64,000 bases of DNA from Candidatus Chlorohelix allophototropha (GTDB lineage: Bacteria > Chloroflexota > Chloroflexia > Chloroheliales > Chloroheliaceae). The position numbers and the translations under genes are program-made. The stretch covers positions 1,364,001-1,428,000 of the forward strand of contig NZ_CP128399.1 of the NCBI RefSeq assembly GCF_030389965.1. Direction: 5' to 3'. Of the stretch, positions 1 through 64,000 are shown one piece after another. Position 1 is the stretch's first letter; each line of letters starts with the position of its first letter. The notes under the pieces are model-generated. The model saw nothing but the letters and a program-made list of their open reading frames with translations. It was not told the origin of the DNA and did no database searches.

Positions 1-1767
1 AGGTAAGTTTTCTACCAAGCTTACAATTGGCTGCCCGCTTTTCAGAAGTTGTTCCCAGCGAGAAAACGAAGGAGCATAGTGCCCGTTTTGAAAAGAGCAA
101 AGCGCTTTTTCAGTAGAACTGTCTTCAATGCCCCACTCGGCAACCTGTTTCAAAAAAAGCTGTCCCTTAGAATCTTGCAAGTTCCGAAAAATACAGGCTG
201 TACGTGAGCCACAAGCTTTACCCAACCAAGCCAAAACTTTAGAAAGCTCAAGCTCATTATCATGGTGTGACAAAAGAAGACGTTGTACTTCAATCAAAGC
301 TGTATGGTAGAGTTCGCGCTTTAGTAGAGCGTTTTCGGCTTCTTTACGAGGCGTAATATCTCTCAGAATAAACAAAGTGGCAGGATTGTCGTTATATTCT
401 AAGAGCAGCGTTACAATTTCAAGGGCAAGCATCTTGCGGTCTAGGCGCATAAAACGTATTTCAAAAGTTTCGTGAGGAGTTTGCTTCTGTTGTATTTGTC
501 GGGCTAATGCCTCTAGGGAATCTCTAGAATCGGGATGTGCCAGTTCCAACATTGTTTTACCAATGAGTTCTTGGTTATTTGTAAAATTGAAAATCTCGAC
601 TGCCGCTTTATTGGCAAAATTTATCCCATTTTGGCTCTGAATAATAATTCCGTCTGGTGAAAGCTCTACCAGTTGGCGATATCTTTGCTCACTATCTTTA
701 AGCTCAGATTGGGAATATTCTAGGGCTTGAAAGGTTTGGTTGATAACCCTAGCAAAAGTTGAGAGTTCGTCCTTTCCTTTCACCTCAAGCCGAACCGATA
801 AGTCGGCAAGCGCTCCAATTTTGCTAATGCTTTTGCTCAGGAGAGTTAAGCGGTTAAGGAAAAATCTTTTAACAAGCACAACCCCTAGCAACTCAAACAT
901 AGCCCCCAGCAGTATTAACGAAAAAAGGAGATATTTCAGGCTAGTTTGCCCCTCCATATAGATGTCTCTAGAAGTGGTGACCTTTAAGAGCAAACTGGAG
1001 TTATCATAAATATCTTTTTCCACAGAATAGACCGAGATAGTATTTTCAGTTAAAGTTTTATATATAACCTCTCCACTCCTGTTCGCAAGAATTTGTGGAA
1101 TAAGGGCGCGGGCGTCAGAGGGTAGTTCTTGACTGTCAACCCTGTATAAGCTTAATCCAGCTTGAATCGTTTCCTCCATGTCCTTTAGCTCTATCAAATC
1201 CAGATATTTACCCATTATCAATGCGCCTCGCATAGGTCCCTCACCTTGGCTAGTCAAGATTGGTCTAGAAACAATAATAAGAGGAGAAAGACCGGGCAGC
1301 GAAAGGATACCTGACAAGCTATTCTGCTGGGCAGGTAAACTTAATAGCAAGTTATCAGGGTTGAGAAGTTTCAAAAAAGAATCTGGAACGGGAGTTTTCT
1401 GTTGACTATTCCTGTCAAAAGCTGTTCCGAATACTACCTGCCCATTGTTATTAACAAATACTAGCAAATTTATTTGCAGGTTTGTTAATTCCTGCTCTGT
1501 TAGATTTATTTGCTCATAAATGTGATTGCTATCTGCGATATACTCATAAGTATCGTCCCAATCTGACCATTCTCGATCTAGAAGATTTAGATTAGCGGCT
1601 AGGTGAGAAATAAAAGTCTGAGTTCTGGTAATATTTTCACGACTTTCCTGTTCTTCCAGCCGACTAAAGCCGCTCAGCATTATATTTGAAAGAATCAGGT
1701 ATAGAGAAAAAACCAAGAGCAATAGGGTGGAGCTAATAATCAGAATGGTTTTAGAAGCAATAGACAT
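1..1767 (-). CDS. Sensor protein with CHASE4, HAMP, PAS and GAF domains (3' end outside window)
   Basis: The gene starts with ATG at 1767 and is read leftward off the window edge, so its C-terminus, probably a histidine kinase or other output domain, is not seen. In order the sequence shows an N-terminal membrane segment (about residues 5-28), an extracytoplasmic CHASE4-type sensor with the typical W-D-D-T-Y signature (near residue 65), a second membrane segment, a HAMP linker (about 1-kb point, minus-strand 740-890), a PAS domain and a GAF-like domain up to the edge. CHASE4 domains sense unknown external ligands. The hybrid kinase gene upstream on the same strand ends 109 bases before this start, so the two may be co-transcribed. 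Family and order are clear; the output activity is not visible. Confidence 0.85.
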   Translation of the reverse strand, partial: MSIASKTILIISSTLLLLVFSLYLILSNIMLSGFSRLEEQESRENITRTQTFISHLAANLNLLDREWSDWDDTYEYIADSNHIYEQINLTEQELTNLQINLLVFVNNNGQVVFGTAFDRNSQQKTPVPDSFLKLLNPDNLLLSLPAQQNSLSGILSLPGLSPLIIVSRPILTSQGEGPMRGALIMGKYLDLIELKDMEETIQAGLSLYRVDSQELPSDARALIPQILANRSGEVIYKTLTENTISVYSVEKDIYDNSSLLLKVTTSRDIYMEGQTSLKYLLFSLILLGAMFELLGVVLVKRFFLNRLTLLSKSISKIGALADLSVRLEVKGKDELSTFARVINQTFQALEYSQSELKDSEQRYRQLVELSPDGIIIQSQNGINFANKAAVEIFNFTNNQELIGKTMLELAHPDSRDSLEALARQIQQKQTPHETFEIRFMRLDRKMLALEIVTLLLEYNDNPATLFILRDITPRKEAENALLKRELYHTALIEVQRLLLSHHDNELELSKVLAWLGKACGSRTACIFRNLQDSKGQLFLKQVAEWGIEDSSTEKALCSFQNGHYAPSFSRWEQLLKSGQPIVSLVENLP

Positions 1768-1876
1768 GACGTTCCACACTCCGTTGTGAAGAAGGCAAGG
1801 TAACTAGGCGAAACCTATCTGTACGCCAGAGGTGGGCTGCGCTTGCGAATGAAAATCCGAAAAACTCCTTGCCAAT

Positions 1877-4270
1877 TTAGATACCAGTCTCCCTATCCAA
1901 CATCAAACGCACTTTCCTTACAAGATCTATAGATGAAAAAGGCTTCTGAATAAAATCCGCTTGTGGGAATAAACCTTCATTACAGACCAAATCAGCCGAG
2001 TAACCGGACATAAAAAGTATTTTCAGGTCGGGGGAATATTTTACCAATTCTAAAGAAAGCTCTCCTCCGCCCATTCTAGGCATTATCATATCACTGAGCA
2101 AAAGGTGAATTTTATCCTCATAAAGTCGGTATTTTTCCAGAGCGTCAAAACCGTTTTCTGCCTCTAATACCGTATAACCGTTCTTTCTTAATAGCGTTCC
2201 GGCTAATTTGCGAATGAGTTTCTCATCTTCCACTAAAAGTATTGTTTCGTAACCTTTAGTCGCTAGGCTTATCGTCGGTTGCGCAACTACCAGCGGCGTT
2301 GGAATTCCTTCCAATTTTGGCAAATAGATTTTGAAAATAGAACCCCATCCGGGTTCACTGTAAACCGAAATATAACCTTGGCTTTGCTGCACTATTCCAT
2401 ACACTGTGGAAAGCCCAAGACCAGTACCCTTTCCAAGCTCTTTAGTAGTAAAAAAAGGCTCGAAAATATGGCTTAGCGTTTCAGAATCCATCCCAAAGCC
2501 CGTATCGCTTACCTCTAGCAAAACATATTGTCCCGGTTTAACAGTTTGATAGTAGTATTGTTGTTCTTCATCCAACTGGATATTGGAAGTTTTCAACTTG
2601 AAAGTACCACCTACGGGCATTGCATCTCTGGCATTAACCGCCAAGTTTATTATTATTTGCTCTATCTGAACCGGATCAGCCAGAATTGCACTTACGTAGG
2701 GGGTAAGTTCACATACTAGCTCAACATTCTCACCAATCACGCGCCGCAACATTTTCTCAATATCTAATACCGAATTATTGAGATTTAGCACCTGTGGTTG
2801 AAGTACCTGACGACGACCCAAAGCCAGCAATTGGCTGGTTAGGGTGGCAGCTTTCTGCCCTGCTCTCTTAATCTCCTGCGCACTTTCAAGTAGTGGATCA
2901 GATACTTGCAACCCGTTTTCTATTATTTCGGCATAAGATTGAATTATGGTCAGAAGATTATTAAAATCGTGCGCCACGCCCCCTGCCAACCTGCCGACCA
3001 TCTCCATTTTCTGGGAATGAAAAAGCTGCTCTTTGTGTCTGATTAACTCATTCTGTGTTTGTTTTAGTGAGGTGAAATCGCGGGTGATCGAGAGTAAAGA
3101 TACGAGTTGACCTTCGACGTTATATTCTGGAACTATACGAGTCTGAAGGTAAAACACCTGACCGTATATAGTTATTTCATAATCCAGCGCCTGCTCTTGC
3201 CCAGTTTCAATTACTTTTAGCGCAAAATCCTGCCAAGGTTGGAAAATGTTTCGGTCTATTCCAAGCTCATCGGAAGGTTTTCCAAGTAAAGACTCCGCAG
3301 AAGCACCGTATAATTGGGATGCTGCTGGGTTAGCATATAGCACCTTAAGTTCTTTATCGTGCCTGACGATAAAGTCAGGAGAATTTTCCACCAACGCCTT
3401 AAAACGTGTATTGCTCTGGCGTAAAGCTTCCTCCCCCTGCTTGCGCTTGGTGATATTATGCAGCATTGTTAGCAAATATTTTTCGCCGTTCAACTCCAGT
3501 ATCTCGGCGTAAGCAAGGCAGTGGAGAATCTCGCCCTTGGGTGTCTGGATTTTCAAATCTAATTCACTAACGAAGCCCTGCGCCTGCATGACCTTTAGCA
3601 TTCTTTCCCGATCGCTTTGCTCAAACCAAAGACCCAACTCCACTGAAGTTCGCCCTATCATTTCTTCACGGGTACAACCCAGCATTTTTAAAACACTTTC
3701 GTTGACCTCACGATAACGACCATCCGCTACGGTAGAAATAGCCATTGCTATCGGACTAGCCTCGAAAATCTTGGCAAAGCGGTACTCAGATTGGAGGAAG
3801 GCTTCAGCAAGGTGCTTGTAGTTCAATGTCGGGTCTGAGATAGAGTGAAGGTAGATTGATAGCCTCTCCGGCGAAGGGTAAAGCTGAAATTGAAACCAGC
3901 TATTAAGGAGAGGATAAAACCACTCAAACTCCACCGCTGCGCCTGTTTCTACAGCCTTATGGAATTCCTCAAAAATAGCAGTTTCGGCTAAATCTGGATA
4001 TTCTTCCCAAATATTTTTGCCTACCAGTTGGTTACTTTTCTTAAGAAAGAAAGAGTCAGCCTGCTGATCAATATAGAAAAGTGTCCAATCTGAATTCAGC
4101 GAAAAAAAAGCAGTGTTGAAGCGCTGCTGGTGGAGGGCTAACGAGGCAAGTTGCTTGCCCGTTTCAGTGAGGGGTAGAGGACTTTCAGGCGTAATCAACC
4201 GAGAATTTAAAGTTGAATCTTTAAGCTGCCCCTGTTCCGTAACGTAAGCTGAGTTGGCTGGATTATTCAT
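1877..4270 (-). CDS. Soluble hybrid sensor histidine kinase with PAS domains and a C-terminal receiver
   Basis: This 797-residue protein has no membrane segment. Three PAS-like regions (about 50-150, 160-280, 285-405) precede a HisKA dimerisation domain with phospho-acceptor His434 in a GVAHDFNN motif. The HATPase domain follows, with its N box near 542-551, DTGFGM at 589-594 and GKGTGLGL at 613-620. A receiver domain (about 675-795) has phospho-acceptor Asp727. All catalytic residues are present, so it should autophosphorylate and pass phosphate to its own receiver. Kinases of this layout usually signal to a histidine phosphotransferase or a separate regulator, and none is adjacent. It probably senses a cytoplasmic ligand or redox state, but the signal cannot be read. 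It sits upstream of the CHASE4 sensor, possibly in one transcript. Confidence 0.9.
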   Translation of the reverse strand: MNNPANSAYVTEQGQLKDSTLNSRLITPESPLPLTETGKQLASLALHQQRFNTAFFSLNSDWTLFYIDQQADSFFLKKSNQLVGKNIWEEYPDLAETAIFEEFHKAVETGAAVEFEWFYPLLNSWFQFQLYPSPERLSIYLHSISDPTLNYKHLAEAFLQSEYRFAKIFEASPIAMAISTVADGRYREVNESVLKMLGCTREEMIGRTSVELGLWFEQSDRERMLKVMQAQGFVSELDLKIQTPKGEILHCLAYAEILELNGEKYLLTMLHNITKRKQGEEALRQSNTRFKALVENSPDFIVRHDKELKVLYANPAASQLYGASAESLLGKPSDELGIDRNIFQPWQDFALKVIETGQEQALDYEITIYGQVFYLQTRIVPEYNVEGQLVSLLSITRDFTSLKQTQNELIRHKEQLFHSQKMEMVGRLAGGVAHDFNNLLTIIQSYAEIIENGLQVSDPLLESAQEIKRAGQKAATLTSQLLALGRRQVLQPQVLNLNNSVLDIEKMLRRVIGENVELVCELTPYVSAILADPVQIEQIIINLAVNARDAMPVGGTFKLKTSNIQLDEEQQYYYQTVKPGQYVLLEVSDTGFGMDSETLSHIFEPFFTTKELGKGTGLGLSTVYGIVQQSQGYISVYSEPGWGSIFKIYLPKLEGIPTPLVVAQPTISLATKGYETILLVEDEKLIRKLAGTLLRKNGYTVLEAENGFDALEKYRLYEDKIHLLLSDMIMPRMGGGELSLELVKYSPDLKILFMSGYSADLVCNEGLFPQADFIQKPFSSIDLVRKVRLMLDRETGI

Positions 4271-4446
4271 TTTTCGATTCTAACAAAATAAGTTATACAA
4301 CAATGGAACCCTTATATAAAAAATTATACTCTAAAAAGGATTTCAAATCACTACTATTAACCTAACATTTGTATAAAAATTCTTCTATTTTTATAGAATT
4401 CAATTTAGTTAGTATTAAGGGTAAATGAAAACGGGTAGATTGCATT
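4271..4446. promoter_or_regulatory. AT-rich promoter region upstream of the hybrid kinase
   Basis: This very AT-rich stretch lies between the kinase start (4270) and the terminator of the next minus-strand gene. It must hold the kinase promoter, but I cannot assign one -10/-35 pair with confidence because many AT-rich hexamers fit. Confidence 0.35.
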
Positions 4447-4475
4447 AAAAAACCCGCGCCATAAGCGACGGGGTA
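4447..4475 (-). terminator. Rho-independent terminator of the GntR/PLP-enzyme operon
   Basis: Read on the minus strand, a GC-rich stem (CCCG, bulge, CGC pairing with GCGCGGG) closes over a short TTAT loop and is followed by six T residues. It lies about 80 bases after the stop codon at 4556 and separates this operon from the sensor kinases. Confidence 0.7.
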
Positions 4476-4555
4476 TTTTTCAAGTATTGAGCAAGACTGA
4501 TACCAGACCTTACTCTGAAAGACCGCCTACAAATTGTACGATTCTTCTCAACTAA

Positions 4556-5920
4556 TCACCGAACACCAATAACGGCGGGATACTCGTTTTCAAAGCAGTA
4601 ATAGACGGTTTGGTAGGGTAGCCGAAACTCGGTTACTTCCTTTTCTACTGCCTCTGGCGCTTCACCACCCACTAATATCCGGGAGATGAACTCAGCCACT
4701 TGTTCCATCTCGGAAGCGCCCATGCCCAACCGTGCTACTTCGATTGTACCCATTCGCAAACCGCCCGGTCTATCCCAATCCTCCGGTTTATCGCCCGGTA
4801 TCAGGTTCTTGTTGGTAATAAGGTTGGCGCGAGCCAAGCGGTGCGCTACCTCCAACCCTCCCCCAAACTGTCGCACATCGGCAATTACCTGATGGGTACG
4901 GGTGTAACCTTTGTGTGATGCCAGTACCGGAATGCCCCGCTTTTCCAACGCTGCCCCCAAGGCTTGTGCGTTTTCCACTATTCGTGCCATATAAACCTTG
5001 CCATATGCCAGCAATTCGGCGGCTGAAACCGCCAGAGCCGCCACCCGATTGACTTGGTGAGTAGCTGCCAACACCGGGAATACCGCGTGGGTCAAGGGTT
5101 CTGTCAGAGCCGAGTCATCCCACACCATCACCCCGCTTTGCGGTCCGCTAAAGGTTTTGCCGGCGGAACCGGTTACAATATCTGCGCCTTCTCGCAAGGG
5201 GTCTTGAAACTGCCCGCACGCCACCAACCCTAATTGGTGCGCCCCATCGAAAAAGATTTTGCCGCCCCACTCTGCCACAATCTCGCTCATTTCCCGTAAC
5301 GGAAAAGGAAAGAGGGTCATGGAAGCGCCCAACGCGACCAATTTCGGGCGCACCTGTCGTGCTACCTGCCGAAATCTCTCCAAGTCCACAACCAGTTCTG
5401 CTTGGTCAAAAGGTACATCTACGATGTTAAGACCGCGCACCCCTGCCGGACCATCCGAGCGGTTAGAAGAATGTCCGCCGACAGGCTGAGATAGGCTCAT
5501 GATGGTGTCGCCCGGTTGGGTGAGCGCAGTATAGACTGCCATATTGCCGATCATACTAGCACATAGGCGATGGTCGGCGTACTTGGCTTGAAAGAGTTTC
5601 TTTAAGAGTTCCACGCACAACGATTCTATTTCATCAATATGTTTTGTTCCGGCAAACCAGCGATTTACCGCCCCGATGTGACCTTCTGCTGCTCTAGTAC
5701 CCACCTCCGCAGATAGCAAGGTGCGTACAGTGGGGCTGGTGGGCGCTTCGGGAGCAAGCAGATTAACACAACTTTTGCCACGCCACTGCTCGTTGCGCCT
5801 GACTGCCTCTAACACTTCCTGCGCCATTTCACGGGGAGAGTTGCAGCTATCTATTAGTTGCCGCGCCTGTTGCAAAATTGCGGGGTCGTGGACTTCAAAG
5901 GTTTCCTGTTCCAAGGTCAT
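4556..5920 (-). CDS. PLP-dependent enzyme of the serine hydroxymethyltransferase (GlyA) family
   Basis: At 454 residues it has the length of serine hydroxymethyltransferase. The signature residues are visible: an AEG motif near residues 78-80, an aspartate-histidine pair (Asp225, His228) in the cofactor pocket, the presumed PLP lysine Lys255 in the sequence GSAGKTFSGP, and Arg389 in a LRMGT motif matching the carboxylate-binding arginine. Overall similarity to housekeeping GlyA looks low; the lysine motif is not the usual TTTHK. The GntR gene 12 bases upstream forms an operon with it. Housekeeping glyA is not normally under a FadR-type GntR repressor. A catabolic or specialised paralogue (for example an alpha-methylserine or beta-hydroxy-amino-acid aldolase type) is therefore more likely. 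The fold is certain; the substrate is not. Confidence 0.8.
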   Translation of the reverse strand: MTLEQETFEVHDPAILQQARQLIDSCNSPREMAQEVLEAVRRNEQWRGKSCVNLLAPEAPTSPTVRTLLSAEVGTRAAEGHIGAVNRWFAGTKHIDEIESLCVELLKKLFQAKYADHRLCASMIGNMAVYTALTQPGDTIMSLSQPVGGHSSNRSDGPAGVRGLNIVDVPFDQAELVVDLERFRQVARQVRPKLVALGASMTLFPFPLREMSEIVAEWGGKIFFDGAHQLGLVACGQFQDPLREGADIVTGSAGKTFSGPQSGVMVWDDSALTEPLTHAVFPVLAATHQVNRVAALAVSAAELLAYGKVYMARIVENAQALGAALEKRGIPVLASHKGYTRTHQVIADVRQFGGGLEVAHRLARANLITNKNLIPGDKPEDWDRPGGLRMGTIEVARLGMGASEMEQVAEFISRILVGGEAPEAVEKEVTEFRLPYQTVYYCFENEYPAVIGVR

Positions 5921-5932
5921 CTTGTTACTCCT

Positions 5933-6613
5933 TCAGCTAATATGTATTTCTCGGTTTAAAACCGCTACCAACAATTCTCCCGCCTCTTTGATATGAACCT
6001 GCAATAGCCCCAGCGCTTTTTCGCTATCCTGCTGACAGCAGGCTTCCAGCAATTCACGGTGTTCCTGCTGCGAGCGGTTCTGGTGCTCGATAGCAGAAAG
6101 TACCAATCGTAAAAAGCGGTCAGCTTCCTGATGTAGAGAATTGATTATGCTTAACAAGCGGGGGCGGGCACAAGGTTGGTAAAGCGCGAGGTGAAACTTG
6201 CGATTAAGTTCACCCCAGCGTCCGACCTCAGTTTCCCGCTCCAGTTCCTCCAGTATCAAAGCAGCCTGCTCTAAATCTTGGGAGGAGAGCGTGGGCAAGG
6301 CAAAACGAAGGGCAGCGGTTTCAAGCGCAACCCTGATTTCAAAAAGCTCTTGTACTTCGCGGGGGGATAATTCCAGCACTTGCGCTCCCCGGTTGGGATA
6401 AATGGCAATTAGCCCTTCCGCTTCCAACTTTCTGAGAGCTTCGCGAACGGGAATGCGACTGACCCCGAAAGCAGAGGCGAGTTCTTCCTGACGAAGGTAA
6501 TCACCGCCTTTGATTTCGCCACTGAGGATGGCTTTGCGTAGGCTATCGGCAATCAGGTCAGGAGAGGTTTTGTATTGTTTGATTTCATCGAAAACAAATT
6601 TAGATGTAGCCAT
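5933..6613 (-). CDS. GntR-family transcriptional regulator, FadR/FCD subfamily
   Basis: The 226-residue protein has an N-terminal winged helix (about residues 15-80, with the recognition region ASAFGVSRIPVREALRKLE) and an all-helical FCD ligand domain (about 90-215), typical of FadR-type repressors that respond to small carboxylates or amino acids. It is the first gene of a two-gene operon with the PLP enzyme, so its effector is probably that enzyme's substrate or product. No ribosome-binding site precedes the ATG at 6613. Instead a 32-bp perfect palindrome containing a consensus promoter abuts the start codon, which predicts a leaderless, autoregulated mRNA. Confidence 0.92.
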   Translation of the reverse strand: MATSKFVFDEIKQYKTSPDLIADSLRKAILSGEIKGGDYLRQEELASAFGVSRIPVREALRKLEAEGLIAIYPNRGAQVLELSPREVQELFEIRVALETAALRFALPTLSSQDLEQAALILEELERETEVGRWGELNRKFHLALYQPCARPRLLSIINSLHQEADRFLRLVLSAIEHQNRSQQEHRELLEACCQQDSEKALGLLQVHIKEAGELLVAVLNREIHIS

Positions 6614-6648
6614 ACAAGGATTGTATACATGTATACAATCCTTGTCAA
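6614..6648 (-). promoter_or_regulatory. Promoter embedded in a perfect 32-bp GntR operator
   Basis: Bases 6614-6645 are a perfect inverted repeat (16-bp arms, no spacer) centred on ATGTATACAT-like sequence. This fits the TTGTATACAA style of sites bound by FadR-type GntR dimers. On the minus strand a TTGACA box (6648-6643), exactly 17 bases, and a TACAAT box (6625-6620) form a near-consensus sigma-70 promoter inside the palindrome. The -10 box ends six bases before the ATG, so transcription should begin at or next to the start codon. Bound repressor would cover both promoter boxes. The geometry is directly visible; binding by the adjacent GntR protein is inferred. Confidence 0.85.
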
Positions 6649-6821
6649 GTAATTTGATACTTTTATAGTCTACTGATGGTCGCTGCCTACCTTATTCCAA
6701 AATTGCCATTTTAAAAGGAGGTTTTGCTTATATTTTCAAGCCAGCAGTATTCGCTGCTCCTTTAGGACGATATAGGGAAATCAAAATAGGACAGCGTATT
6801 TTCCTTCTGAGATGTCTTTGG

Positions 6822-7460
6822 CTATTGTGCTTTTATACCCTTTGCATATGCCAATAACAATCGCCCGGTAGAATCACATTCCACTTCCTGATAATCAGCT
6901 TGCTTCATAAGCACGGCATAATTTCGGACATCTGTTTGCGGCATGGCATGGCTACCCAACAAATGTTTGAGAAAACCGCCAACTACAGGTAAGGAAGGCA
7001 AGTCAAAGTCTACTACCAAGCATCTGCCTCCCGGCTTTAGTACCCTTTGTATCTCGTTCAACGCCTGACGCTTCAGGTCACCCGGTAAATGATGGAATAC
7101 CAACCGACTAATTACTACATCAAAGGTAGCATCCGCAAAAGGTAATTCTTGCGCGTAGGATACCTGAAACCCTACTTCTACCCCTTTTTCAGCCGCCTTT
7201 TTGCGTGCCAATTCTATCATCTCTGGGGCGGCATCAATCCCGAATACCTTACCTGTTTTACCCACGTGAGCTTTAGCTTTTAAGGTGAGACTACCCGGAC
7301 CACACCCCAAATCCAGTACTGTAGCGCCCGTTTTAATTTCAGCCAGTTCGATAACTCTGTCTTCGCTTCCACTCAACAAGTGCCCGAAAATCGCGTCATA
7401 ACGCTTAGACCAGCGAACAAGATTGCCTTTCGAAGCTGTTTCATGGGTATGTGCCATCAT
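6822..7460 (-). CDS. SAM-dependent class I methyltransferase (UbiE/MenG-like)
   Basis: The protein carries the Rossmann SAM-binding motif I VLDLGCGPGSL, an acidic motif II region (GIDAAPEM), and a post-motif region (ISRLVFHHLPG) typical of UbiE-like small-molecule methyltransferases. An upstream in-frame ATG at 7523 exists, but it lies inside a probable operator. The ATG at 7460 has an AGAGGA ribosome site six bases upstream, so I place the start there (212 residues). The gene is divergent from a TetR regulator, with operator-like repeats in the shared promoter region. It is probably induced by the TetR ligand and may modify a toxic or signalling compound. The substrate is unknown. Confidence 0.85.
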   Translation of the reverse strand: MMAHTHETASKGNLVRWSKRYDAIFGHLLSGSEDRVIELAEIKTGATVLDLGCGPGSLTLKAKAHVGKTGKVFGIDAAPEMIELARKKAAEKGVEVGFQVSYAQELPFADATFDVVISRLVFHHLPGDLKRQALNEIQRVLKPGGRCLVVDFDLPSLPVVGGFLKHLLGSHAMPQTDVRNYAVLMKQADYQEVECDSTGRLLLAYAKGIKAQ

Positions 7461-7506
7461 AGAAATCCTCTTTCTCTTATTTTTATCTGGAACATCATAG
7501 CCAATA

Positions 7507-7590
7507 TTGAACAAACTGTTCATTTACTATATAATACTAATTAGCCAATAAATCAATAACCAATTTTGTAAGATTTGTTCAATACTGAAC
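7507..7590 (+). promoter_or_regulatory. Divergent promoter with two TetR-type operators
   Basis: A TTGAAC box (7507-7512), 17 bases and TATAAT (7530-7535) form a plus-strand promoter for the tetR gene. It overlaps a perfect inverted repeat TGAACA-N3-TGTTCA (7508-7522). A second repeat GTTCA-N4-TGAAC lies at 7577-7590. Both share TTTGTTCAATA, one in each orientation. This fits a TetR dimer repressing its own gene and the divergent methyltransferase. The repeats are seen; the binding is inferred. Confidence 0.75.
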
Positions 7591-7607
7591 GGGAGAGCTG
7601 AAATTGT

Positions 7608-8201
7608 ATGGAAACTAAGCCGACACAGACCGAAACAGCCCACAAATCAGCAGATCGGCGTATCCAAAGAACCCGCAACCTATTGCAAGAAGCCCTAATT
7701 TCGCTTATTCAGGAAAAAGATTACGATGATATAACAGTTCAGGATTTGCTTGATCGCGCAAATGTAGGACGCTCTACCTTCTATTCCCACTTTCTGGATA
7801 AGGATGAATTATTGATGAGCGGGCTTGAAAAGTTACGAGTTAGCTTTGAGGAGCAACACCAAAAACTGGGGCTGGAGTTGGGATTGAAAAACTCGGAAAG
7901 GCAAGTAAGCCTAGCTTTTTTCAAACACGCTCAAAGTCACTACCAAGTTTATAAGGCAGTAGTGGGAAAACGTAGTGGAACGATGATTACCAAAACTTTC
8001 TATGAGTACCTGAAGGAGATGTTCAGGGGATATTTAGCAAAAAATGAGTCACCCGGAGGAGTGCCATTAGAACTGGTAGTGCAATTTCAAGCGAGTTCGC
8101 TTATGGCATTATTAACGTGGTGGTTCGACAATGACCTACCCTATTCTGCTGAACAAATGAATAACTGGTATCATCAGTTGGCAGGGCAGTTTTTAGCATA
8201 G
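7608..8201 (+). CDS. TetR/AcrR-family transcriptional regulator
   Basis: The 197-residue protein has a TetR-type helix-turn-helix (about residues 20-65, with ITVQDLLDRANVGRSTFYSHF) and a helical ligand-binding C-terminal domain. The N-terminal RTRNLLQEALISLI start of the DNA-binding helix is typical of the subgroup found as regulators of methyltransferases and membrane proteins in Gram-positive and Chloroflexi genomes. It is divergent from the methyltransferase, and matching inverted repeats lie between the two, so local autoregulation is likely. The ligand is unknown. Confidence 0.9.
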   Translation: METKPTQTETAHKSADRRIQRTRNLLQEALISLIQEKDYDDITVQDLLDRANVGRSTFYSHFLDKDELLMSGLEKLRVSFEEQHQKLGLELGLKNSERQVSLAFFKHAQSHYQVYKAVVGKRSGTMITKTFYEYLKEMFRGYLAKNESPGGVPLELVVQFQASSLMALLTWWFDNDLPYSAEQMNNWYHQLAGQFLA

Positions 8202-8248
8202 GCTCAGGGTTTTCGCCTAAAACAGAAAGTAAAAAATCTGAAATAAAA

Positions 8249-8270
8249 ACAAGGGGCGTAAACCCCTTGT
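8249..8270 (-). terminator. Hairpin terminator between convergent genes
   Basis: A perfect 8-bp stem (ACAAGGGG / CCCCTTGT) with a 6-base loop lies between the convergent tetR and Rieske-fusion genes. On the minus strand it is followed by a T-rich tract (GTTTTTATTT), so it mainly ends the Rieske-fusion transcript. It could also act on the plus strand. Confidence 0.75.
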
Positions 8271-8309
8271 CTGAATAACCTCTTCAAGCGAAAGTCTCAA
8301 CTAGCGTAA

Positions 8310-9671
8310 CTATCCGTAGATAATGTTCCCGGCACTATCCACCTTGACCGTATATTTCTTCAGAGCGGTACGCGCTGGCATCGATGATGGGTTACCGTTC
8401 TGAGTATCGAAAGATACATCGTGGCGTGGGCAGTAAAGAGATTGGGTTGTCTCATTAAATACTAGGTTAACCGGTTCATGCGTACAAACCCCCCCGAAAC
8501 AACCCACCGAACCATCCTTACGATGCACTACAAAGGCTCTTTGGCTGGTATCAGGCGTAGTAAAGAGCAAAGCTTTGCCAGTTGCTAGGGTGGCTGTTGT
8601 CGCCAGAACGGTCACTCCAGAAGCTATGGCGGTGGTGGTGGCTGCCTTGGTAGTAGCGCTAGCCGCTGAAGTTGCTGCTGCACTCGTAGTAGTGACTGCT
8701 GCACTTGAAGTCGCCACTGAAGTTGTAGCTGCATTGGTAGAAGTTGCTATAGCAGTAGTGCCTGCCGCCGTGTTTTCAGCTACAGTCGCCGAAGCCGTTT
8801 TCCCCTGAGAAGTTCCCAACAGAGCTATTGCGCTACCAGCGGTAACTCCCGTTATAAAAGCCCCCGCCCCAATTTTCAAAAACTGGCGGCGTGCCATATT
8901 CGAGGCGGTGGTTGCCATTACAGGCTGAGTAGTCAGGCTGGTAAGCGGACTTACAGGGGCGTTAGTCATCTTGCGCTGACGATTACGCACTACAGTTATG
9001 GCAATACCGATTGATTGAGCTACCAATACTCCCAAAGTAGCGATAGCAGTACCTATACCGAACCAAGCTTCACGCACGTTGTAAAACTGGAAACCAATGG
9101 TGTGGATTAATCCAAAACCAAAGACCAGATAGGTCAGGCGTTGCAAACCCTTCCAACGCTTCCCCTTCATCAGTTTCAAGGAAATCTGGTTTGAAGTAAA
9201 CAACACAGGCAGTAATATTAGAAAAGCTATCATACCAAGGTCATTACTAACCCCGAAAACGTCGGTGCGTACCCCACCTGCTTGAGTCAAGAAATAAAGT
9301 AAAATTAGCCCTTTCTGGAAAAGCTGAAAACTAAAGAAAACGTGAATTAAGGTATTAATACCTGCCCAGATACCAATATCTCGGCGTAGGTCGATATTTA
9401 CAGGATTGCGGCGCTGGTGCAATAACTTGTAAGGACCGATTAGCAAGGTAATCGCCATTAACAAAAGCGCGTAGTAACCGGTACCGATTGATATAATTTC
9501 ACTGATGTCCGCGTCTGGTCGATATATTGCGGCAAGAATACAGGCGAGTATACTTGTAACCAGCATGACCACATGAGTTACCGGACGATTCTGACCGGAT
9601 TTTACTTTCTTATTTGCTGGTTTGATAGGTCGGACAGGCGCTTCCACCTTTTCTTCCATTATGACTGGCAT
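8310..9671 (-). CDS. Ferric-reductase-like membrane domain fused to a Tat-type segment and a Rieske [2Fe-2S] domain
   Basis: The 453-residue protein has three parts. Residues 30-230 hold about six membrane helices of the ferric reductase/MsrQ/YedZ type, with candidate haem histidines His110 and His190. Residues 258-290 hold an internal twin-arginine-like motif (ARRQFLKIGAG, Arg261-Arg262) followed by a hydrophobic helix, then an Ala/Thr/Ser-rich linker of about 70 residues. Residues 365-453 form a Rieske domain with the cluster ligands Cys396, His398, Cys414 and His417. The layout suggests electron transfer between membrane haem and an externally held iron-sulfur domain, as in cytochrome bc Rieske proteins inserted by Sec and then Tat. 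Partner enzymes are not adjacent. All parts are clear; the electron donor and acceptor are unknown. Confidence 0.85.
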   Translation of the reverse strand: MPVIMEEKVEAPVRPIKPANKKVKSGQNRPVTHVVMLVTSILACILAAIYRPDADISEIISIGTGYYALLLMAITLLIGPYKLLHQRRNPVNIDLRRDIGIWAGINTLIHVFFSFQLFQKGLILLYFLTQAGGVRTDVFGVSNDLGMIAFLILLPVLFTSNQISLKLMKGKRWKGLQRLTYLVFGFGLIHTIGFQFYNVREAWFGIGTAIATLGVLVAQSIGIAITVVRNRQRKMTNAPVSPLTSLTTQPVMATTASNMARRQFLKIGAGAFITGVTAGSAIALLGTSQGKTASATVAENTAAGTTAIATSTNAATTSVATSSAAVTTTSAAATSAASATTKAATTTAIASGVTVLATTATLATGKALLFTTPDTSQRAFVVHRKDGSVGCFGGVCTHEPVNLVFNETTQSLYCPRHDVSFDTQNGNPSSMPARTALKKYTVKVDSAGNIIYG

Positions 9672-10019
9672 AGTTTTGTTCCTTTTGTTTTAATAAAATA
9701 AGCGTTTTAGAATACTTTGTAATTTGCTTAACAATCTAACTGCTACCAATATAGCGACCTAAGCTTGTGAGTCCCTTATAAAAAACTGAGAGTTTACTTA
9801 AAGAAAATGGGCTTTTCAGACTGGAAAAACCCATTTCAAGTTGAATTTTGGTATATTTACGATAACTTTGAACCTGTTTCCAATAAGTTAGTAGGGGACC
9901 GGAACTGATTATGAGGTAATTTCTCAGCAAATTCTAAGCAAAGCAAATGATTGTCTTAAGCTTATGGATGTAAAATTAATAATAGATAAATACAGAAAAT
10001 CACAGTGTAGGTAAGCAAG
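9672..10019. promoter_or_regulatory. Divergent intergenic region with a long hairpin
   Basis: This 348-base region separates the Rieske fusion (minus) from the response regulator (plus). It contains an inverted repeat with arms 9805-9817 and 9824-9836 (13 bases, one mismatch, arms starting AAATGGG). It could be a leader hairpin of the Rieske gene or a binding site for the regulator. No convincing gene is present. Confidence 0.4.
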
Positions 10020-10766
10020 ATGAAAGAAACTGGAAAAGATCCCGGCAAGTCCGGCAAACCTCGCGTGCTGGTGATTGATGATGAGCCTAGAATGGTAGAT
10101 TTTATCAAGCTAGGGCTAGAATACGAGGGGTTTGAGGTTGAATGCGCCTTCGATGGTAAAACCGGTCTTAAGATGGCATTAGCCGAGCCACCAGATTTGA
10201 TTATTCTTGACCTAATGCTTCCCGGCATGGATGGCTTTGAGGTGTGCCAGCGATTACGAACCACCCACGATGTGCCGGTTATTATGCTAACCGCTAGGGA
10301 TGAACTGAACGATCGGGTGCATGGTCTTGATTTGGGCGCGGACGATTATTTGACCAAACCTTTCCAATTTAAGGAGTTGGCGGCTCGTATCCGGGCGGTT
10401 ATGCGGCGGAAATCTTCCTTGCCTGTAGAGCAAACCGGCAATGTTAAATTGCTACAACTGAACGATGTTACCCTAGACCCTAACCTGCGAGAACTACGGC
10501 GTGGCGCACAGACCATTGAACTAAGCGCTCGTGAATTTGATTTACTCTCATTATTGATGAGCCACCCCAATCAAGTGTTGACCCGTGAGATTATTCTAGA
10601 GCGGGTGTGGGGTTACGATTTTATGGGGGAAGGCAACGTGATCGAAGTATATGTCCGCTATTTACGCCAGAAATTAGGAGAGCCTAATTTAATCTATACG
10701 GTGCGCGGGGTTGGCTATGTAATGCGCTCCAAACCAAAAGAAAGTTTGAAGAATGAAATGGATTAA
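10020..10766 (+). CDS. OmpR/PhoB-family response regulator
   Basis: The 248-residue protein has a receiver domain (about 14-130) with the acidic pair Asp20-Asp21, phospho-acceptor Asp64 and Lys113, and a C-terminal winged-helix DNA-binding domain (about 145-240) ending in the usual RYLRQKLG...TVRGVGYV pattern. All phosphorylation residues are intact. Its 3' end overlaps the sensor kinase gene by 14 bases, so the two are co-translated partners. Targets are unknown; the divergent Rieske fusion gene is a candidate. Confidence 0.95.
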   Translation: MKETGKDPGKSGKPRVLVIDDEPRMVDFIKLGLEYEGFEVECAFDGKTGLKMALAEPPDLIILDLMLPGMDGFEVCQRLRTTHDVPVIMLTARDELNDRVHGLDLGADDYLTKPFQFKELAARIRAVMRRKSSLPVEQTGNVKLLQLNDVTLDPNLRELRRGAQTIELSAREFDLLSLLMSHPNQVLTREIILERVWGYDFMGEGNVIEVYVRYLRQKLGEPNLIYTVRGVGYVMRSKPKESLKNEMD

Positions 10767-12348
10767 AGCCGGGCTAGGGCGGTTTGGAACTTTGCGCTGG
10801 CGGCTAACGCTTTTTTACACTTTCCTAGTGGCAACGCTGGTGGTAGGGTTAGGCTGGTTTATCTATTTCAGGCTGGAAAGCTTTCTATATGATGGGTTGC
10901 AAAACCGGATGCAAGACTATGCTGTAACTCAAACCTTTCTTCCAGCACGCGGTGGAGGTAACAGCGGGGGCGGTAAGGGCAATTCCCAACCGCTCCCTAC
11001 TCTCAGTGAACTGCTTGCCACCAAACCGATGGGTGAAATTCATCCGCTGGTATTAAACAATCTGGGTGAAGTTATCCAGCCTGCCAATACCCTATTCACC
11101 CTAGACCCAGTAAGCGCCTTGCCGGATGCCGCGCAATTAAGCCGGGCAACGGGCGGCGGTTTTTTCTTTACTACCACCCTAACCGCCAGCAATGAATCGG
11201 CACAGGCTTACCTATATCCAATCGCTGATAAGAATGGGATTGTATATAGCCAGCCCGGCGTACCTATGGGATATGTGCTGTTAACCGCTTCTCTGAAATC
11301 GGCGCAAGATTTGCTTAGCGAGACCAGATTTTTGTTGCTGGTCGGGCTTGTTGGAGTTGCTTTTCTGGCGGTTCTGGCAGGAAACCCGCTTGCCCGGTTG
11401 GGCTTGCGCCCGCTTAAAAAAATCACCGCGATTGCCCGCCATACCCGCAGCACCGATTTCAGTCAGCGGGTTCCCCTGCCTTCCGGTGTTTCAACTAAAG
11501 TAAGCAGCCGGGACGAGGTATGGCAACTGGCTACGGAGTTTAATGCTATGCTAGATAAAATTGAGGAAGCTTTTACCGCCCAACAACTGAGTGAAGCGCG
11601 TATGCGGCAGTTTGTCGCCGACGCCTCCCATGAATTGCGCTCCCCGCTTACCATAGTGGGTGGTTATTTAGAGGTGCTTTCGATGGGCGCTAAAAATGAC
11701 CCGGAACGCGCCGAGCATATTATTGCTTCTATGCAAATGGAAATAGAGCGATTAAGCCACTTGGTGGTTGATCTGCTGTTACTAACCCGCTTGGAAGCGG
11801 ACGGGGAATCTGTCTTAAAATTGGTCCCGGTTGAACTAGAAGAATTGCTAACTCGTACACTTGAAAATACGAAGATGCTTGCTGGGGAACGCAACCTGAC
11901 ACTAGAAGTTGACCCGAAAACCACTCCAGTGTGGGTCAGGGCTGACGCTGACCAACTCTACCGAGTGTTGGTAAATCTGATTGATAATGCCGTTCGTTAT
12001 ACCGAACCGCAGGGGCATATCAGGCTTGCTTTGGGACTTGAGAAAACGGCTACAAATGAGGAATGGGTTACTATTCGGGTGAGTGATGATGGTTGTGGGA
12101 TAGCATCGGAGCAATTGTCGCACATATTTAACCGTTTCTACCGTGCGGATCAATCTCGCACACGCCAAACCGGTAATGCCGGACTGGGGTTGGCAATTAG
12201 TAAAGGGATAATAGAGGGGCACGGTGGTAAGATTAAGGTAGAAAGTACGATTGGAAAGGGCGCCAGCTTTATAATTTTACTGCCGCTGTTAGGGCTTGAA
12301 TCCGAAACAGACAACGAGCAACCGAGCCTCTCCACGTTTTTGATTTGA
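10753..12348 (+). CDS. HAMP-domain sensor histidine kinase (partner of the preceding regulator)
   Basis: The 531-residue kinase has two membrane helices (about 18-40 and 192-212) flanking an extracytoplasmic region with a Gly/Ser-rich insertion near residues 66-80. A HAMP domain (213-270), a HisKA domain with His293 in ASHELRSPL, and a complete HATPase domain (N box LVNLIDNAVRYT, DDGCGI, GLGLAISKG) follow. This is the BaeS/PhoR-like layout, sensing envelope conditions and phosphorylating the OmpR-type partner encoded just upstream. The signal is not evident from the sequence. Confidence 0.95.
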   Translation: MKWIKAGLGRFGTLRWRLTLFYTFLVATLVVGLGWFIYFRLESFLYDGLQNRMQDYAVTQTFLPARGGGNSGGGKGNSQPLPTLSELLATKPMGEIHPLVLNNLGEVIQPANTLFTLDPVSALPDAAQLSRATGGGFFFTTTLTASNESAQAYLYPIADKNGIVYSQPGVPMGYVLLTASLKSAQDLLSETRFLLLVGLVGVAFLAVLAGNPLARLGLRPLKKITAIARHTRSTDFSQRVPLPSGVSTKVSSRDEVWQLATEFNAMLDKIEEAFTAQQLSEARMRQFVADASHELRSPLTIVGGYLEVLSMGAKNDPERAEHIIASMQMEIERLSHLVVDLLLLTRLEADGESVLKLVPVELEELLTRTLENTKMLAGERNLTLEVDPKTTPVWVRADADQLYRVLVNLIDNAVRYTEPQGHIRLALGLEKTATNEEWVTIRVSDDGCGIASEQLSHIFNRFYRADQSRTRQTGNAGLGLAISKGIIEGHGGKIKVESTIGKGASFIILLPLLGLESETDNEQPSLSTFLI

Positions 12349-12696
12349 GGAATAAAGCATCAGCCTTAAAAAGACCCCAACATCGGACACGCCGCGAACT
12401 TGAGTAAACCATGATAAAAGCACATGACTTTAAACTTTGGGTTAGTTCGAGCTAACTTAAGAATTCTTTTGTGTCAGAGATGGCTCTCGTTAATGACTAT
12501 ATCAATTAAAAGTACTATATATTAACTAGCCCCGCTATTTTTTAGCTTTTCCTACGTTCTTGATAATAACAACAAAATAATTTCAGTAGTCCGCTTCTCT
12601 AGACCTTAACCAACGCAAAGGAAATATCACATATTCTTTGAAGCAGTTTGAAGCGGCTGCCAATCTGAAAATTATTATAGAACAGGGAGTTATCTT
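12349..12696. other. Intergenic region, no gene seen
   Basis: This 348-base AT-rich gap follows the two-component operon. It contains a short near-palindrome (GTTAGTTCGAGCTAAC, 12441-12456). No open reading frame or RNA is convincing. The ribosome site of the next gene (AGGG) lies at its end. Confidence 0.4.
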
Positions 12697-13545
12697 ATGA
12701 TAGTATTGGAAAAATTCAAGGCAAAGTCGGGTGTGGATCTTCACACCCACACCACCGCTAGTGATGGAACTTGGTCGGCGCTAGAACTGATTAAAGCAGC
12801 CAGCGCTCAGAAAATACAGACCTTAAGCGTATGCGATCACGAAACCACCGCCAACGTGAAGACCCTTCAGTTACTAGCCCGAAGACATGGGATGCAATTT
12901 ATTCCCGGAGTGGAAATTGCAGTTCAACATAAAAATAAAAATTACCACCTTCTGCTATATGGCTTTAATCCGGAAAGCGTGAAGCTACAAACGCTTCTAA
13001 AAGAATCAAGGCACAAGCTATTTGAAAAAAGGCAAATAATGACGCTGTCCTTGCTAAAAAAAGGATATAGCTTGGAGGAAGTAACAGGAATTCATTCTAC
13101 TTCCCCGCTATATGAGTTAGCCAACGCACTGGTAAAGCAGAATCCTGCCCTTACCTTCAGACAAGCTTGGGACATCTGCCGTTCGGTCGAACCAGCGATG
13201 AAGGTGGCACAACCCCTTGAGAAGGCTTTGGAAGTCGGGCGGTGTGCAGGAGCAGTATCTATTCTGGCGCATCCAAGGCGCGGAGGAACTGAAACCGCTA
13301 TTGCAACCGATGAGGTTCTGAAAGAAATGGTAGATCTGGGACTGGAAGGCATCGAAGGTTTTTACTCAGGGCACACCCAAGTAGAAACAGATCGTCTAAG
13401 TCAGCTTGGACGAAAGAGAAAGTTGTTGGTAAGTTGCGGGTCGGATAGTCACGATGAACGTAAAAAGCCTATTTCTTGGAACCCTGAGTTGTGCCGTGAT
13501 TTGCTGGAAAAATTAGGAATAGGAGCAAGCGCTAACGCCGCTTGA
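12697..13545 (+). CDS. PHP-domain phosphoesterase (RNase AM / nucleotide phosphatase type)
   Basis: The 282-residue protein shows the four PHP metal-binding motifs in order: HTHTTASDG near the N-terminus, CDHETT, the glutamate in PGVEIAV, LAHPRRGG, and a final GSDSHDE. PHP proteins of this length act as metal-dependent phosphatases or 5'-3' exonucleases on short RNA or 3',5'-bisphosphonucleotides (YciV/TrpH family). A medium-strength ribosome site (CAGGGAG) precedes the ATG. It has no obvious operon partner. Confidence 0.88.
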   Translation: MIVLEKFKAKSGVDLHTHTTASDGTWSALELIKAASAQKIQTLSVCDHETTANVKTLQLLARRHGMQFIPGVEIAVQHKNKNYHLLLYGFNPESVKLQTLLKESRHKLFEKRQIMTLSLLKKGYSLEEVTGIHSTSPLYELANALVKQNPALTFRQAWDICRSVEPAMKVAQPLEKALEVGRCAGAVSILAHPRRGGTETAIATDEVLKEMVDLGLEGIEGFYSGHTQVETDRLSQLGRKRKLLVSCGSDSHDERKKPISWNPELCRDLLEKLGIGASANAA

Positions 13546-13606
13546 AGAGAATGTTGGCGTAATCAAAGTATTGGAAAACCATTTACTCTATAAGACAAGG
13601 CATAAT

Positions 13607-14143
13607 ATGTCACTTACCAAACCATTTAATCAATTGACTGCTCAAGTCACAAAACTGCCCTTTCCAGATTACAGGCGAACCGGAAAGATAACTGAAACTA
13701 TGCGCACTGCGCTTAATGCCTTAGCCATTATTGCTCCTGATTGGCTGTGCCAGCACGTAACTTCCGAATGGTTTGATCGATACTTTCCGCAGATTGAGGA
13801 ATATGGTATTCCCAAAAGTGAAGAAGCCCGCAAAGTCTACATCCAAACGGTTGGAACTGATGGTATTAAGCTACTGCATGCGGTCTATTCCGATATTACG
13901 CCACTAGGCGAAAAACTACGAGCGGTGGAAGCAGTCGAGGCTTTAAAACGGTTCTGGGCGCAGCATTTTTACTTTGAAAAAGATCAGTTACATTGGCGAG
14001 AAATCAAAGATACACCTCCCGCAGCCGGGTCAGTTAGTGCTAATGAAGCATACAACAATAAGAAACGAGTCACTAACCTGCTAGACTACAAAATGCAGTT
14101 GCCAAAAGGGTATGACAGGCAGCAAGTACAATTGTATTCTTAA
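13607..14143 (+). pseudogene. Remnant of an IS1182-type transposase (N-terminal/middle part only)
   Basis: The 178-residue reading frame (an upstream TTG at 13571 is less likely) matches, by my recognition, the middle of long transposases common in Chloroflexi and Actinobacteria. It has a W-x-x-x-Y region followed by LPK-like spacing, a GxDGxxLL motif (GTDGIKLLHAV), a V-x-x-L-x-x-x-W-x-Q/H block (VEALKRFWAQHFYF), and a PPAA...YxxKKRxTxxLxYK block (TPPAAGSVSANEAYNNKK). The last block normally precedes the DDE catalytic core. The frame stops right there, so the catalytic domain is missing, and no terminal inverted repeats are evident. It is either a decayed insertion or a domesticated fragment; the open frame and ribosome-like AAGG keep the second option alive. 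Confidence 0.6.
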
Positions 14144-14242
14144 TGAACTACTTTAAAAATTTCCCATTCGATAATACGCTACTACCAAATCTGCTTAATT
14201 GACTAAATTGAACTGAAATAATATTTAGAGGAGGAGCACTTC

Positions 14243-14809
14243 ATGCAGACCCATAACCAGACCCTTCAGCAGCAAAGCTATTATCAACAAGCGCCACAAG
14301 GGTATCCCACCCAAGTGGATTCCCAAAAACCTTCCAAAATCCTACAAAAGGACATGCGTACAGGCGTATGGATAGGGTTAATGGTTGTACCTTTACTGGC
14401 GTTAGCCGGGCTTTTTGGAGTAATCAACATAATCTCATCGGACAATAACCAAGCAGCTATGAAGGTAACCATAAAGGCTTTGAATGCCACTATGGAGAAA
14501 GCAAGCACTACCATTTTTAAGGCAAAGCAGCTTGCTTCTACTCCAAAGGTTGTTGCCTTCGATGCTTACGCCGTAATCCCGGCAAACACGCAAGTATTTG
14601 ATGCGCCCACCAGCGATAGTACGGTAATCGAAACCACAAAATCAAGCGGGGTTGTAGGGTGGCAGAATAAGACCGAGAATGGTAAATGGTTGGAGCGAAA
14701 AGGCGGGGGTTGGGTTGCTGCAAAAAATTATACGAATTATTCTAATTTGGATGAGGCGTTAGCAGCTTTAACCACATCTGCCCCAAGTACGACTAATGCT
14801 GCAAGTTGA
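14243..14809 (+). CDS. Membrane-anchored protein with an SH3-like C-terminal domain, function unknown
   Basis: The 188-residue protein has a Gln/Tyr/Pro-rich cytoplasmic N-terminus (1-35), one membrane helix (about 42-65), a helical linker, and a C-terminal region (about 105-165) with the pattern of bacterial SH3 domains (a variable loop, then V-x-G-W, then a GKWLERKGGGWV core). It ends in a Thr/Ser/Ala tail. A strong GAGGAG site lies eight bases before the ATG. Such proteins usually bind cell-wall or surface partners. I do not recognise a named family. Confidence 0.65.
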   Translation: MQTHNQTLQQQSYYQQAPQGYPTQVDSQKPSKILQKDMRTGVWIGLMVVPLLALAGLFGVINIISSDNNQAAMKVTIKALNATMEKASTTIFKAKQLASTPKVVAFDAYAVIPANTQVFDAPTSDSTVIETTKSSGVVGWQNKTENGKWLERKGGGWVAAKNYTNYSNLDEALAALTTSAPSTTNAAS

Positions 14810-14907
14810 AGCAAGAACTCCATTGAGGCTATAAGACTGTTTTGTGAAATCTGCAAAAACCTTGAGGATTGCAGATTTCACTGAGCTTTATTTATTTGGA
14901 CAGCACC

Positions 14908-15924
14908 CTAGCTAAGGGTGATCCGATCAATTTCTTCCAGTTCTGCTGCACTAAACTCTAGGTTTTGAAGCGCTGCCACATTCTCCTCAATCTGGGTTAC
15001 TTTTGAAGCTCCAATCAAAACACTGGTTACTGCGGGTAAACGCAGAATCCAAGCTAACGCCATTTGTGCCAAACTTTGACCACGATTTTGCGCCAATTGA
15101 TTCAAAGCCAGCAGTTTGGTACGAATAATCTGGTCGGTTACCTCCTCCACCTTGCCTTTACCCCACCATTCAGCAGCCCGTGAATCGGTTGGGAGCGCCT
15201 CTTTTAGATACTTATCGGTCAAAAGCCCTTGCGCCAAAGGACTATAAGTTATTACCCCCGAACCGTTACTCAAAGTATAGTTAAACAAATCGGTTTCAGC
15301 ACTACGATCTAACATATTATAACGGGGTTGATGGATTAAAATCGAGGTCAGCCCTTTTTGCTGGGTTATTTTCACCGCTTGCTCATAAGCTGCCCCTGAG
15401 TAATTACTAACTCCGGCATAAAGCGCTTTACCCTGTCTTACAATAAGGTCTAGGGTTTCCATAGTTTCTTCAAGAGGAGTATCAGGATCAAAACGGTGGC
15501 TGTAGAAAATATCTACATAATCCAGACCCAGCCGTTTAAGAGATTGGTCGAGACTAGCAACCAAATATTTCTTAGAAGACCACTCGCCGTAGGGACCTGC
15601 CCACATCCGGTAACCAGCCTTTGAGGAAATAATTAGCTCATCCCGAGGCATTTGGCGAATAACTTTACCTACCAGTATTTCAGCATTACCGGGAGGTCTA
15701 CCATAATTATTAGCAAGATCAAAATGGGTGATACCCAGATCAAAGGCGCGAAACAGGCACTCTCTCGCCACTTCCTCGCCTCGATATCCCCCGAAAGTTT
15801 CCCAAGCCCCTAGCGAAATCATGGGCAATAAAAGCCCTGAACGACCGCAGCGGCGATACTGTAGACGATCATAACGATCTTCCGCAAAGCTCTCAATCTG
15901 GTCGATTTCTATATCTTTACTCAC
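14908..15924 (-). CDS. Aldo/keto reductase, YghZ (L-glyceraldehyde 3-phosphate reductase)-like
   Basis: The 338-residue protein closely follows the YghZ / potassium-channel beta-subunit branch: a YRRCGRSGLLLP start, the FDLANNYG motif with catalytic Asp and Tyr, the lysine in IISSKAGY, a WAGPYGEWSSKKYL segment and the histidine in IFYSHRFDPDTP. The NADPH tetrad is complete. E. coli YghZ reduces L-glyceraldehyde 3-phosphate and methylglyoxal, so aldehyde detoxification is the likely role. It appears to be monocistronic. Confidence 0.9.
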   Translation of the reverse strand: MSKDIEIDQIESFAEDRYDRLQYRRCGRSGLLLPMISLGAWETFGGYRGEEVARECLFRAFDLGITHFDLANNYGRPPGNAEILVGKVIRQMPRDELIISSKAGYRMWAGPYGEWSSKKYLVASLDQSLKRLGLDYVDIFYSHRFDPDTPLEETMETLDLIVRQGKALYAGVSNYSGAAYEQAVKITQQKGLTSILIHQPRYNMLDRSAETDLFNYTLSNGSGVITYSPLAQGLLTDKYLKEALPTDSRAAEWWGKGKVEEVTDQIIRTKLLALNQLAQNRGQSLAQMALAWILRLPAVTSVLIGASKVTQIEENVAALQNLEFSAAELEEIDRITLS

Positions 15925-16280
15925 CTCAAATTATCCCTTCCTCAATTACATTAAACTTCTATACAAGCAAGGTCAAGGTGGATAATTTATCCTTTAAACC
16001 CTATTTAAAAGGTGCAGAGTCCTCAATGATTAGAACAGCATAGGAGTTGTTTAGAACCTTACTGTCCATATTACCTCCTAAAGTAACCCATATACTGCAC
16101 AACAAGGTTTATTTCTGACATCGCCCTATCTTGTATTATATAATATACCCTGACTAAGTAATTGTTAAGACGAATCCAAACCGTCAATCGGGAATAACAA
16201 ATCCGAAAAAAGTAGCGCTTATACGGGTTGATAGGCGCAATTAGTTTCCTCTTTTATTCATCAAAGAAAGAATTCCGGTT
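15925..16280. promoter_or_regulatory. Divergent intergenic region, no gene seen
   Basis: This region of about 356 bases lies between the aldo/keto reductase (minus) and the small Cys-containing protein (plus). It is AT-rich, with several TATAAT-like hexamers near 16130-16150. No conserved RNA or repeat is recognised. Confidence 0.4.
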
Positions 16281-16673
16281 ATGCCACGTAAAAGTTTCAA
16301 AGAATACCAACGAGAAGGTACACCCCGTTCTCGCATGCGTTACAAGGCGTGGCAGCAAACTCAGCTTACGTTGTGGTTCAACCAACGCCTTGAAACGCTC
16401 AGGAAAGAGGCAGTAGAGGCGTTTTGGGCGGCAAATTCTACAGGAGAGGGTGAGCCTATCCCTGCTGAACTTGTGGAAAAACTAGAGTCCATCGAGCAAA
16501 AAGCTGAGGCTATTGCTGGGCTAGAGGTTGAAATATTCCAAGCAAGCGAACACGGTTGTTCTGCTTGTGCCAGTCACGGGGCTGCCTTTGCTTGGGAGAA
16601 TGAATCGTCACGTTGCGAAGAAATCGCGCAACGTATTTTAGCCGAACTCGGCGAATATTCTCCTGAAAAATAG
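16281..16673 (+). CDS. Small hypothetical protein with a Cys-rich motif
   Basis: The 130-residue protein starts at the ATG at 16281, where the basic N-terminus MPRKSFKEYQREGTPRSR begins. It is mostly charged and helical and contains a short HGCSACASHG segment (about residues 90-99) and one more Cys near the C-terminus. CxxC plus His could bind a metal. I do not recognise the family. No signal peptide or membrane segment is visible, and no neighbour suggests a role. Confidence 0.55.
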   Translation: MPRKSFKEYQREGTPRSRMRYKAWQQTQLTLWFNQRLETLRKEAVEAFWAANSTGEGEPIPAELVEKLESIEQKAEAIAGLEVEIFQASEHGCSACASHGAAFAWENESSRCEEIAQRILAELGEYSPEK

Positions 16674-16985
16674 TTGCAAAGAGAATGTTTTCACGATAGC
16701 AATTTGATAGCTGCCACTTTAGGTTTAGAAGTAGTGAAAAGCTTATTCAGCAGGTATAGCAATACCTAAGCGCCTAAAATAATGCTTATTTGTAATGCCC
16801 CTTGTAAAAACATTAATATTAGATTAAAATAATCCCAACCTCTGTAATACACATCCAAAACCTACACCAAACTACAAGTATTACTCTCAAGATTAATCCT
16901 GAACAAGCTTATTATCCCCCGCCAAACGTGCATGAGTTTGTTGGTTATTTATCTTTACACACTGTTGTGAAAGGAGATATAGACC
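16674..16985. promoter_or_regulatory. Leader region of the BNR-repeat protein
   Basis: This AT-rich 312-base region has no gene. Its 3' end carries AAGGAG (16971-16976), nine bases before the GTG start at 16986. No riboswitch or strong hairpin is recognised. Confidence 0.4.
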
Positions 16986-18716
16986 GTGATGATAGGAAAT
17001 TATAAACAAGTCAGACTATACAGGTTTATTGCTCTGTTCTTATTAGTTGCGTTGCTTACCACCGGCACAGGTTTAGCTTTCGCCGATGGAAGCACAGCGC
17101 AGGGAACACGGAAAGCCAGCCCAAACCTGAAGTCTAGTAACAAGCCTACCCACATTAACAACGGTACGCTTAAAACACTTCTCGGAATGGATAGCGACTC
17201 GGACACTACCGACTCCAACCTCAGCCTCTCGGCGCTTTGCCAGTCACTTATCGGTCAAACCAATCTTTACAAAAAGCCCTCCCCAAATGTTGACATGATC
17301 AACGGGGACACTATCGTACAAGCGGGCACGCAACTAGGTTGTAATAGCGCCCAGAACGAGACTACAATTGCGGTTAACCCTGAGAACCCCAAGAATTTGG
17401 TAGCCGGTACTAACGACTACCGGATTTTCAACACTCGCGAGGGCAGAAACGACGGTTCCGGTTGGGCTTACACCACTTTTGATGGTGGCGCAACTTGGAA
17501 GGATGTTCAATTACCGCATCTAACCTTCCAGACCGGCGCAACCGGGGCACTTTCCGATATGGACTCGGCGGGTGATCCGGCAATCGCATTTGGTCCAGAT
17601 AACACAGTCTATTACGCCAATATCGTTTTTAGCCGCTTAAATGCCGGGGGCGGTATTACGATTAGTGTGTCACATAACGGGGGTCTTACTTGGGGTGAAC
17701 CGGAAATCGTCCAACTTGATGGAGTCGATTCGGCAGGAAACCCCTTACCCACCGACTTTTTCAATGATAAAGAATGGGTGGGCGTTGACCCCGAAACTGG
17801 AACGGCTTACGTAAGCTGGACACGCTTTGGGCTAGTAGATTCCCCAATCGTGGTTTCCAAACGCGACCAGAGAACCGGGCAGTGGTCTCCTTTTGTACAA
17901 GTGAACCCAACCTTTACGCCCGGAGGCATAACTTCTTATAGCCAAGGTTCATATCCACAGGTAGGCAAACACGGAGAGCTTTACATTGCTTACGAAAGTG
18001 CAGTTTGCCAGAGCCTTAACTGCGACCAACCCACCGACCATGATGCAATTATTGTGGCTAAATCTACCAATGGGGGTAGAACTTTTACTAACACGGAAGC
18101 AGCCGTTGATTATGATTTCCCGTACAATCCTGATACTGGTCGCTCTACTCTCACCGGGGAAAACTTCCGAATTAACAGTTTCCCCTCGTTCGCGATTGAC
18201 CCGCAAACAGGTCGCCTTTACATCACTTGGGCGGATGACCGTAACGGGCAATACGATAGCTTTGGCAATTCCATCAAAACCAATGGGGATGTTTTTGTGG
18301 CTACATCCGGCAATGGCAACAACTGGAATCTCTATCAACTCGGCACAAGCGCCGATGAAGTTTACCCGGCTATTGCCGCTTATGATAGCAAAATAGCAGT
18401 TACCTTCTACACACGCAGTTACGATCGAAACGGAACCGGGCTGGATTATGCCTATGTGAAGGCGAACGGTTTGGGTAATCTTAAGCAAAATGATGTCACC
18501 CGAATTACCACGCAAACCTCAGACCCCGGAATTCAATTTGTTGGTGTCGGCGCAGTTTCCGGTAAGATATTGCAGGGTATATTCATCGGTGACTATACGG
18601 CGGTGGCGATGGGCAGCGACTTGGTAATCCACCCCTGCTGGACTGATTTCCGGGGTATGCCGGGACTAACCAGCCCTAACCAAGATGCTTACACCCAAGC
18701 CATTCCCTTAAAATAA
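16986..18716 (+). CDS. Secreted BNR/Asp-box repeat protein (sialidase-like beta-propeller)
   Basis: The 576-residue protein begins with a Sec signal peptide (about 1-35, ending FADG). The mature part contains at least four Asp-box motifs of the S/T-x-D-x-G-x-T-W type (FDGGATW, HNGGLTW, TNGGRTF, GNGNNW), spaced as in six-bladed sialidase-like propellers. The catalytic arginine triad of true sialidases cannot be confirmed by eye, and many environmental homologues are non-enzymatic exo-alpha-sialidase-fold proteins. The start codon is GTG at 16986 with AAGGAG nine bases upstream. A strong terminator follows, so the gene is monocistronic. Confidence 0.8.
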   Translation: MMIGNYKQVRLYRFIALFLLVALLTTGTGLAFADGSTAQGTRKASPNLKSSNKPTHINNGTLKTLLGMDSDSDTTDSNLSLSALCQSLIGQTNLYKKPSPNVDMINGDTIVQAGTQLGCNSAQNETTIAVNPENPKNLVAGTNDYRIFNTREGRNDGSGWAYTTFDGGATWKDVQLPHLTFQTGATGALSDMDSAGDPAIAFGPDNTVYYANIVFSRLNAGGGITISVSHNGGLTWGEPEIVQLDGVDSAGNPLPTDFFNDKEWVGVDPETGTAYVSWTRFGLVDSPIVVSKRDQRTGQWSPFVQVNPTFTPGGITSYSQGSYPQVGKHGELYIAYESAVCQSLNCDQPTDHDAIIVAKSTNGGRTFTNTEAAVDYDFPYNPDTGRSTLTGENFRINSFPSFAIDPQTGRLYITWADDRNGQYDSFGNSIKTNGDVFVATSGNGNNWNLYQLGTSADEVYPAIAAYDSKIAVTFYTRSYDRNGTGLDYAYVKANGLGNLKQNDVTRITTQTSDPGIQFVGVGAVSGKILQGIFIGDYTAVAMGSDLVIHPCWTDFRGMPGLTSPNQDAYTQAIPLK

Positions 18717-18745
18717 AATTGGGATAACGCTTGAATCGTAAATCC

Positions 18746-18780
18746 AAAACCGGGCGAATCATCGTTTTCTCCCGGTTTTT
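18746..18780 (+). terminator. Rho-independent terminator of the BNR-repeat gene
   Basis: A 9-bp stem AAAACCGGG (18746-18754) pairs with CCCGGTTTT (18771-18779) over a 16-base loop and runs into T residues, 30 bases after the stop codon. Confidence 0.85.
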
Positions 18781-18888
18781 CTGTTTGTAAAATCTGGCTG
18801 TATTTGCCGAACTGGGCGTACCCGCTATCGAGCGCAACAGGACATGGTTTTACGCGAGTTGCTATAATATAAGTCCATCACAAAAAGT

Positions 18889-18981
18889 GAGGTGAACAAA
18901 GCGCTCTATGCTAACCAGACTCTGTTCAAACTAGACCGTACTGAAGGCGCAAAACCGATCTGGAAGTTGCACAACAGCTAA
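18889..18981 (+). pseudogene. Possible C-terminal coding remnant of a winged-helix protein
   Basis: An in-frame stretch ends at TAA 18979-18981 and encodes about 30 residues (EVNKALYANQTLFK, then a charged turn and PIWKL). The pattern V-N-x-x-L-Y...F...P-x-W-x-L is typical of the last helix and wing of small winged-helix domains at the C-terminus of larger proteins. An in-frame stop at 18865 and a frame change near 18880 cut it off upstream. A GTG at 18892 could start a 29-residue peptide, but decay is the simpler reading. The recognition is from pattern only. Confidence 0.3.
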
Positions 18982-19051
18982 CAATGCTATGTTTTGTAAC
19001 CGGCAGCAACGATTTGATTTCCAAAAAATAACTTAAGAAGGAGACAACACG

Positions 19052-19354
19052 GTGGTTATTGCTGATTTACAGGTGCTACCGAATCCACTGACCAATGACC
19101 CGGCAGAACCTTATGGTTTTGTGGACAAAGCTATCGCAGTGATAGAGCAATCCGGTCTCAAATATCAGGTAGGGCCGCTGGGAACGTGGGTGCAGGGAGA
19201 GCTTGAAGCAGTGCTGGCGTTGGTTCCAGCAATGACTAAAGCTATGCGCCTCGCCGGAGCAAGCAAAGTTATTACAATAATCAAAATCGCCGACAGTGGA
19301 GAGGAAAGCGAAAACCCGCTCGGCTATATGGACAAGTGGTTCGGCAAAGAATAG
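19052..19354 (+). CDS. Thiamine-binding protein of the MTH1187/YkoF family
   Basis: The 100-residue protein has the small ferredoxin-like fold pattern of the MTH1187 (DUF77) family: an N-terminal strand VIADLQVLP, the segment AIAVIEQSGLKYQVGPLGTWVQGE, and a final LGYMDKWFGKE. Relatives bind thiamine or other hydroxymethylpyrimidine-type ligands and occur near thiamine transport or salvage genes. Here there is no such neighbour, and no TPP riboswitch is visible upstream. The start is GTG with AAGGAG ten bases before it. Confidence 0.8.
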   Translation: MVIADLQVLPNPLTNDPAEPYGFVDKAIAVIEQSGLKYQVGPLGTWVQGELEAVLALVPAMTKAMRLAGASKVITIIKIADSGEESENPLGYMDKWFGKE

Positions 19355-19399
19355 TGCTTCCTAACTTACCACAAAACAAGCGGTTACTTGAGTGGGACG

Positions 19400-19426
19400 G
19401 CAACCTCGGCACAAAACCGAGATTGC
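19400..19426. terminator. Hairpin between convergent genes
   Basis: Arms GCAACCTCGG (19400-19409) and CCGAGATTGC (19417-19426) pair with one mismatch over a 7-base loop. No clear T tract follows on either strand, so its terminator role is only likely from its place between two convergent genes. Confidence 0.45.
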
Positions 19427-19472
19427 CCCTTCCCAGACTTGAGGGTTTTAGTTATTGCGGCTTGCCCTTTGC

Positions 19473-21701
19473 TCAGAAGTGGAGATATGTAATCGCCGAG
19501 AAATTAAGATTTTCTTTTTCTTCCACCCAACTCGTGAGTTCGCGGAACAAGAAATTTTCCGCCCTGCCTTTCATCTCCTTTATCACTTGCTCAGAATAGG
19601 GGGTGGTTAGGCATAGCTTACTTTTCGCCCTTGTCATTGCCACATAGTAAACAAAACGTTCCTCTGCCAACCAGCGCTTCTTTTGGATCTCCTTGTAGCG
19701 GGCAAGGTTGCTGCCTTCAATTCTTCCGTCCTCACCTTGATACTTCAAGATAGCAAAGCCCCCCTCAAATTCATACTCTAAATCCGGTTCGTAACTGAAT
19801 AAGCGGTTTTCCACCCGGTACTGGCTGGGCTTTATCCCTGCCACAAACACGCTGTCAAATTCCAACCCCTTGGAGAGGTGTACCGTCATTACTTGCACCA
19901 CTCCCGGTTTGGGGTCTTCTGGTACTAACAATTCTTCCTGCTCAGGCAAATCAAATTCGATCCACAGGTTGAAATACTCCACCATGTCCTTTAAGGTAGC
20001 TGCCTCCGTCTGTGCTTTCTCAAATTCATTTGCCAGTCGCATAAGTTTGGAGAGGTTGGCTTCCACCCGCTCCCGCTCTCCTGCCCGCCGACTTTCAAAG
20101 TATTGGCTATACCGTTCGCCGCTAAGTATCCATTCCACCAACAGCGCGGGAGTGAGTTGTGCCGCTTCTTTGCGACACTCGGCGATAAAGGTTTGTAGTT
20201 CTCGCAATTCTTGAGGTACTTCCGCCAACTCCTCTATCCCTGCTTCAAAACTCCAGTTGCGTTCTTTGGTTACGGCTCGTGCCTTTAACGCTAGTTCATA
20301 AAGTAGCGCTTGCTCTAGTTTGAAAAGGGGTGAATGTGCCAGTCGGTAAAATGCCTGCCCATCAGAGGGGTCTTCTACCAGTCTCAAGATGGCAATGAGG
20401 TCTCTTACCTCTTGCCGATCGTAAAACCCTCCTGCGCCCCAAGTTACATACTCAATTCCCTCTGCCCTGAATATTTCTTCGTAGGGTCTGCTCTGGATTC
20501 GCACACTCCTGAGAAGCAGAGCGATAGTTTTATCCGGTTGCGTTTCCTTGAGTTTCTTTATCTCACTAGCAATAAAACGCGCCTCTGCTTTCAGCCCCTC
20601 TTCTTTTGACACGCTATCTTCTGGGCAAGCCAAAGTGACACAGCCTTGCGGACCACTCTTGTTATTAGCGGTAATAGTGAGTTCTTCGGGTAGGAAAAGC
20701 TGAGAATCCGCCAAGGGGAGGATTACTCTGGCAGCAATATCGAGGATTTCTTGGTAAGAACGGTAGTTAAGCGTCAGGGGAACTTGGATTGCTCCGGCAA
20801 GCTGCGGGTCATCGAAGTTTTCAGGGCGAGCGTTTCGCCAGCCGTAGATGGATTGTTTGCGGTCTCCTACCACCGTCACTCGGCTTAAGTCCGGGGAGAG
20901 GAGTTTTAGTAATTGTAGCTGACCCCGACTGGTATCCTGAAACTCATCTACCAGAATGTGATGAAATCGCTCTCGGTAGGTTTGGCAGAGGTCGGGATTA
21001 TCTTTCAAGTGATAATATGCCTGATAGACCATTTCCGGGAAGTCCAATCGCGCCATTTCTGCCAGCTTTTCCCGGTAATAGCGGTAGAGTTCGGCGGTAA
21101 AGCCCATAATATCCCGCCGATAACCCTCTTCGCCTGAACTCCCGACAGGGTGGAGTTTTGCCAATATCTCCTCCGGAGTACAGTAAGAATCCCGCAGCCT
21201 TTCGATAGCGAGAAAAGCGGCATCAAAAAGAGCAGGGTGGTCGGCAAAATCCAGATGGGGATAGCTTTCCGACAAGTCAGGCAGTAATAGAATTTCACGA
21301 GATAGTTCTTGCCGTAGTTTCAGCCGCTCTAGCTCGGTCATTATGTGAGGACGGGTTATCTCTGTCTCCGCTTGTCCTCCCAGTATCCGGAGGCAAAAGC
21401 CGTGAAAGGTGCTAATCCAGTGCTGACTTAGGGTAAGCTTATTTTGCTGATAGAGTTGGCTGGCTCTTTCTACCATTTCCCCGGTGGCTTTTTCGGTAAA
21501 GGTCAGCGCTAGTACCCGCTCTGCCGGAAGCGAATTTCCCAGTGTCAGCGCAAGAAAACGTGCCACCAAGGTTTTGGTTTTCCCGGTGCCGGGTCCTGCT
21601 ACAATCCGAAGCGACATTTCAGATGCGCTGGTTACTGCAATCCGCTGATTTTCGTTTAATTCTTCAATCAAAAACTCTTCTAGGTTCATACCGCTGCTCA
21701 T
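19473..21701 (-). CDS. UvrD/AddA-like superfamily 1A helicase (third gene of operon)
   Basis: The 742-residue protein holds all SF1A helicase motifs: Walker A AGPGTGKTKT, Walker B with LVDEFQDTS, motif III VVGDRKQSIYGWR, motif IV LNYRS, motif V VHLSKGLEFD and motif VI YVAMTRAKSK. It is shorter than AddA/RecB (about 1200) and lacks a C-terminal nuclease domain. That domain is supplied by the separate PD-(D/E)XK gene, whose stop codon overlaps this start as ATGA. It probably unwinds DNA ends together with the nuclease and the RelE-helicase encoded upstream. Whether the role is repair, recombination or defence is open. Confidence 0.9.
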   Translation of the reverse strand: MSSGMNLEEFLIEELNENQRIAVTSASEMSLRIVAGPGTGKTKTLVARFLALTLGNSLPAERVLALTFTEKATGEMVERASQLYQQNKLTLSQHWISTFHGFCLRILGGQAETEITRPHIMTELERLKLRQELSREILLLPDLSESYPHLDFADHPALFDAAFLAIERLRDSYCTPEEILAKLHPVGSSGEEGYRRDIMGFTAELYRYYREKLAEMARLDFPEMVYQAYYHLKDNPDLCQTYRERFHHILVDEFQDTSRGQLQLLKLLSPDLSRVTVVGDRKQSIYGWRNARPENFDDPQLAGAIQVPLTLNYRSYQEILDIAARVILPLADSQLFLPEELTITANNKSGPQGCVTLACPEDSVSKEEGLKAEARFIASEIKKLKETQPDKTIALLLRSVRIQSRPYEEIFRAEGIEYVTWGAGGFYDRQEVRDLIAILRLVEDPSDGQAFYRLAHSPLFKLEQALLYELALKARAVTKERNWSFEAGIEELAEVPQELRELQTFIAECRKEAAQLTPALLVEWILSGERYSQYFESRRAGERERVEANLSKLMRLANEFEKAQTEAATLKDMVEYFNLWIEFDLPEQEELLVPEDPKPGVVQVMTVHLSKGLEFDSVFVAGIKPSQYRVENRLFSYEPDLEYEFEGGFAILKYQGEDGRIEGSNLARYKEIQKKRWLAEERFVYYVAMTRAKSKLCLTTPYSEQVIKEMKGRAENFLFRELTSWVEEKENLNFSAITYLHF

Positions 21702-22624
21702 TCTTCCTCACCTTCCTCTTCTCCCGCTCCCTCGCAAGCGAAGGTGTAGGGACACATCTGGCACTCCCGTACACTGGAGGGGTGCGTGGGGAAGTTCTGG
21801 TTCGCCTGATCCATTTCCTCAAGTACCTGAAGGAGAGCGGGAAGTATTTCTTCCATTTCCTCCTGATACAGATATTTGCGGTTACCCTTTAGCCGCTCTT
21901 CAGGAGTAGGCGCACCCGGTCTTATTTCAATCAGGGTAAGGCGAGGACCTTTGGAATGTTTGAGTTGGTAATGCCCGATATAGCGGGGAGGCGTGCCGGC
22001 TACCGCACTCCAGTAGAAGTAGTAGAGAGGCAACTGGTAATCGGTAGGCTGCCAAGTGGACTTTTGTGCTAGGTTGATAAAGTCCTTGATAAGCGCATTG
22101 TGACCTTTTTCCCCACTGCCGGTTTTGTAATCTATTATGGCGACTTCCCCACTTCCAAAGTAATCCACCCGGTCTATCCGTCCTGCTATTGGGAAGCGAC
22201 CTAGATGAAAGTTTTGTTCAAAGGAGCTTTCGCTGGTGGTGCGGATGGGAACATCTGCGCCGATACGCTGAAACTCGACCTGCGTATAGCGCTTGAGGAG
22301 GCGTTGCGCCTTTTGTCGATAGGCTTTTTGAACTGCCGGGTAGATAAACCCCTTACCTGCTTCTTGCCAAACTTCCTCTAGGACTAGTTGGCTCTGGGCA
22401 TTCGCATCTTCGTAAATGGGGCGAATGGGCTGTGCCCCTGCCCAGTTGTGCAGCTTTTCGAGTGTATCGTGAATGATTGTGCCGAATGAAGCGGTAGTGG
22501 AATAGGGCTGCGGCAGTCGTAGAAGGCTGGAGTAGTAAAACTTGCGGGGGCAGCGCAAATACTGGTTTATGGCAGACGCGCTAAAACGATAGCCTGCCAC
22601 ATCCGTTAAAACTATTGGTTTCAT
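21698..22624 (-). CDS. PD-(D/E)XK nuclease with a Fe-S cluster (AddB C-terminal/Cas4-like)
   Basis: I place the start at ATG 22624, which overlaps the upstream stop as ATGA and has GGAAGG at good spacing (308 residues). An upstream start at 22660 is possible. Numbered from that longer form, the nuclease motifs are His64, Asp163 in GRIDRVD, Asp177 and Lys179 in IIDYKTG, and QLPLYY near 209. Cys37 together with Cys300, Cys303 and Cys309 forms the four-cysteine pattern that holds a 4Fe-4S cluster in AddB and Cas4. All active-site residues are present. It should be the nuclease arm of a complex with the flanking helicases. Confidence 0.9.
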   Translation of the reverse strand: MKPIVLTDVAGYRFSASAINQYLRCPRKFYYSSLLRLPQPYSTTASFGTIIHDTLEKLHNWAGAQPIRPIYEDANAQSQLVLEEVWQEAGKGFIYPAVQKAYRQKAQRLLKRYTQVEFQRIGADVPIRTTSESSFEQNFHLGRFPIAGRIDRVDYFGSGEVAIIDYKTGSGEKGHNALIKDFINLAQKSTWQPTDYQLPLYYFYWSAVAGTPPRYIGHYQLKHSKGPRLTLIEIRPGAPTPEERLKGNRKYLYQEEMEEILPALLQVLEEMDQANQNFPTHPSSVRECQMCPYTFACEGAGEEEGEEE

Positions 22625-24735
22625 GCTTTCACGCCTTCCTGATTTGTACCGAGATTCCACTTGGTAGGGTCAAAACCGGAGAGAAGGGGAGAAGTGGTCT
22701 GGGCGGGAATCAGTATGAGTAAGGTTCGCATAGCGCGTGTCATTGCTACGTACATAGTGCGCCGTTCTACCGACAGGTATTCGGCTTTTTCATCTTCCTT
22801 TATATTGGGAGGTTGGTTTGGATAAGCAGTATCCTGAAAGCCTGCTAAGGCTACCACCGGAAATTCCAGACCTTTGGAGGATTTAAGGGTGATTACTTTT
22901 ACTTCCCTTCTGGAAAGGTTCAATTCTTTGCCGGGCATAAAGGTGGCTTCCACACCTAGTTGGCGCAAACGGGCTGCCACAGACCTACCCGAATTTTCGG
23001 TTGGGCACAATACCGCACACGCACCGAGGCTCATACGCGCTTCTCGTGCTGCCTTTGGCAGAAATAGCGCCAGCAGTTGGGCTTCTTCTTCGGTATCTTC
23101 AACCGATCTTGCGCCGGGAGGTAGTCCCGTATTGATATATTCGCGTTGGGCTTCTTCAGCTTCAAGGCTACCATTGGAAAGGTAGGAGTGAGCCGCCTCC
23201 CCTATTTCACGGGTAGAGCGATAGTTGGTGCGTAACACTCCGGTGCGTCCCTGAAACCGTAGATCAGTATGCACATCTTGCCAACTGAACCCGCTTCCGT
23301 AGATGGATTGGTTGGCATCGGCGGTAACGAAAAAGCGGTTTGGGCTTTTACAGAGAGACACCAGTATGCGTAGGACACTTGGCTCTAGGTCTTGCGCCTC
23401 ATCTACCACCACCGCGTCATAAGTTTCGCGGACAGAAGAAGTAGCCAGCATTTTTTGAGCATCGCTGCGGGCGTGGGAAAAAGTGGTCTTTTGTGCCTCT
23501 TTCAGCAGTTCCAACAAGGCTAAATGTACCTGCCAAACTCCTTTGCGTTGGTTGGCATTGAGCGACATCCTTCTACCGGGACGGGCTGCTTTCAGGTATT
23601 CTTCCAGAGTTTCAAGTTGCCTGCCTACGAGTAGTGTGCAGATTTCCTCTAAAAGGTAGTTCTCACTCATGCGGTCAAGCGCCAGTTCCTGCGAAGTTTT
23701 TTGAATAGCGTTCCCCTCTAAGTGGCTTTTCGCTCGCACTTTCGCTCTCCGCAGCAGCGCTTTTAACTCTTCGTCTGCGACAGGGTGGTGCTGTTTGCCT
23801 GCTTTTTGCAAAATTGACCAGACTAGGCTATCAGCGGTTTGCACCTCTACCAACTTGGCATCCTCGCCAAGCAGTTGTTCTAGAAGTTGGCGCGAGGAGG
23901 TTACAAGAGCGTTGGTGTAAGTGGTAAATAGAATACGGGGCGCAGTTACGCCCTGTGATTTAAGCGCCTTTAGCAGCGAGCGGATGCGGTAGAGCGCAAT
24001 GGTGCTTTTTCCGGTGCCGGGACCGCCTTTTACCAGCGTTGGACCTGAGGCTTCTAGCGCCCAGTTTACATACTTTTCTTGGTCAGGGCTGAGTTTGAGC
24101 AGGAAGGAAACCAGTTCCCCTTCTTTAAAGCGCAGCAAGTCTTCAACTTCGCCCAGAAGGTAATCTGGCTGCTGGGTTACCTGTACGAGGGGACGCTCGA
24201 ACATGTACTCGTCGAGTTTGAGGAGGTATTCGTCGGGAATGCCGGGGCAATCATACAGCGCATCGCGAGTGGTAAGTTGTATCAGACGGGCATGACATTC
24301 GGGAGGAATCCTTAACATATTCAGGAGTTCTGGGGTAATGGCTTCTGGCAACTTGGTCTTTTCCGGTTCGTGGGTTGCGAAAAACTTCTCCCAATCCGGC
24401 TGGGTTTTGGGGGTATCTCCTCCCAACTCAACATCCAAGCCACCGAGAAATTCCACATCATAATCTTCGTCGTAGGTGTCTTCGGCACGCTTTTTGAGAG
24501 CGAGAAGGCTCACATATTTCTGGTCAAAGGTGTAAAAGATGCGGTAATCTCCGCTCCGAATTCGATGCAACTTGCCGTCTAGATATTTAAGTTGTTTTTT
24601 AACCTTGGCATCGGGATGGGGGTCTTGTTCGAGGAGCTTGATTTTTTCAAGCACTTGGTGCAATTCTTTAGGCGGGAGTTTTAGCCAATCGGTGGTAAAG
24701 CTGGGTTTCATGGTTGTGAGCCAATTTGTAGCCAA
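22621..24735 (-). CDS. UvrD-like helicase with an N-terminal RelE/ParE-like domain (first gene of operon)
   Basis: The 704-residue protein starts with about 90 residues that read like a RelE/ParE toxin: helix KLPPKELHQVLEKIKLL, then LHRIRSGDYRIFYTF and LLALKKRAEDTY, keeping the basic residues (Arg58, Arg60, Arg65) of that fold. After a linker (95-205) comes a complete SF1 helicase: Walker A GGPGTGKST (237-245), DEAQDLEPS, ADANQSIYGSGF, TNYRS, KSSKGLEFPVVAL and YVAMTRAMR. The start is TTG at 24735 with GGAG nine bases upstream; the ATG at 24711 lacks a ribosome site. The next gene overlaps by four bases. No antitoxin gene is present, so the RelE-like part probably serves as a nucleic-acid or protein docking domain. 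Confidence 0.85.
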   Translation of the reverse strand: MATNWLTTMKPSFTTDWLKLPPKELHQVLEKIKLLEQDPHPDAKVKKQLKYLDGKLHRIRSGDYRIFYTFDQKYVSLLALKKRAEDTYDEDYDVEFLGGLDVELGGDTPKTQPDWEKFFATHEPEKTKLPEAITPELLNMLRIPPECHARLIQLTTRDALYDCPGIPDEYLLKLDEYMFERPLVQVTQQPDYLLGEVEDLLRFKEGELVSFLLKLSPDQEKYVNWALEASGPTLVKGGPGTGKSTIALYRIRSLLKALKSQGVTAPRILFTTYTNALVTSSRQLLEQLLGEDAKLVEVQTADSLVWSILQKAGKQHHPVADEELKALLRRAKVRAKSHLEGNAIQKTSQELALDRMSENYLLEEICTLLVGRQLETLEEYLKAARPGRRMSLNANQRKGVWQVHLALLELLKEAQKTTFSHARSDAQKMLATSSVRETYDAVVVDEAQDLEPSVLRILVSLCKSPNRFFVTADANQSIYGSGFSWQDVHTDLRFQGRTGVLRTNYRSTREIGEAAHSYLSNGSLEAEEAQREYINTGLPPGARSVEDTEEEAQLLALFLPKAAREARMSLGACAVLCPTENSGRSVAARLRQLGVEATFMPGKELNLSRREVKVITLKSSKGLEFPVVALAGFQDTAYPNQPPNIKEDEKAEYLSVERRTMYVAMTRAMRTLLILIPAQTTSPLLSGFDPTKWNLGTNQEGVKA

Positions 24736-25227
24736 AATGGGTTTCTCCGGTTTAAGTGTGCGATTAATTAGTAAGAAAAAACTGGATTTGGCAAAGATTT
24801 AGGGTGAAGTAAGGCAATCAAGGCTGTAACCGATCATTAGCTTTATGAACTTTCGTATGTCCAAATTATGCAGGCTCTTATTCGCCTATCGTTTGCATTG
24901 TAATTCCTCAATCGGAATTAGGCTCTATCCAAGGTAAATTGCTAATTTGTTCATCTCCATAATAGCACACGTTTCAATCCCTCAAGCAGCACAGTAGTAG
25001 GCTCTATCTGATAGGGGCTAAGGTCAAAACTTTGGTATCACCGATTTTAAGTTGACCATGCTTTTATGCCTAAAATTGTTTCATTAAGTCGTCAATATTC
25101 ACAAAAGTTGTTATAATCCATTCGACATTCATGCTTTCCTCCGTTGCTAAAGCTGGTTTTGACGCACAAATCTTGCAACAACAGCACATAAACGGCAATT
25201 AGCTATCAAGATAGGATATATATCACT
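24736..25227. promoter_or_regulatory. Divergent intergenic region upstream of the helicase operon
   Basis: This 490-base region lies between the helicase operon (minus) and an aldo/keto reductase (plus). It contains a perfect inverted repeat TAATTCC-N6-GGAATTA (24901-24920), the sequence AGGCTCTATC twice (about 24921 and 25000), and a TATAAT at 25112-25117 on the plus strand. No gene is convincing. Confidence 0.4.
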
Positions 25228-26082
25228 ATGACCAATTCAAAATTCCTGAACGATACTTTCTCGATCGGTGGCGATTTAAAAGTACGCAGACTCGGTTTTG
25301 GCGCAATGCGTATCACCGGGCAGGGCATTTGGGGCGAACCGCAGGATAAAAATGAAGCTATTGCGGTTTTGCGCCGCACTATCGAACTTGGCATCAACTT
25401 TATAGATACTGCCGACTCTTACGGACCGGAAGTGAGCGAGCGGTTGATTGGCGAAGCGCTCTACCCATATCCGCAAGATTTGGTAATCGCTACCAAAGGT
25501 GGGTTGATGCGGGGCGGTCCTGATAATTGGTATCCCAACGGCCGCCCTGAACACTTGCGTGCCACACTGGAAGGTAGCCTCAAACGGTTGCGCCTTGAAC
25601 GAATCGACCTTTACCAGTTGCACCGGATTGATCCCAATGTACCCGCTGAAGAAACGCTGGGAGTACTGGCAGATATGCAACAGGAAGGCAAAATTAGACA
25701 TATCGGTCTCTCCGAAGTTAGCGTTGAACAATTGGAACAAGCACGCAAAATCGTCAAAGTGGTTAGCGTGCAGAACCTTTACAACCTGACCAACCGCAAC
25801 TGGGAAAATATGGTAGATGCATGCGAAAAGGATGGAACAGGTTTTATACCATGGTTCCCACTGGCGGTGGGGCAGTTAGCGAAACCGGGCAGCAAGCTTG
25901 ACCAAATAGCCCACAAATATAACGCTACCCCTTCGCAAGTGGCTTTGGCGTGGCTACTGCAACGTTCACCGGTAATGCTGCCTATCCCCGGCACAGGTTC
26001 GGTGGCACATCTAGAAGAAAATGTGCTGGGAGCGGAAATTGAGTTGAGTGCCGAGGATTTAGCGGAAATCTCCAAACAATAA
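25228..26082 (+). CDS. Aldo/keto reductase family oxidoreductase
   Basis: The 284-residue protein has the AKR tetrad: Asp and Tyr in [14 protein letters not shown], Lys in VIATKGG, and His in YQLHRIDP. The C-terminal cofactor region [16 protein letters not shown] is typical. It belongs to the short AKR branch (YdbC/Tas-like) that reduces aldehydes or pyridoxal. It is the second of three AKR genes in the window, each of a different subfamily. It appears to be monocistronic, with a shared terminator downstream. Confidence 0.9.
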
Positions 26083-26103
26083 GAGCTTTTATTGCGAAGG
26101 CGC

Positions 26104-26139
26104 AAAAAAAGAGAAGCTGGCTATGCTTCCGGCTTCTCT
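26104..26139 (-). terminator. Terminator of the CsbD gene (copy 1 of a repeated terminator)
   Basis: On the minus strand a stem AGAGAAGCCGG pairs with CCAGCTTCTCT (one mismatch) over an 8-base loop and is followed by seven T residues. It serves the CsbD gene and may also stop the convergent reductase. Nearly the same sequence recurs at 26973-27008. Confidence 0.85.
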
Positions 26140-26213
26140 GGCAATTGAGTAGGATAACCCTGTTAAGTTATCAAAAATGGACATCGCTTTAGATCGCCCA
26201 AAAGGGTAAATTT

Positions 26214-26456
26214 CTAATTCTTATGAGTGTGTTTGTGGTTGGTTATATCATCCACTTTCTCTTTAACCGCATCTCCCACGTCTTTAACCGCATCTTTAAC
26301 TTTTCCAACGGCATTTTGGGTTTTACCCTTATCAATGTTAGCTTCACCTTTGGCTTTAAGTTCATCATCACTCAGCACCTCGCCAAGCTTACGCTGAACA
26401 TTGCCACCAATTTCTTTTGCTTTTCCTCTGGCGCGATCGTTTTTGCCATCTTTCAT
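26214..26456 (-). CDS. CsbD-family stress protein
   Basis: The 80-residue protein starts at ATG 26456, with GGAGG eight bases upstream; an ATG at 26471 overlaps that ribosome site and is unlikely. The first half holds the CsbD pattern (GKAKEIGGNVQRKLGEVL, then DELKAKGEANIDKGK). The second half repeats a VKDAVK/VGDAVK amphipathic theme and ends in a His/Lys tail. CsbD proteins are abundant hydrophilic general-stress proteins of unknown mechanism. A terminator follows. Confidence 0.88.
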   Translation of the reverse strand: MKDGKNDRARGKAKEIGGNVQRKLGEVLSDDELKAKGEANIDKGKTQNAVGKVKDAVKDVGDAVKEKVDDITNHKHTHKN

Positions 26457-26972
26457 AATTAAATCCTCCATTATGATATTTTAGAAATCTTAGGTCACTA
26501 TCAAAAACACAATGAATTTCTCTATTGCAATTCTTGTGCCATCGGTTTACCTAAAATCTAAGCTTGTAAAACTACTCTACCATTTTTACTGGAGTCAGCC
26601 TGATTAAAGTCTGTTGTACTTATCGGCTGCTCTACTTAGGAACAAATAAATCATAAAGTAACCTGACAATATCCTTTGAGGGTAATGGTTAGATTTATTG
26701 TTTAACAACTTTTTCTCGGCGAATGTGGAACGTTGGCAGGATTTTCTATTGTTATTTAGTCATTTTTCAAAGTTAGGCGTGTCTTGACAGGCTTAATAAT
26801 TATTTCTTGGAAAAAGAAATAAAATCAAGTCGAGGCTAAAACGTATCATATCTAACCCCATGATAAACTGAAAAGATAAAGTCGTCTGTTTGTTACCACA
26901 CTTATGGTAAAACTGGAGTAATCGTAATCTAACTGGTTTGAACTCTACTAAAGATTTTAAGTGCGGAGGCAC
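26457..26972. promoter_or_regulatory. Intergenic region upstream of csbD, no gene seen
   Basis: This AT-rich region of about 500 bases lies between the csbD start (minus) and the terminator of the next minus-strand gene. It should contain the csbD promoter. I see no conserved RNA, repeat or coding frame. Confidence 0.35.
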
Positions 26973-27008
26973 AAAAAAAGAGAAGCTAGATATCTATCCG
27001 GCTTCTCT
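26973..27008 (-). terminator. Terminator of the AhpD-like gene (copy 2 of a repeated terminator)
   Basis: On the minus strand AGAGAAGCCGG pairs with the complementary AGCTTCTCT and runs into seven T residues. Stem, T tract and several flanking bases (a GCGGAGGC-like block) match the copy at 26104-26139. The loops differ. Confidence 0.85.
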
Positions 27009-27032
27009 TATAAGCAAGTCTGGCAGACCTAG

Positions 27033-27581
27033 TTACTTCTTAAAACCGGGTTCTAATTCAATTTCCAACGCACTGGCAATGCGAGTAAACATATTGGCGG
27101 CAGCCACCGAAAAAACCAGTTCTACAAGCTCCTCATCATCGAAATAACTTCGCAAGCTATCAAAAGTAGCGGCAGAAAGTGCAGGAGTGCGGGTTAGTTC
27201 TTCCCCCATTTCAACAATTAGCCGTTCACGCGCATCAAAAGCCGGATCGCTGGAAATATTCCCTTCTCGTTGAAAAGCAGCGGCTTGCTCAGATGTCAAA
27301 CCCGCTTTCATAGCAGCAGCAGTATGGCGCACTAGGCAATATTCGCATCCGTTAATTCGGCTGGCAGCGAGATAGGCAATTTGCTTATCTTTAGGCGGCA
27401 CGCGGCTGGGCGCACCTATGAAAGCGGCAACATCAAAAGCCGAACTGAGCATGCCGTTGTTATAGCCAAGCGCCATAAACATATTTGGAACAGAGCCGCC
27501 ACGCGCTTTTTCAATCGCTTCATAAGTAGCGGTTAGTTCGCCACTAGTTTCACTTTTCTGGACCAGTTTTACCCGATTCAT
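27033..27581 (-). CDS. AhpD-like carboxymuconolactone decarboxylase family protein
   Basis: The start is ATG 27581, with GAGG eight bases upstream (182 residues). A longer TTG start at 27611 would overlap the pyruvate kinase stop and has no ribosome site. The active-site CxxC with following His (CEYCLVRHTAAAMKAG) is that of the AhpD/CMD peroxidase-like fold. AhpD proteins reduce peroxiredoxins or act as alkylhydroperoxidases. It lies directly downstream of pyk, 26 bases away, and may be co-transcribed. Confidence 0.88.
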   Translation of the reverse strand: MNRVKLVQKSETSGELTATYEAIEKARGGSVPNMFMALGYNNGMLSSAFDVAAFIGAPSRVPPKDKQIAYLAASRINGCEYCLVRHTAAAMKAGLTSEQAAAFQREGNISSDPAFDARERLIVEMGEELTRTPALSAATFDSLRSYFDDEELVELVFSVAAANMFTRIASALEIELEPGFKK

Positions 27582-27607
27582 TTTCTTATCCTCTTTCCGA
27601 AAAATAA

Positions 27608-29056
27608 TCAAATCCCTTGCCCGATTGTGACCACCCTCAGCATATTGGTTTGCCCCGGCACGCCCACGGGCAAGCCTCCGGTTACTACTATCTTGTCACC
27701 GGGCTTAACTAACGAACGTTCTAGCAACCTCTGCTGCAAACGATTTACCACTTCGGAAGTGATAGAATAATGCTCGGTTTTGATCGCTTCCGTACCCCAT
27801 ACCAACGCGAGTCGGCGATAGGTGCGCTCCTCGGCGGTAGCTACCAGCAACGGCACTGAGGGGCGGCAGCGTGAAATCATTCGGGCAGTCGAACCACTGG
27901 AAGAAGTTGCCAATATCAAGCTGACACCCAACTCCAAAGATATATCCACCACCGATTGACTGATAGCATCAGTAATATTGGTAGCATAGCCGTAATGGAT
28001 ACGGGTGTGATACGAACTAAACAACCATTCGCGTTCGATGGTTTCCGCAATGCGGCTCATTACCCGCACCGCTTCGATTGGGTAAAGCCCGCTGGCAGTT
28101 TCGCCGGAAAGCATTGTAGCATCTGAACCATCGATAATCGCATTAGCCACGTCCGAAGCTTCGGCACGAGTAGGGCGCGGATTACGAGTCATTGAGTCGA
28201 GCATCTGGGTGGCGGTAATTACAGTTTTGCCCGCATCGTTGCATTTGCGAATAATCCGCTTTTGTAGCACCGGTATCTGCTCGGTGGGTAATTCCACTCC
28301 TAAATCCCCACGTGCTACCATTATCCCATCTGCTGCTGCCAAAATCGCATCGAAGTTAGCAATTGCTTCATGCTTCTCGATTTTAGCAATAATTAGCGGC
28401 AAATGTAACGGGTCGTCCGTTCCAGCATATTTCTGAATCAGTTGGCGTAATTGGATAACATCTTCGGCTTGGCGTACAAAGCTCAACGCTACATAGTCCA
28501 CATCCTGTTCAATACCAAAACGCAGGTCTTCTTTATCCTTATCGGTTATCGTTGGTACGCCTAGTGTTACGCCCGGCACATTGATACCCTTATGGCTACC
28601 AAGCAATCCGCCCTCAATCACTACACAATGCACGGCATCAGCAGTAGTATGCAAAACCTGTAACTTAAAAAGCCCATCTTCAATCAGAAGCAAATCACCT
28701 GACTTCACATCAAGCGATAACCCGGCGTAATCCACCCCGATCATATCCGGCGAAGTTGCTACAAAATCAGGCTGAGTGGTAAGAACTACTTCTTTTCCCT
28801 GTTCTAGTTGGATTTTTTCTGCCACCTTGCCGGTGCGAATTCGCGGTCCCTGCAAATCCTGCAAAATAGCTACATTGCGCTCGTTTTCATTGGCTAAGCG
28901 ACGCACCAGTGCGATAGTTTCAGCCGCTTTGTTGTGTTCTGCATGTGAAAAGTTCAGCCGCACCACGTCCAACCCCTCTTCAATAAGGCGGTGCAACACC
29001 GGTTCGTCCCATGAGGCAGGTCCAATGGTTCCCACGATTTTTGTCCGTCGCGTCAT
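27608..29056 (-). CDS. pyk: Pyruvate kinase
   Basis: The 482-residue enzyme converts phosphoenolpyruvate and ADP to pyruvate and ATP at the end of glycolysis. Visible motifs include the N-terminal RTKIVGTIGPAS, the LNFSH active-site region, the signature IAKIEKHEAI, the catalytic MVARGDLGVELP and TQMLDSMT. The C-terminal allosteric domain is complete, without the extra PEP-utiliser domain of some Bacillus enzymes. AAGGAG lies five bases before the ATG. A TATAAT at 29106-29101 (minus strand) is a possible promoter. Confidence 0.97.
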   Translation of the reverse strand: MTRRTKIVGTIGPASWDEPVLHRLIEEGLDVVRLNFSHAEHNKAAETIALVRRLANENERNVAILQDLQGPRIRTGKVAEKIQLEQGKEVVLTTQPDFVATSPDMIGVDYAGLSLDVKSGDLLLIEDGLFKLQVLHTTADAVHCVVIEGGLLGSHKGINVPGVTLGVPTITDKDKEDLRFGIEQDVDYVALSFVRQAEDVIQLRQLIQKYAGTDDPLHLPLIIAKIEKHEAIANFDAILAAADGIMVARGDLGVELPTEQIPVLQKRIIRKCNDAGKTVITATQMLDSMTRNPRPTRAEASDVANAIIDGSDATMLSGETASGLYPIEAVRVMSRIAETIEREWLFSSYHTRIHYGYATNITDAISQSVVDISLELGVSLILATSSSGSTARMISRCRPSVPLLVATAEERTYRRLALVWGTEAIKTEHYSITSEVVNRLQQRLLERSLVKPGDKIVVTGGLPVGVPGQTNMLRVVTIGQGI

Positions 29057-29219
29057 ATTGCTCCTTAGCTTTATCTTTCTCTCGGTAAATATAATGGCAT
29101 ATTATACACTAAACCCTGCTAAGCAAAATGAGAAGGGGCTGAACTATCCCTATACATTATCAAAAGCAAAGACACTTCAAACACAATAAAGAACGAAGCT
29201 TTAAACATTGTTATCCTTC

Positions 29220-29249
29220 TTGACAGCTATACCGTCCAGACGGTACAGT
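29220..29249 (+). promoter_or_regulatory. Promoter overlapped by a TetR/QacR-type operator
   Basis: A consensus TTGACA (29220-29225) is followed 18 bases later by TACAGT (29244-29249). Between and over the -10 lies a perfect inverted repeat TACCGTC-CA-GACGGTA (29230-29245), which extends to 11-base arms with one mismatch. This is the usual arrangement for a self-repressed TetR-efflux operon. The tetR start is 100 bases downstream. Confidence 0.8.
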
Positions 29250-29349
29250 ATTTGTGTGGGTAGCATATGATATTCGCCGTATAGGCATATGAATTATGTT
29301 AAAGCAGATAAACAATAAATGGTTAGTCAAAGGATAAGTAGAATTTGAG

Positions 29350-29913
29350 ATGAATAATAATAACAAAAGTACCTTGATAATCGAAGGGGCTTTCCGATTG
29401 GTGGAACGCGAGGGGACGGAAAAGCTGACCCTTGAAGCGGTAGCACAAGAAGCCGGTATTAGCAAAGGCGGATTGCTATATCATTTCCCCTCCAAAGAAG
29501 CACTTGTAAGCGGGATGTTGCGTTATATGGGAGAGCAGTTCGAGCAGAAAATAGAATTAGCAGTGGCGAATGACCCAGAACCACAAGGACGCTGGCTGCG
29601 GGGCTATATTCGCGCCAGCCTTGAGCCGGATGAAACACCACAAGCAGTATATATGGCAATTACCGCAGCGGTTGCCACTAACCGCACACTACTGGAGCCG
29701 TTGCAAAAAGCTAATACCGAATGGCAAAAACGCATTGAGGAAAGCAGCGGCGACCGTGCTACTGCAACCCTCCTGAGAATGGCGGCAGACGGGTTCTGGT
29801 ACACCGAAGCGTTGGGGTTTGGGGCAATGTCTCCTGAACTAAAACAAGAGATTATGGAATTAATGTTGAAATTATCGAAGCAGAATAGCAGCACAGAAAA
29901 CGGGGAGAATTAG
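29350..29913 (+). CDS. TetR/AcrR-family repressor of the SMR efflux gene
   Basis: The 187-residue protein has a TetR helix-turn-helix (TLEAVAQEAGISKGGLLYHFPSKEAL, about residues 25-50) and a C-terminal region of the TetR_C type with a conserved Trp-Tyr pair near FWYTEALG. The SMR transporter gene follows after one base, so this is a classic repressor/efflux operon. A palindromic operator overlaps the promoter upstream. Cationic compounds exported by the SMR pump are the expected inducers. Confidence 0.92.
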   Translation: MNNNNKSTLIIEGAFRLVEREGTEKLTLEAVAQEAGISKGGLLYHFPSKEALVSGMLRYMGEQFEQKIELAVANDPEPQGRWLRGYIRASLEPDETPQAVYMAITAAVATNRTLLEPLQKANTEWQKRIEESSGDRATATLLRMAADGFWYTEALGFGAMSPELKQEIMELMLKLSKQNSSTENGEN

Positions 29914-29914
29914 T

Positions 29915-30241
29915 ATGGGGCTGGTATTGCTGGGCAGCGCAATTGTATTGGAAGTGTGCGGTACAACCTGCCTAAAATTGAGCGAAGGCTTTAGCAAACC
30001 GCTGTTTGGGGCACTAATGTTCGTTTTCTACGGCGGTTCTTTCACCGTAATGTCCTTTGCTCTGAAAGAAATAGATGTAAGCGTGGCTTATGCTATCTGG
30101 AGTGCGATGGGTACGGCGATGATTGCCACTATCGGTATCCTTTGGTTCAACGAACCGCTAAACGCCCTCAAGCTAATTTCGCTGGTGTTGATTATTGCAG
30201 GGGTAGTGGGCTTGAATCTGAGCGGGACAAGCCACAGTTAG
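29915..30241 (+). CDS. Small multidrug resistance (SMR) family transporter
   Basis: The 108-residue protein has four membrane helices and the SMR hallmark glutamate (Glu13 in IVLEVCGTTCLKLSEGF). The second helix and the AYAIWSAMGTAMIATIG segment of helix 3 are characteristic. SMR proteins are proton-coupled antiporters for quaternary cations (EmrE) or guanidinium (Gdx); the subtype cannot be fixed here, because no guanidine riboswitch is seen. Its repressor lies directly upstream. Confidence 0.92.
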   Translation: MGLVLLGSAIVLEVCGTTCLKLSEGFSKPLFGALMFVFYGGSFTVMSFALKEIDVSVAYAIWSAMGTAMIATIGILWFNEPLNALKLISLVLIIAGVVGLNLSGTSHS

Positions 30242-30254
30242 CATAACAAAAGGT

Positions 30255-30292
30255 AAAAGGCGCGGTTGAAATTAGCACCATCCGCGCCTTTT
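30255..30292. terminator. Bidirectional terminator
   Basis: A perfect 11-bp stem AAAAGGCGCGG / CCGCGCCTTTT with a 16-base loop lies between the convergent SMR and M24-fold genes. It has T residues on both strands. Confidence 0.9.
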
Positions 30293-30299
30293 GAGTCGG

Positions 30300-31442
30300 C
30301 TAAAGGACGAGAATATCAGGGCGGCGTATGTCGCCCAACCCTTCGATTTCAACGTTGGTGCTAGGCCATTTCGAGTTGGGAGACTGGGTTAAAATCTCCA
30401 TGCCCTTTTCATTGCTCACCAAAATAGTATCTTCGCTTTTAGTGCCTGTTATGGAGGGATTCCAAGCAAACGCCTGCCAATCTAGCGCGGTTTCAGAGCT
30501 ATCAGGTGTACCAACATAATCGCGGGCTTCGTAGCCTGCCGCACCGCCCTGATGATGCAATTGCCATTCGTCCGGGAAACCTTCGCGGGCATATTGCGCC
30601 AAACCCTGCTTGAAAACCTCACTAATAGCTGCGCCCGGTTTTGTAGCTAGATTAAAGACCGCATCAATACGCTGAACTGCTGCATGGCGCTTTGCCAGTT
30701 CCGGCGCAAGCGCACCAAAATGTACCAACCGGGTGCAACTGGCGATAAGACCACCGCTGCGGGCGCATACCACCAGCATGGCGTATTTCTCCAGCTTCTT
30801 CGAAGTTGGTACAGGATGGCGATATTGCCAAATACGTTCGTCCGTAGCTACCAACGTAACCGGAGCCAACAGAGAACGGCTAAAACACTCTTGTGCCAGC
30901 CTTCCCGCAATCTCCCATTCGCTCATACCGGGCTTAACCTCTGCCGTAGCGATTTCTAAAGCTTCGCATGCCAATCTACCAAGTTCCCGGAAACGCTGCG
31001 CCTCATGCGAGGTCAAACTCCAACGTTCGCGCGCTAATAATGGGGCAAGATTTTCTGCTCCTTCGAGCGGGAAATCCGCGCCAACTTTTGCACCTTCTCC
31101 ACTTAACAACGCTTCCAAAACTACTTGTTTGGCGGAGTTCCCTTCCCACCAACGATGCGGTACAACCTCAAAGCCCAGTTCTTTCAAACCTTCTTCATTT
31201 TCAAAGCGAAGAACTTCAATATTCTGAGTAAGGGCGTAAGCCTTACCAGAAGCAGTATAAACCAACGAGGCTGCGCCAAGATCCGTAGCGGTATTCACCC
31301 AATTCACCCCGCCTCCTGTAGCCCACGCAAAGTTGTTTTGTCGCCCTAAAACCAGCGCCCCCAACCCGTTTCGCGCCATAAAAGCGCGGATACGAGTATG
31401 TTTTTCCTGTGCCTCCAACTTTTGTGCTTCACCAATTGCCAT
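30300..31442 (-). CDS. M24-fold (Xaa-Pro peptidase/creatinase-like) protein lacking most metal ligands
   Basis: The start at ATG 31442 has GGAG about ten bases upstream (380 residues); the longer frame to 31493 lacks one. The protein has the creatinase N-terminal domain and the pita-bread catalytic fold. Two-metal M24 peptidases need Asp, Asp, His, Glu, Glu. Here the first Asp position reads VVCARSGG, the second reads ASCTRL, the expected E-P-G region reads AWNPSITG, and only the final Glu of KSEDT and a histidine in LHHQGG remain. It is therefore probably not a metallopeptidase. A metal-free creatinase-like hydrolase or a non-catalytic protein is possible. I judge the family by the overall order of motifs. 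Confidence 0.78.
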   Translation of the reverse strand: MAIGEAQKLEAQEKHTRIRAFMARNGLGALVLGRQNNFAWATGGGVNWVNTATDLGAASLVYTASGKAYALTQNIEVLRFENEEGLKELGFEVVPHRWWEGNSAKQVVLEALLSGEGAKVGADFPLEGAENLAPLLARERWSLTSHEAQRFRELGRLACEALEIATAEVKPGMSEWEIAGRLAQECFSRSLLAPVTLVATDERIWQYRHPVPTSKKLEKYAMLVVCARSGGLIASCTRLVHFGALAPELAKRHAAVQRIDAVFNLATKPGAAISEVFKQGLAQYAREGFPDEWQLHHQGGAAGYEARDYVGTPDSSETALDWQAFAWNPSITGTKSEDTILVSNEKGMEILTQSPNSKWPSTNVEIEGLGDIRRPDILVL

Positions 31443-31493
31443 CTTTCTAATCTCCTCTCTGTGAGGGTATAAAATATTAATATCTTTTCTCAA

Positions 31494-31522
31494 TTGTTTG
31501 ATTTTTTTAGCCGTGCTATAAT
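31494..31522 (+). promoter_or_regulatory. Sigma-70 type promoter
   Basis: TTGTTT (31494-31499), 17 bases and TATAAT (31517-31522) lie about 100 bases upstream of the 2'-5' RNA ligase-like gene. Confidence 0.65.
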
Positions 31523-31621
31523 TCGCAGCAAATATCCGTCGTAGAATTGGTTTACATTATTATACTGCTCAGGCAAACATTAATATGAGCAGCCAGAACG
31601 TTATCTGACAGGTGATCAGAT

Positions 31622-32269
31622 TTGTTAACCAGCAGTTTTACCGGGACACTAAGCTCTATTCGAGCTAATAATGAGCAAGAACCTCAATTTGCTATTATTC
31701 TTTATGCCCCTACAGAGGTTTCTACCGCACTGGATTATGTCAGATTTAGATATGATCCGGGCTTCAAGATGAAAATACCCCCTCATATTACCTTAAAACG
31801 ACCAGCTTCAATCGGTAAGCAACCTAATTTATCCGCCCATTTTCACACTGTATGCCGCGCTATAGAAGAAATAACCCCTACTATTAATCCATTTGCGGTT
31901 GCGCTATCGGGCTATGATGTTTTCAGGAAACCGGATTGTAATGTGGTTTTTCTGAAAATTGCGGATGCCTCGCCTCTGTGGCATTTGCACCAGAAATTGA
32001 TTGAAGTGCTTTCACGCTTCTATCCCGATGGAGCAGCAGATTCTCTCGAAGGTGCAAAATACCACCCGCACCTAACAATTGGCAACAAATTAAGCGATAT
32101 AGAACTGGCTGTGCTTCAACATGAGTTGGATACCGGTAGCTACAAACTTGATTTCCGTTTTATTGCGGAGGAGATGGGCTTACTGGCGCAGTTACCTATA
32201 GCGGATGATCGCTTTGATTGGCGCACCATTTCTCATTTCAAATTTGGGTCAATTCCCGCTGCAAAATAA
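31622..32269 (+). CDS. 2'-5' RNA ligase / cyclic phosphodiesterase family protein (LigT-like)
   Basis: The 215-residue protein has the two HxTx motifs of the 2H phosphoesterase superfamily: HITL near residue 57 and HLTI near residue 153, each in a typical strand setting (PPHITLKRP, YHPHLTIGN). 2H enzymes open 2',3'-cyclic phosphates or hydrolyse 2'-5' bonds in RNA or nucleotides. The frame starts with TTG at 31622 behind an AGGTGA site. It is monocistronic, with its own promoter. Confidence 0.87.
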   Translation: MLTSSFTGTLSSIRANNEQEPQFAIILYAPTEVSTALDYVRFRYDPGFKMKIPPHITLKRPASIGKQPNLSAHFHTVCRAIEEITPTINPFAVALSGYDVFRKPDCNVVFLKIADASPLWHLHQKLIEVLSRFYPDGAADSLEGAKYHPHLTIGNKLSDIELAVLQHELDTGSYKLDFRFIAEEMGLLAQLPIADDRFDWRTISHFKFGSIPAAK

Positions 32270-32270
32270 A

Positions 32271-32291
32271 AGGCGGCTGATTGCGCCGCCT
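32271..32291 (-). terminator. Terminator of the ferredoxin gene
   Basis: A perfect 7-bp stem (AGGCGGC / GCCGCCT) with a 7-base loop is followed on the minus strand by a T-rich run (TTTATTTT), 27 bases after the ferredoxin stop codon. Confidence 0.8.
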
Positions 32292-32318
32292 CTACAGTTC
32301 GTATTGTAATACTACAGC

Positions 32319-32618
32319 TTATTCCTTGCTGCGTTTTTCCGGATACAGCTTAGCAAGCTTGGCACGTGCCGCTGCCTTATCGCTGAAGTAAAGCTTATTA
32401 ATGCCGATGAACGCATTCCACTTATCCGGCACTTCTTCTTCCGCAAAAATCGCAGAAACAGGGCACTCTGGTTCGCACGCGCCACAGTCAATGCATTCAT
32501 CCGGGTTAATAAAAAGCGAGCGGTCTTCCTCATCATTATAGATGCAATCAACCGGACAAACGTTGACGCAGGATTTATCCATTACATCCACGCAAGGCTC
32601 GGTTATAATGTAAGCCAT
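32319..32618 (-). CDS. 7Fe ferredoxin (3Fe-4S plus 4Fe-4S, FdxA type)
   Basis: The 99-residue protein has Cys9, Cys17 and Cys25, with Cys21 between (C-x7-C-x3-C-x3-C), followed by the second cluster motif CIDCGACEPECP. This spacing is that of Azotobacter-type FdxA ferredoxins, where the first cluster loses one iron. The C-terminal helix (ARAKLAKLYPEK) is also typical. It is a soluble low-potential electron carrier. GAGGAG lies eight bases before the ATG. Confidence 0.95.
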   Translation of the reverse strand: MAYIITEPCVDVMDKSCVNVCPVDCIYNDEEDRSLFINPDECIDCGACEPECPVSAIFAEEEVPDKWNAFIGINKLYFSDKAAARAKLAKLYPEKRSKE

Positions 32619-32857
32619 CTCTTGTCTCCTCTTTTCTAGTTTCTATTACGCCCAATCGGGCAAATCATTTGTGGATACCAACCTAAGAGCCTAGTTAGCG
32701 ATTGGTGGCAGTAGCAGAGGTTCACTTCAGCATATGGCACTTTAAGATCAACTCTTTGTGAATGCAAAAGTGTATATAACCGGAAATTTGTGAAATCATA
32801 CCACTTTCTAGTATGGTTGACAAGTGCGTTTTTGCACAAGCTTCACACAAAAAAAGA

Positions 32858-32938
32858 TGGGCCAGGTGGGAGTCGAACCCACACGAGTTTCCTCAAGCGA
32901 TTTTAAGTCGCTCGCGTCTGCCATTCCGCCACTAGCCC
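32858..32938 (-). tRNA. tRNA-Leu (anticodon TAA)
   Basis: The minus strand folds as a class II tRNA. A 7-bp acceptor stem (GGGCTAG / CTGGCCC) has discriminator A. The D-arm has the leucine-type GCGGAATGGCAGACGCG. The anticodon loop is CTTAAAA with anticodon TAA on a GCGA/TCGC stem. A variable arm has a TGAG-type stem, and a T-arm GTGGG-TTCGACT-CCCAC is present. CCA is not encoded; a run of T residues follows directly and probably ends transcription. Confidence 0.95.
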
Positions 32939-33103
32939 ACGCAGCTTTTGATGTTCTAAAGTATAGCAGAAAGCTAGCGACATGTCATGTCGTGCTTATA
33001 CAAAAACGCAGATTCAAAGCAGAAATATTAAAATGTGTACCATCTCTTTAAGGCTAAGAGAACGGTACACTAATGTTTCAGGAGAGCAGCATCCTTACCC
33101 CTA

Positions 33104-33733
33104 TTAAGCAGTTACCAAACCTTCTCTAAGGGCGAATCGCACTATCCCTGTAATATCAGTAACGCCGATTATTTTCATTATCTTGGAGCGGTACAAATCT
33201 GCTGTTTTAGGACTCAGGTGTAATTTTTCGGCAATCTGCTTACTGGTTTTACCTTCTGCAATCAGCTTCAAGGTTTCGCGCTGTTCGGGTGTCATCAGGG
33301 CAAGCAAGCTAGGGCAAGATTTCACCGCTTTTAAATAATCCTTGATGAGACCACTCGATACGCGAGGGCTGATGAAGGTTTGTCCGGCAGCTAGAGCATC
33401 CAACGCAATTTGCAGTTCTTCCTTGCTAAAACCCGCCAAGAGAATTCCGGCAGCGCCTTTTTGCAGCAGCGACCAGAGAGATGATTGGTCATCCTGCTCT
33501 GAGATAACCAGAATGCGATGATTAGGACTTTGGTTCAACTCACCGATCATATTGAAATTGTGAGTAGAGGGCTTAGCCAACCCACAAATAATGGTAACAG
33601 GTTCGCTTTCAACGGGGAGTTCCTTTGTAGTGCTAACCTCTTTGAAAAGCGAATAATTACGAAGTTGGTTTAGGATTCCAACAACGCGCATTTTATTTTC
33701 ACGGCTTAAATCAAACAAAATTATTTTGCTCAC
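33104..33733 (-). CDS. LuxR/NarL-type regulator with a degenerate receiver domain
   Basis: The 209-residue protein has a normal C-terminal LuxR helix-turn-helix (about 145-205, with LKLIAEGKTSKQIAEKLHLS). The N-terminal half has the receiver fold length but not its chemistry. The acidic pair is replaced in IILFDLSRE, the phospho-acceptor strand reads TIICGLAKPS with no aspartate, and the usual lysine near residue 105 is missing (ILLAGFS). It cannot be a conventional phosphorylation-driven regulator. It is divergent from a stand-alone receiver-like protein about 540 bases away. Confidence 0.87.
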   Translation of the reverse strand: MSKIILFDLSRENKMRVVGILNQLRNYSLFKEVSTTKELPVESEPVTIICGLAKPSTHNFNMIGELNQSPNHRILVISEQDDQSSLWSLLQKGAAGILLAGFSKEELQIALDALAAGQTFISPRVSSGLIKDYLKAVKSCPSLLALMTPEQRETLKLIAEGKTSKQIAEKLHLSPKTADLYRSKIMKIIGVTDITGIVRFALREGLVTA

Positions 33734-34276
33734 AAGCTTACTCTATTTATTTCAATGTAATTGTTTTATTCACAATGATTGAATTATAGTAAACTACGCG
33801 CCGATTTACAAGATGTATTTCATTACTCATCGTTAATGATACAAGGTCATTATACTTACATTTTATTAACAGCAATAATCTTCCATAAGCACTTATTAAA
33901 TCTAGTTTCCTAGAATTGATTTATTATATTATTTATCTATATATAATATAATTATAATCTATATGATAGCTTCGGCTAGTTCTATTCACCTCTTTTATCG
34001 ATTATTAGATAGTTCGCCGAGATTTGAGAATAAGAGGAAACTTACTTTTAGAATTATCTGTAATGATTCCTTAAAAATAGATTAGGAAAACACCTGATGC
34101 ATTCCCAAAATAGGTTTGGTATCTTAGTAGTATAGAATTTCTGATGTTGGGAAAACCTTATTTCCCACCTAGCACTTTGTTCTTGTAGAAGATCGTGGAA
34201 ACTCATGCTTTAGCCTCCCAGTGATCAGTTGAGGTCTATTTGTTCTAAGCAGCATTTTGGGATAGGGGTGCTAAGT
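33734..34276. promoter_or_regulatory. Very AT-rich divergent region between two receiver-type genes
   Basis: This region of about 540 bases between divergent genes includes a stretch near 33915-33970 made almost only of A and T. Such DNA is bendable and typical of regulated promoters. An AGGGG ribosome-like site occurs just before 34277. No gene or RNA is recognised. Confidence 0.4.
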
Positions 34277-34672
34277 ATGAGATACTTAAATATATTACTG
34301 GCAAGTGCTTCACCTGAATTCCTGATATCGTCCAAACATTTTATCTCGTCCTTACCGGCAGTTGATTATGTAACCAGTGTAGTGGCAGCCAGTTCGATAT
34401 TTGAAAAGCTGGCTGTAAAAGACTTTGACCTTATCGTATTAGACGCTAGGTTACCGGATATGACCGGTATCGATGTAGCAAGATTAGTAAAACTACAAGC
34501 GATGCCACCAAAAATAGCGTTAGTTGCTTCTAATGATTACGAGTTTTATCTAGATACAAATACATCCACTAATATAGACGGTTTTATTGACCGGACTGAG
34601 TTCGTAACACAGTTTCAATCTTTACTCGAATCTCTCTTCCTTCTGGAGAAAATGGAAGGGGATGACAATTAA
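34277..34672 (+). CDS. Stand-alone receiver-like protein
   Basis: The start at ATG 34277 is chosen over 34229 because AGGGG lies nine bases upstream (131 residues). The protein is a single receiver-like domain with no output domain. It keeps a phospho-acceptor-like Asp in LIVLDARLPDMTGID. The N-terminal acidic pair is replaced by ILLASASPE, and the usual lysine position reads GFIDRTEF. Weak or absent phosphorylation is expected. It may act as a binding partner for the divergent degenerate-receiver LuxR protein. Confidence 0.78.
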   Translation: MRYLNILLASASPEFLISSKHFISSLPAVDYVTSVVAASSIFEKLAVKDFDLIVLDARLPDMTGIDVARLVKLQAMPPKIALVASNDYEFYLDTNTSTNIDGFIDRTEFVTQFQSLLESLFLLEKMEGDDN

Positions 34673-34911
34673 CTCAAAGACATTGGACAAATAAAATTTA
34701 AACGAGGCTGACTATGTGCAGTTTATCGCGCCTAGTCGGTAGCATTGTTTAGTTTACCCTCCGAGTGTGGCGGATAGGGAGAGTTTATTTTGCCTCTTAC
34801 TATTTCCATACCCACTAGATAATTTTTGGCTGTCATTTTTGGTTTACCCATACTCCGGTTTAATTACCTTAAGTTAGTCGTGCCTATCAGAAAATTCCCT
34901 TAAGCTGAGGA
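34673..34911. other. Intergenic region, no gene seen
   Basis: This stretch of about 240 bases follows the receiver-like gene. CCTTAAG occurs twice (about 34867 and 34898). I see no reading frame or terminator of note. Confidence 0.3.
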
Positions 34912-35017
34912 TCATTCTTCAGAATGACGCAGGCTTACTAATAACAGTAGATTTTCTACGAATACATTGGTCGTAGTTGTCTTAGGTTTGCTTTATTTCT
35001 CGGGGAAATTTTCCCCG
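34912..35017 (+). promoter_or_regulatory. Three inverted repeats upstream of the surface/copper gene run
   Basis: Three perfect inverted repeats occur in a row before the beta-helix gene: TCATTCT-TC-AGAATGA (34912-34927), CTACGA-N9-TCGTAG (34956-34976) and CGGGGAAA-T-TTTCCCCG (35001-35017). The last lies 33 bases before the AAGGAG site and would fold in the mRNA leader. They may be operators or leader structures controlling the long plus-strand run downstream. No known copper operator (CueR, CsoR or CopY type) is recognised. Confidence 0.5.
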
Positions 35018-35061
35018 GGAGATAAATGCATGCCGTAGTTCTTCGATTCGAAGGAGTAAAA

Positions 35062-38000
35062 ATGAGACGAAGAAGAAATCCCAAAATCTTGTTGAGGCTC
35101 GCGCTGATAGCAGTGATGATAATTACTGCGATGCCTGCCCTGCCATTCGACAATATAGTTAGTGTTGCAGATGCTGCCAACACTAGAATCCTGAAATTAC
35201 AGGTAATCAGCGCGCGCGACGAGCCAAATTGGAAAAACGCCGCTGGTACTGTGGTGGGAGTCCATCAAGGCGATATCGTCCCCAACTATAAATTTATTAT
35301 TAACCAAGATACGTCCGGCAATCCGTTGCAGGCGCGTTATCCCAATTGTTCGCCATTTACCGACGCGACCAATACTACAATCAATACTAACTATCCGAAT
35401 AATTGTAATTGGCCCTCGATTCATCAAAACGACGCATATAATCCGATTGTAGCGCAAGGCACGCAAGCCAACTTGAACGCTACCACCGGGTTGAACTTGA
35501 CGGGTTTACCCAACGGAAATTACCTAATTTCGGTTTGGGCAGATGGCTACAAGATCGATGGCACAAATTTCAGTCTTCCTCTGACAGGCGCTTCAGGACC
35601 TACCCTTGGGCTAGTAACAGTAGCAGCACAACCCTACCCGCTACCTCTCGCCGCTATCAAACTCCAAACCTTTGAAGACTGCAACACTGTAAACGGGCAA
35701 TTCGACTCGCCGGGTGAGGAATCTACGCCGGGCGTGGTTACTTGCACTTCAGATCAATTCAAACTTGACCTGCCTAATTTCAAAGGGAAACTTTTTGATG
35801 TATTGGGCGAAGTAACTACCGATTGGTTCGGCAATCCGCTCTGTACAGTGTACGCCGCAGATGCAGCTAACACCATTCCGGCGCAAAATCCCACCAATGG
35901 TAATCTCCCTGTTTACCTTGACCCCACCAGCGGCAGACCTATCGTATTCAAGTTAGGCGCAGGTTGCCACCCCGATACCGATGGGGTAATCACTTTCAAC
36001 AACATGGGACCTAACCGCTATACTTCTCAGGTAGTGCCACCGGACGGCAGCAATTATATCCAGACTACGACTCTAGAAGGTAACCATGACTACGACGTAT
36101 GGACTCAGGAAGGCGCGACCGGTTTCGACACCGAAATGATCGGTCCCGGCGGCGAGCCTGTGCCTCCCACGCCTTTTGGTTATGTTTCTCCTACCAACAA
36201 TCCTACGCTAGTTAAGGCCCCTACCACCGGAACCGCCGCAGACCTCGGTTCTATTAAAGGCTGGATACGCGGCTCCAAAACCTACATCCCGCAGCAAGGC
36301 GGCTTGCCTTATAACGGTCAAAACGGTGGCGTAGGTGCCAGCGGTACCAAAATTGACCCTAAACCGATAACCGACGCAGTAATAGCCTTATCTGCTTTGC
36401 AGGGGGGCGACCGCCCGGTTTATATTGGAATGGCAAACACCGATGGTACATTCCAGATTAACAATGTGCCAAACGGCGACTACTCGCTGACTTATTGGGA
36501 TAAATCCCAAGAGTTCTTGCTGGACACCTTGAACGTCACCGTTGCTAACGGACAAGTCGCCGATACGGGAACTTTGTTGTTAGCGGGTTGGTGGACTACC
36601 TTCGAGGGAAGAGTCTGCATTGACCAGAACGGCAATGGCAAATGCGAAGCAAACGAACCGGGCATCCCCAACGCTCCTGTACAATTACTCTCTCGCGCTA
36701 ATAATACGTTGGAACGCGGTATTTCCGCTGTATCCACCGATAACAACGGCAACTATATTTTCCGCGAAGCCTACCCGATGACCTTCTGGTTAGTCGAGCA
36801 GGTTTATATGGATCGTTTCAAGACGGTAGGTGTCACCTATCAGGCCGATAATGACCCGAATGAGCATACCATTCTGGGAGTTGGTCCGGACGTGAGCGTT
36901 TTCCCGGTTATCGGCTTGAGTGGTCGTATGGACTGGGCATTACAGCCGTATAACCTCGCTACTCTGGAAAACGGCGGTATTGTGGGTACGGTTACTTACG
37001 ATAGCACCCGCAACGAGCTAAACGCACGCGAGGCTGTTACCGAAATCTACCAACCCGGTATTCCCAACATCCCTGTGCGACTCTATGCCACTACTTCCTG
37101 CACACCTAATCCCGCGCTTACCAGCGACCCTACTTGTACCTCTCCTAATGGTGACGGTAAGTTTTACCTGACCAATGCCACTACCGGCGCATTAGTTAAG
37201 GGACATCAACTCAACGAGTATATTTCGGAACAATGGCAACGCCCAACAGATTGTACGCCGCTGGATGTCAACGGCGCTCCGGTGGTTCAATTGGTAACCC
37301 CACGCACTACCGGTAAAGATTGCCTAGAAGCGCCTTTCATGGGCACTCAATTCCAGACCGGGTTCTCCACAGTGGACGGCAACTATGGCTTTAGCACCGT
37401 TTGGCGTTACAACAGTAACGGTAACCCGGTTATGTTAAACGGCAAACATGTCGAAGACCCGATGCCAATTGGAGATTACATCGTGGATGTAAATATACCC
37501 AATGACAAATTTAACAAACCCCAGTACGAAGTTACCAAAGAAGAAGATGTCAATATCTTCACCGGCGATGCCTATACCCCCCAGGTACTGAATCCACCTT
37601 GCGTAGGACCTTTGCATGTGGTTGACGTAAAAGGAATCCTACCAGATGGTGCGAACGCAGTAGATAATCCGGCTTTTGCAGCGGGTGGCGGTAGCCCCTT
37701 CGAAGGCAAGAATATGCCGCTTTGCGATGCAAGGTTATTTCAGGTGAAACCCGGTAAAGCCGCTTCTGGTAACTTTAACCTGTTCACCCAAGTGCCTATA
37801 CCGGGCAAGCTATGGGGGTTGATTAATGATGACTTGAACCTTTCGACCAATCCTCAAGACATCATGTTTGGTGAAAAACGTGGGTTGGCGAACGTACCGG
37901 TCGGCATCTACGACTACAGCAACCGCCTGATCACCACCGTAATGTCGGACCCGAACGGCTTCTACGAAGTCATTCTACCTTCGACCAGCACCTATAACTG

Positions 38001-40344
38001 TCCGCTTCCGGCAGGTCCCTGCCCGAACGTTTACCGTCTGGTAGGCAATGACCCCGGTCAACCCGGTAACCTGAACCCATACTACAACCCGCAATACCGC
38101 ACCATTTCGGCTTCCTTTGAAGTGTGGCCCGGTCTGGTAATTCCTGCCGACCACGCGCCGATAGCAATTGGTTCGATGATTGCAACTCCCGGTTCGCAGA
38201 ATAACCAACCTGCTCAATGCAAGTTGGATACCACTACACCACAGATATTGGCGGTTGAGAAACCTTACATTCGCTTGACCGATACGGCAGCTAGCAAACG
38301 TATTACCATTAACGGTACTGGCTTTGGCACTACTGCCGGACAGGTATTGCTTGACGGTGTTGCTGTACCGATTGTTGCCGGATCGTGGCAGGATGGGCGC
38401 GTTGTCATGAACCTTGCCAATTACAACACTCCGGGCACACATCAGCTAGTGATTAAAGATAGCAACGGGCAGTCAACCGTTACTAACCTAACCTTCCACG
38501 TACTCGGTACAGTTGGTCCTAACAGCTACACTCCTACGTTATACGAAGTTGGATATGGAACGCAGTACGGCAAGTACAACTTAAATAATTACACCTTCCC
38601 TTATACCAACACTGCTGGTAAAGGACCAATCCAAACCGCCTTGGATGACGCTGCCACCAAAACACAAGCCTTGGTAGTGGTGTATCCGGGAACGGGGAAA
38701 ATTCCTACCAACCGGAACGGCAATAGCTTGTTCAATGCCAACGGCGCTTACTTTGAGAACCTCGTGATCCATTCCAATGTTAAGTTGCAGGGTGTGGGAC
38801 CCGGCGGTTTCCGCAACCCCAACAGCATTTTGAATACAACGGTCAACGGTACGGTAATTGACGGTCTCGCTTTCGGCGACGAAACCTATGGCGACACCTG
38901 GCGCACCAATTATTCGGGGTTGGCAGGTGCAACACCGCTAGGTGAAGGCTCAGTTATTACCGTAATCGGCAATAACAGCTTTAACAGTACAACTTGGAAA
39001 GCCTCTATTGATGGTCTCCTTATCACCGGTGGCGATCAGATGGGACAGAATAGTAAAGCTAATTCAGTACCCGGTGGTGTAGTAGTGACGCAGGGCGGCG
39101 GTATCTTCGCCTACAACAACGCCAATAATCTGCAAATTACCAATAACATAATTCGCAGCAACGGCGGCGCATACGGCGGCGGTCTCCGGGTAGGTACACC
39201 TTTTGCTAATAGCAGCAACGCCAACCTGAAGGTTTCCTACAACCGGATTATCTCCAGCGGTGGTACTAATCTAGCGGGTGGTATCGGTCTCTTTAACGGT
39301 TCCAACGGCTACGAAATTGACCACAACGATGTTTGCGGCAACTATTCGGGAGAATACGGCGGTGGTATCAGTCAGTATGGCTACAGCCCTAACGGCAAGA
39401 TTCACGACAACCGTATCTACTTCAACACCTCCTTCGACGAAGGTGGCGGCATATTCCTTGCCGGAGAATTACCGGCTAATCCGCTAGCTTTGTCGGCTGG
39501 CACAGGTCCGGTTGATGTTTACAACAACCTGATCCAAGCTAACTTGGCGAATGATGATGGTGGTGGTATCCGCTTGTTGATGGTGGAAAACTTCCCGATC
39601 AACCTCTACAACAACATGATTGTGAACAACGTCTCAACCCATGAGGGTGGCGGTATCGCAATGGATGATGCGCCAAACACTCGTATCTATAACAACACTA
39701 TCATGAAAAACCTAACCACCGCAACGGCTGCTACCAGCAACGGACAACCGGCACCCGCAGGTATCTCTACTACCGGTAACAGTTCCATATTGCAGGCAAC
39801 TTTGCCAATCGGTTCACCCACTTTCAGCAACCCGCTGTTGTTCAACAACATCCTGTGGGACAACCGGGCAGGTCAGTGGAACCACACTACCCTGCAATTG
39901 CAAGGCATCGGTCTCACTGGCGACACTAGCCCAATCAACTACTGGGATATGGGAGTAGCGGACGGTTCTGGACAGTTGTCACCTACCAATTCAATATTGC
40001 AACCGACAACTAATCCGGGTGTAATCGCTAGCCCTACCAACATTTTGTCTGACCCGTTGGTAGTGGACAGCACTTACAACGTGAGCGTGGCGGTCTTCCC
40101 GTGGCGCACCAACCCCACTTTTACCGGTGCAACTGTTGTAGCGCTAGATTTGCCAGTTAACCTGATGGGCAACTATCACCTATCGGCTACTTCTCCGGCG
40201 CTCAATCTGGGTGCCGCAAGCAAAGTAATTCCTTCTTACCAAGTGGTGAATGGGGTTACTAACCTGGCTGCGCCAGCCTTCGATATTGATAACCAAGCAC
40301 GCCCATTAAACGGCGGGTTCGACGCAGGTGCAGACGAACGCTAG
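35062..40344 (+). CDS. Giant secreted protein with SdrD-like, IPT/TIG and parallel beta-helix domains
   Basis: I place the start at ATG 35062, with AAGGAG five bases upstream (1760 residues). It has a basic N-terminus (MRRRRNPK) and a signal peptide ending near ADAAN. Then come repeated collagen-binding-B / carboxypeptidase-regulatory-like modules (patterns such as ISVWADGY, DENGNGKCEANEPGIPNAPVQL, VSTDNNGNYIFREAYP), an IPT/TIG-like domain (ITINGTGFGTTAGQVLLDGV), and a right-handed beta-helix rich in GGG-I and YNN/NN-x-I repeats. It ends in LNGGFDAGADER. No sortase motif or membrane anchor is seen. It heads the gene run that encodes the cupredoxin proteins, so it is probably a cell-surface scaffold for them. 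Enzymatic activity is not evident. Confidence 0.82.
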   Translation: MRRRRNPKILLRLALIAVMIITAMPALPFDNIVSVADAANTRILKLQVISARDEPNWKNAAGTVVGVHQGDIVPNYKFIINQDTSGNPLQARYPNCSPFTDATNTTINTNYPNNCNWPSIHQNDAYNPIVAQGTQANLNATTGLNLTGLPNGNYLISVWADGYKIDGTNFSLPLTGASGPTLGLVTVAAQPYPLPLAAIKLQTFEDCNTVNGQFDSPGEESTPGVVTCTSDQFKLDLPNFKGKLFDVLGEVTTDWFGNPLCTVYAADAANTIPAQNPTNGNLPVYLDPTSGRPIVFKLGAGCHPDTDGVITFNNMGPNRYTSQVVPPDGSNYIQTTTLEGNHDYDVWTQEGATGFDTEMIGPGGEPVPPTPFGYVSPTNNPTLVKAPTTGTAADLGSIKGWIRGSKTYIPQQGGLPYNGQNGGVGASGTKIDPKPITDAVIALSALQGGDRPVYIGMANTDGTFQINNVPNGDYSLTYWDKSQEFLLDTLNVTVANGQVADTGTLLLAGWWTTFEGRVCIDQNGNGKCEANEPGIPNAPVQLLSRANNTLERGISAVSTDNNGNYIFREAYPMTFWLVEQVYMDRFKTVGVTYQADNDPNEHTILGVGPDVSVFPVIGLSGRMDWALQPYNLATLENGGIVGTVTYDSTRNELNAREAVTEIYQPGIPNIPVRLYATTSCTPNPALTSDPTCTSPNGDGKFYLTNATTGALVKGHQLNEYISEQWQRPTDCTPLDVNGAPVVQLVTPRTTGKDCLEAPFMGTQFQTGFSTVDGNYGFSTVWRYNSNGNPVMLNGKHVEDPMPIGDYIVDVNIPNDKFNKPQYEVTKEEDVNIFTGDAYTPQVLNPPCVGPLHVVDVKGILPDGANAVDNPAFAAGGGSPFEGKNMPLCDARLFQVKPGKAASGNFNLFTQVPIPGKLWGLINDDLNLSTNPQDIMFGEKRGLANVPVGIYDYSNRLITTVMSDPNGFYEVILPSTSTYNCPLPAGPCPNVYRLVGNDPGQPGNLNPYYNPQYRTISASFEVWPGLVIPADHAPIAIGSMIATPGSQNNQPAQCKLDTTTPQILAVEKPYIRLTDTAASKRITINGTGFGTTAGQVLLDGVAVPIVAGSWQDGRVVMNLANYNTPGTHQLVIKDSNGQSTVTNLTFHVLGTVGPNSYTPTLYEVGYGTQYGKYNLNNYTFPYTNTAGKGPIQTALDDAATKTQALVVVYPGTGKIPTNRNGNSLFNANGAYFENLVIHSNVKLQGVGPGGFRNPNSILNTTVNGTVIDGLAFGDETYGDTWRTNYSGLAGATPLGEGSVITVIGNNSFNSTTWKASIDGLLITGGDQMGQNSKANSVPGGVVVTQGGGIFAYNNANNLQITNNIIRSNGGAYGGGLRVGTPFANSSNANLKVSYNRIISSGGTNLAGGIGLFNGSNGYEIDHNDVCGNYSGEYGGGISQYGYSPNGKIHDNRIYFNTSFDEGGGIFLAGELPANPLALSAGTGPVDVYNNLIQANLANDDGGGIRLLMVENFPINLYNNMIVNNVSTHEGGGIAMDDAPNTRIYNNTIMKNLTTATAATSNGQPAPAGISTTGNSSILQATLPIGSPTFSNPLLFNNILWDNRAGQWNHTTLQLQGIGLTGDTSPINYWDMGVADGSGQLSPTNSILQPTTNPGVIASPTNILSDPLVVDSTYNVSVAVFPWRTNPTFTGATVVALDLPVNLMGNYHLSATSPALNLGAASKVIPSYQVVNGVTNLAAPAFDIDNQARPLNGGFDAGADER

Positions 40345-40359
40345 TAAGCAGGAACCAAC

Positions 40360-40399
40360 TTCTCTTCGCTCGCTTCCTACGGGAAGTGAGCGGGGAGGG
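40360..40399 (+). other. Long hairpin between the beta-helix and first cupredoxin genes
   Basis: Arms CGCTCGCTTCC and GGAAGTGAGCG (40367-40377 and 40382-40392) pair with one G-U over a 4-base loop, and the stem continues outward with mostly wobble and GC pairs for about six more positions. No T tract follows. It is more likely an RNA-processing or stabilising element than a terminator, letting the downstream genes be expressed at a different level. Confidence 0.55.
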
Positions 40400-40428
40400 G
40401 TGAGGTATAAAAAGGAGATGAATGTAAC

Positions 40429-41895
40429 ATGAAAAATTACAAGCCTCTACGCAATGTCTCCCGGCGCCGGTTCCTGGCTCTGGGTGGTGGCGCGATGGCA
40501 GCAGCAGCGGGCTTAAGCGCATTGCCCGTCAATAGAGTTTTAGCCTATAACGATTTACTTGCACCCAATCAGGCAACCTTGCCTTTAACCTTCGATATGG
40601 TGGCAACCGATGGTTGGATTGCCCTGCCCGGCTCGCTTAACCCTATTCCGGGCGTAACAACCTCATACTATCCCGACCCTTACGCCGCCGCGAACGGCAA
40701 CCAGCAAGGGCAAACCACCTATATCTTCGGTTTTCGGCAAGTTCCGACAGGTACTGACCCGCTAAGCCTTAAAGGACAGGCGCAAGCCAGCGCCCCTTTA
40801 CTCTATGTGAATGAGAATACCGATGTAACCATCCGTTTGACCAATGCCGGATTACAGCAACGCCCTGACTTAGTTGACTCGCATACGATACATTGGCATG
40901 GCTTCCGCAACGCCATTCCCCTGTTCGATGGTGTACCGGAAATGTCGATTTCTGTACCGATCGGGCAAAATTTCACCTATTACTATAAACCCATCAATCC
41001 GGGTACATATATGTACCATTGCCATTTTGAAGACGTAGAACACGTGCATATGGGCATGACCGGTGTAATTTTCGTTCGCGCTCTCCAAAACACTGGGATG
41101 ATGCGATCAAATCCGGCAGACCCGATCAACAGCACCCTAGTCCCGGCTGTAGATTCCACCAATACGCCTATTCCGTTAGCGCGTCTTGCGGGGGGTCCTG
41201 CTAGTTCACCACTCGGTTATGTCTACAACGATGGGCTTCAGCCGACCGACCCTAACTCATCCGCTTACGACCGTGAGTTTACGATTTTCCTTTCAGAGGT
41301 ATGGGCAAAAGCACACTATAACGACGCTCATATCCAACCAACCGATTGGAGCGAGTACGCTCCCGATTTCTGGCTGATGAACGGGCGTTGCTATCCCGAT
41401 ACGCTCGCACCTAGTAGCAATCCACTCGTAGCTCCTAGCGACCCAAGACTCCAGTTCCAACCGATTTCGTCACTGGTTACGGCGAATGAAGGGGAAAAAG
41501 TGCTGCTACGCGCGGTTTCACTGGGTTACCAGCAATCTTCATTGAATATAACCGGAATAGATTTGCGATTAGTGGGCAAAGATGCGGTATTCCTCCGATC
41601 AAATACCGATGAAGCCCTTCGTACCGGCATCCCGCGTATCAACCCGGTTAATACCGAGTTCAGCACCAACACTATTTATATCGGACCCGGTGAATCAGTT
41701 GATGCAATATTTATCGCGCCTACTTTCAGTGGTGGAACAGGAACTAGTGGGTTGGGCTATGACACCTACCTGTTCTACAACCGAAATTTTGCCAACTCAA
41801 CCAGCGGCAGTTCATCGAGTTACGGTGGGCAAATGACCGAAATTCGAATCTACCCGGCGGGTACTTTACAGTCTCAGACTGCCCCTAACTATTAG
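40429..41895 (+). CDS. Tat-exported multicopper-oxidase-like protein A: all copper ligands in domain 1, none in domain 2
   Basis: The 488-residue protein has a twin-arginine signal (SRRRFLALGGG, residues 11-21) and two cupredoxin domains. Domain 1 has His152-x2-His155-W-His157-G and Tyr-His197-Cys198-His199, followed by His205/His207 and Met210. That gives a full type-1 copper set (His152, Cys198, His205 or His207, Met210) and four trinuclear-site histidines (155, 157, 197, 199). In domain 2 the segment where HPxHxHG is expected reads NITGIDLRLVG, and the C-terminal HCH region reads LFYNRNFA, so no ligands remain. Two-domain oxidases need both sets. The next gene supplies the missing ones. 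AAGGAG lies ten bases before the ATG. Confidence 0.88.
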   Translation: MKNYKPLRNVSRRRFLALGGGAMAAAAGLSALPVNRVLAYNDLLAPNQATLPLTFDMVATDGWIALPGSLNPIPGVTTSYYPDPYAAANGNQQGQTTYIFGFRQVPTGTDPLSLKGQAQASAPLLYVNENTDVTIRLTNAGLQQRPDLVDSHTIHWHGFRNAIPLFDGVPEMSISVPIGQNFTYYYKPINPGTYMYHCHFEDVEHVHMGMTGVIFVRALQNTGMMRSNPADPINSTLVPAVDSTNTPIPLARLAGGPASSPLGYVYNDGLQPTDPNSSAYDREFTIFLSEVWAKAHYNDAHIQPTDWSEYAPDFWLMNGRCYPDTLAPSSNPLVAPSDPRLQFQPISSLVTANEGEKVLLRAVSLGYQQSSLNITGIDLRLVGKDAVFLRSNTDEALRTGIPRINPVNTEFSTNTIYIGPGESVDAIFIAPTFSGGTGTSGLGYDTYLFYNRNFANSTSGSSSSYGGQMTEIRIYPAGTLQSQTAPNY

Positions 41896-41959
41896 TATTT
41901 CAGGTTTCCGGTCTCGGCTTTCAAAGCCGCAATTTGAAACTGATTAAGGAGATTAAACG

Positions 41960-43330
41960 ATGCGTCTAGCGCAGAACAAGATAAATCTTAAAAGGGTGAG
42001 CCTGGGGCTAGTGCTGTTGATGGTTGCGATGCTGGTAGCGACCGTGCCAACCGGTAGCGCAGAAGTCAAGGCTGCCACCACACCACCCAAAACCGGGTTG
42101 ATATGTACCACCGGTACATCACCTAACCCTACCTTTAGTCTCACCGCTCAATCCGGTTATATTACTTTACCGGATGGCAACATTTCGTTTATGTGGAGTT
42201 ACGCCCCCACCGGAGGTACTTTCCAGTTGCCCGGTCCGTTCCTGTGCGTCAATGAGGGCGATCTGGTAACAATTGTACTAAATAACAAGTTGCCGGAAGA
42301 TACCTCAATCGTTATTCCGGGTATGGAAGGGGTAATGGCAAACGGCGTGGCTGCCCAACCCCAGTTCGATACAACCAACACGCTGACTTCGCTGACCAAC
42401 GTAGCGAAAGCTAACGGCGGTAGCATCACTTATACCTTCACTGCCGGCATGCCGGGTACTTACCTGTATGAGAGCGGTACTGACGAAGGCAAACAGGTCA
42501 ATATGGGCTTGTTCGGCGCTTTGATAGTACGACCGAAAGCCACGGGTTTACCTGTTATCCCCGGAACCGCCTACGCCTACAACCGGGCTGACAGCATTTA
42601 CAACGCAGGTAACGAGTATGTGATGATTACTTCCGAGCTTGACCCTGCTCTGCACCAAGCGGTGGAAAACGGGCAGGCTTACGACATTACCCAAAACCAC
42701 CCGCGCTACTGGATGATCAACGGGCGCAGCTTCCCGGATACGATTGCCGATAATGGGGCGGCTTGGCTTACCACTCAGCCTTACGGGGCGATGGTACACA
42801 TGCAACCGTATGACCCTAGCGCCACTTCCGCTTACCATTATCCGGCGATGGTGCACTATTTAAACGTGGGTATGCTAAATCACCCCTTCCACCCCCACGG
42901 CAATCACGGTCGTGTAATCGGACGTGATGCCCGCCCGTTGGCTTCGCCAGCTGGGGACGACCTATCCTATGAAAAGTTTTTGATCTTGCTGGGTTCGGGT
43001 CAAACTTGGGACGTGCTGTACCAATGGTCGGATGAGTACCACTGGAATGCTGCTACCAATCCGATTCCGGTAACTGTACCACAGTTGCAGAACCTGACTT
43101 TCAAAGGTGGCATTACATGGTATAGCGGTAGCCCCTATCTAGGTGTTCAGGATGGTCTGCCAACTGGCACAACTTCTTACAACCAGTGCGGTGAGTACTA
43201 TCAGGTCTGGCACAGCCATGCTTTGAACGAAGCAGCAAACTATGACCTAGGCTTTGGCGGTATGTTCACCCTTCAGCGAATTGACCCACCGATGGCGCAA
43301 CAGGTGAGTAACAATCGCCTGTGCAATTAG
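41960..43330 (+). CDS. Multicopper-oxidase-like protein B: trinuclear-site ligands in domain 2, none in domain 1
   Basis: The 456-residue protein has a Sec signal peptide (about 1-38) and two cupredoxin domains. In domain 1 the positions of protein A's HWHG and HCH read IVIPGM and LYESGT, so no copper can bind. In domain 2 the HPxHxHG motif is intact (His308, His311, His313), and His418-Ser419-His420 replaces the usual His-Cys-His. The type-1 Cys is lost and the later type-1 His position reads Glu424, but the four trinuclear histidines (311, 313, 418, 420) remain. This is the exact complement of protein A. It is separated from gene A by 64 bases and overlaps or abuts gene C. Confidence 0.87.
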   Translation: MRLAQNKINLKRVSLGLVLLMVAMLVATVPTGSAEVKAATTPPKTGLICTTGTSPNPTFSLTAQSGYITLPDGNISFMWSYAPTGGTFQLPGPFLCVNEGDLVTIVLNNKLPEDTSIVIPGMEGVMANGVAAQPQFDTTNTLTSLTNVAKANGGSITYTFTAGMPGTYLYESGTDEGKQVNMGLFGALIVRPKATGLPVIPGTAYAYNRADSIYNAGNEYVMITSELDPALHQAVENGQAYDITQNHPRYWMINGRSFPDTIADNGAAWLTTQPYGAMVHMQPYDPSATSAYHYPAMVHYLNVGMLNHPFHPHGNHGRVIGRDARPLASPAGDDLSYEKFLILLGSGQTWDVLYQWSDEYHWNAATNPIPVTVPQLQNLTFKGGITWYSGSPYLGVQDGLPTGTTSYNQCGEYYQVWHSHALNEAANYDLGFGGMFTLQRIDPPMAQQVSNNRLCN

Positions 43331-43347
43331 GAAGGATTTTGAAGAAG

Positions 43348-45804
43348 ATGCAAATAAATTTCAAGCAAATTCTGAGGGCGGGTATGTCGCTGTTGCTGGG
43401 AATCGCGGCTTTGTCAGGGGCATTCGCTCTGACAGCCTTTAACCAAGCAAGCGCGGCTCCCGGAGAGGCAAATTTCGGGGTGATACGTAACCCACTGCCT
43501 CTGGCGGCAACATTGCCACCTGCAAGTTGTACCTTGACCGGTACGGTACGTGCCTGCGACCTGTGGGCTACAACCGGAACAATTAATGTACCCGGATTAG
43601 CTACACCGATTAACATCTGGGGGTATTCAACTACTCAGACAAGCGCAGCTACCTTACCGGGTCCCACTATTATTGCTAATCAGGGTGAAACGCTCCAGAT
43701 TACCTTGCACAACACCCTGCCCTACATTACCAGCCTCTCTTTACCGATGATGTTGGGCGCGCCCGACCTGAACGGTATCGGAGCGGGTAATGTTACGCCA
43801 ACCAGCAAAACCTATACCTTTAACAACCTGAAACCCGGCACCAGTCTGTATGAAGCCGGATTGGCTAAAGGTGCAAACGGTAATGTACAGGTAGCGATGG
43901 GTATGTTTGGCGGTTTAATTGTGCGCCCTACCGGGCAACCGCTTCAGGCTTATGACGCAAACAGCACGTTTACCGATGAAGCCTTGCTGGTTTTCAGCGA
44001 TATTGACCCGGCGTTGAACGCAGCCCCTACCACCTTCGACCTACACACCTACGCGCCCAAGTACTGGTTGATTAACGGGCAGGCTTACCCGAACACTGCG
44101 ACTATTAGCAGCGCAGCGGGCAACAATGTTTTGTTGCGTTACCTAAACGCGGGTCTGCGCGACCATGCTATCGGCACTATGGGTCTCCATAGTTGGGTCT
44201 ATGGGGTGGACGGTAAAGCCCTGAAATACCCCTATCAGGTGGTAGTAGAAACCATTGCCTCTGGTCAGAGCATGGATTTGATTACTACCATTCCGGCAAC
44301 TGCTCCGGCAGGCAGCAATTTCGCCCTGTATAACGCGGCTAACCACCTCGACAATAGTGGGGCGCGTACCAGCACAACAGTAGCAACCAGCCCAATCAAG
44401 TATGGTGGCATGCTTACCTTTATCAATGTGAGCGGTACTCCAAGTGGCGGTACTAGCGGTCCGGTGGTCAGCAACGCTACCGTTAATCCGAGTACGGCTA
44501 ACGGTTCGGTTAATGTCGTGCTAAGCGCCAGCATCGCGCCTGCCTTTGCCAGCGCCGAATACTTCATTGACACGATTGGCACTAACGGAGCGGGTATTGC
44601 TATGAACACTACCGGCTGCCCTACCGGAGCCAATGCTTGCGCTACTATTACTACCGCTACACTGGCAACCCTTTCTAACGGTAATCACACTTTCTATATC
44701 CACGCCTTAGGAACAGGCACTACCGGAGTATATGGCGGGTTTGGTTCGGCAACCCTGAACTTGTCGAAAACCGGTCCGGTTGTAAGCGGTACTGTGTTGC
44801 CTACTCCTGCCAACGGTAGCGTTGACGTAAACATTAATGTTCACGCCGATAGCACCAGCACCAGCAACCTGAATGTAACAGCAGGTGAATACTTCCTTGA
44901 TCCGGTCGGCACACCTGCTACAACTACTCGCGGTACAGCGCTTACCCTTGGTCCTGCCGGAGCAGCGCCGATCACAACCTTGACCGGTGCAATTCCTGCG
45001 GCTACTGTTACTGCTTTGAGCAACGGGACACATACCGTAGCAGTACGCGCTCAGGATGCGAACGGTTCATGGGGCAACTTCGCCAATATCACGGTGACGG
45101 TGGATAAGATTGGTCCGACAACCAGCGCAGTGACAGCCTTGCCCTCACCAAACAACGGTACGGTAATGTTCGACCCTAACACTCCGTTCAAGGTAACTGC
45201 AACGGTTTCAGATACCGCTGGTGGTAATTCAAACATCGTAGCAGCAGAAGCCTATGTGGACAATACCACCAATCCGGCGGCTTCAATCCCGATGCTTCCC
45301 GTCACCGGGTTCAACTTCGGTAGTTCTGCAAGCGTGAATGTGTACATCACTATCGCGCTTAACGACATCAAGCAACTGGGTCAAGGGCAACACACGCTTT
45401 TTGTGCGGGGGCAGGATGCTGCCGGTAACTGGAGCGCGTTTGCTTCGAAAACCTTTATTGTTGATGTGACTTCGCCTACTGTTACTGGATTAACTGCTAC
45501 AGCAGTCACGAATAGAAGAATCAGACTGAACTTTACAGCCACCGACCCGGTCAATACAGCCAAGGCACCAGCAACTGTTTCAGCGCCTGCTTCCAATATC
45601 GTGGCAGCAGAATACTTTGAAGGCACCGACCCCGGCGCAGGCAAAGGTACTGCAATCACCCTGCCAGCAGCAGGAACAACCTCTAAAACCGTAAGCTTTA
45701 CTACAACTCAACAGTTCAGCCGTGGCACGCATACTCTGTATATCAGAGTTAAGGACGCAGCGGGTAACTGGAGCGTAGTGTACTCAGTAAGGGTTACCGT
45801 TTAA
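43348..45804 (+). CDS. Protein C: copper-free cupredoxin-fold region fused to bacterial Ig-like repeats
   Basis: The ATG at 43348 is the likeliest start (818 residues); GTG 43321 would overlap gene B and has no clear ribosome site. After a signal peptide (ending near ASAAPGEA) two cupredoxin-like domains align with proteins A and B (PGPTIIANQGETLQITLHN, GTSLYEAG, YLNAGLRDHAIGT). The ligand motifs are gone in both: the HPxHxHG region reads DHAIGTMGLH and the HxH region reads LYNAANHLDN. From about residue 370 there are four Ig-like repeats of about 100 residues, each with a GEYF/AEYF motif and an SNGTHT-type strand. It is probably a structural partner or surface anchor of the A/B oxidase. No cell-wall anchor motif is seen. 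Confidence 0.82.
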   Translation: MQINFKQILRAGMSLLLGIAALSGAFALTAFNQASAAPGEANFGVIRNPLPLAATLPPASCTLTGTVRACDLWATTGTINVPGLATPINIWGYSTTQTSAATLPGPTIIANQGETLQITLHNTLPYITSLSLPMMLGAPDLNGIGAGNVTPTSKTYTFNNLKPGTSLYEAGLAKGANGNVQVAMGMFGGLIVRPTGQPLQAYDANSTFTDEALLVFSDIDPALNAAPTTFDLHTYAPKYWLINGQAYPNTATISSAAGNNVLLRYLNAGLRDHAIGTMGLHSWVYGVDGKALKYPYQVVVETIASGQSMDLITTIPATAPAGSNFALYNAANHLDNSGARTSTTVATSPIKYGGMLTFINVSGTPSGGTSGPVVSNATVNPSTANGSVNVVLSASIAPAFASAEYFIDTIGTNGAGIAMNTTGCPTGANACATITTATLATLSNGNHTFYIHALGTGTTGVYGGFGSATLNLSKTGPVVSGTVLPTPANGSVDVNINVHADSTSTSNLNVTAGEYFLDPVGTPATTTRGTALTLGPAGAAPITTLTGAIPAATVTALSNGTHTVAVRAQDANGSWGNFANITVTVDKIGPTTSAVTALPSPNNGTVMFDPNTPFKVTATVSDTAGGNSNIVAAEAYVDNTTNPAASIPMLPVTGFNFGSSASVNVYITIALNDIKQLGQGQHTLFVRGQDAAGNWSAFASKTFIVDVTSPTVTGLTATAVTNRRIRLNFTATDPVNTAKAPATVSAPASNIVAAEYFEGTDPGAGKGTAITLPAAGTTSKTVSFTTTQQFSRGTHTLYIRVKDAAGNWSVVYSVRVTV

Positions 45805-45811
45805 CGGCAAA

Positions 45812-45907
45812 AGGGACGGGACTCGTTGAGCCTGTCCCTGAATTGGATTACAACAAACAGTTCCAAGTAACAAGTTCCGGGCTTAGGTCCAAGCCTGAGC
45901 CTGGAAC
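45812..45907 (+). other. Two hairpins after gene C
   Basis: GGGACGG...CCTGTCCC (45813-45838) and a longer stem GTTCCGGGCTTAGG / CCTGAGCCTGGAAC (45874-45907, two mismatches, 6-base loop) follow the gene C stop. Neither has a T tract. They may weaken read-through or protect the upstream mRNA. The 210-base gap here is the largest inside the run. Confidence 0.5.
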
Positions 45908-46014
45908 TCCATTAAGCCAAATCAGGCAACTTGGAAGGTAAGATTTGGCATTTGGAACTCATAACAATGTAGTGAATAAAATAGAATTTGGAACTTGAAA
46001 GGGATTTTACAGAA

Positions 46015-46512
46015 ATGGAAAAAGTAACCGGAAATAGCATCAAAAGCCGTCCAAATTTCGCGCTTTTTACTCGAATCGGCGCAGTGGCGCTGTTGGTTTT
46101 TATAGTTGCGGGTGCGCTATTTGTCATAATGAACCAGCAAAGCCCCAAACCAACACAAACAAACGTGCCACCTATGCCAACTAACCCCCAAATTGAAGAG
46201 AAGTGGGGCATACGAGTCACTCAGATTGGCGTAACAGCGGATGGGGGTATGGTAGATTTCCGCTTTATGGTGATAGACCCTGAAAAAGCTTTGAATATGA
46301 TGTCCGTACCGGATAACTTGCCTATTTTGGCGGCGGAAGATTCTGGGATATATGTAAACTCGGCTGCAATAATGTCCACTCGCCACGATTTAAATGCCGG
46401 TGGAATCTATTTTATGCTGTTCCGCAATACGCAAGGGGCAATCAAACCCGGCGGTAAGGTAGTAGTGCTATTCCCTGACGAACAAAAGCTTGAACATGTG
46501 GTTGCTCGCTAG
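46015..46512 (+). CDS. Single-pass membrane-anchored protein, function unknown
   Basis: The start at ATG 46015 has AAAGGGA upstream (165 residues); a TTG at 45988 is less likely. A short cytoplasmic N-terminus precedes one membrane helix (about 22-42) and an external domain of about 120 residues with a repeated strand pattern (GIRVTQIGVTADGGMVDFRF, GGIYFMLFRN, GGKVVVLF). It lies in the copper gene run between protein C and the CopC-CopD fusion and may be an accessory or assembly factor. I recognise no family. It has no Cys, and the two Met-rich segments are short. Confidence 0.6.
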   Translation: MEKVTGNSIKSRPNFALFTRIGAVALLVFIVAGALFVIMNQQSPKPTQTNVPPMPTNPQIEEKWGIRVTQIGVTADGGMVDFRFMVIDPEKALNMMSVPDNLPILAAEDSGIYVNSAAIMSTRHDLNAGGIYFMLFRNTQGAIKPGGKVVVLFPDEQKLEHVVAR

Positions 46513-46550
46513 CAATAAGAGGCGTAACTCTTGTAATTCGAGGAATTGAA

Positions 46551-48515
46551 ATGTCAAAGCAGCAAATTAGAGCAATATCAGCATTACTGGCTTTTAGTTT
46601 CGCATTGTTTTTCGGCAATATGGCGAGTGCATCGGCGCACGCGATTTTAATTCGTACTGACCCGCAGGATGGGGCAAATCTAGCAGAGACACCAAAGCAA
46701 GCGCACTTGTGGTTTAACGACCTAATCATTATGGATTTTACGAGCGTCGAATTGGTGAATGATGAGGGGCAGCATCTTCCGGCAAAAGCGTTGCGACTCA
46801 ATACCGAAATGACCGCCGCTGCCGTCAAAGAATACGACAACCCGAAAATTATGGTACTGGAGGTGGATTTACCTGAATTAACCCCCCACGCTTATCGTCT
46901 GGACTGGAAATCGCGCAGCGCGGACGACCTACATACCATAACCGGCACAGTTATTTTCGGAGTGCAACACTCGATAGCGCCGGAAACCCGAAAAGTTACT
47001 GAAACTACGCCACCTCCGCTAGAAGTTTTTATGCGTTGGCTCAGCTTTGGCGGGATTTCGGGGCTTGCCGGGGCGTTTACCTTAAGCCTGACCATCCTAC
47101 CCAAAGCTCGAAAAAAATTAGAGCAAGAGGGAGAGTTCGCAATTCCAGTACGCGCCAGATTAATGAAATTGGCAGGTTGGTCGGGATTGTTAGCCTTTGT
47201 AGCCGGATTAGGGCTTTTATTGGTGCAAGGCTTTGCCGGAGAAGGCGGAGTGGACGGTTGGTGGGTGATAATTTCGCGTACCGCCTATGGGTTGCGCTGG
47301 CTAATCAGTCAAAGTTTGTTACTAATACTGGCGGTTTTATTCCTGAAAGCAGTGAAGCCTGAGAAATTCAGCCAGTCTGTTGTCCGGGTAGCAGTAATAG
47401 CCTTGACATTGGCTTTGCTGGTAGTTGAAGCTTTGAACGGACACGCCCCTGCTGAAGGGGTTTCGGGGCTGAGCCTGAGCATAGATGTAATTCATCTATT
47501 GTCCAGTGGAATGTGGGTAGGCGGATTGTTCGCGTTGGTAGTAGCGGTAGTGCCGCTCCTACACAAGAATCAGGCGGGAAGAGCCACCGCAATTGCGATG
47601 CTAAAACGGTTCAGCGGAGTTGCCGCCGTAAGTCTAATTGCGGTAATTGCCAGTGGGCTTTACAAAAGCGGTAAGCAGGTTGCCTCTATCGATGCGCTGC
47701 TGGTTACTTTGTACGGGCAGGCGTTGATGCTAAAAGTATATTTGGTGCTTTTTATGGCGCTGCTAGGGCTGGTAAATACTGCCGTGCTACACCCGCGAGT
47801 GGGAGCTTTTCTGGGCAAACTTTTGCGAAAACCGCAAGACTGGAAACCCACTTCTTCACGCTTATTGCGCCGAACTATTCTAGTAGAAGCGGGAGTTGCC
47901 ACACTGGTGTTACTGCTGGCAGCATTGATCGGAACTTCGCAACCGGCGCGCGGTCCTGAGTTCGAGCCACTCTTTACAGGTGAGGCATCGAGTAGCCTAA
48001 CCGCAAACGCCAACGATCTAATATTCAATCTATCCATTAAACCTAATCGTCCGGGGCAGAATTTTATCTCTATAGGGATTTTCAATTCGCGCCGTCCCGC
48101 CCCTGCCCCAATAGAATCGGTAGCTGTAAAGCTGGATTCACCGGGACAACAAGGCAGTGGTATTACCGTAAATGCGGAATCTTTAGGCAACGGACGTTAT
48201 CAAATTGCGGGCGGCTATCTAAATAAAGCCGGGATTTGGAATTTAGCGTTGGTGGTTAACCGTCCCGGTATGGAAGAGACAAAATTGAGCGTACCATGGA
48301 CGGTTGCCGCCGGAGAAGATGCCAGCGAGAAGCGTCCTGTAATTGTATCAAACCAATCTATTGGGAGTTTACTGGACTGGGCAGCCGCGTTGGTAGCGTT
48401 GCTAGCGTTCACCGGGCTAGGCGGTTGGCGGCTCAGTAAGAAATTATCTTGGAATTTTAATAGTTTTCTGTTATTCAAAACTTTGAGACAAACCCGCTCA
48501 GAGCGAAGGGAGTAA
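46551..48515 (+). CDS. CopC-CopD fusion copper-transport protein
   Basis: The 654-residue protein has a signal peptide, an N-terminal CopC domain starting with the copper-binding HAILIRTDPQDG and ending with the D-x-H of SADDLHTITG, then about eight membrane helices of the CopD type (residues 155-480), and a C-terminal extracytoplasmic FixH/YtkA-like domain (about 490-610) plus a last helix. CopC binds copper outside the membrane and CopD imports it. Its place in the run suggests that it supplies copper for oxidase A/B or handles copper released by it. GAGGA lies before the ATG. Confidence 0.92.
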   Translation: MSKQQIRAISALLAFSFALFFGNMASASAHAILIRTDPQDGANLAETPKQAHLWFNDLIIMDFTSVELVNDEGQHLPAKALRLNTEMTAAAVKEYDNPKIMVLEVDLPELTPHAYRLDWKSRSADDLHTITGTVIFGVQHSIAPETRKVTETTPPPLEVFMRWLSFGGISGLAGAFTLSLTILPKARKKLEQEGEFAIPVRARLMKLAGWSGLLAFVAGLGLLLVQGFAGEGGVDGWWVIISRTAYGLRWLISQSLLLILAVLFLKAVKPEKFSQSVVRVAVIALTLALLVVEALNGHAPAEGVSGLSLSIDVIHLLSSGMWVGGLFALVVAVVPLLHKNQAGRATAIAMLKRFSGVAAVSLIAVIASGLYKSGKQVASIDALLVTLYGQALMLKVYLVLFMALLGLVNTAVLHPRVGAFLGKLLRKPQDWKPTSSRLLRRTILVEAGVATLVLLLAALIGTSQPARGPEFEPLFTGEASSSLTANANDLIFNLSIKPNRPGQNFISIGIFNSRRPAPAPIESVAVKLDSPGQQGSGITVNAESLGNGRYQIAGGYLNKAGIWNLALVVNRPGMEETKLSVPWTVAAGEDASEKRPVIVSNQSIGSLLDWAAALVALLAFTGLGGWRLSKKLSWNFNSFLLFKTLRQTRSERRE

Positions 48516-48517
48516 AT

Positions 48518-50449
48518 ATGAGAAAAGTAAAAACTACTTTGGTTAGAGGAGTCCTATGCTTCTGGCTGGTTTTCGGGCTTGCCTTGAGCCTTTTCGGGTC
48601 ATTAGCTTTCACCAGCAACAACGTGGCTGAGGCAGCTTTCAAGCCTGTTTACGTAGAAGATAGTATTCTAGTAGGCTATCGTGCCGGGGTTAATGATACC
48701 GAAAAAGATAATATTGAACATAACGAAGGGGGCGTTCGCGATAAAGTAGTGGGCGCTAAACAAACCCACGTTGTAAAAGTTCCTAAAGGTCAAGTAGCAA
48801 ATAAAATTGCGAGCTTCAAAAAATATGGGGCAGTTGCCTATGCCGAACCAAATTATATAATTACCGCCGCGGACGTACCTAACGACTCCTATTACAACCA
48901 ACTCTGGGCGATGAAGAACACCGGGCAAGCGGTGAGCGGGATTAGCGGCACCGCCGGAGTGGACATCCAAGCCGAGGCAGCTTGGGCTGTTACAAAAGGC
49001 AGCCAATCCATTGTAGTAGGTATTGTAGATACAGGCATCGACTACACTCACCCGGATTTGGCAACTAACGTTTGGAGTAATCCCGGTGGAGTGGGTGGGT
49101 GTGCAGTGGGCACACACGGCTTTAATGCCCTCACCAACACCTGCGACCCAATGGATGATAATGACCATGGCTCGCACGTATCGGGAACTATCGGTGCGAC
49201 TGGAAACAACGCAACAGGAGTGACCGGAATCAACTGGAATGTCAGCTTGATGGGCTTGAAATTCCTGAATTCTACTGGTTCAGGCAACACCGCCGGGGCA
49301 ATTGCTGCGATTGATTTCGCAGTGAAAGCCAAGCAAGCGGGTGTAAATATCCGGGTTCTGAACAATTCGTGGGGCGGTGGTGGCTTCAGCCAAGCATTGC
49401 TAGACGAAATTAATCTCGCTAATTCCAATGATATTTTATTCGTAGCGGCGGCTGGTAACTCTTCTCTCAATCTTGACTCAACCCCAAGTTACCCCGCTAG
49501 CTATAACGCGCCCAACATCGTGGCAGTAGCTGCCACCACCCAAACCGATGGACTGGCAGGCTTTTCCAATTACGGCGCTACGTCAGTACATCTGGGCGCA
49601 CCCGGCGTGAATATTCTTTCTACCACCCGCTATAGCAGTTATTCCTACTTCGACGGTACTTCGATGGCTACGCCACATGTGGCAGGGGCTGCTGCGCTGG
49701 TACTTTCTACCGGCTCTTTTACAACGGCGCAGCTTAAAGACAAATTGCTGAGCAACGTGGATACCGACCCCGCATTGGTAGGTAAAACTGTTACAGGCGG
49801 TCGTTTGAACTTGTGTAAAGCGGTAAACGGTAGCTGTGGAGTGGTAGTAGCGCCTGACTTCACGCTGAGCGCGTCTCCTGCTTCCCAAACCATTAGCGCT
49901 GGTTCATCCGCCAATTACAATGTGACACCTACCGCAATTAACGGTTTCAGCAGCGCAATTAGTTATTCCGTGAGTGGACTTCCGAACGGGGTTACTGCAA
50001 CATTCTCACCTAATCCGTCGACAGGTACAACTACCCTAACCGTTTCAACCGCCAGCAGCGTTGCTGCCGGAACTTCTACCTTGACTATCAGTGGTACAAG
50101 CGGAAGTTTGTCGCACACTGCTAATGTGAGCTTGACTATAAGCATACCAAAAGCAGATTTTAGTCTGAGCGCGTCGCCTGCTTCTCAAACTGTCAAGCGT
50201 GGTTCGACTGTTGCCTATACCGTGACACCTACCGCAATTAACGGTTTCAGTAGCACAATTAGTTATTCCGTGAGTGGGCTTCCGAGCGGAGTTACTGCAA
50301 CATTCTCGCCCAATCCGACGACTGGCGTTAGTACCCTTAGCGTAAAAACCACTAGCAACACCCGAACCGGCACTTACACCCTGACCATTAAAGGTATTAG
50401 CAGCAGTCTATCACATACCACTACCGTAACATTAACAGTTACTCGGTAA
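48518..50449 (+). CDS. Secreted subtilase (S8 family) with two C-terminal tandem repeats
   Basis: The start lies two bases after the CopCD stop. The 643-residue protein has a signal peptide, an I9-like propeptide (about 45-115) and a catalytic domain with Asp171 (VDTGID), His217 (DHGSHV), Asn314 (AAGNS) and Ser382 (GTSMATPH). The triad is complete. The C-terminal 200 residues are two copies of a 100-residue all-beta module (DFTLSASPASQT...). It probably processes the exported proteins of this run or digests external protein. A strong terminator follows, which makes it the last gene of the run. Confidence 0.93.
   Translation: MRKVKTTLVRGVLCFWLVFGLALSLFGSLAFTSNNVAEAAFKPVYVEDSILVGYRAGVNDTEKDNIEHNEGGVRDKVVGAKQTHVVKVPKGQVANKIASFKKYGAVAYAEPNYIITAADVPNDSYYNQLWAMKNTGQAVSGISGTAGVDIQAEAAWAVTKGSQSIVVGIVDTGIDYTHPDLATNVWSNPGGVGGCAVGTHGFNALTNTCDPMDDNDHGSHVSGTIGATGNNATGVTGINWNVSLMGLKFLNSTGSGNTAGAIAAIDFAVKAKQAGVNIRVLNNSWGGGGFSQALLDEINLANSNDILFVAAAGNSSLNLDSTPSYPASYNAPNIVAVAATTQTDGLAGFSNYGATSVHLGAPGVNILSTTRYSSYSYFDGTSMATPHVAGAAALVLSTGSFTTAQLKDKLLSNVDTDPALVGKTVTGGRLNLCKAVNGSCGVVVAPDFTLSASPASQTISAGSSANYNVTPTAINGFSSAISYSVSGLPNGVTATFSPNPSTGTTTLTVSTASSVAAGTSTLTISGTSGSLSHTANVSLTISIPKADFSLSASPASQTVKRGSTVAYTVTPTAINGFSSTISYSVSGLPSGVTATFSPNPTTGVSTLSVKTTSNTRTGTYTLTIKGISSSLSHTTTVTLTVTR
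49856..50446 (+). repeat. In-gene 300-bp tandem duplication
   Basis: Two consecutive 300-bp units start at 49856 and 50156. They share long identical stretches (for example around 49928-49977 and 50228-50277) and encode the same 100-residue module. The near identity at the DNA level points to a recent duplication. Confidence 0.85.
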
Positions 50450-50492
50450 GATACTTTTCCTCAGTTCTATAACTATCAAGTACTCAACAAAC

Positions 50493-50530
50493 CCGGCTAG
50501 CTATTTCTGAAATAACTAGCCGGACTTTTA
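50493..50530 (+). terminator. Terminator of the surface/copper gene run
   Basis: A 15-bp stem (CCGGCTAGCTATTTC / GAAATAACTAGCCGG, one mismatch) with a very short loop is followed by ACTTTTATT. It closes the plus-strand run that began at 35062. Confidence 0.85.
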
Positions 50531-50668
50531 TTCCCACAATACTGCGTAGCCATCGATACTAACATTTTTGCCTCTTTACACCATAATGGTAACTATTGTG
50601 ATAAACTCTATTCGTAGCTCCCAATGATATATGATGGACAATATGGTAGCAGTTTTGGAGAGAACAAG

Positions 50669-51868
50669 ATGAAACGTTTGGTAATTCTTGGAGCAGGATA
50701 CGGTGGGCTGACGTTGGCTCAAAAGCTGGACTCTTTAAGTAAAGGACACAATAACTGGAAAGTGACTCTGGTTGACCATAGAGATTATCACCTTATTCAG
50801 GTACGTATTCACGAAGTTGCAGCGAATAGTGTCCCAGCGTCTCAGATAAAAATCCCACTTTCCCAACTTCTAAATGGTCATAAAGTTGAATCAATTCAAG
50901 CAAAGGTATTAAAAATTGACCCAGTGGGGCGAACGGTGGAGACTACCTCCGGCACTATCAACTATGATCGGTTGGTGATAGCGTTGGGAAGTGTTACCGA
51001 TTTTCATAATATCCCCGGCTTGCAAGAGCATGCCTTCGCCATGAAAACGCTGGAAGATGCGATTTCATATCGAAAAGCGGTTATCGAGGCTTTCCGCAAC
51101 GCCACAGCAACAGGTGCAGAGCCTTTGCGCAAAAATGACCCGCGCCTAACTTTTGCGATCATTGGGGGAGGGTTGACAGGCACAGAATTAGCGGGAGAGA
51201 TGGTAGATTTCTGCAATGATCTGTGCAAGAAAGTTCCGGCAGCCCGCCACGCCTACCGAATAGTGCTGGCAGAGTTAGCGCCACGCTTGTTACCAGAGTT
51301 GGAGCCGGAGAGTGGCGAGTATGCCATGAACGACCTGCGTCGTAAAAATGTAGCGATTCTCACCAACAGCGGCATCGACCAAGTTGTGCCCGGAAGTGTT
51401 CATCTGATGAATGGGAAAACAATCAAAAGCAATGTAATTTGCTGGGCAGGTGGAATAAAAGCGCAACCATTGATTAAGGAAAGCGGCTTCAATACTACTA
51501 GAGACGGTCGTGTTGAGGTAAATCATTATCTGCGCAGCAAACAGTTCGAATCGGTTTATGTCATCGGTGATAGCGCCTTTATCCACGATGGACGTAACGG
51601 CAAGCCAGTTCCTCAAACCGGACAATATGCCGAGCTTCAGGCGGGGTATCTGGCAAAATGTTTCGCCAACGAACAACCGGATGTCAAACCCGAACCTTAC
51701 GTACCTTTCTCGATGGGTATTTCAATTTCGCTTGGACGTGGAGAAGCCCTTAGCTTGAGCGGTCCGTTAAAGCTGACCGGAATACCGGGGCGGGTAGTAA
51801 AAGACCTTTCCTACACCAAACACGAACTAGGGGTACGCAATGTGTTACCGGAAGTGAGGCTCGGTTAG
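50669..51868 (+). CDS. NAD(P)/FAD-dependent oxidoreductase, type II NADH dehydrogenase-like
   Basis: The start at ATG 50669 has GGAG eight bases upstream (399 residues). The N-terminal FAD-binding GAGYGGLTLAQKL, the second dinucleotide motif IIGGGLTGTELAGE and the C-terminal FAD motif VYVIGDSA are in the NDH-2/NirB-like order. NDH-2 enzymes oxidise NADH and pass electrons to quinone without pumping protons. A C-terminal membrane-anchoring helix is weak (IPGRVVKDLSY). It may be a respiratory or sulfide/quinone-type reductase; NDH-2 is preferred. Confidence 0.85.
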   Translation: MKRLVILGAGYGGLTLAQKLDSLSKGHNNWKVTLVDHRDYHLIQVRIHEVAANSVPASQIKIPLSQLLNGHKVESIQAKVLKIDPVGRTVETTSGTINYDRLVIALGSVTDFHNIPGLQEHAFAMKTLEDAISYRKAVIEAFRNATATGAEPLRKNDPRLTFAIIGGGLTGTELAGEMVDFCNDLCKKVPAARHAYRIVLAELAPRLLPELEPESGEYAMNDLRRKNVAILTNSGIDQVVPGSVHLMNGKTIKSNVICWAGGIKAQPLIKESGFNTTRDGRVEVNHYLRSKQFESVYVIGDSAFIHDGRNGKPVPQTGQYAELQAGYLAKCFANEQPDVKPEPYVPFSMGISISLGRGEALSLSGPLKLTGIPGRVVKDLSYTKHELGVRNVLPEVRLG

Positions 51869-51896
51869 GGTCTGTTTCTTGTTTCATTTGCAATCG

Positions 51897-51929
51897 CCGA
51901 CCTCATGCCTTGAGTGTGAGGTCGGTTTT
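51897..51929 (+). terminator. Rho-independent terminator of the flavoprotein gene
   Basis: A perfect 9-bp stem CCGACCTCA / TGAGGTCGG over an 11-base loop is followed by TTTT, 28 bases after the stop. Confidence 0.9.
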
Positions 51930-52329
51930 GATTCGATTGTCTTTTACGTAGTAAGAAGTTCAGTCTCACCAGCAGACTTTCGGTACTTTTCCCCAAGTAG
52001 TTGGTTATAGTTAGCCAATCCTAGCTCTATGATAAAATTTGCCAATAGCAATAATTGTGTAAGCAGACGGAAGAATGTATTGTTTATTTGCTAGTTCGGT
52101 TGGACAGGTGAGAATACATAGATAATCAAATAGGTTACAGTCTGACCGACAAGTATCATAGTCAGCCGCGCTTGAGCCAGCGATAAACGATTGTGTATTA
52201 CCAACAATGCGGCAAGCGCCAGCGGCGTGTGGTACTTATCTGCGATTTTTTTCACTCGGAAAGCGAGTTATAGTGGTATAACTAATATAATCATATGATA
52301 GTGGGTTAACGGAAGAGGAGTATTATCTG
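51930..52329. promoter_or_regulatory. Intergenic region upstream of the GH99-like gene
   Basis: This 400-base region has no convincing gene. It ends in AGAGGAG (about 52314-52320), nine bases before the GTG start. Confidence 0.4.
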
Positions 52330-54141
52330 GTGAATCCAATAAAAATTAGTTCCTTTAGACGCACAATGCGGCTTTTCGCCTTGATTATTGCTGAAATAAT
52401 CGTGTTGAGTCTATTTATGTTCGGGCAAACCCCGGAAGCAGCCCAAGCTTATGGCGGCAGAACTCCCGGCTCGGTGGTGGCTTTTTACTATCCATGGTAC
52501 GATCAACGCGACCCAAAGGTGTGGAATCGGGGCTTGATGAGCAGCCTCCCCAGCCCAATCTACGATAGCCGCGATGCTAACGCCTTGCGCGGGCATATGG
52601 ATAAGGCGCGGGCGGCGGGTATCGATGCTTTCGCTGTGACTTGGAACGGCTCAACCGGAGATTGGGCGGATCGTTTCAAAACCATGCTCAATTCTGCCAG
52701 TGGCGGCTTCAAACTGACAGTTCATTATGAAACGACCCTTTCGGATACGTCAGTCAACGGTACTATTAATAACCTACGCTTCATTCGCGATAATTATATG
52801 AGCAGCCTCAATTATCTGCGCTACGAAGGCAAGCCGGTATTATTCTTCTGGCGACCCGATGCGGTAGGTGACATGAGTGTATGGCAGAATATTCGCAATC
52901 AGGTTGACCCCAATCATGAGCAACTTTGGTCAACCGATGCGATTGATACCACGCCGCTCTCAGTGTTCGATGGCATACACTTGTTCAGCGCAGCAAAGTG
53001 GGATAACAACCCGGTCGGGAAAGATCAGCAGTTCCGCAACGATGTGAACAATTATCAGGCACGTACCGGACAGCGACGCTATTGGTTGGCGGGAGTAACT
53101 CCCGGTTACGATGACCGCAAGTTGCGCTCTCCCGGCGAGTTTCGCGACCGCGAGGGTGGCTCATATTACCAACGCAGTTGGCAAGCCGCCATTAGCAGCA
53201 CTCCCGATTTGATTACGATTAGTACTTGGAACGAATGGTACGAGGGCAGTTCCATCGAACCCGGTGAGCAGTGGGGCAATCAATATGTTGATATGACCCG
53301 ACAATATGCGCAGCAATATAAAGGCACGCTCAAGATGTTCGGCGAAAGCAGCATCATGAAAGTGTGGAGTCACACCGACCTGTTGGTGGACAACGGGGCA
53401 GTGCCACGCACATGGCTGTGGGGACCTGAAAACTTTGCGATGTACCGCGAACCTTACAATGAGGGACCGGGCGGTTCACGCATAGTTTATTACTTCGACA
53501 AGAGCCGTATGGAAATTACGCGCCCTACCACCGACCCAAACGGGCAATGGTTCGTCACCAATGGCTTGCTGGTGCGCGAAATGATGCGGGGCAAAATTCA
53601 GGTGGGCGATAACCCCAACGCCGAGCAGAATAAGGGCGCAGCTAATATTCCGGTGGCGGGGGATTTCCAGAACAACCCGAATAGTCCCACTTTTGCCAGC
53701 ATGGCGGGAGTCGCTTCATTGGCTGCCGACAAGCGCGTGGATAACAAGAACGGACAATTGGTGCTTTCGACTATGGCTGCCAACGGACAGGTGGGCGAAA
53801 ACGCAGGTTTCACTCAGTATAACGTGCGTTATAACGCTTATGTGAACGAAACCGGGCATAACATCGCCTCGCCCTTCTGGGATTTCTTCCAGCAGAGCGG
53901 ACCAATTTGGGAGAACGCCAGAGTCACAAATGCCAATGTGATTGATTGGGTTTTCGCGATGGGCTTCCCAATCTCCGAAGCCTACTGGACTACCATCAAA
54001 GTAGGCGGCAAAGATATGAAGGTGCTGGTGCAAGCTTTTGAACGCCGTATAATGACCTTCACGCCTGATAACCCGGACGGCTTCAAGGTGGAGATGGGCA
54101 ACGTCGGTCGCCAATATCACCTGTGGCGCTACGGGAAGTAG
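52330..54141 (+). CDS. Secreted GH99-like (endo-mannosidase type) protein with a Chloroflexi C-terminal domain
   Basis: The 603-residue protein starts with GTG and has a signal peptide (ending near AAQAYGG). The first half has a GH99-type (beta/alpha)8 pattern: VAFYYPWYDQ, a HMDKARAAGIDAFAVTWNG segment, and TWNEWYEGSSIEPGEQWG with acidic residues where the catalytic region lies. The second half (about 345-603) is a domain I recognise from many secreted Chloroflexi proteins: WGPENF...EPYNEGPGG, YFDKSRMEIT, then NVIDWVFAMGFPISEAYW and FERRIMTFTPDNPDGF. It may act on alpha-mannans or other surface glycans, its own or foreign. The function of the C-terminal domain is unknown. Confidence 0.83.
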   Translation: MNPIKISSFRRTMRLFALIIAEIIVLSLFMFGQTPEAAQAYGGRTPGSVVAFYYPWYDQRDPKVWNRGLMSSLPSPIYDSRDANALRGHMDKARAAGIDAFAVTWNGSTGDWADRFKTMLNSASGGFKLTVHYETTLSDTSVNGTINNLRFIRDNYMSSLNYLRYEGKPVLFFWRPDAVGDMSVWQNIRNQVDPNHEQLWSTDAIDTTPLSVFDGIHLFSAAKWDNNPVGKDQQFRNDVNNYQARTGQRRYWLAGVTPGYDDRKLRSPGEFRDREGGSYYQRSWQAAISSTPDLITISTWNEWYEGSSIEPGEQWGNQYVDMTRQYAQQYKGTLKMFGESSIMKVWSHTDLLVDNGAVPRTWLWGPENFAMYREPYNEGPGGSRIVYYFDKSRMEITRPTTDPNGQWFVTNGLLVREMMRGKIQVGDNPNAEQNKGAANIPVAGDFQNNPNSPTFASMAGVASLAADKRVDNKNGQLVLSTMAANGQVGENAGFTQYNVRYNAYVNETGHNIASPFWDFFQQSGPIWENARVTNANVIDWVFAMGFPISEAYWTTIKVGGKDMKVLVQAFERRIMTFTPDNPDGFKVEMGNVGRQYHLWRYGK

Positions 54142-54338
54142 CCTATTCTTAATAGAAATGGAAGTCAGCAAGGGGCGGGTTTTGAACTCGCTCTTTTTAT
54201 TCTTTATGCCAAGCAAATCCTCACAAAATTGTGGTAAAATTTTGCAAAGAATGTTACCTGATAATAGCGCCACAACCTACTCAAATATAGATTAATAAGG
54301 TGAGTTTTATAATATAAAGGTTAGAAAAGAGGTCGCTC

Positions 54339-55433
54339 TTGGGTGCGCTCGACCGGATTAAAATAAGTGGATATAAATCTATTCGGGAAGCTGATATAAA
54401 GCTTGGCGCATTAAATGTGCTTATCGGCGCGAACGGGGCGGGCAAAACCAATTTTATATCTGTATTCAAGTTGCTCAACCAAATAGTAGAGGAAAATTTA
54501 CAGAGGTATGCTGGGGAGGTAGGAGGCGCAGAGTCTCTTTTATACTTCGGGCAAAAAGTTACTGGTGGCATTTCTATAGGATTACAGTTTAACGTAAATG
54601 GTTATCAGGTCGAATTAGTACCTGCAAGTAGCGATACTCTCATCTTCGGTGAAGAAATTTGCTGGTTTCACAACAAACGGTATCCAATTCCTTATAGAAT
54701 CAGCCTTGGCAAAGGTCATAAAGAAACATTATTGATTGAGGAATCCTTGAAAAAAGGGGGAAATATTCCAAGATATGTTCTTGAGAGTTTAAAAAGCTGG
54801 CAAGTTTATCACTTTCACGATACCAGCGATAGCGCAAAGATTAAAAAAACGGGTGATATTGGCGATAATCGTATTCTAAGGGCAGATGCCTCAAACCTAG
54901 CAGCCTTTCTTTATCTTCTTGAAAAAAGACACCGTGAGAATTACGATAACATTGTCAGAACTATTCGTATGGTTGCGCCTTTCTTTAGAGATTTCAACCT
55001 AAAACCGAACTTGCTTAATCCTGACAAAATACAACTAGAATGGCGAGAGGTAAGCGCGGATACTTACTTCAACGCAAATTCTTTATCAGATGGTACATTA
55101 CGCTTTATCTGTCTGGCAACGTTACTGCTGCAACCCACTTTACCGTCAACTATTCTAATAGATGAGCCAGAGTTGGGGCTACACCCTTACGCCATAACAA
55201 TTTTAGCGGGGTTGTTAAAAAGTGCGGCTACTAAAACACAGGTTATTGTTTCAACACAATCAGTTCCGCTGGTAAACCAACTTTCACCGGAAGATATTAT
55301 TGTGGTTGACCGGGAAGATAACCAATCGGTATTCAAAAGATTGGATCAACAAAACGTAGAGGAGTGGTTGGAAGATTACGGCTTGGGAGAACTTTGGGAA
55401 AAAAACATTCTGGGTGGCAGACCGCATAGATGA
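54339..55433 (+). CDS. AAA-family ATPase (RecF/OLD-like), partner of DUF4276
   Basis: The 364-residue protein begins with TTG behind a GAGG site. It has the split ABC-type ATPase fold: Walker A GANGAGKT (30-37), a long insertion, an NSLSDGTLRF signature-like region and Walker B ILIDEPELGLHP followed by a histidine-switch-like STQS. This is the AAA_21 type found next to Toprim-like nucleases. It overlaps the next gene by four bases (ATGA). ATP-driven sensing with a nuclease partner, as in the OLD, Gabija and PARIS families, is the expected role. Confidence 0.88.
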   Translation: MGALDRIKISGYKSIREADIKLGALNVLIGANGAGKTNFISVFKLLNQIVEENLQRYAGEVGGAESLLYFGQKVTGGISIGLQFNVNGYQVELVPASSDTLIFGEEICWFHNKRYPIPYRISLGKGHKETLLIEESLKKGGNIPRYVLESLKSWQVYHFHDTSDSAKIKKTGDIGDNRILRADASNLAAFLYLLEKRHRENYDNIVRTIRMVAPFFRDFNLKPNLLNPDKIQLEWREVSADTYFNANSLSDGTLRFICLATLLLQPTLPSTILIDEPELGLHPYAITILAGLLKSAATKTQVIVSTQSVPLVNQLSPEDIIVVDREDNQSVFKRLDQQNVEEWLEDYGLGELWEKNILGGRPHR

Positions 55434-56095
55434 AAAAGGCGCTTATTCTAGTAGAGGGTCAGACGGAAGAAACCTTTGTGCGTGAGATTCTTGACCCCTT
55501 TTTAAATGAGAAGGGGATTTTTATAATACCGAGCCTAGTTGTAACCAAAAGGGTTAAGAGCGGGTCGAATTTTAAGGGCGGTATAGTTTCCTATGATAAA
55601 GTTAAAAATGACCTCTTAAAGTTATTGAAAGACTCAAGCGCCGCCATAGTAACTACGATGATTGATTTTTACGGATTACCAAATGATTTTCCCGGAAAAG
55701 CCACCTTACCGACAGGAAATTGTTACCAGAAAGTTGAATACCTCGAAGGAGAGTTCAGCAAGAATATAAGTAACCCCAAATTTCTCCCTTACTTTTCCAT
55801 ACACGAGCTTGAAGCATTGGTGTTCGTTGAACCAGCCCAAATTGCGCGCGCTTTTCCTAACTCAACAAAACTTTCAGACCTTGAAAAGATAAAAGCCGCT
55901 TTTAACTCACCGGAAGAAATAAACGACAATCCGCAAACTGCCCCCTCAAAACGGCTTTTGACCGCTTTTCCTGAATACCAAAAGGCTTTATATACTCCGC
56001 TTATCCTTCTTGATATTGCTTTGGATAAAATCAGGCAAGAATGTCCCCACTTTAATGCTTGGGTTTCCAGTATTGAGAAAATAGTGGCAAACTAA
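55430..56095 (+). CDS. DUF4276 Toprim-like protein
   Basis: The 221-residue protein has a Toprim-like order: LVEGQTEETFVREIL with Glu9, then TTMIDFYGLP, and a FSIHELEALVF segment, all acidic positions expected for a metal-dependent nuclease. DUF4276 is commonly encoded next to AAA ATPases, and such pairs are predicted or known to be anti-phage systems. It overlaps the ATPase gene by four bases, so co-expression is certain. Nuclease activity is an inference from family. Confidence 0.82.
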   Translation: MKKALILVEGQTEETFVREILDPFLNEKGIFIIPSLVVTKRVKSGSNFKGGIVSYDKVKNDLLKLLKDSSAAIVTTMIDFYGLPNDFPGKATLPTGNCYQKVEYLEGEFSKNISNPKFLPYFSIHELEALVFVEPAQIARAFPNSTKLSDLEKIKAAFNSPEEINDNPQTAPSKRLLTAFPEYQKALYTPLILLDIALDKIRQECPHFNAWVSSIEKIVAN

Positions 56096-56190
56096 CCGAA
56101 TTCTTTCTAATTGACAAACAGAAAATTTGTTTCTATTATTTAAACGGCACTCCCTCTATGGTGACCTTTATTGAAAGAGTGTGAGTAATT

Positions 56191-56673
56191 ATGTCAAGTG
56201 AAGCAGGGCTTTTACTGGATAAATTGAGACAACTTAATGCAGAGGTAGTACAGCTTGTAGAGAGCATCTCGCCGGAAGATTGGCAAGGGCAGCACACTGG
56301 GGAGAACTGGACGCTCGGCATTGCAGCGCATCATATTGCGCTGGGCTACGACTACGGCATGAGCTGGATTGAAAATGCCAGCAGCGGACAGCCCATTACC
56401 ACAACTCCGAACGGTATTGATGCGCTTAACGCTGAAGGGGTTACGCTCTATGCCAACCTTAGTCAAGGCGAAGTGGTGGCACGCTTGAACCAAAATTTGG
56501 CGACACTGGAAAAAATGGTACTTGGTTTGAGCGAAACAGGCCTGAACCGCAACGTGCTATGGGTTACTTTTGGGCGAGAGGTTAACGCCCTCTACCTAAT
56601 GCGAACTACGATTCGCCACACCACTAACCATCTGGAGAGCCTTAAACAGGCGCTAAATTCACAGAGTGTATAG
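56191..56673 (+). CDS. DinB/mycothiol-S-transferase fold protein
   Basis: The 160-residue four-helix protein has the metal-binding pattern of DinB-type enzymes: a histidine in HHIALGYDYG and a C-terminal HTTNHLESL with two histidines spaced by three. These proteins often use a metal for thiol transfer or detoxification. The substrate is not visible. It lies close to the YdeI-like gene (four bases apart) and is probably co-transcribed. Confidence 0.8.
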   Translation: MSSEAGLLLDKLRQLNAEVVQLVESISPEDWQGQHTGENWTLGIAAHHIALGYDYGMSWIENASSGQPITTTPNGIDALNAEGVTLYANLSQGEVVARLNQNLATLEKMVLGLSETGLNRNVLWVTFGREVNALYLMRTTIRHTTNHLESLKQALNSQSV

Positions 56674-56677
56674 AGCG

Positions 56678-57292
56678 ATGGATACAATTTTCTTTCAAAC
56701 CGAAGCGGAATTTCGAGAATGGCTAGAGCAGCAACACGCTCAAATGCAAGAGCTTTGGGTTGGTTTTTACAAAAAGAGCACAGCTAAACCCGGCATCTCC
56801 TACGGGCAAGCGGTGGATCAGGCGCTTTGCTTTGGCTGGATTGACGGTATCCGCAAAACCATAGATGTGGAAAGCTATATGATTCGCTTTACGCCTCGCA
56901 AGCCCAGAAGCATCTGGAGTGCGGTGAATCTCAAGCGGGCGGGGGAATTGGTTGAACTCGGCTTGATGCATGCCTCCGGGCTTAAAACCTATCAGGAGCG
57001 CGACCCAGATAAAGCTCAGCTTTATTCTTATGAAAACGATAAGCGCGCCCTTGTGGATTCATATGAGGCACAATTCCGCGAGAATCCCGCCGCGTGGGAT
57101 TTCTTTCAGGCGCAACCGCCCTATTATAAAAAGGTTGCCAGCTTCTGGGTGATGAGCGCAAAAAAGGAAGAAACGCGCTTAAAAAGGCTTGCCACTTTGA
57201 TAGAGGATTCGGCGCAGGGGCGCAGGTTAGCGCAAGTGACTTACCAAGCCGCTAAAAACGCTACCTCTGAAAATGGCGAAGATTCTCGCTGA
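56678..57292 (+). CDS. YdeI/OmpD-associated family protein
   Basis: The 204-residue protein shows the YdeI pattern: FREWLEQQH, the segment ELWVGFYKK, the KPGISYGQAVDQALCFGWIDG core, and IRFTPRKPRSIWSAVNLKRAGEL. Members are linked to peptide resistance or act as small-molecule-binding proteins, with mechanism unclear. The ATG at 56678 directly follows the stop of the DinB-like gene; a GTG at 56666 is unlikely. Confidence 0.88.
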   Translation: MDTIFFQTEAEFREWLEQQHAQMQELWVGFYKKSTAKPGISYGQAVDQALCFGWIDGIRKTIDVESYMIRFTPRKPRSIWSAVNLKRAGELVELGLMHASGLKTYQERDPDKAQLYSYENDKRALVDSYEAQFRENPAAWDFFQAQPPYYKKVASFWVMSAKKEETRLKRLATLIEDSAQGRRLAQVTYQAAKNATSENGEDSR

Positions 57293-57475
57293 TTACCGCA
57301 CCTCGCTAACTGTTATTCAGAAACTTTACAATTATTTTGGACTTTTTTAACCTCAATATCACTCCCCGCTGATTTAATTCAACTATACTGTAGCAGGGTT
57401 GCTCGAATCGGGTGTTATGGTTTTAGCACAATTTAGCCCTATCTAGTTGGATGAACTTCATTAAGGATATAAAAT

Positions 57476-58330
57476 TTGCTGCGTTTTTTTAGATTATCAT
57501 ATCTATTTTTGATATTGCTAGCGCTTAGCCTGTTGTTGGCAGCTTGTGGAGATAGTACCGCTACTCCGATGCAAACTACCGCTGCTGCAACCCCCACCCT
57601 TCAACCTGTAGCGACTACCGCGCCCACGCTTACAACTGCTGAACCTTTCACGGTGGCGCTAGACCCTGGTCATGGAGGGAATGATTGGGGAGCAGGTCAC
57701 TTCGACTCTAACGATCAGCCCGATTTGCTAGAAAAGGATTTGACTTTACAATTGAGCATGGCTACCGCGACACTACTGCGCCAAAGCGGTTTCAAGGTGG
57801 TGCTAACCCGTAGCGGGGACACGCTTGCCAACAATCCGCCTCAAGACCTTAACGGGGACGATGAAATCAACGAATTGGATGATTTGCAAGCCCGTTTAAA
57901 TCTTGCCAATAATAGCAAAGCCGATTTATTGCTATCCTTGCATATAAACAGCAGTACGCCGGGTGACGGAGCGGGCGGATTTGAGACATGGTATTGCGCC
58001 GACCGTTCTTTCGAAGATCGCAACAAGCTATTTGCGCAACTAATCCAGCAAGAGAGCGTGGCAAGCATGTCCTCTCTCGGCTATGAGGCGCAAGATCGCC
58101 GGGTTGCGGACGACCTTGAAATTGATTGGAACGGGAATCACCTATTTATGTTTGGACCACCCACGCCCACCCGCAAGATTGCCACCGCCATGCCCGGTGC
58201 ATTGACCGAGGCATTATTTATTACCAACGATACCGAGGCAAATTTACTGAGGGATAACAAAACTATTAAGGCTTTGGCGGAGGGCTACACACGGGCGATT
58301 CAGCAATACTTCGCCCGTTACAAGGTTTAA
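57476..58330 (+). CDS. Lipoprotein N-acetylmuramoyl-L-alanine amidase (Amidase_3)
   Basis: The 284-residue protein starts with TTG at 57476 (AAGGAT upstream). It has a lipoprotein signal with lipobox LAAC, a Thr/Ala/Pro linker (25-55) and an Amidase_3 catalytic domain. Visible residues are the zinc His in DPGHGGNDWG, the conserved Arg after VVLTR, His in LLSLHINSS and a C-terminal catalytic-type Glu in LTEALFITNDTEA. It cleaves the bond between MurNAc and the stem peptide, for cell separation or wall turnover. It converges on the propeller lipoprotein gene. Confidence 0.92.
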   Translation: MLRFFRLSYLFLILLALSLLLAACGDSTATPMQTTAAATPTLQPVATTAPTLTTAEPFTVALDPGHGGNDWGAGHFDSNDQPDLLEKDLTLQLSMATATLLRQSGFKVVLTRSGDTLANNPPQDLNGDDEINELDDLQARLNLANNSKADLLLSLHINSSTPGDGAGGFETWYCADRSFEDRNKLFAQLIQQESVASMSSLGYEAQDRRVADDLEIDWNGNHLFMFGPPTPTRKIATAMPGALTEALFITNDTEANLLRDNKTIKALAEGYTRAIQQYFARYKV

Positions 58331-58414
58331 GCGCCTCCCTTGTAGCCAGCCTTCGATAAAGTTCAGCGGTTTTCGCAAGCGTATAATTTCCTTTAGCTTT
58401 TGCTACAAACCCGG

Positions 58415-60931
58415 CTACTTCACCCAGAAAACGCGCTCTACCCCAATGGCGCGTGCCAACGGTTGGGGATTCTTCAGGTCGGGCGCGCTGCCCCAGATGG
58501 TGTTGTTCTGGTAAAACGCTAGAATCGGTTGGGAGGGCGACCAATCGAAAAAGCGCGAACGGAAAGCGTAATAGGGGGGGTTATTAAGTTCCAAATCATA
58601 TTGCTGCCCGTTGCTAAGCTGAATTACGGTTACGCGCTGCGAATATTGGGACGAGATTGCGCCGTTTCGGGTTATATCATAGCGCGAATAAACCGCCACA
58701 TACTGCCCGGTAGCATCTATTTGCGCGCCGCTGCCGGGTCCATACATGCGCCAGTTGCCGGTGGCAAGATTTAGCACCTGCAAATCGTTGTTCTGGCTGT
58801 AGTTGGCAGTGGTGGCGACCAATCGAGTACTATCGGGGCTGAAAGCGTTGATACGATTTATTACACTACCCCCGGTTATCTCTGTAACCTGACCTTCAGG
58901 AGTTACCAGCCAAGTGGTAAAGCGCGAATAGGTGCTACTTCCGGTTATCGCGATGGTTTTGCCGTTCGGCGACCACAATAAGCCCTTGCCAAGCGCCGAA
59001 TAATTCGAGTTAACCGCTCCCACTTTTGCCACAAGGCGATTGTTAGAGCGGGGTGCATCCACTTGCGAAAGGTAAAGCTCGTATTGTGTTTTGTCTAGCT
59101 TGTATGCCAGCGTGCGCCCATCGTTTGACCAATCGAAAGCCGATACCGACTCCGTGGTAATTAGGCTGGGAACAGGGGTTTCGTTACCGCTTTGTTCCAG
59201 CGACAACACGTACAAACCCGCCACCAAACGCGGGTCGTTGCCAAGCGCTTGATATGCCACCCGCTTGCCATCCGGCGACCAGCGCACCGATTGAGTCAGA
59301 TCGTCCGGTTCGCCCACGCCTTCGCTCAATTTCACCCGTTGCTTGCCGTCAAGACTACTAACCCACAGCGTCCCGGTGTATTGATCACCCACTTCCAGAT
59401 AAGCTAAGCGTCCGCCTGTCGGTGCAACGCTTGCATCCAGACCGCGGAACGCGCCGCTACTGATTACGGTGCGCTGCCCTGTTTCAAGGTCAACCACGCT
59501 TAGATACTGCGTACCTACTCCACCCAATAACACCAGCTTACCACTCGGCTTGAGGTCGTTTATAGTCGGAACTGTGACAGGACGCGCGGCAGGAGTGGCA
59601 GGAGTAGAACCTACACCCAACGCATCGGTTCCACAACAACTCGCCCCGATAAAGCTGCCATTTACACCGAGCGAAGTAATCGACTTGTTAGCAGTATCCA
59701 ACACTTCCAGATTTTCATCGAACCAATCAAAGATATAATTATTCGCTTGAGTAATCAAAGCGTTGCGCCCCGCCCCGGCGCGCTCAAAAGCGATACGGCG
59801 ATTGTCGGGCAGCCAGCTAACCGATAACACCGCATCTTTGTCCTGCCCGATAGCGGCAGAACCAACCGGAAAGGTGCGAGAGTTGCCCGTATCCACTTCG
59901 CTCACGGTAATACGCGGGCTGGCATCGGCAAAAGTTATATAACGGCTGTTAAACGACCAGACCGGAGCAGCCTTGAGGCGCGGTGCAGGGCTGTAGTAAT
60001 CGGCATACGCCCATACCAAGCTATAAAACTCGCGTCCGCTTCCGGCGTAATCGGTCAAGCGACGAAAGGTAGTACCTTCCGGGCTGGCTTTGTACAACGA
60101 AACCTTGTCACGTTGCGCATCAACGGCAGTAAAGGCGAGACTTGAGCCATCCGGTGACCAGCTAACGAACAGCACATCCAACCCGCTCAGCTTCAGCTTG
60201 TCGCTCAGATTCACCCGATTCGAGCCGTCCACGTTGATCAGATATAAACTACGGGGTTGGTCGATCAGGTTATTGCCGCTTATATAAGCAATGCGCTTGC
60301 CATCCGGCGACCACACCCCGTATAGGGCGCGATCTGCCAACAAAGTTCCGGCATCCTTGCCAGAAGCGCTACCATCGGCGGGAATTATATAAAGCGCAGA
60401 TTTCTGCTTGACCTCAGTTGGAATAGGCAAAGGCACGGAAGGACGCAAAAAACGGGTAGAGGATGAGGGAGTCGGAGAGGGCGTTGTATTGGGCGCGTCA
60501 GGGTCGGATACGGTGCGAGTGAATAACACACGGACGCTATCGGGCGACCACTGTGGGTTAAAGCCATCTGCGCTTACTATCTTGCGATTTTTGCCGTCAG
60601 AGTCCATGCTTACAAGTTGGTGGGTGCGGTTATATTCCCCCGCTGCCTGATCGCCGTTAAGTGCGCTAAAAATCACATGCTTGCCGTCCGACGACCAATT
60701 TGCCCCGAACTCTGCCTCGGCGCTTTCGGTGAGCCGCCCCGACACCTTGCTGCCCGGTTCAACAGTATACAGATCAGGCCAACCATCCGCATTACTCAGA
60801 TACATCAGACGGTCTTTTGGTAAATCTTTTTCAGGGTTAGCGGTGGGGTTCTCATCGCCACAAGCTGCCAGCAGCAAAGTTACCAGCAGCAAGCAAGCAA
60901 AAACCGGGCGGATAAACTTGTACGCACTCAC
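58415..60931 (-). CDS. TolB-like beta-propeller lipoprotein
   Basis: The 838-residue lipoprotein (lipobox LAAC near residue 24) begins with GTG at 60931. It holds about a dozen WD40/PD40 repeats with the TolB pattern W-S-P-D-G-K-x-I/V-A (for example NWSSDGKHV, VWSPDGKRI, RWSPDGKRVAY, LWSPNGKTI, DWSPSQPIL), enough for two propellers. It has no catalytic domain. Such proteins serve as surface or periplasmic scaffolds. The next gene (AKR) lies 21 bases upstream on the same strand and may share its transcript. Confidence 0.85.
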   Translation of the reverse strand: MSAYKFIRPVFACLLLVTLLLAACGDENPTANPEKDLPKDRLMYLSNADGWPDLYTVEPGSKVSGRLTESAEAEFGANWSSDGKHVIFSALNGDQAAGEYNRTHQLVSMDSDGKNRKIVSADGFNPQWSPDSVRVLFTRTVSDPDAPNTTPSPTPSSSTRFLRPSVPLPIPTEVKQKSALYIIPADGSASGKDAGTLLADRALYGVWSPDGKRIAYISGNNLIDQPRSLYLINVDGSNRVNLSDKLKLSGLDVLFVSWSPDGSSLAFTAVDAQRDKVSLYKASPEGTTFRRLTDYAGSGREFYSLVWAYADYYSPAPRLKAAPVWSFNSRYITFADASPRITVSEVDTGNSRTFPVGSAAIGQDKDAVLSVSWLPDNRRIAFERAGAGRNALITQANNYIFDWFDENLEVLDTANKSITSLGVNGSFIGASCCGTDALGVGSTPATPAARPVTVPTINDLKPSGKLVLLGGVGTQYLSVVDLETGQRTVISSGAFRGLDASVAPTGGRLAYLEVGDQYTGTLWVSSLDGKQRVKLSEGVGEPDDLTQSVRWSPDGKRVAYQALGNDPRLVAGLYVLSLEQSGNETPVPSLITTESVSAFDWSNDGRTLAYKLDKTQYELYLSQVDAPRSNNRLVAKVGAVNSNYSALGKGLLWSPNGKTIAITGSSTYSRFTTWLVTPEGQVTEITGGSVINRINAFSPDSTRLVATTANYSQNNDLQVLNLATGNWRMYGPGSGAQIDATGQYVAVYSRYDITRNGAISSQYSQRVTVIQLSNGQQYDLELNNPPYYAFRSRFFDWSPSQPILAFYQNNTIWGSAPDLKNPQPLARAIGVERVFWVK

Positions 60932-60952
60932 CTGACAACAGCCCCTTTCACC

Positions 60953-61810
60953 TTAAACAAACAGCGAAGCTATTTTCAGCCGTTCCGACATAATATGCAT
61001 CTCTACCAATGAGGGTTGTTCCACCGGGTCGGCGGCAGCTTTCAAGACTTTGGGCAAAATGTTAATGTCGCCAATGGTGTTCAGAAAAATACCGGGGCGT
61101 GATAGCGCCCAACTTACCATTGTATTAATATCATCCTGCTCTTCTAACGGCTCATACCATGTAGCGCAGGTGCGTTCTTGCTCTCCCCATGGGCGGCGGC
61201 AAAGCGATTTGATAGTTTGTATCGCCACATTTCGATTCTGGCAAAATGCCGTCACTGTACTAAAATCGGCGGCATAGGCTGAGTTCTGCATCAGGATATA
61301 ATTGTATGGCAGTAATACCGAGTCGAAATCGAAAAGGGAGAGGCTACGCAAATGCATCGCGGCAATGCCCAACCCATGCCCGGTAACACCGATGTAGGAA
61401 ACGAGATTCTGCTCGCGGGCTTCGATAAGCGCTTCGAGTGCGCCGCCCGGTCCCATCGCAATGCGCCATTCTTCCGGGTCTGCCAGATTGTGGAGTTGCA
61501 GCAAATCCACTCGCTCTACTTGCAACCGCTCTAGAGAACGATGAATTTCGTCACGGGCAGCCTGATAAGTGCGTTCGCCCGTTTTGGTGGCGAGAAAGAA
61601 ATTTTGGCGATGTTCCCGCATCCACGGACCGATTCGCAATTCAGCTTCGCCATAGCTAGCAGCAGTATCTATGTGGTTTATGCCATATTCCAGCAGTAAT
61701 TCAAGGGTGCGATCGGCATCGTCCTGGCTTACCTGACCAAGCGCTGCCGCTCCAAAAATTGTGCGGGTGCTAAGGTGTCCAGTTCTACCAAAAGGTATTT
61801 TCTCAATCAT
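60953..61810 (-). CDS. Aldo/keto reductase (third in window)
   Basis: The 285-residue protein has Asp and Tyr in [12 protein letters not shown], Lys in LATKTGER and His in LQLHNL, the complete AKR tetrad. It begins with a [19 protein letters not shown] segment typical of the uncharacterised AKR branch near galactose/sugar dehydrogenase-like members. The C-terminal half has a CATWYEPL and [10 protein letters not shown] region, not a typical NADPH arginine. It probably reduces or oxidises a small aldehyde or sugar. Confidence 0.85.
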
Positions 61811-61993
61811 AAGTTATAATCTTTCCGATATCTTCTTTATATCCTTCAGGATTGTCGCTTTTTGAAAGGTTTCGAGCAGTCATTTTGTATAATTATTTTA
61901 CAATAATGATAGGCAGCAGTCCTGATTTTTCTCCAGTAATTCTGGTACTATTATGTAACATAATTGCTATTTTTCATATCCATTAGGGTGATG

Positions 61994-61999
61994 TATAAT
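61994..61999 (+). promoter_or_regulatory. Candidate -10 box close to the cofD start
   Basis: TATAAT at 61994-61999 ends nine bases before the cofD ATG, with TTTTCA (61971-61976) at 17-base spacing. If used, transcription would start at or just before the start codon, giving a nearly leaderless mRNA. A short AAGGG site (62001-62005) also lies here, so upstream promoters are also possible. Confidence 0.4.
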
Positions 62000-62008
62000 T
62001 AAGGGCAA

Positions 62009-62977
62009 ATGGAATACAACGGGAAGAATAAAATTGTAACATTGTGCGGTGGAGTGGGAGGCGCGAAGTTGGCGCTCGGTCTCTACCGCTGTCTTAAAGA
62101 GCGGGGGCGCGCCAATGACCTTGCCATTATCGGCAATACGGGCGACGACCTCGATATGTTTGGGCTACATGTTTCCCCCGATTTGGACACGGTGATGTAC
62201 ACGTTGGCAGGGTTGTCAAACCCTCAGCAGGGGTGGGGCATCGCGGACGATACCTACCGCGTCCTCGATTTGTTTAAACGCTATGGCGAGGATACTTGGT
62301 TTTTGCTGGGCGATCAGGATTTTGCCACGCATATTCTACGCACCCGTATGCTCAAAGAGGGCGTTAGCCTCACCGAAATAACCGCCACTTTGACCGTTTC
62401 ACTTGGTTTGGATTGCGCCCTATTGCCCATGTCCGATTCCCCCGTGTGCACTTATGTAGAGACTCTCGAAGTGGGCGAAATCCCTTTTCAGGAATATTTC
62501 GTGCGGCGGGGCGCTACCGATACGGTGGTGGGTATCCGCTACGATGGAATCGAGCAAGCCGAAATAACCGCACCTATCGCGGCAGCAATCTGGCAATCGG
62601 AGTTGGTCATAATCGCACCTTCCAACCCTTACCTGAGTATAGAGCCGATTTTGCAAGTTAAAGGCATGGAGCAAGCTCTTTTACAATGCAATTCTCCGGT
62701 GGTGGTGGTCAGCCCGATTGTGGGCGGGAAAGCCCTCAAGGGACCTGCCGCCGATATTATGCGCAGCTTCGATGGGGTAGAACCTTCCGCGCTGGGTGTC
62801 GCCAAATATTATCAGGGCTTGGTAGGGGGCTTTGTGCTGGATGTAAGCGATGATGCGCTAGCAGAAGAAATCGCCGCGATGGGTTATCAGGTGCTGGTCA
62901 CGCAAACTGTCATGCAGACCAATGAGGATAAGCAGTTACTCGCCGAGCATATTCTGGAGGAATTCCTGCCACGATGA
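62009..62977 (+). CDS. cofD: Phosphoenolpyruvate/2-phospho-L-lactate transferase CofD (FbiA) of F420 synthesis
   Basis: The 322-residue enzyme has the CofD signatures: VTLCGGVGGAKLALG at the N-terminus and TGDDLDMFGLHVSPDLDTV, which binds the phosphate and metal. It transfers a phospholactyl or phosphoenolpyruvyl group from its GDP- or nucleotide-activated donor to the deazaflavin Fo, an early step of coenzyme F420 assembly. cofE follows with a four-base overlap, confirming the pathway. It shows that this organism uses F420. Confidence 0.95.
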   Translation: MEYNGKNKIVTLCGGVGGAKLALGLYRCLKERGRANDLAIIGNTGDDLDMFGLHVSPDLDTVMYTLAGLSNPQQGWGIADDTYRVLDLFKRYGEDTWFLLGDQDFATHILRTRMLKEGVSLTEITATLTVSLGLDCALLPMSDSPVCTYVETLEVGEIPFQEYFVRRGATDTVVGIRYDGIEQAEITAPIAAAIWQSELVIIAPSNPYLSIEPILQVKGMEQALLQCNSPVVVVSPIVGGKALKGPAADIMRSFDGVEPSALGVAKYYQGLVGGFVLDVSDDALAEEIAAMGYQVLVTQTVMQTNEDKQLLAEHILEEFLPR

Positions 62978-63774
62978 GTCAGGTTCAGCTAATAGCGCTT
63001 GAGCATGTCCCACTGATCAATCAGGGTGCTGATCTTGCTGCACTACTATTTGATTGCCTTCTACAACAAGGGCTGCACTTCGAGGACGGCGATATACTGG
63101 CGCTGGCGCAGAAGATTGTGAGCAAGAGCGAAGGACGGCTGGTAAATTTAAAACAGGTAGTACCATCCGAGCGCGCCCTTACCATCGCCGTCGTTTACGG
63201 CAAAGACCCCCGCCATGTTCAGGTGATTTTGGATGAGAGTCGCGAGGTTATCTGGGTCAGTCCCGGCATCTTCGTAGTAGAAACGCAGCAAGGCTATGTT
63301 TGCGCTAACGCCGGAGTAGATCGTTCTAATATCGAGCAACCGGGGGCGGCGCAAGGTGACGAATGGCTGGCGCTTCTGCCCGAAAACCCCGATCGCAGCG
63401 CCGCTAATCTGCGCCAACGGTTGCTGGAACTAAGCGGCAAAGAGATAGCGGTAATCATAAATGATACACATGGTCGCCCCTTTCGCATGGGCGGCATAGG
63501 GGTTTGCCTCGGTTCTGCCGGGCTAGAAACTCTGGTGGACAAACGCGGTGAGAGGGATATGTTCGGCTATGTACTGCAAGGTACGCAAGTGGCAACGGGC
63601 GATGAGCTTGCGGCTGCCGCTTCACTGATAATGGGACAGAGCAGCGAAGCCGTTCCGGCGGTGCTAATCAGAGGTTATCACTATCGCCCCGCATCCGATT
63701 CCGGCGCTGCCCCACTGGTGCGCCCCGCTGCTACTGATGTTTTTCGCTATCCGGCAAACCGTAAGTTATTTTAA
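62974..63774 (+). CDS. cofE: Coenzyme F420-0:L-glutamate ligase CofE (FbiB N-terminal type)
   Basis: The 266-residue enzyme adds glutamates to F420-0. It begins with QVQLIALEHVPLINQGADL, has an AQKIVSKSEGR GTP/metal-binding region and the INDTHGRPFRMGGIGVCLG active-site segment. It has the length of the single-domain archaeal/Chloroflexi type, without the C-terminal nitroreductase domain of actinobacterial FbiB. Its start overlaps the cofD stop as ATGA. Confidence 0.94.
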   Translation: MSQVQLIALEHVPLINQGADLAALLFDCLLQQGLHFEDGDILALAQKIVSKSEGRLVNLKQVVPSERALTIAVVYGKDPRHVQVILDESREVIWVSPGIFVVETQQGYVCANAGVDRSNIEQPGAAQGDEWLALLPENPDRSAANLRQRLLELSGKEIAVIINDTHGRPFRMGGIGVCLGSAGLETLVDKRGERDMFGYVLQGTQVATGDELAAAASLIMGQSSEAVPAVLIRGYHYRPASDSGAAPLVRPAATDVFRYPANRKLF

Positions 63775-63784
63775 GCAGGAGTTT

Positions 63785-64000
63785 ATGCCACTTACCAGCG
63801 ATAATGCGCTGAATATGCCGCTGTTCAAGTTCGAAACCTTGAGCGGCTTTCCCCATCTTAAACACGGAATCAGCACCCGCTACGCCCCCGCCAACCCTAT
63901 ATTTCAGGAAGCGCAACCCGAACGCCCCGATGATTACAAAATGGGCGGCGTAAATGCGGGTCTGTCGGATGAGGTTATGAATTTGCGGCGCAGCGAGTTC
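63785..64000 (+). CDS. PgeF/YfiH-family laccase-domain protein (5' part, cut by window end)
   Basis: The ATG at 63785 follows the cofE stop by ten bases. The first 72 residues (LFKFETLSGFPHLKHGISTR, later GGVNAGLSD) match the YfiH/YlmD (PgeF, LACC1-like) family, which act as purine-nucleoside phosphorylase/adenosine deaminase or as peptidoglycan-editing factors. The metal-binding Cys and His residues lie outside the window. The gene is probably co-transcribed with cofD-cofE. Confidence 0.8.
   Translation, partial: MPLTSDNALNMPLFKFETLSGFPHLKHGISTRYAPANPIFQEAQPERPDDYKMGGVNAGLSDEVMNLRRSEF

Follow-up and report, generated by a model that had tools for sequence, protein, structure and literature searches.

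A likely split multicopper oxidase of Chloroflexota in which adjacent gene products hold complementary halves of the trinuclear copper site

The adjacent chains A, B, and C encoded in the window (the whole stretch of 64,000 nucleotides that was analysed, on contig 1 of the Chloroflexota genome G000) are probably the subunits of one extracytoplasmic multicopper oxidase. Its single trinuclear copper centre would lie between domain 1 of A and domain 2 of B, and the three chains would probably form a 1:1:1 ring. We also lean towards the wider reading that this heterotrimeric oxidase, with a trinuclear centre from two genes and a dead third subunit, is widespread in Chloroflexota, that complementary degeneration has had three or more origins within this phylum, and that unfused stages between the homotrimer and ceruloplasmin are preserved there. 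Multicopper oxidases are textbook enzymes with the active site within one gene product, and the route from homotrimers to ceruloplasmin has long been proposed. If the wider reading is true, a trinuclear centre obligately split over two genes together with a degenerate third subunit would give the family a new principle of quaternary structure. The clusters would also exemplify in nature the intermediate proposed to lie between the homotrimeric two-domain oxidase and the six-domain ceruloplasmin, A-B-C would be the unfused counterpart of that human blood protein, and the evolutionary model would be testable by reconstitution.

The window was analysed using open reading frame (ORF) prediction, Pfam and NCBIfam models, and sequence comparison with the PDB. 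The ORFs of A, B, and C were confirmed, and all three match Pfam multicopper-oxidase models above the cut-off. The gene order, all on the forward strand, is giant protein, A, B, C, 174-aa protein, CopC-CopD, and S8 peptidase. Chain A (40429..41895, 488 aa) is a Tat-exported two-domain multicopper-oxidase chain that matches Cu-oxidase_3 and Cu-oxidase_2. Chain B (41960..43330, 456 aa) is a secreted two-domain chain. The assignments of both chains rest on the ORF, Pfam, and ligand conservation. Chain C (43321..45804, 827 aa) consists of two ligand-free cupredoxin domains (approximately residues 58-385) and an Ig-like extension, as identified from the ORF, Pfam, and a PDB match. The longest frame of C starts at GTG 43321, before B has ended. 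Just past the B stop codon, at 43348, lies an ATG in the frame of C, and this ATG may as likely be the true start of C. The twin-arginine signal of A is near-invariant (R12/R13, 41 A sequences) and the signals of B and C look on inspection like those of Sec export, so a centre shared between A and B would form outside the cytoplasm.

The giant secreted protein (35026..40344, 1772 aa) consists of CarboxypepD_reg, SdrD_B, and beta-helix-like repeats as identified from Pfam and synteny. It lies directly upstream of A in every locus whose contig continues, has approximately 32-58% identity between the window and the other loci, and is possibly a surface scaffold. The 174-aa protein (45988..46512) is a membrane-anchored accessory protein without a Pfam or NCBIfam match that is conserved in most A-B-C clusters, at times within a longer frame. 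A role as a copper chaperone was weighed and discarded because the protein has no conserved His or Met. The CopC-CopD fusion (46551..48515; Pfam and NCBIfam) is a copper-handling membrane protein that is often found at the locus, which hints at a copper supply. The subtilisin-family (S8) peptidase (48518..50449; Pfam) often closes the cluster.

The roles of the copper ligands were assigned by aligning A and B with L051-L053, type-C two-domain oxidases that are complete in one chain, supplemented by conservation. Domain 1 of A exhibits the motifs H152-T-I-H155-W-H157 (40882..40899, forward strand; T1, T2/T3, and T3 ligands) and H197-C198-H199...H205...M208-G-M210 (41017..41058, forward strand; T3, T1, T3, T1, and axial ligands). 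The type-1 site is formed by H152, C198, H205, and M210/M208, and the domain 1 half of the trinuclear centre consists of H155, H157, H197, and H199. Domain 2 of B exhibits the motifs H308-P-F-H311-P-H313 (42881..42898, forward strand) and H418-S419-H420 (43211..43219, forward strand), the latter with S, N, D, or V in place of the type-1 Cys. The domain 2 half of the trinuclear centre consists of H311, H313, H418, and H420. An insertion in B displaces the H418/H420 column in the alignment with L051-L053, and these two residues were taken from other comparisons. Several alignments where MAFFT put C wrongly on B were left out.

Domain 2 of A is ligand-free and the domain 1 ligands of B are replaced, as the earlier note had claimed and as the alignment with two-domain oxidases confirmed. 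The A residues it listed (H152, H155, H157, H197, C198, H199, H205, H207, and M210) are all where it placed them. H205 is a near-invariant ligand, whereas H207 is not conserved, position 207 being H in 27, Q in 12, and S in two of the 41 sequences. The B residues (H308, H311, H313, H418, S419, and H420) were also placed correctly, but H308 does not hold as a trinuclear ligand, being a former type-1 position that varies. The eight trinuclear histidines and the type-1 site that characterise a multicopper oxidase are thus present in A and B jointly and in neither alone, and annotation by the ligand motifs of single genes would label both chains defective.

The search covered 400 genomes of the phylum, 158 genomes of the window's class, 396 genomes of the class of G059, one GTDB contig, and an order-level search. 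All searches combined gave 40 A-B loci in 36 Chloroflexota genomes. A and B are same-strand neighbours at every one of the 40 loci (the window and 39 others), and the order giant protein, A, B, C is constant wherever the contig continues. The near-invariant His, Cys, and Met residues of A (n = 41) are H152, H155, H157, H197, C198, H199, H205, and M210, and no others; M210 is present in 40 of the 41 sequences and M208 in 37. The near-invariant His residues of B (n = 40) are H311, H313, H418, and H420, and no others. C96 and C410 of B are also near-invariant and perhaps form a disulfide. Position 308 of B is Y in 16, H in 13, F in five, V in two, I in two, T in one, and L in one of the 40 loci, and position 419 drifts among N, S, D, V, I, and T. 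The drifting type-1 positions beside the fixed trinuclear positions act as an internal control, which indicates that selection holds exactly the half that is missing from A. The trinuclear ligands of A domain 1 and B domain 2 are all intact in 39 of the 40 loci, across many families. The loci share about half of their residues, so a ligand pattern conserved over them is far beyond chance.

The single exception is the complete cluster L122 in genome G715 (reverse strand; A 3009-4259, B 1650-3002, and C 586-1767), which is ligand-degenerate. Its A reads LQRHCRYMM at the nine ligand positions, its B acquired H313D, and both frames are open. The A ligands are invariant at every other locus. Among the 40 loci, no other A and no other B is degenerate; the two losses coincide, as expected if both chains serve one site. 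The L122 cluster is a candidate pseudo-enzyme that may be comparable to coagulation factor V. The loss of its site, together with the ligand-free C found everywhere, would suit a relict cluster in which the three paralogues are decaying, have no oxidase function, and are retained as structural surface proteins, and in some genomes the role may be non-catalytic. As a general account this is highly improbable, given that 39 of 40 loci hold every trinuclear ligand while nearby copper positions drift, and that CopC-CopD-like copper genes often lie alongside.

A was found in 29 of the 396 genomes from the class of G059, and the set of B-positive genomes is identical except for G522, although operon co-occurrence is not independent evidence genome by genome. 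The G522 match (L124) is a single chain with both halves (HCH...H...MGM and HIH...HNH), and its first motif is lost at the contig end. A without B and B without A, which had been named in advance as evidence against a shared site, were looked for in these 396 genomes and neither was found. No two-domain oxidase other than A, B, and C was detected in the window genome, so no alternative partner is detectable there for either A or B. The co-divergence of A and B (Spearman, 0.85) is not specific, since the giant upstream protein diverges equally in step with A (0.85).

These findings also bear on the possibility that A and B are independent proteins, where A would be a type-1 electron-transfer or metal-binding homotrimer, B would be a type-2/3-like copper protein, and the complementarity would reflect chance decay after duplication. 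Each chain is plausible as a stand-alone two-domain fold, and contact between the chains is not evident from sequence alone. This explanation is nevertheless very unlikely. The trinuclear histidines of both chains are invariant while the type-1 positions of B drift, the co-occurrence is strict, the loss at L122 is joint, and the same complementarity has been re-invented independently, once inside a single chain, as described below.

A hetero-oligomer of A and B that holds the eight trinuclear histidines, as first proposed from the window, is supported by complementary, jointly conserved, and adjacent halves that decay together, but its suggested A3B3 form is not. Two-domain laccases are homotrimer rings in which the trinuclear site sits where domain 1 of a chain meets domain 2 of its neighbour (PMC6854816, PMC6650940), and the A3B3 proposal had left out C, which lies directly after B in 38 of the 40 loci; the other two (L114 and L117) end at contig ends. 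Strict alternation of A and B cannot close a three-chain ring, which points to C as the third chain and gives one live and two dead interfaces. A 1:1:1 ring of A, B, and C, deduced from the ligand pattern and gene order, therefore fits the evidence better than A3B3. C is ligand-free in both domains wherever it was examined. It is only approximately 400 aa in L112, L120, and L122, and elsewhere it acquired variable Ig-like or repeat extensions.

Those extensions suggest anchoring, and C might instead lie outside a ring of A and B only (A2B, AB2, or A3B3/A2B2), for example to anchor the complex at the surface or to present substrate, with the trinuclear centre still shared between A and B. A split pair in Ktedonobacteria that apparently has no third chain also agrees with this arrangement. 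We regard it as unlikely. The conserved core of C, to which the chain is nearly reduced in its three short forms, again consists of two cupredoxin domains and is sister to B, two alternating chains do not close a three-chain ring, and A2B or AB2 would leave half-sites unpaired.

The preferred A-B-C ring is consistent with the phylogeny. A, B, and C each form one clade in the tree (support of 100/99 or better), and B and C are sisters. B and C share the domain 1 replacements E/Q-S/A-G...Q for H-C-H...H, and these shared replacements suggest that domain 1 died in the common ancestor of B and C and that C lost domain 2 later. Complementary ligand loss is also found in adjacent type-C two-domain oxidase genes of Ktedonobacteria, at L054 (G325, 5759-8041, reverse strand) and L056 (G332, 7405-9720, reverse strand). 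One gene of this pair has the domain 1 site and lost the domain 2 HxH, and its neighbour has the domain 2 ligands only. The B-like gene comes first and the A-like gene second, and both loci nest among oxidases of their own family that are complete in a single chain. No third chain was detected near L054 or L056, so a third chain is not needed by every split oxidase. The fused chain L057 (G189, 572-2866, reverse strand, 764 aa) has live domains 1 and 4, dead domains 2 and 3, and a C-terminal plastocyanin-like cupredoxin, and its halves are each other's nearest relatives in the tree. On the sequence and tree evidence, complementary ligand loss is independent at least twice more, in the Ktedonobacteria pair and in the L057 chain. 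Two other candidates in G332, L177 (1101-2667, reverse strand) and L178 (677-1835, forward strand), were rejected as further splits because they look like broken single genes. L177 is a three-domain and L178 a type-B multicopper oxidase, each in two frames, probably through frameshifts or sequence errors. The scans of viral contigs gave no matches.

The three chains probably descend from a type-C two-domain oxidase that carried its type-1 copper in domain 1, through duplication of the gene and a stepwise loss of ligands. Homology, the conserved ligand pattern, co-occurrence, joint loss, and the tree are observations, and the complex itself, with its stoichiometry, copper load, activity, and substrate, is an inference. 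A, B, and C would assemble 1:1:1 into a six-domain ring as in homotrimeric two-domain oxidases or ceruloplasmin. The trinuclear copper centre would arise solely at the contact between A domain 1 and B domain 2, and the B1-C2 and C1-A2 interfaces would be purely structural. Electrons from a substrate would pass to the type-1 copper of A and through the H-C-H bridge to the trinuclear centre, where O2 would be reduced to water. The AlphaFold model of an A-B-C read-through (L012, one frame, three alignment rows) has a mean pLDDT of 29.9. The B model from six paralogous rows is of low confidence (pLDDT 45.8), and its match to the PDB two-domain oxidases 3gdc, 7rab, and 3g5w (Z of approximately 15-16) is supportive only.

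Searches of open-access papers for a multicopper oxidase that is split, heteromeric, or heterotrimeric gave none. Among the known systems, the best PDB sequence matches of A are the type-C two-domain oxidases 3g5w (Nitrosomonas europaea) and 2zwn (a metagenomic two-domain laccase). The chains resemble the type-C oxidases in having two cupredoxin domains per chain, the type-1 copper in domain 1, and trinuclear ligands divided between chains. The type-1 ligands of A are confined to domain 1, and a type-1 site is absent from B and C. However, one gene encodes both trinuclear halves of the type-C homomeric trimer, whereas here A domain 2, B domain 1, and both domains of C are ligand-free, and two gene products and a ligand-free third chain take the place of one. 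The small laccase SLAC (type-B) shares the two-domain fold and the trinuclear centre at the subunit interface, but it is a homotrimer with the type-1 copper in domain 2, and type-B chains form a separate clade in the tree. The copper nitrite reductase NirK shares the two-domain fold, the type-1 copper in domain 1, and a catalytic site at the chain interface. NirK has a single type-2 copper there, and this identity was rejected on the grounds that A and B together retain and conserve all eight trinuclear histidines; the match to TIGR02376 is also far under the cut-off. In the six-domain proteins, the type-1 sites are in the even domains and the trinuclear site is between domains 1 and 6 (or 2 and 3); the fused proteins hold at most one trinuclear site and have factor V as a non-catalytic relative (PMC3600357). 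A-B-C, as proposed here, would resemble ceruloplasmin and hephaestin in having six cupredoxin domains and keeping one of three possible trinuclear sites, and the ligand pattern is compatible with this provided that A, B, and C form one ring. In contrast to the fused single chain of the ceruloplasmin type, each of A, B, and C has its own ORF, both in the window and in all examined loci, and the site would lie between A1 and B2.
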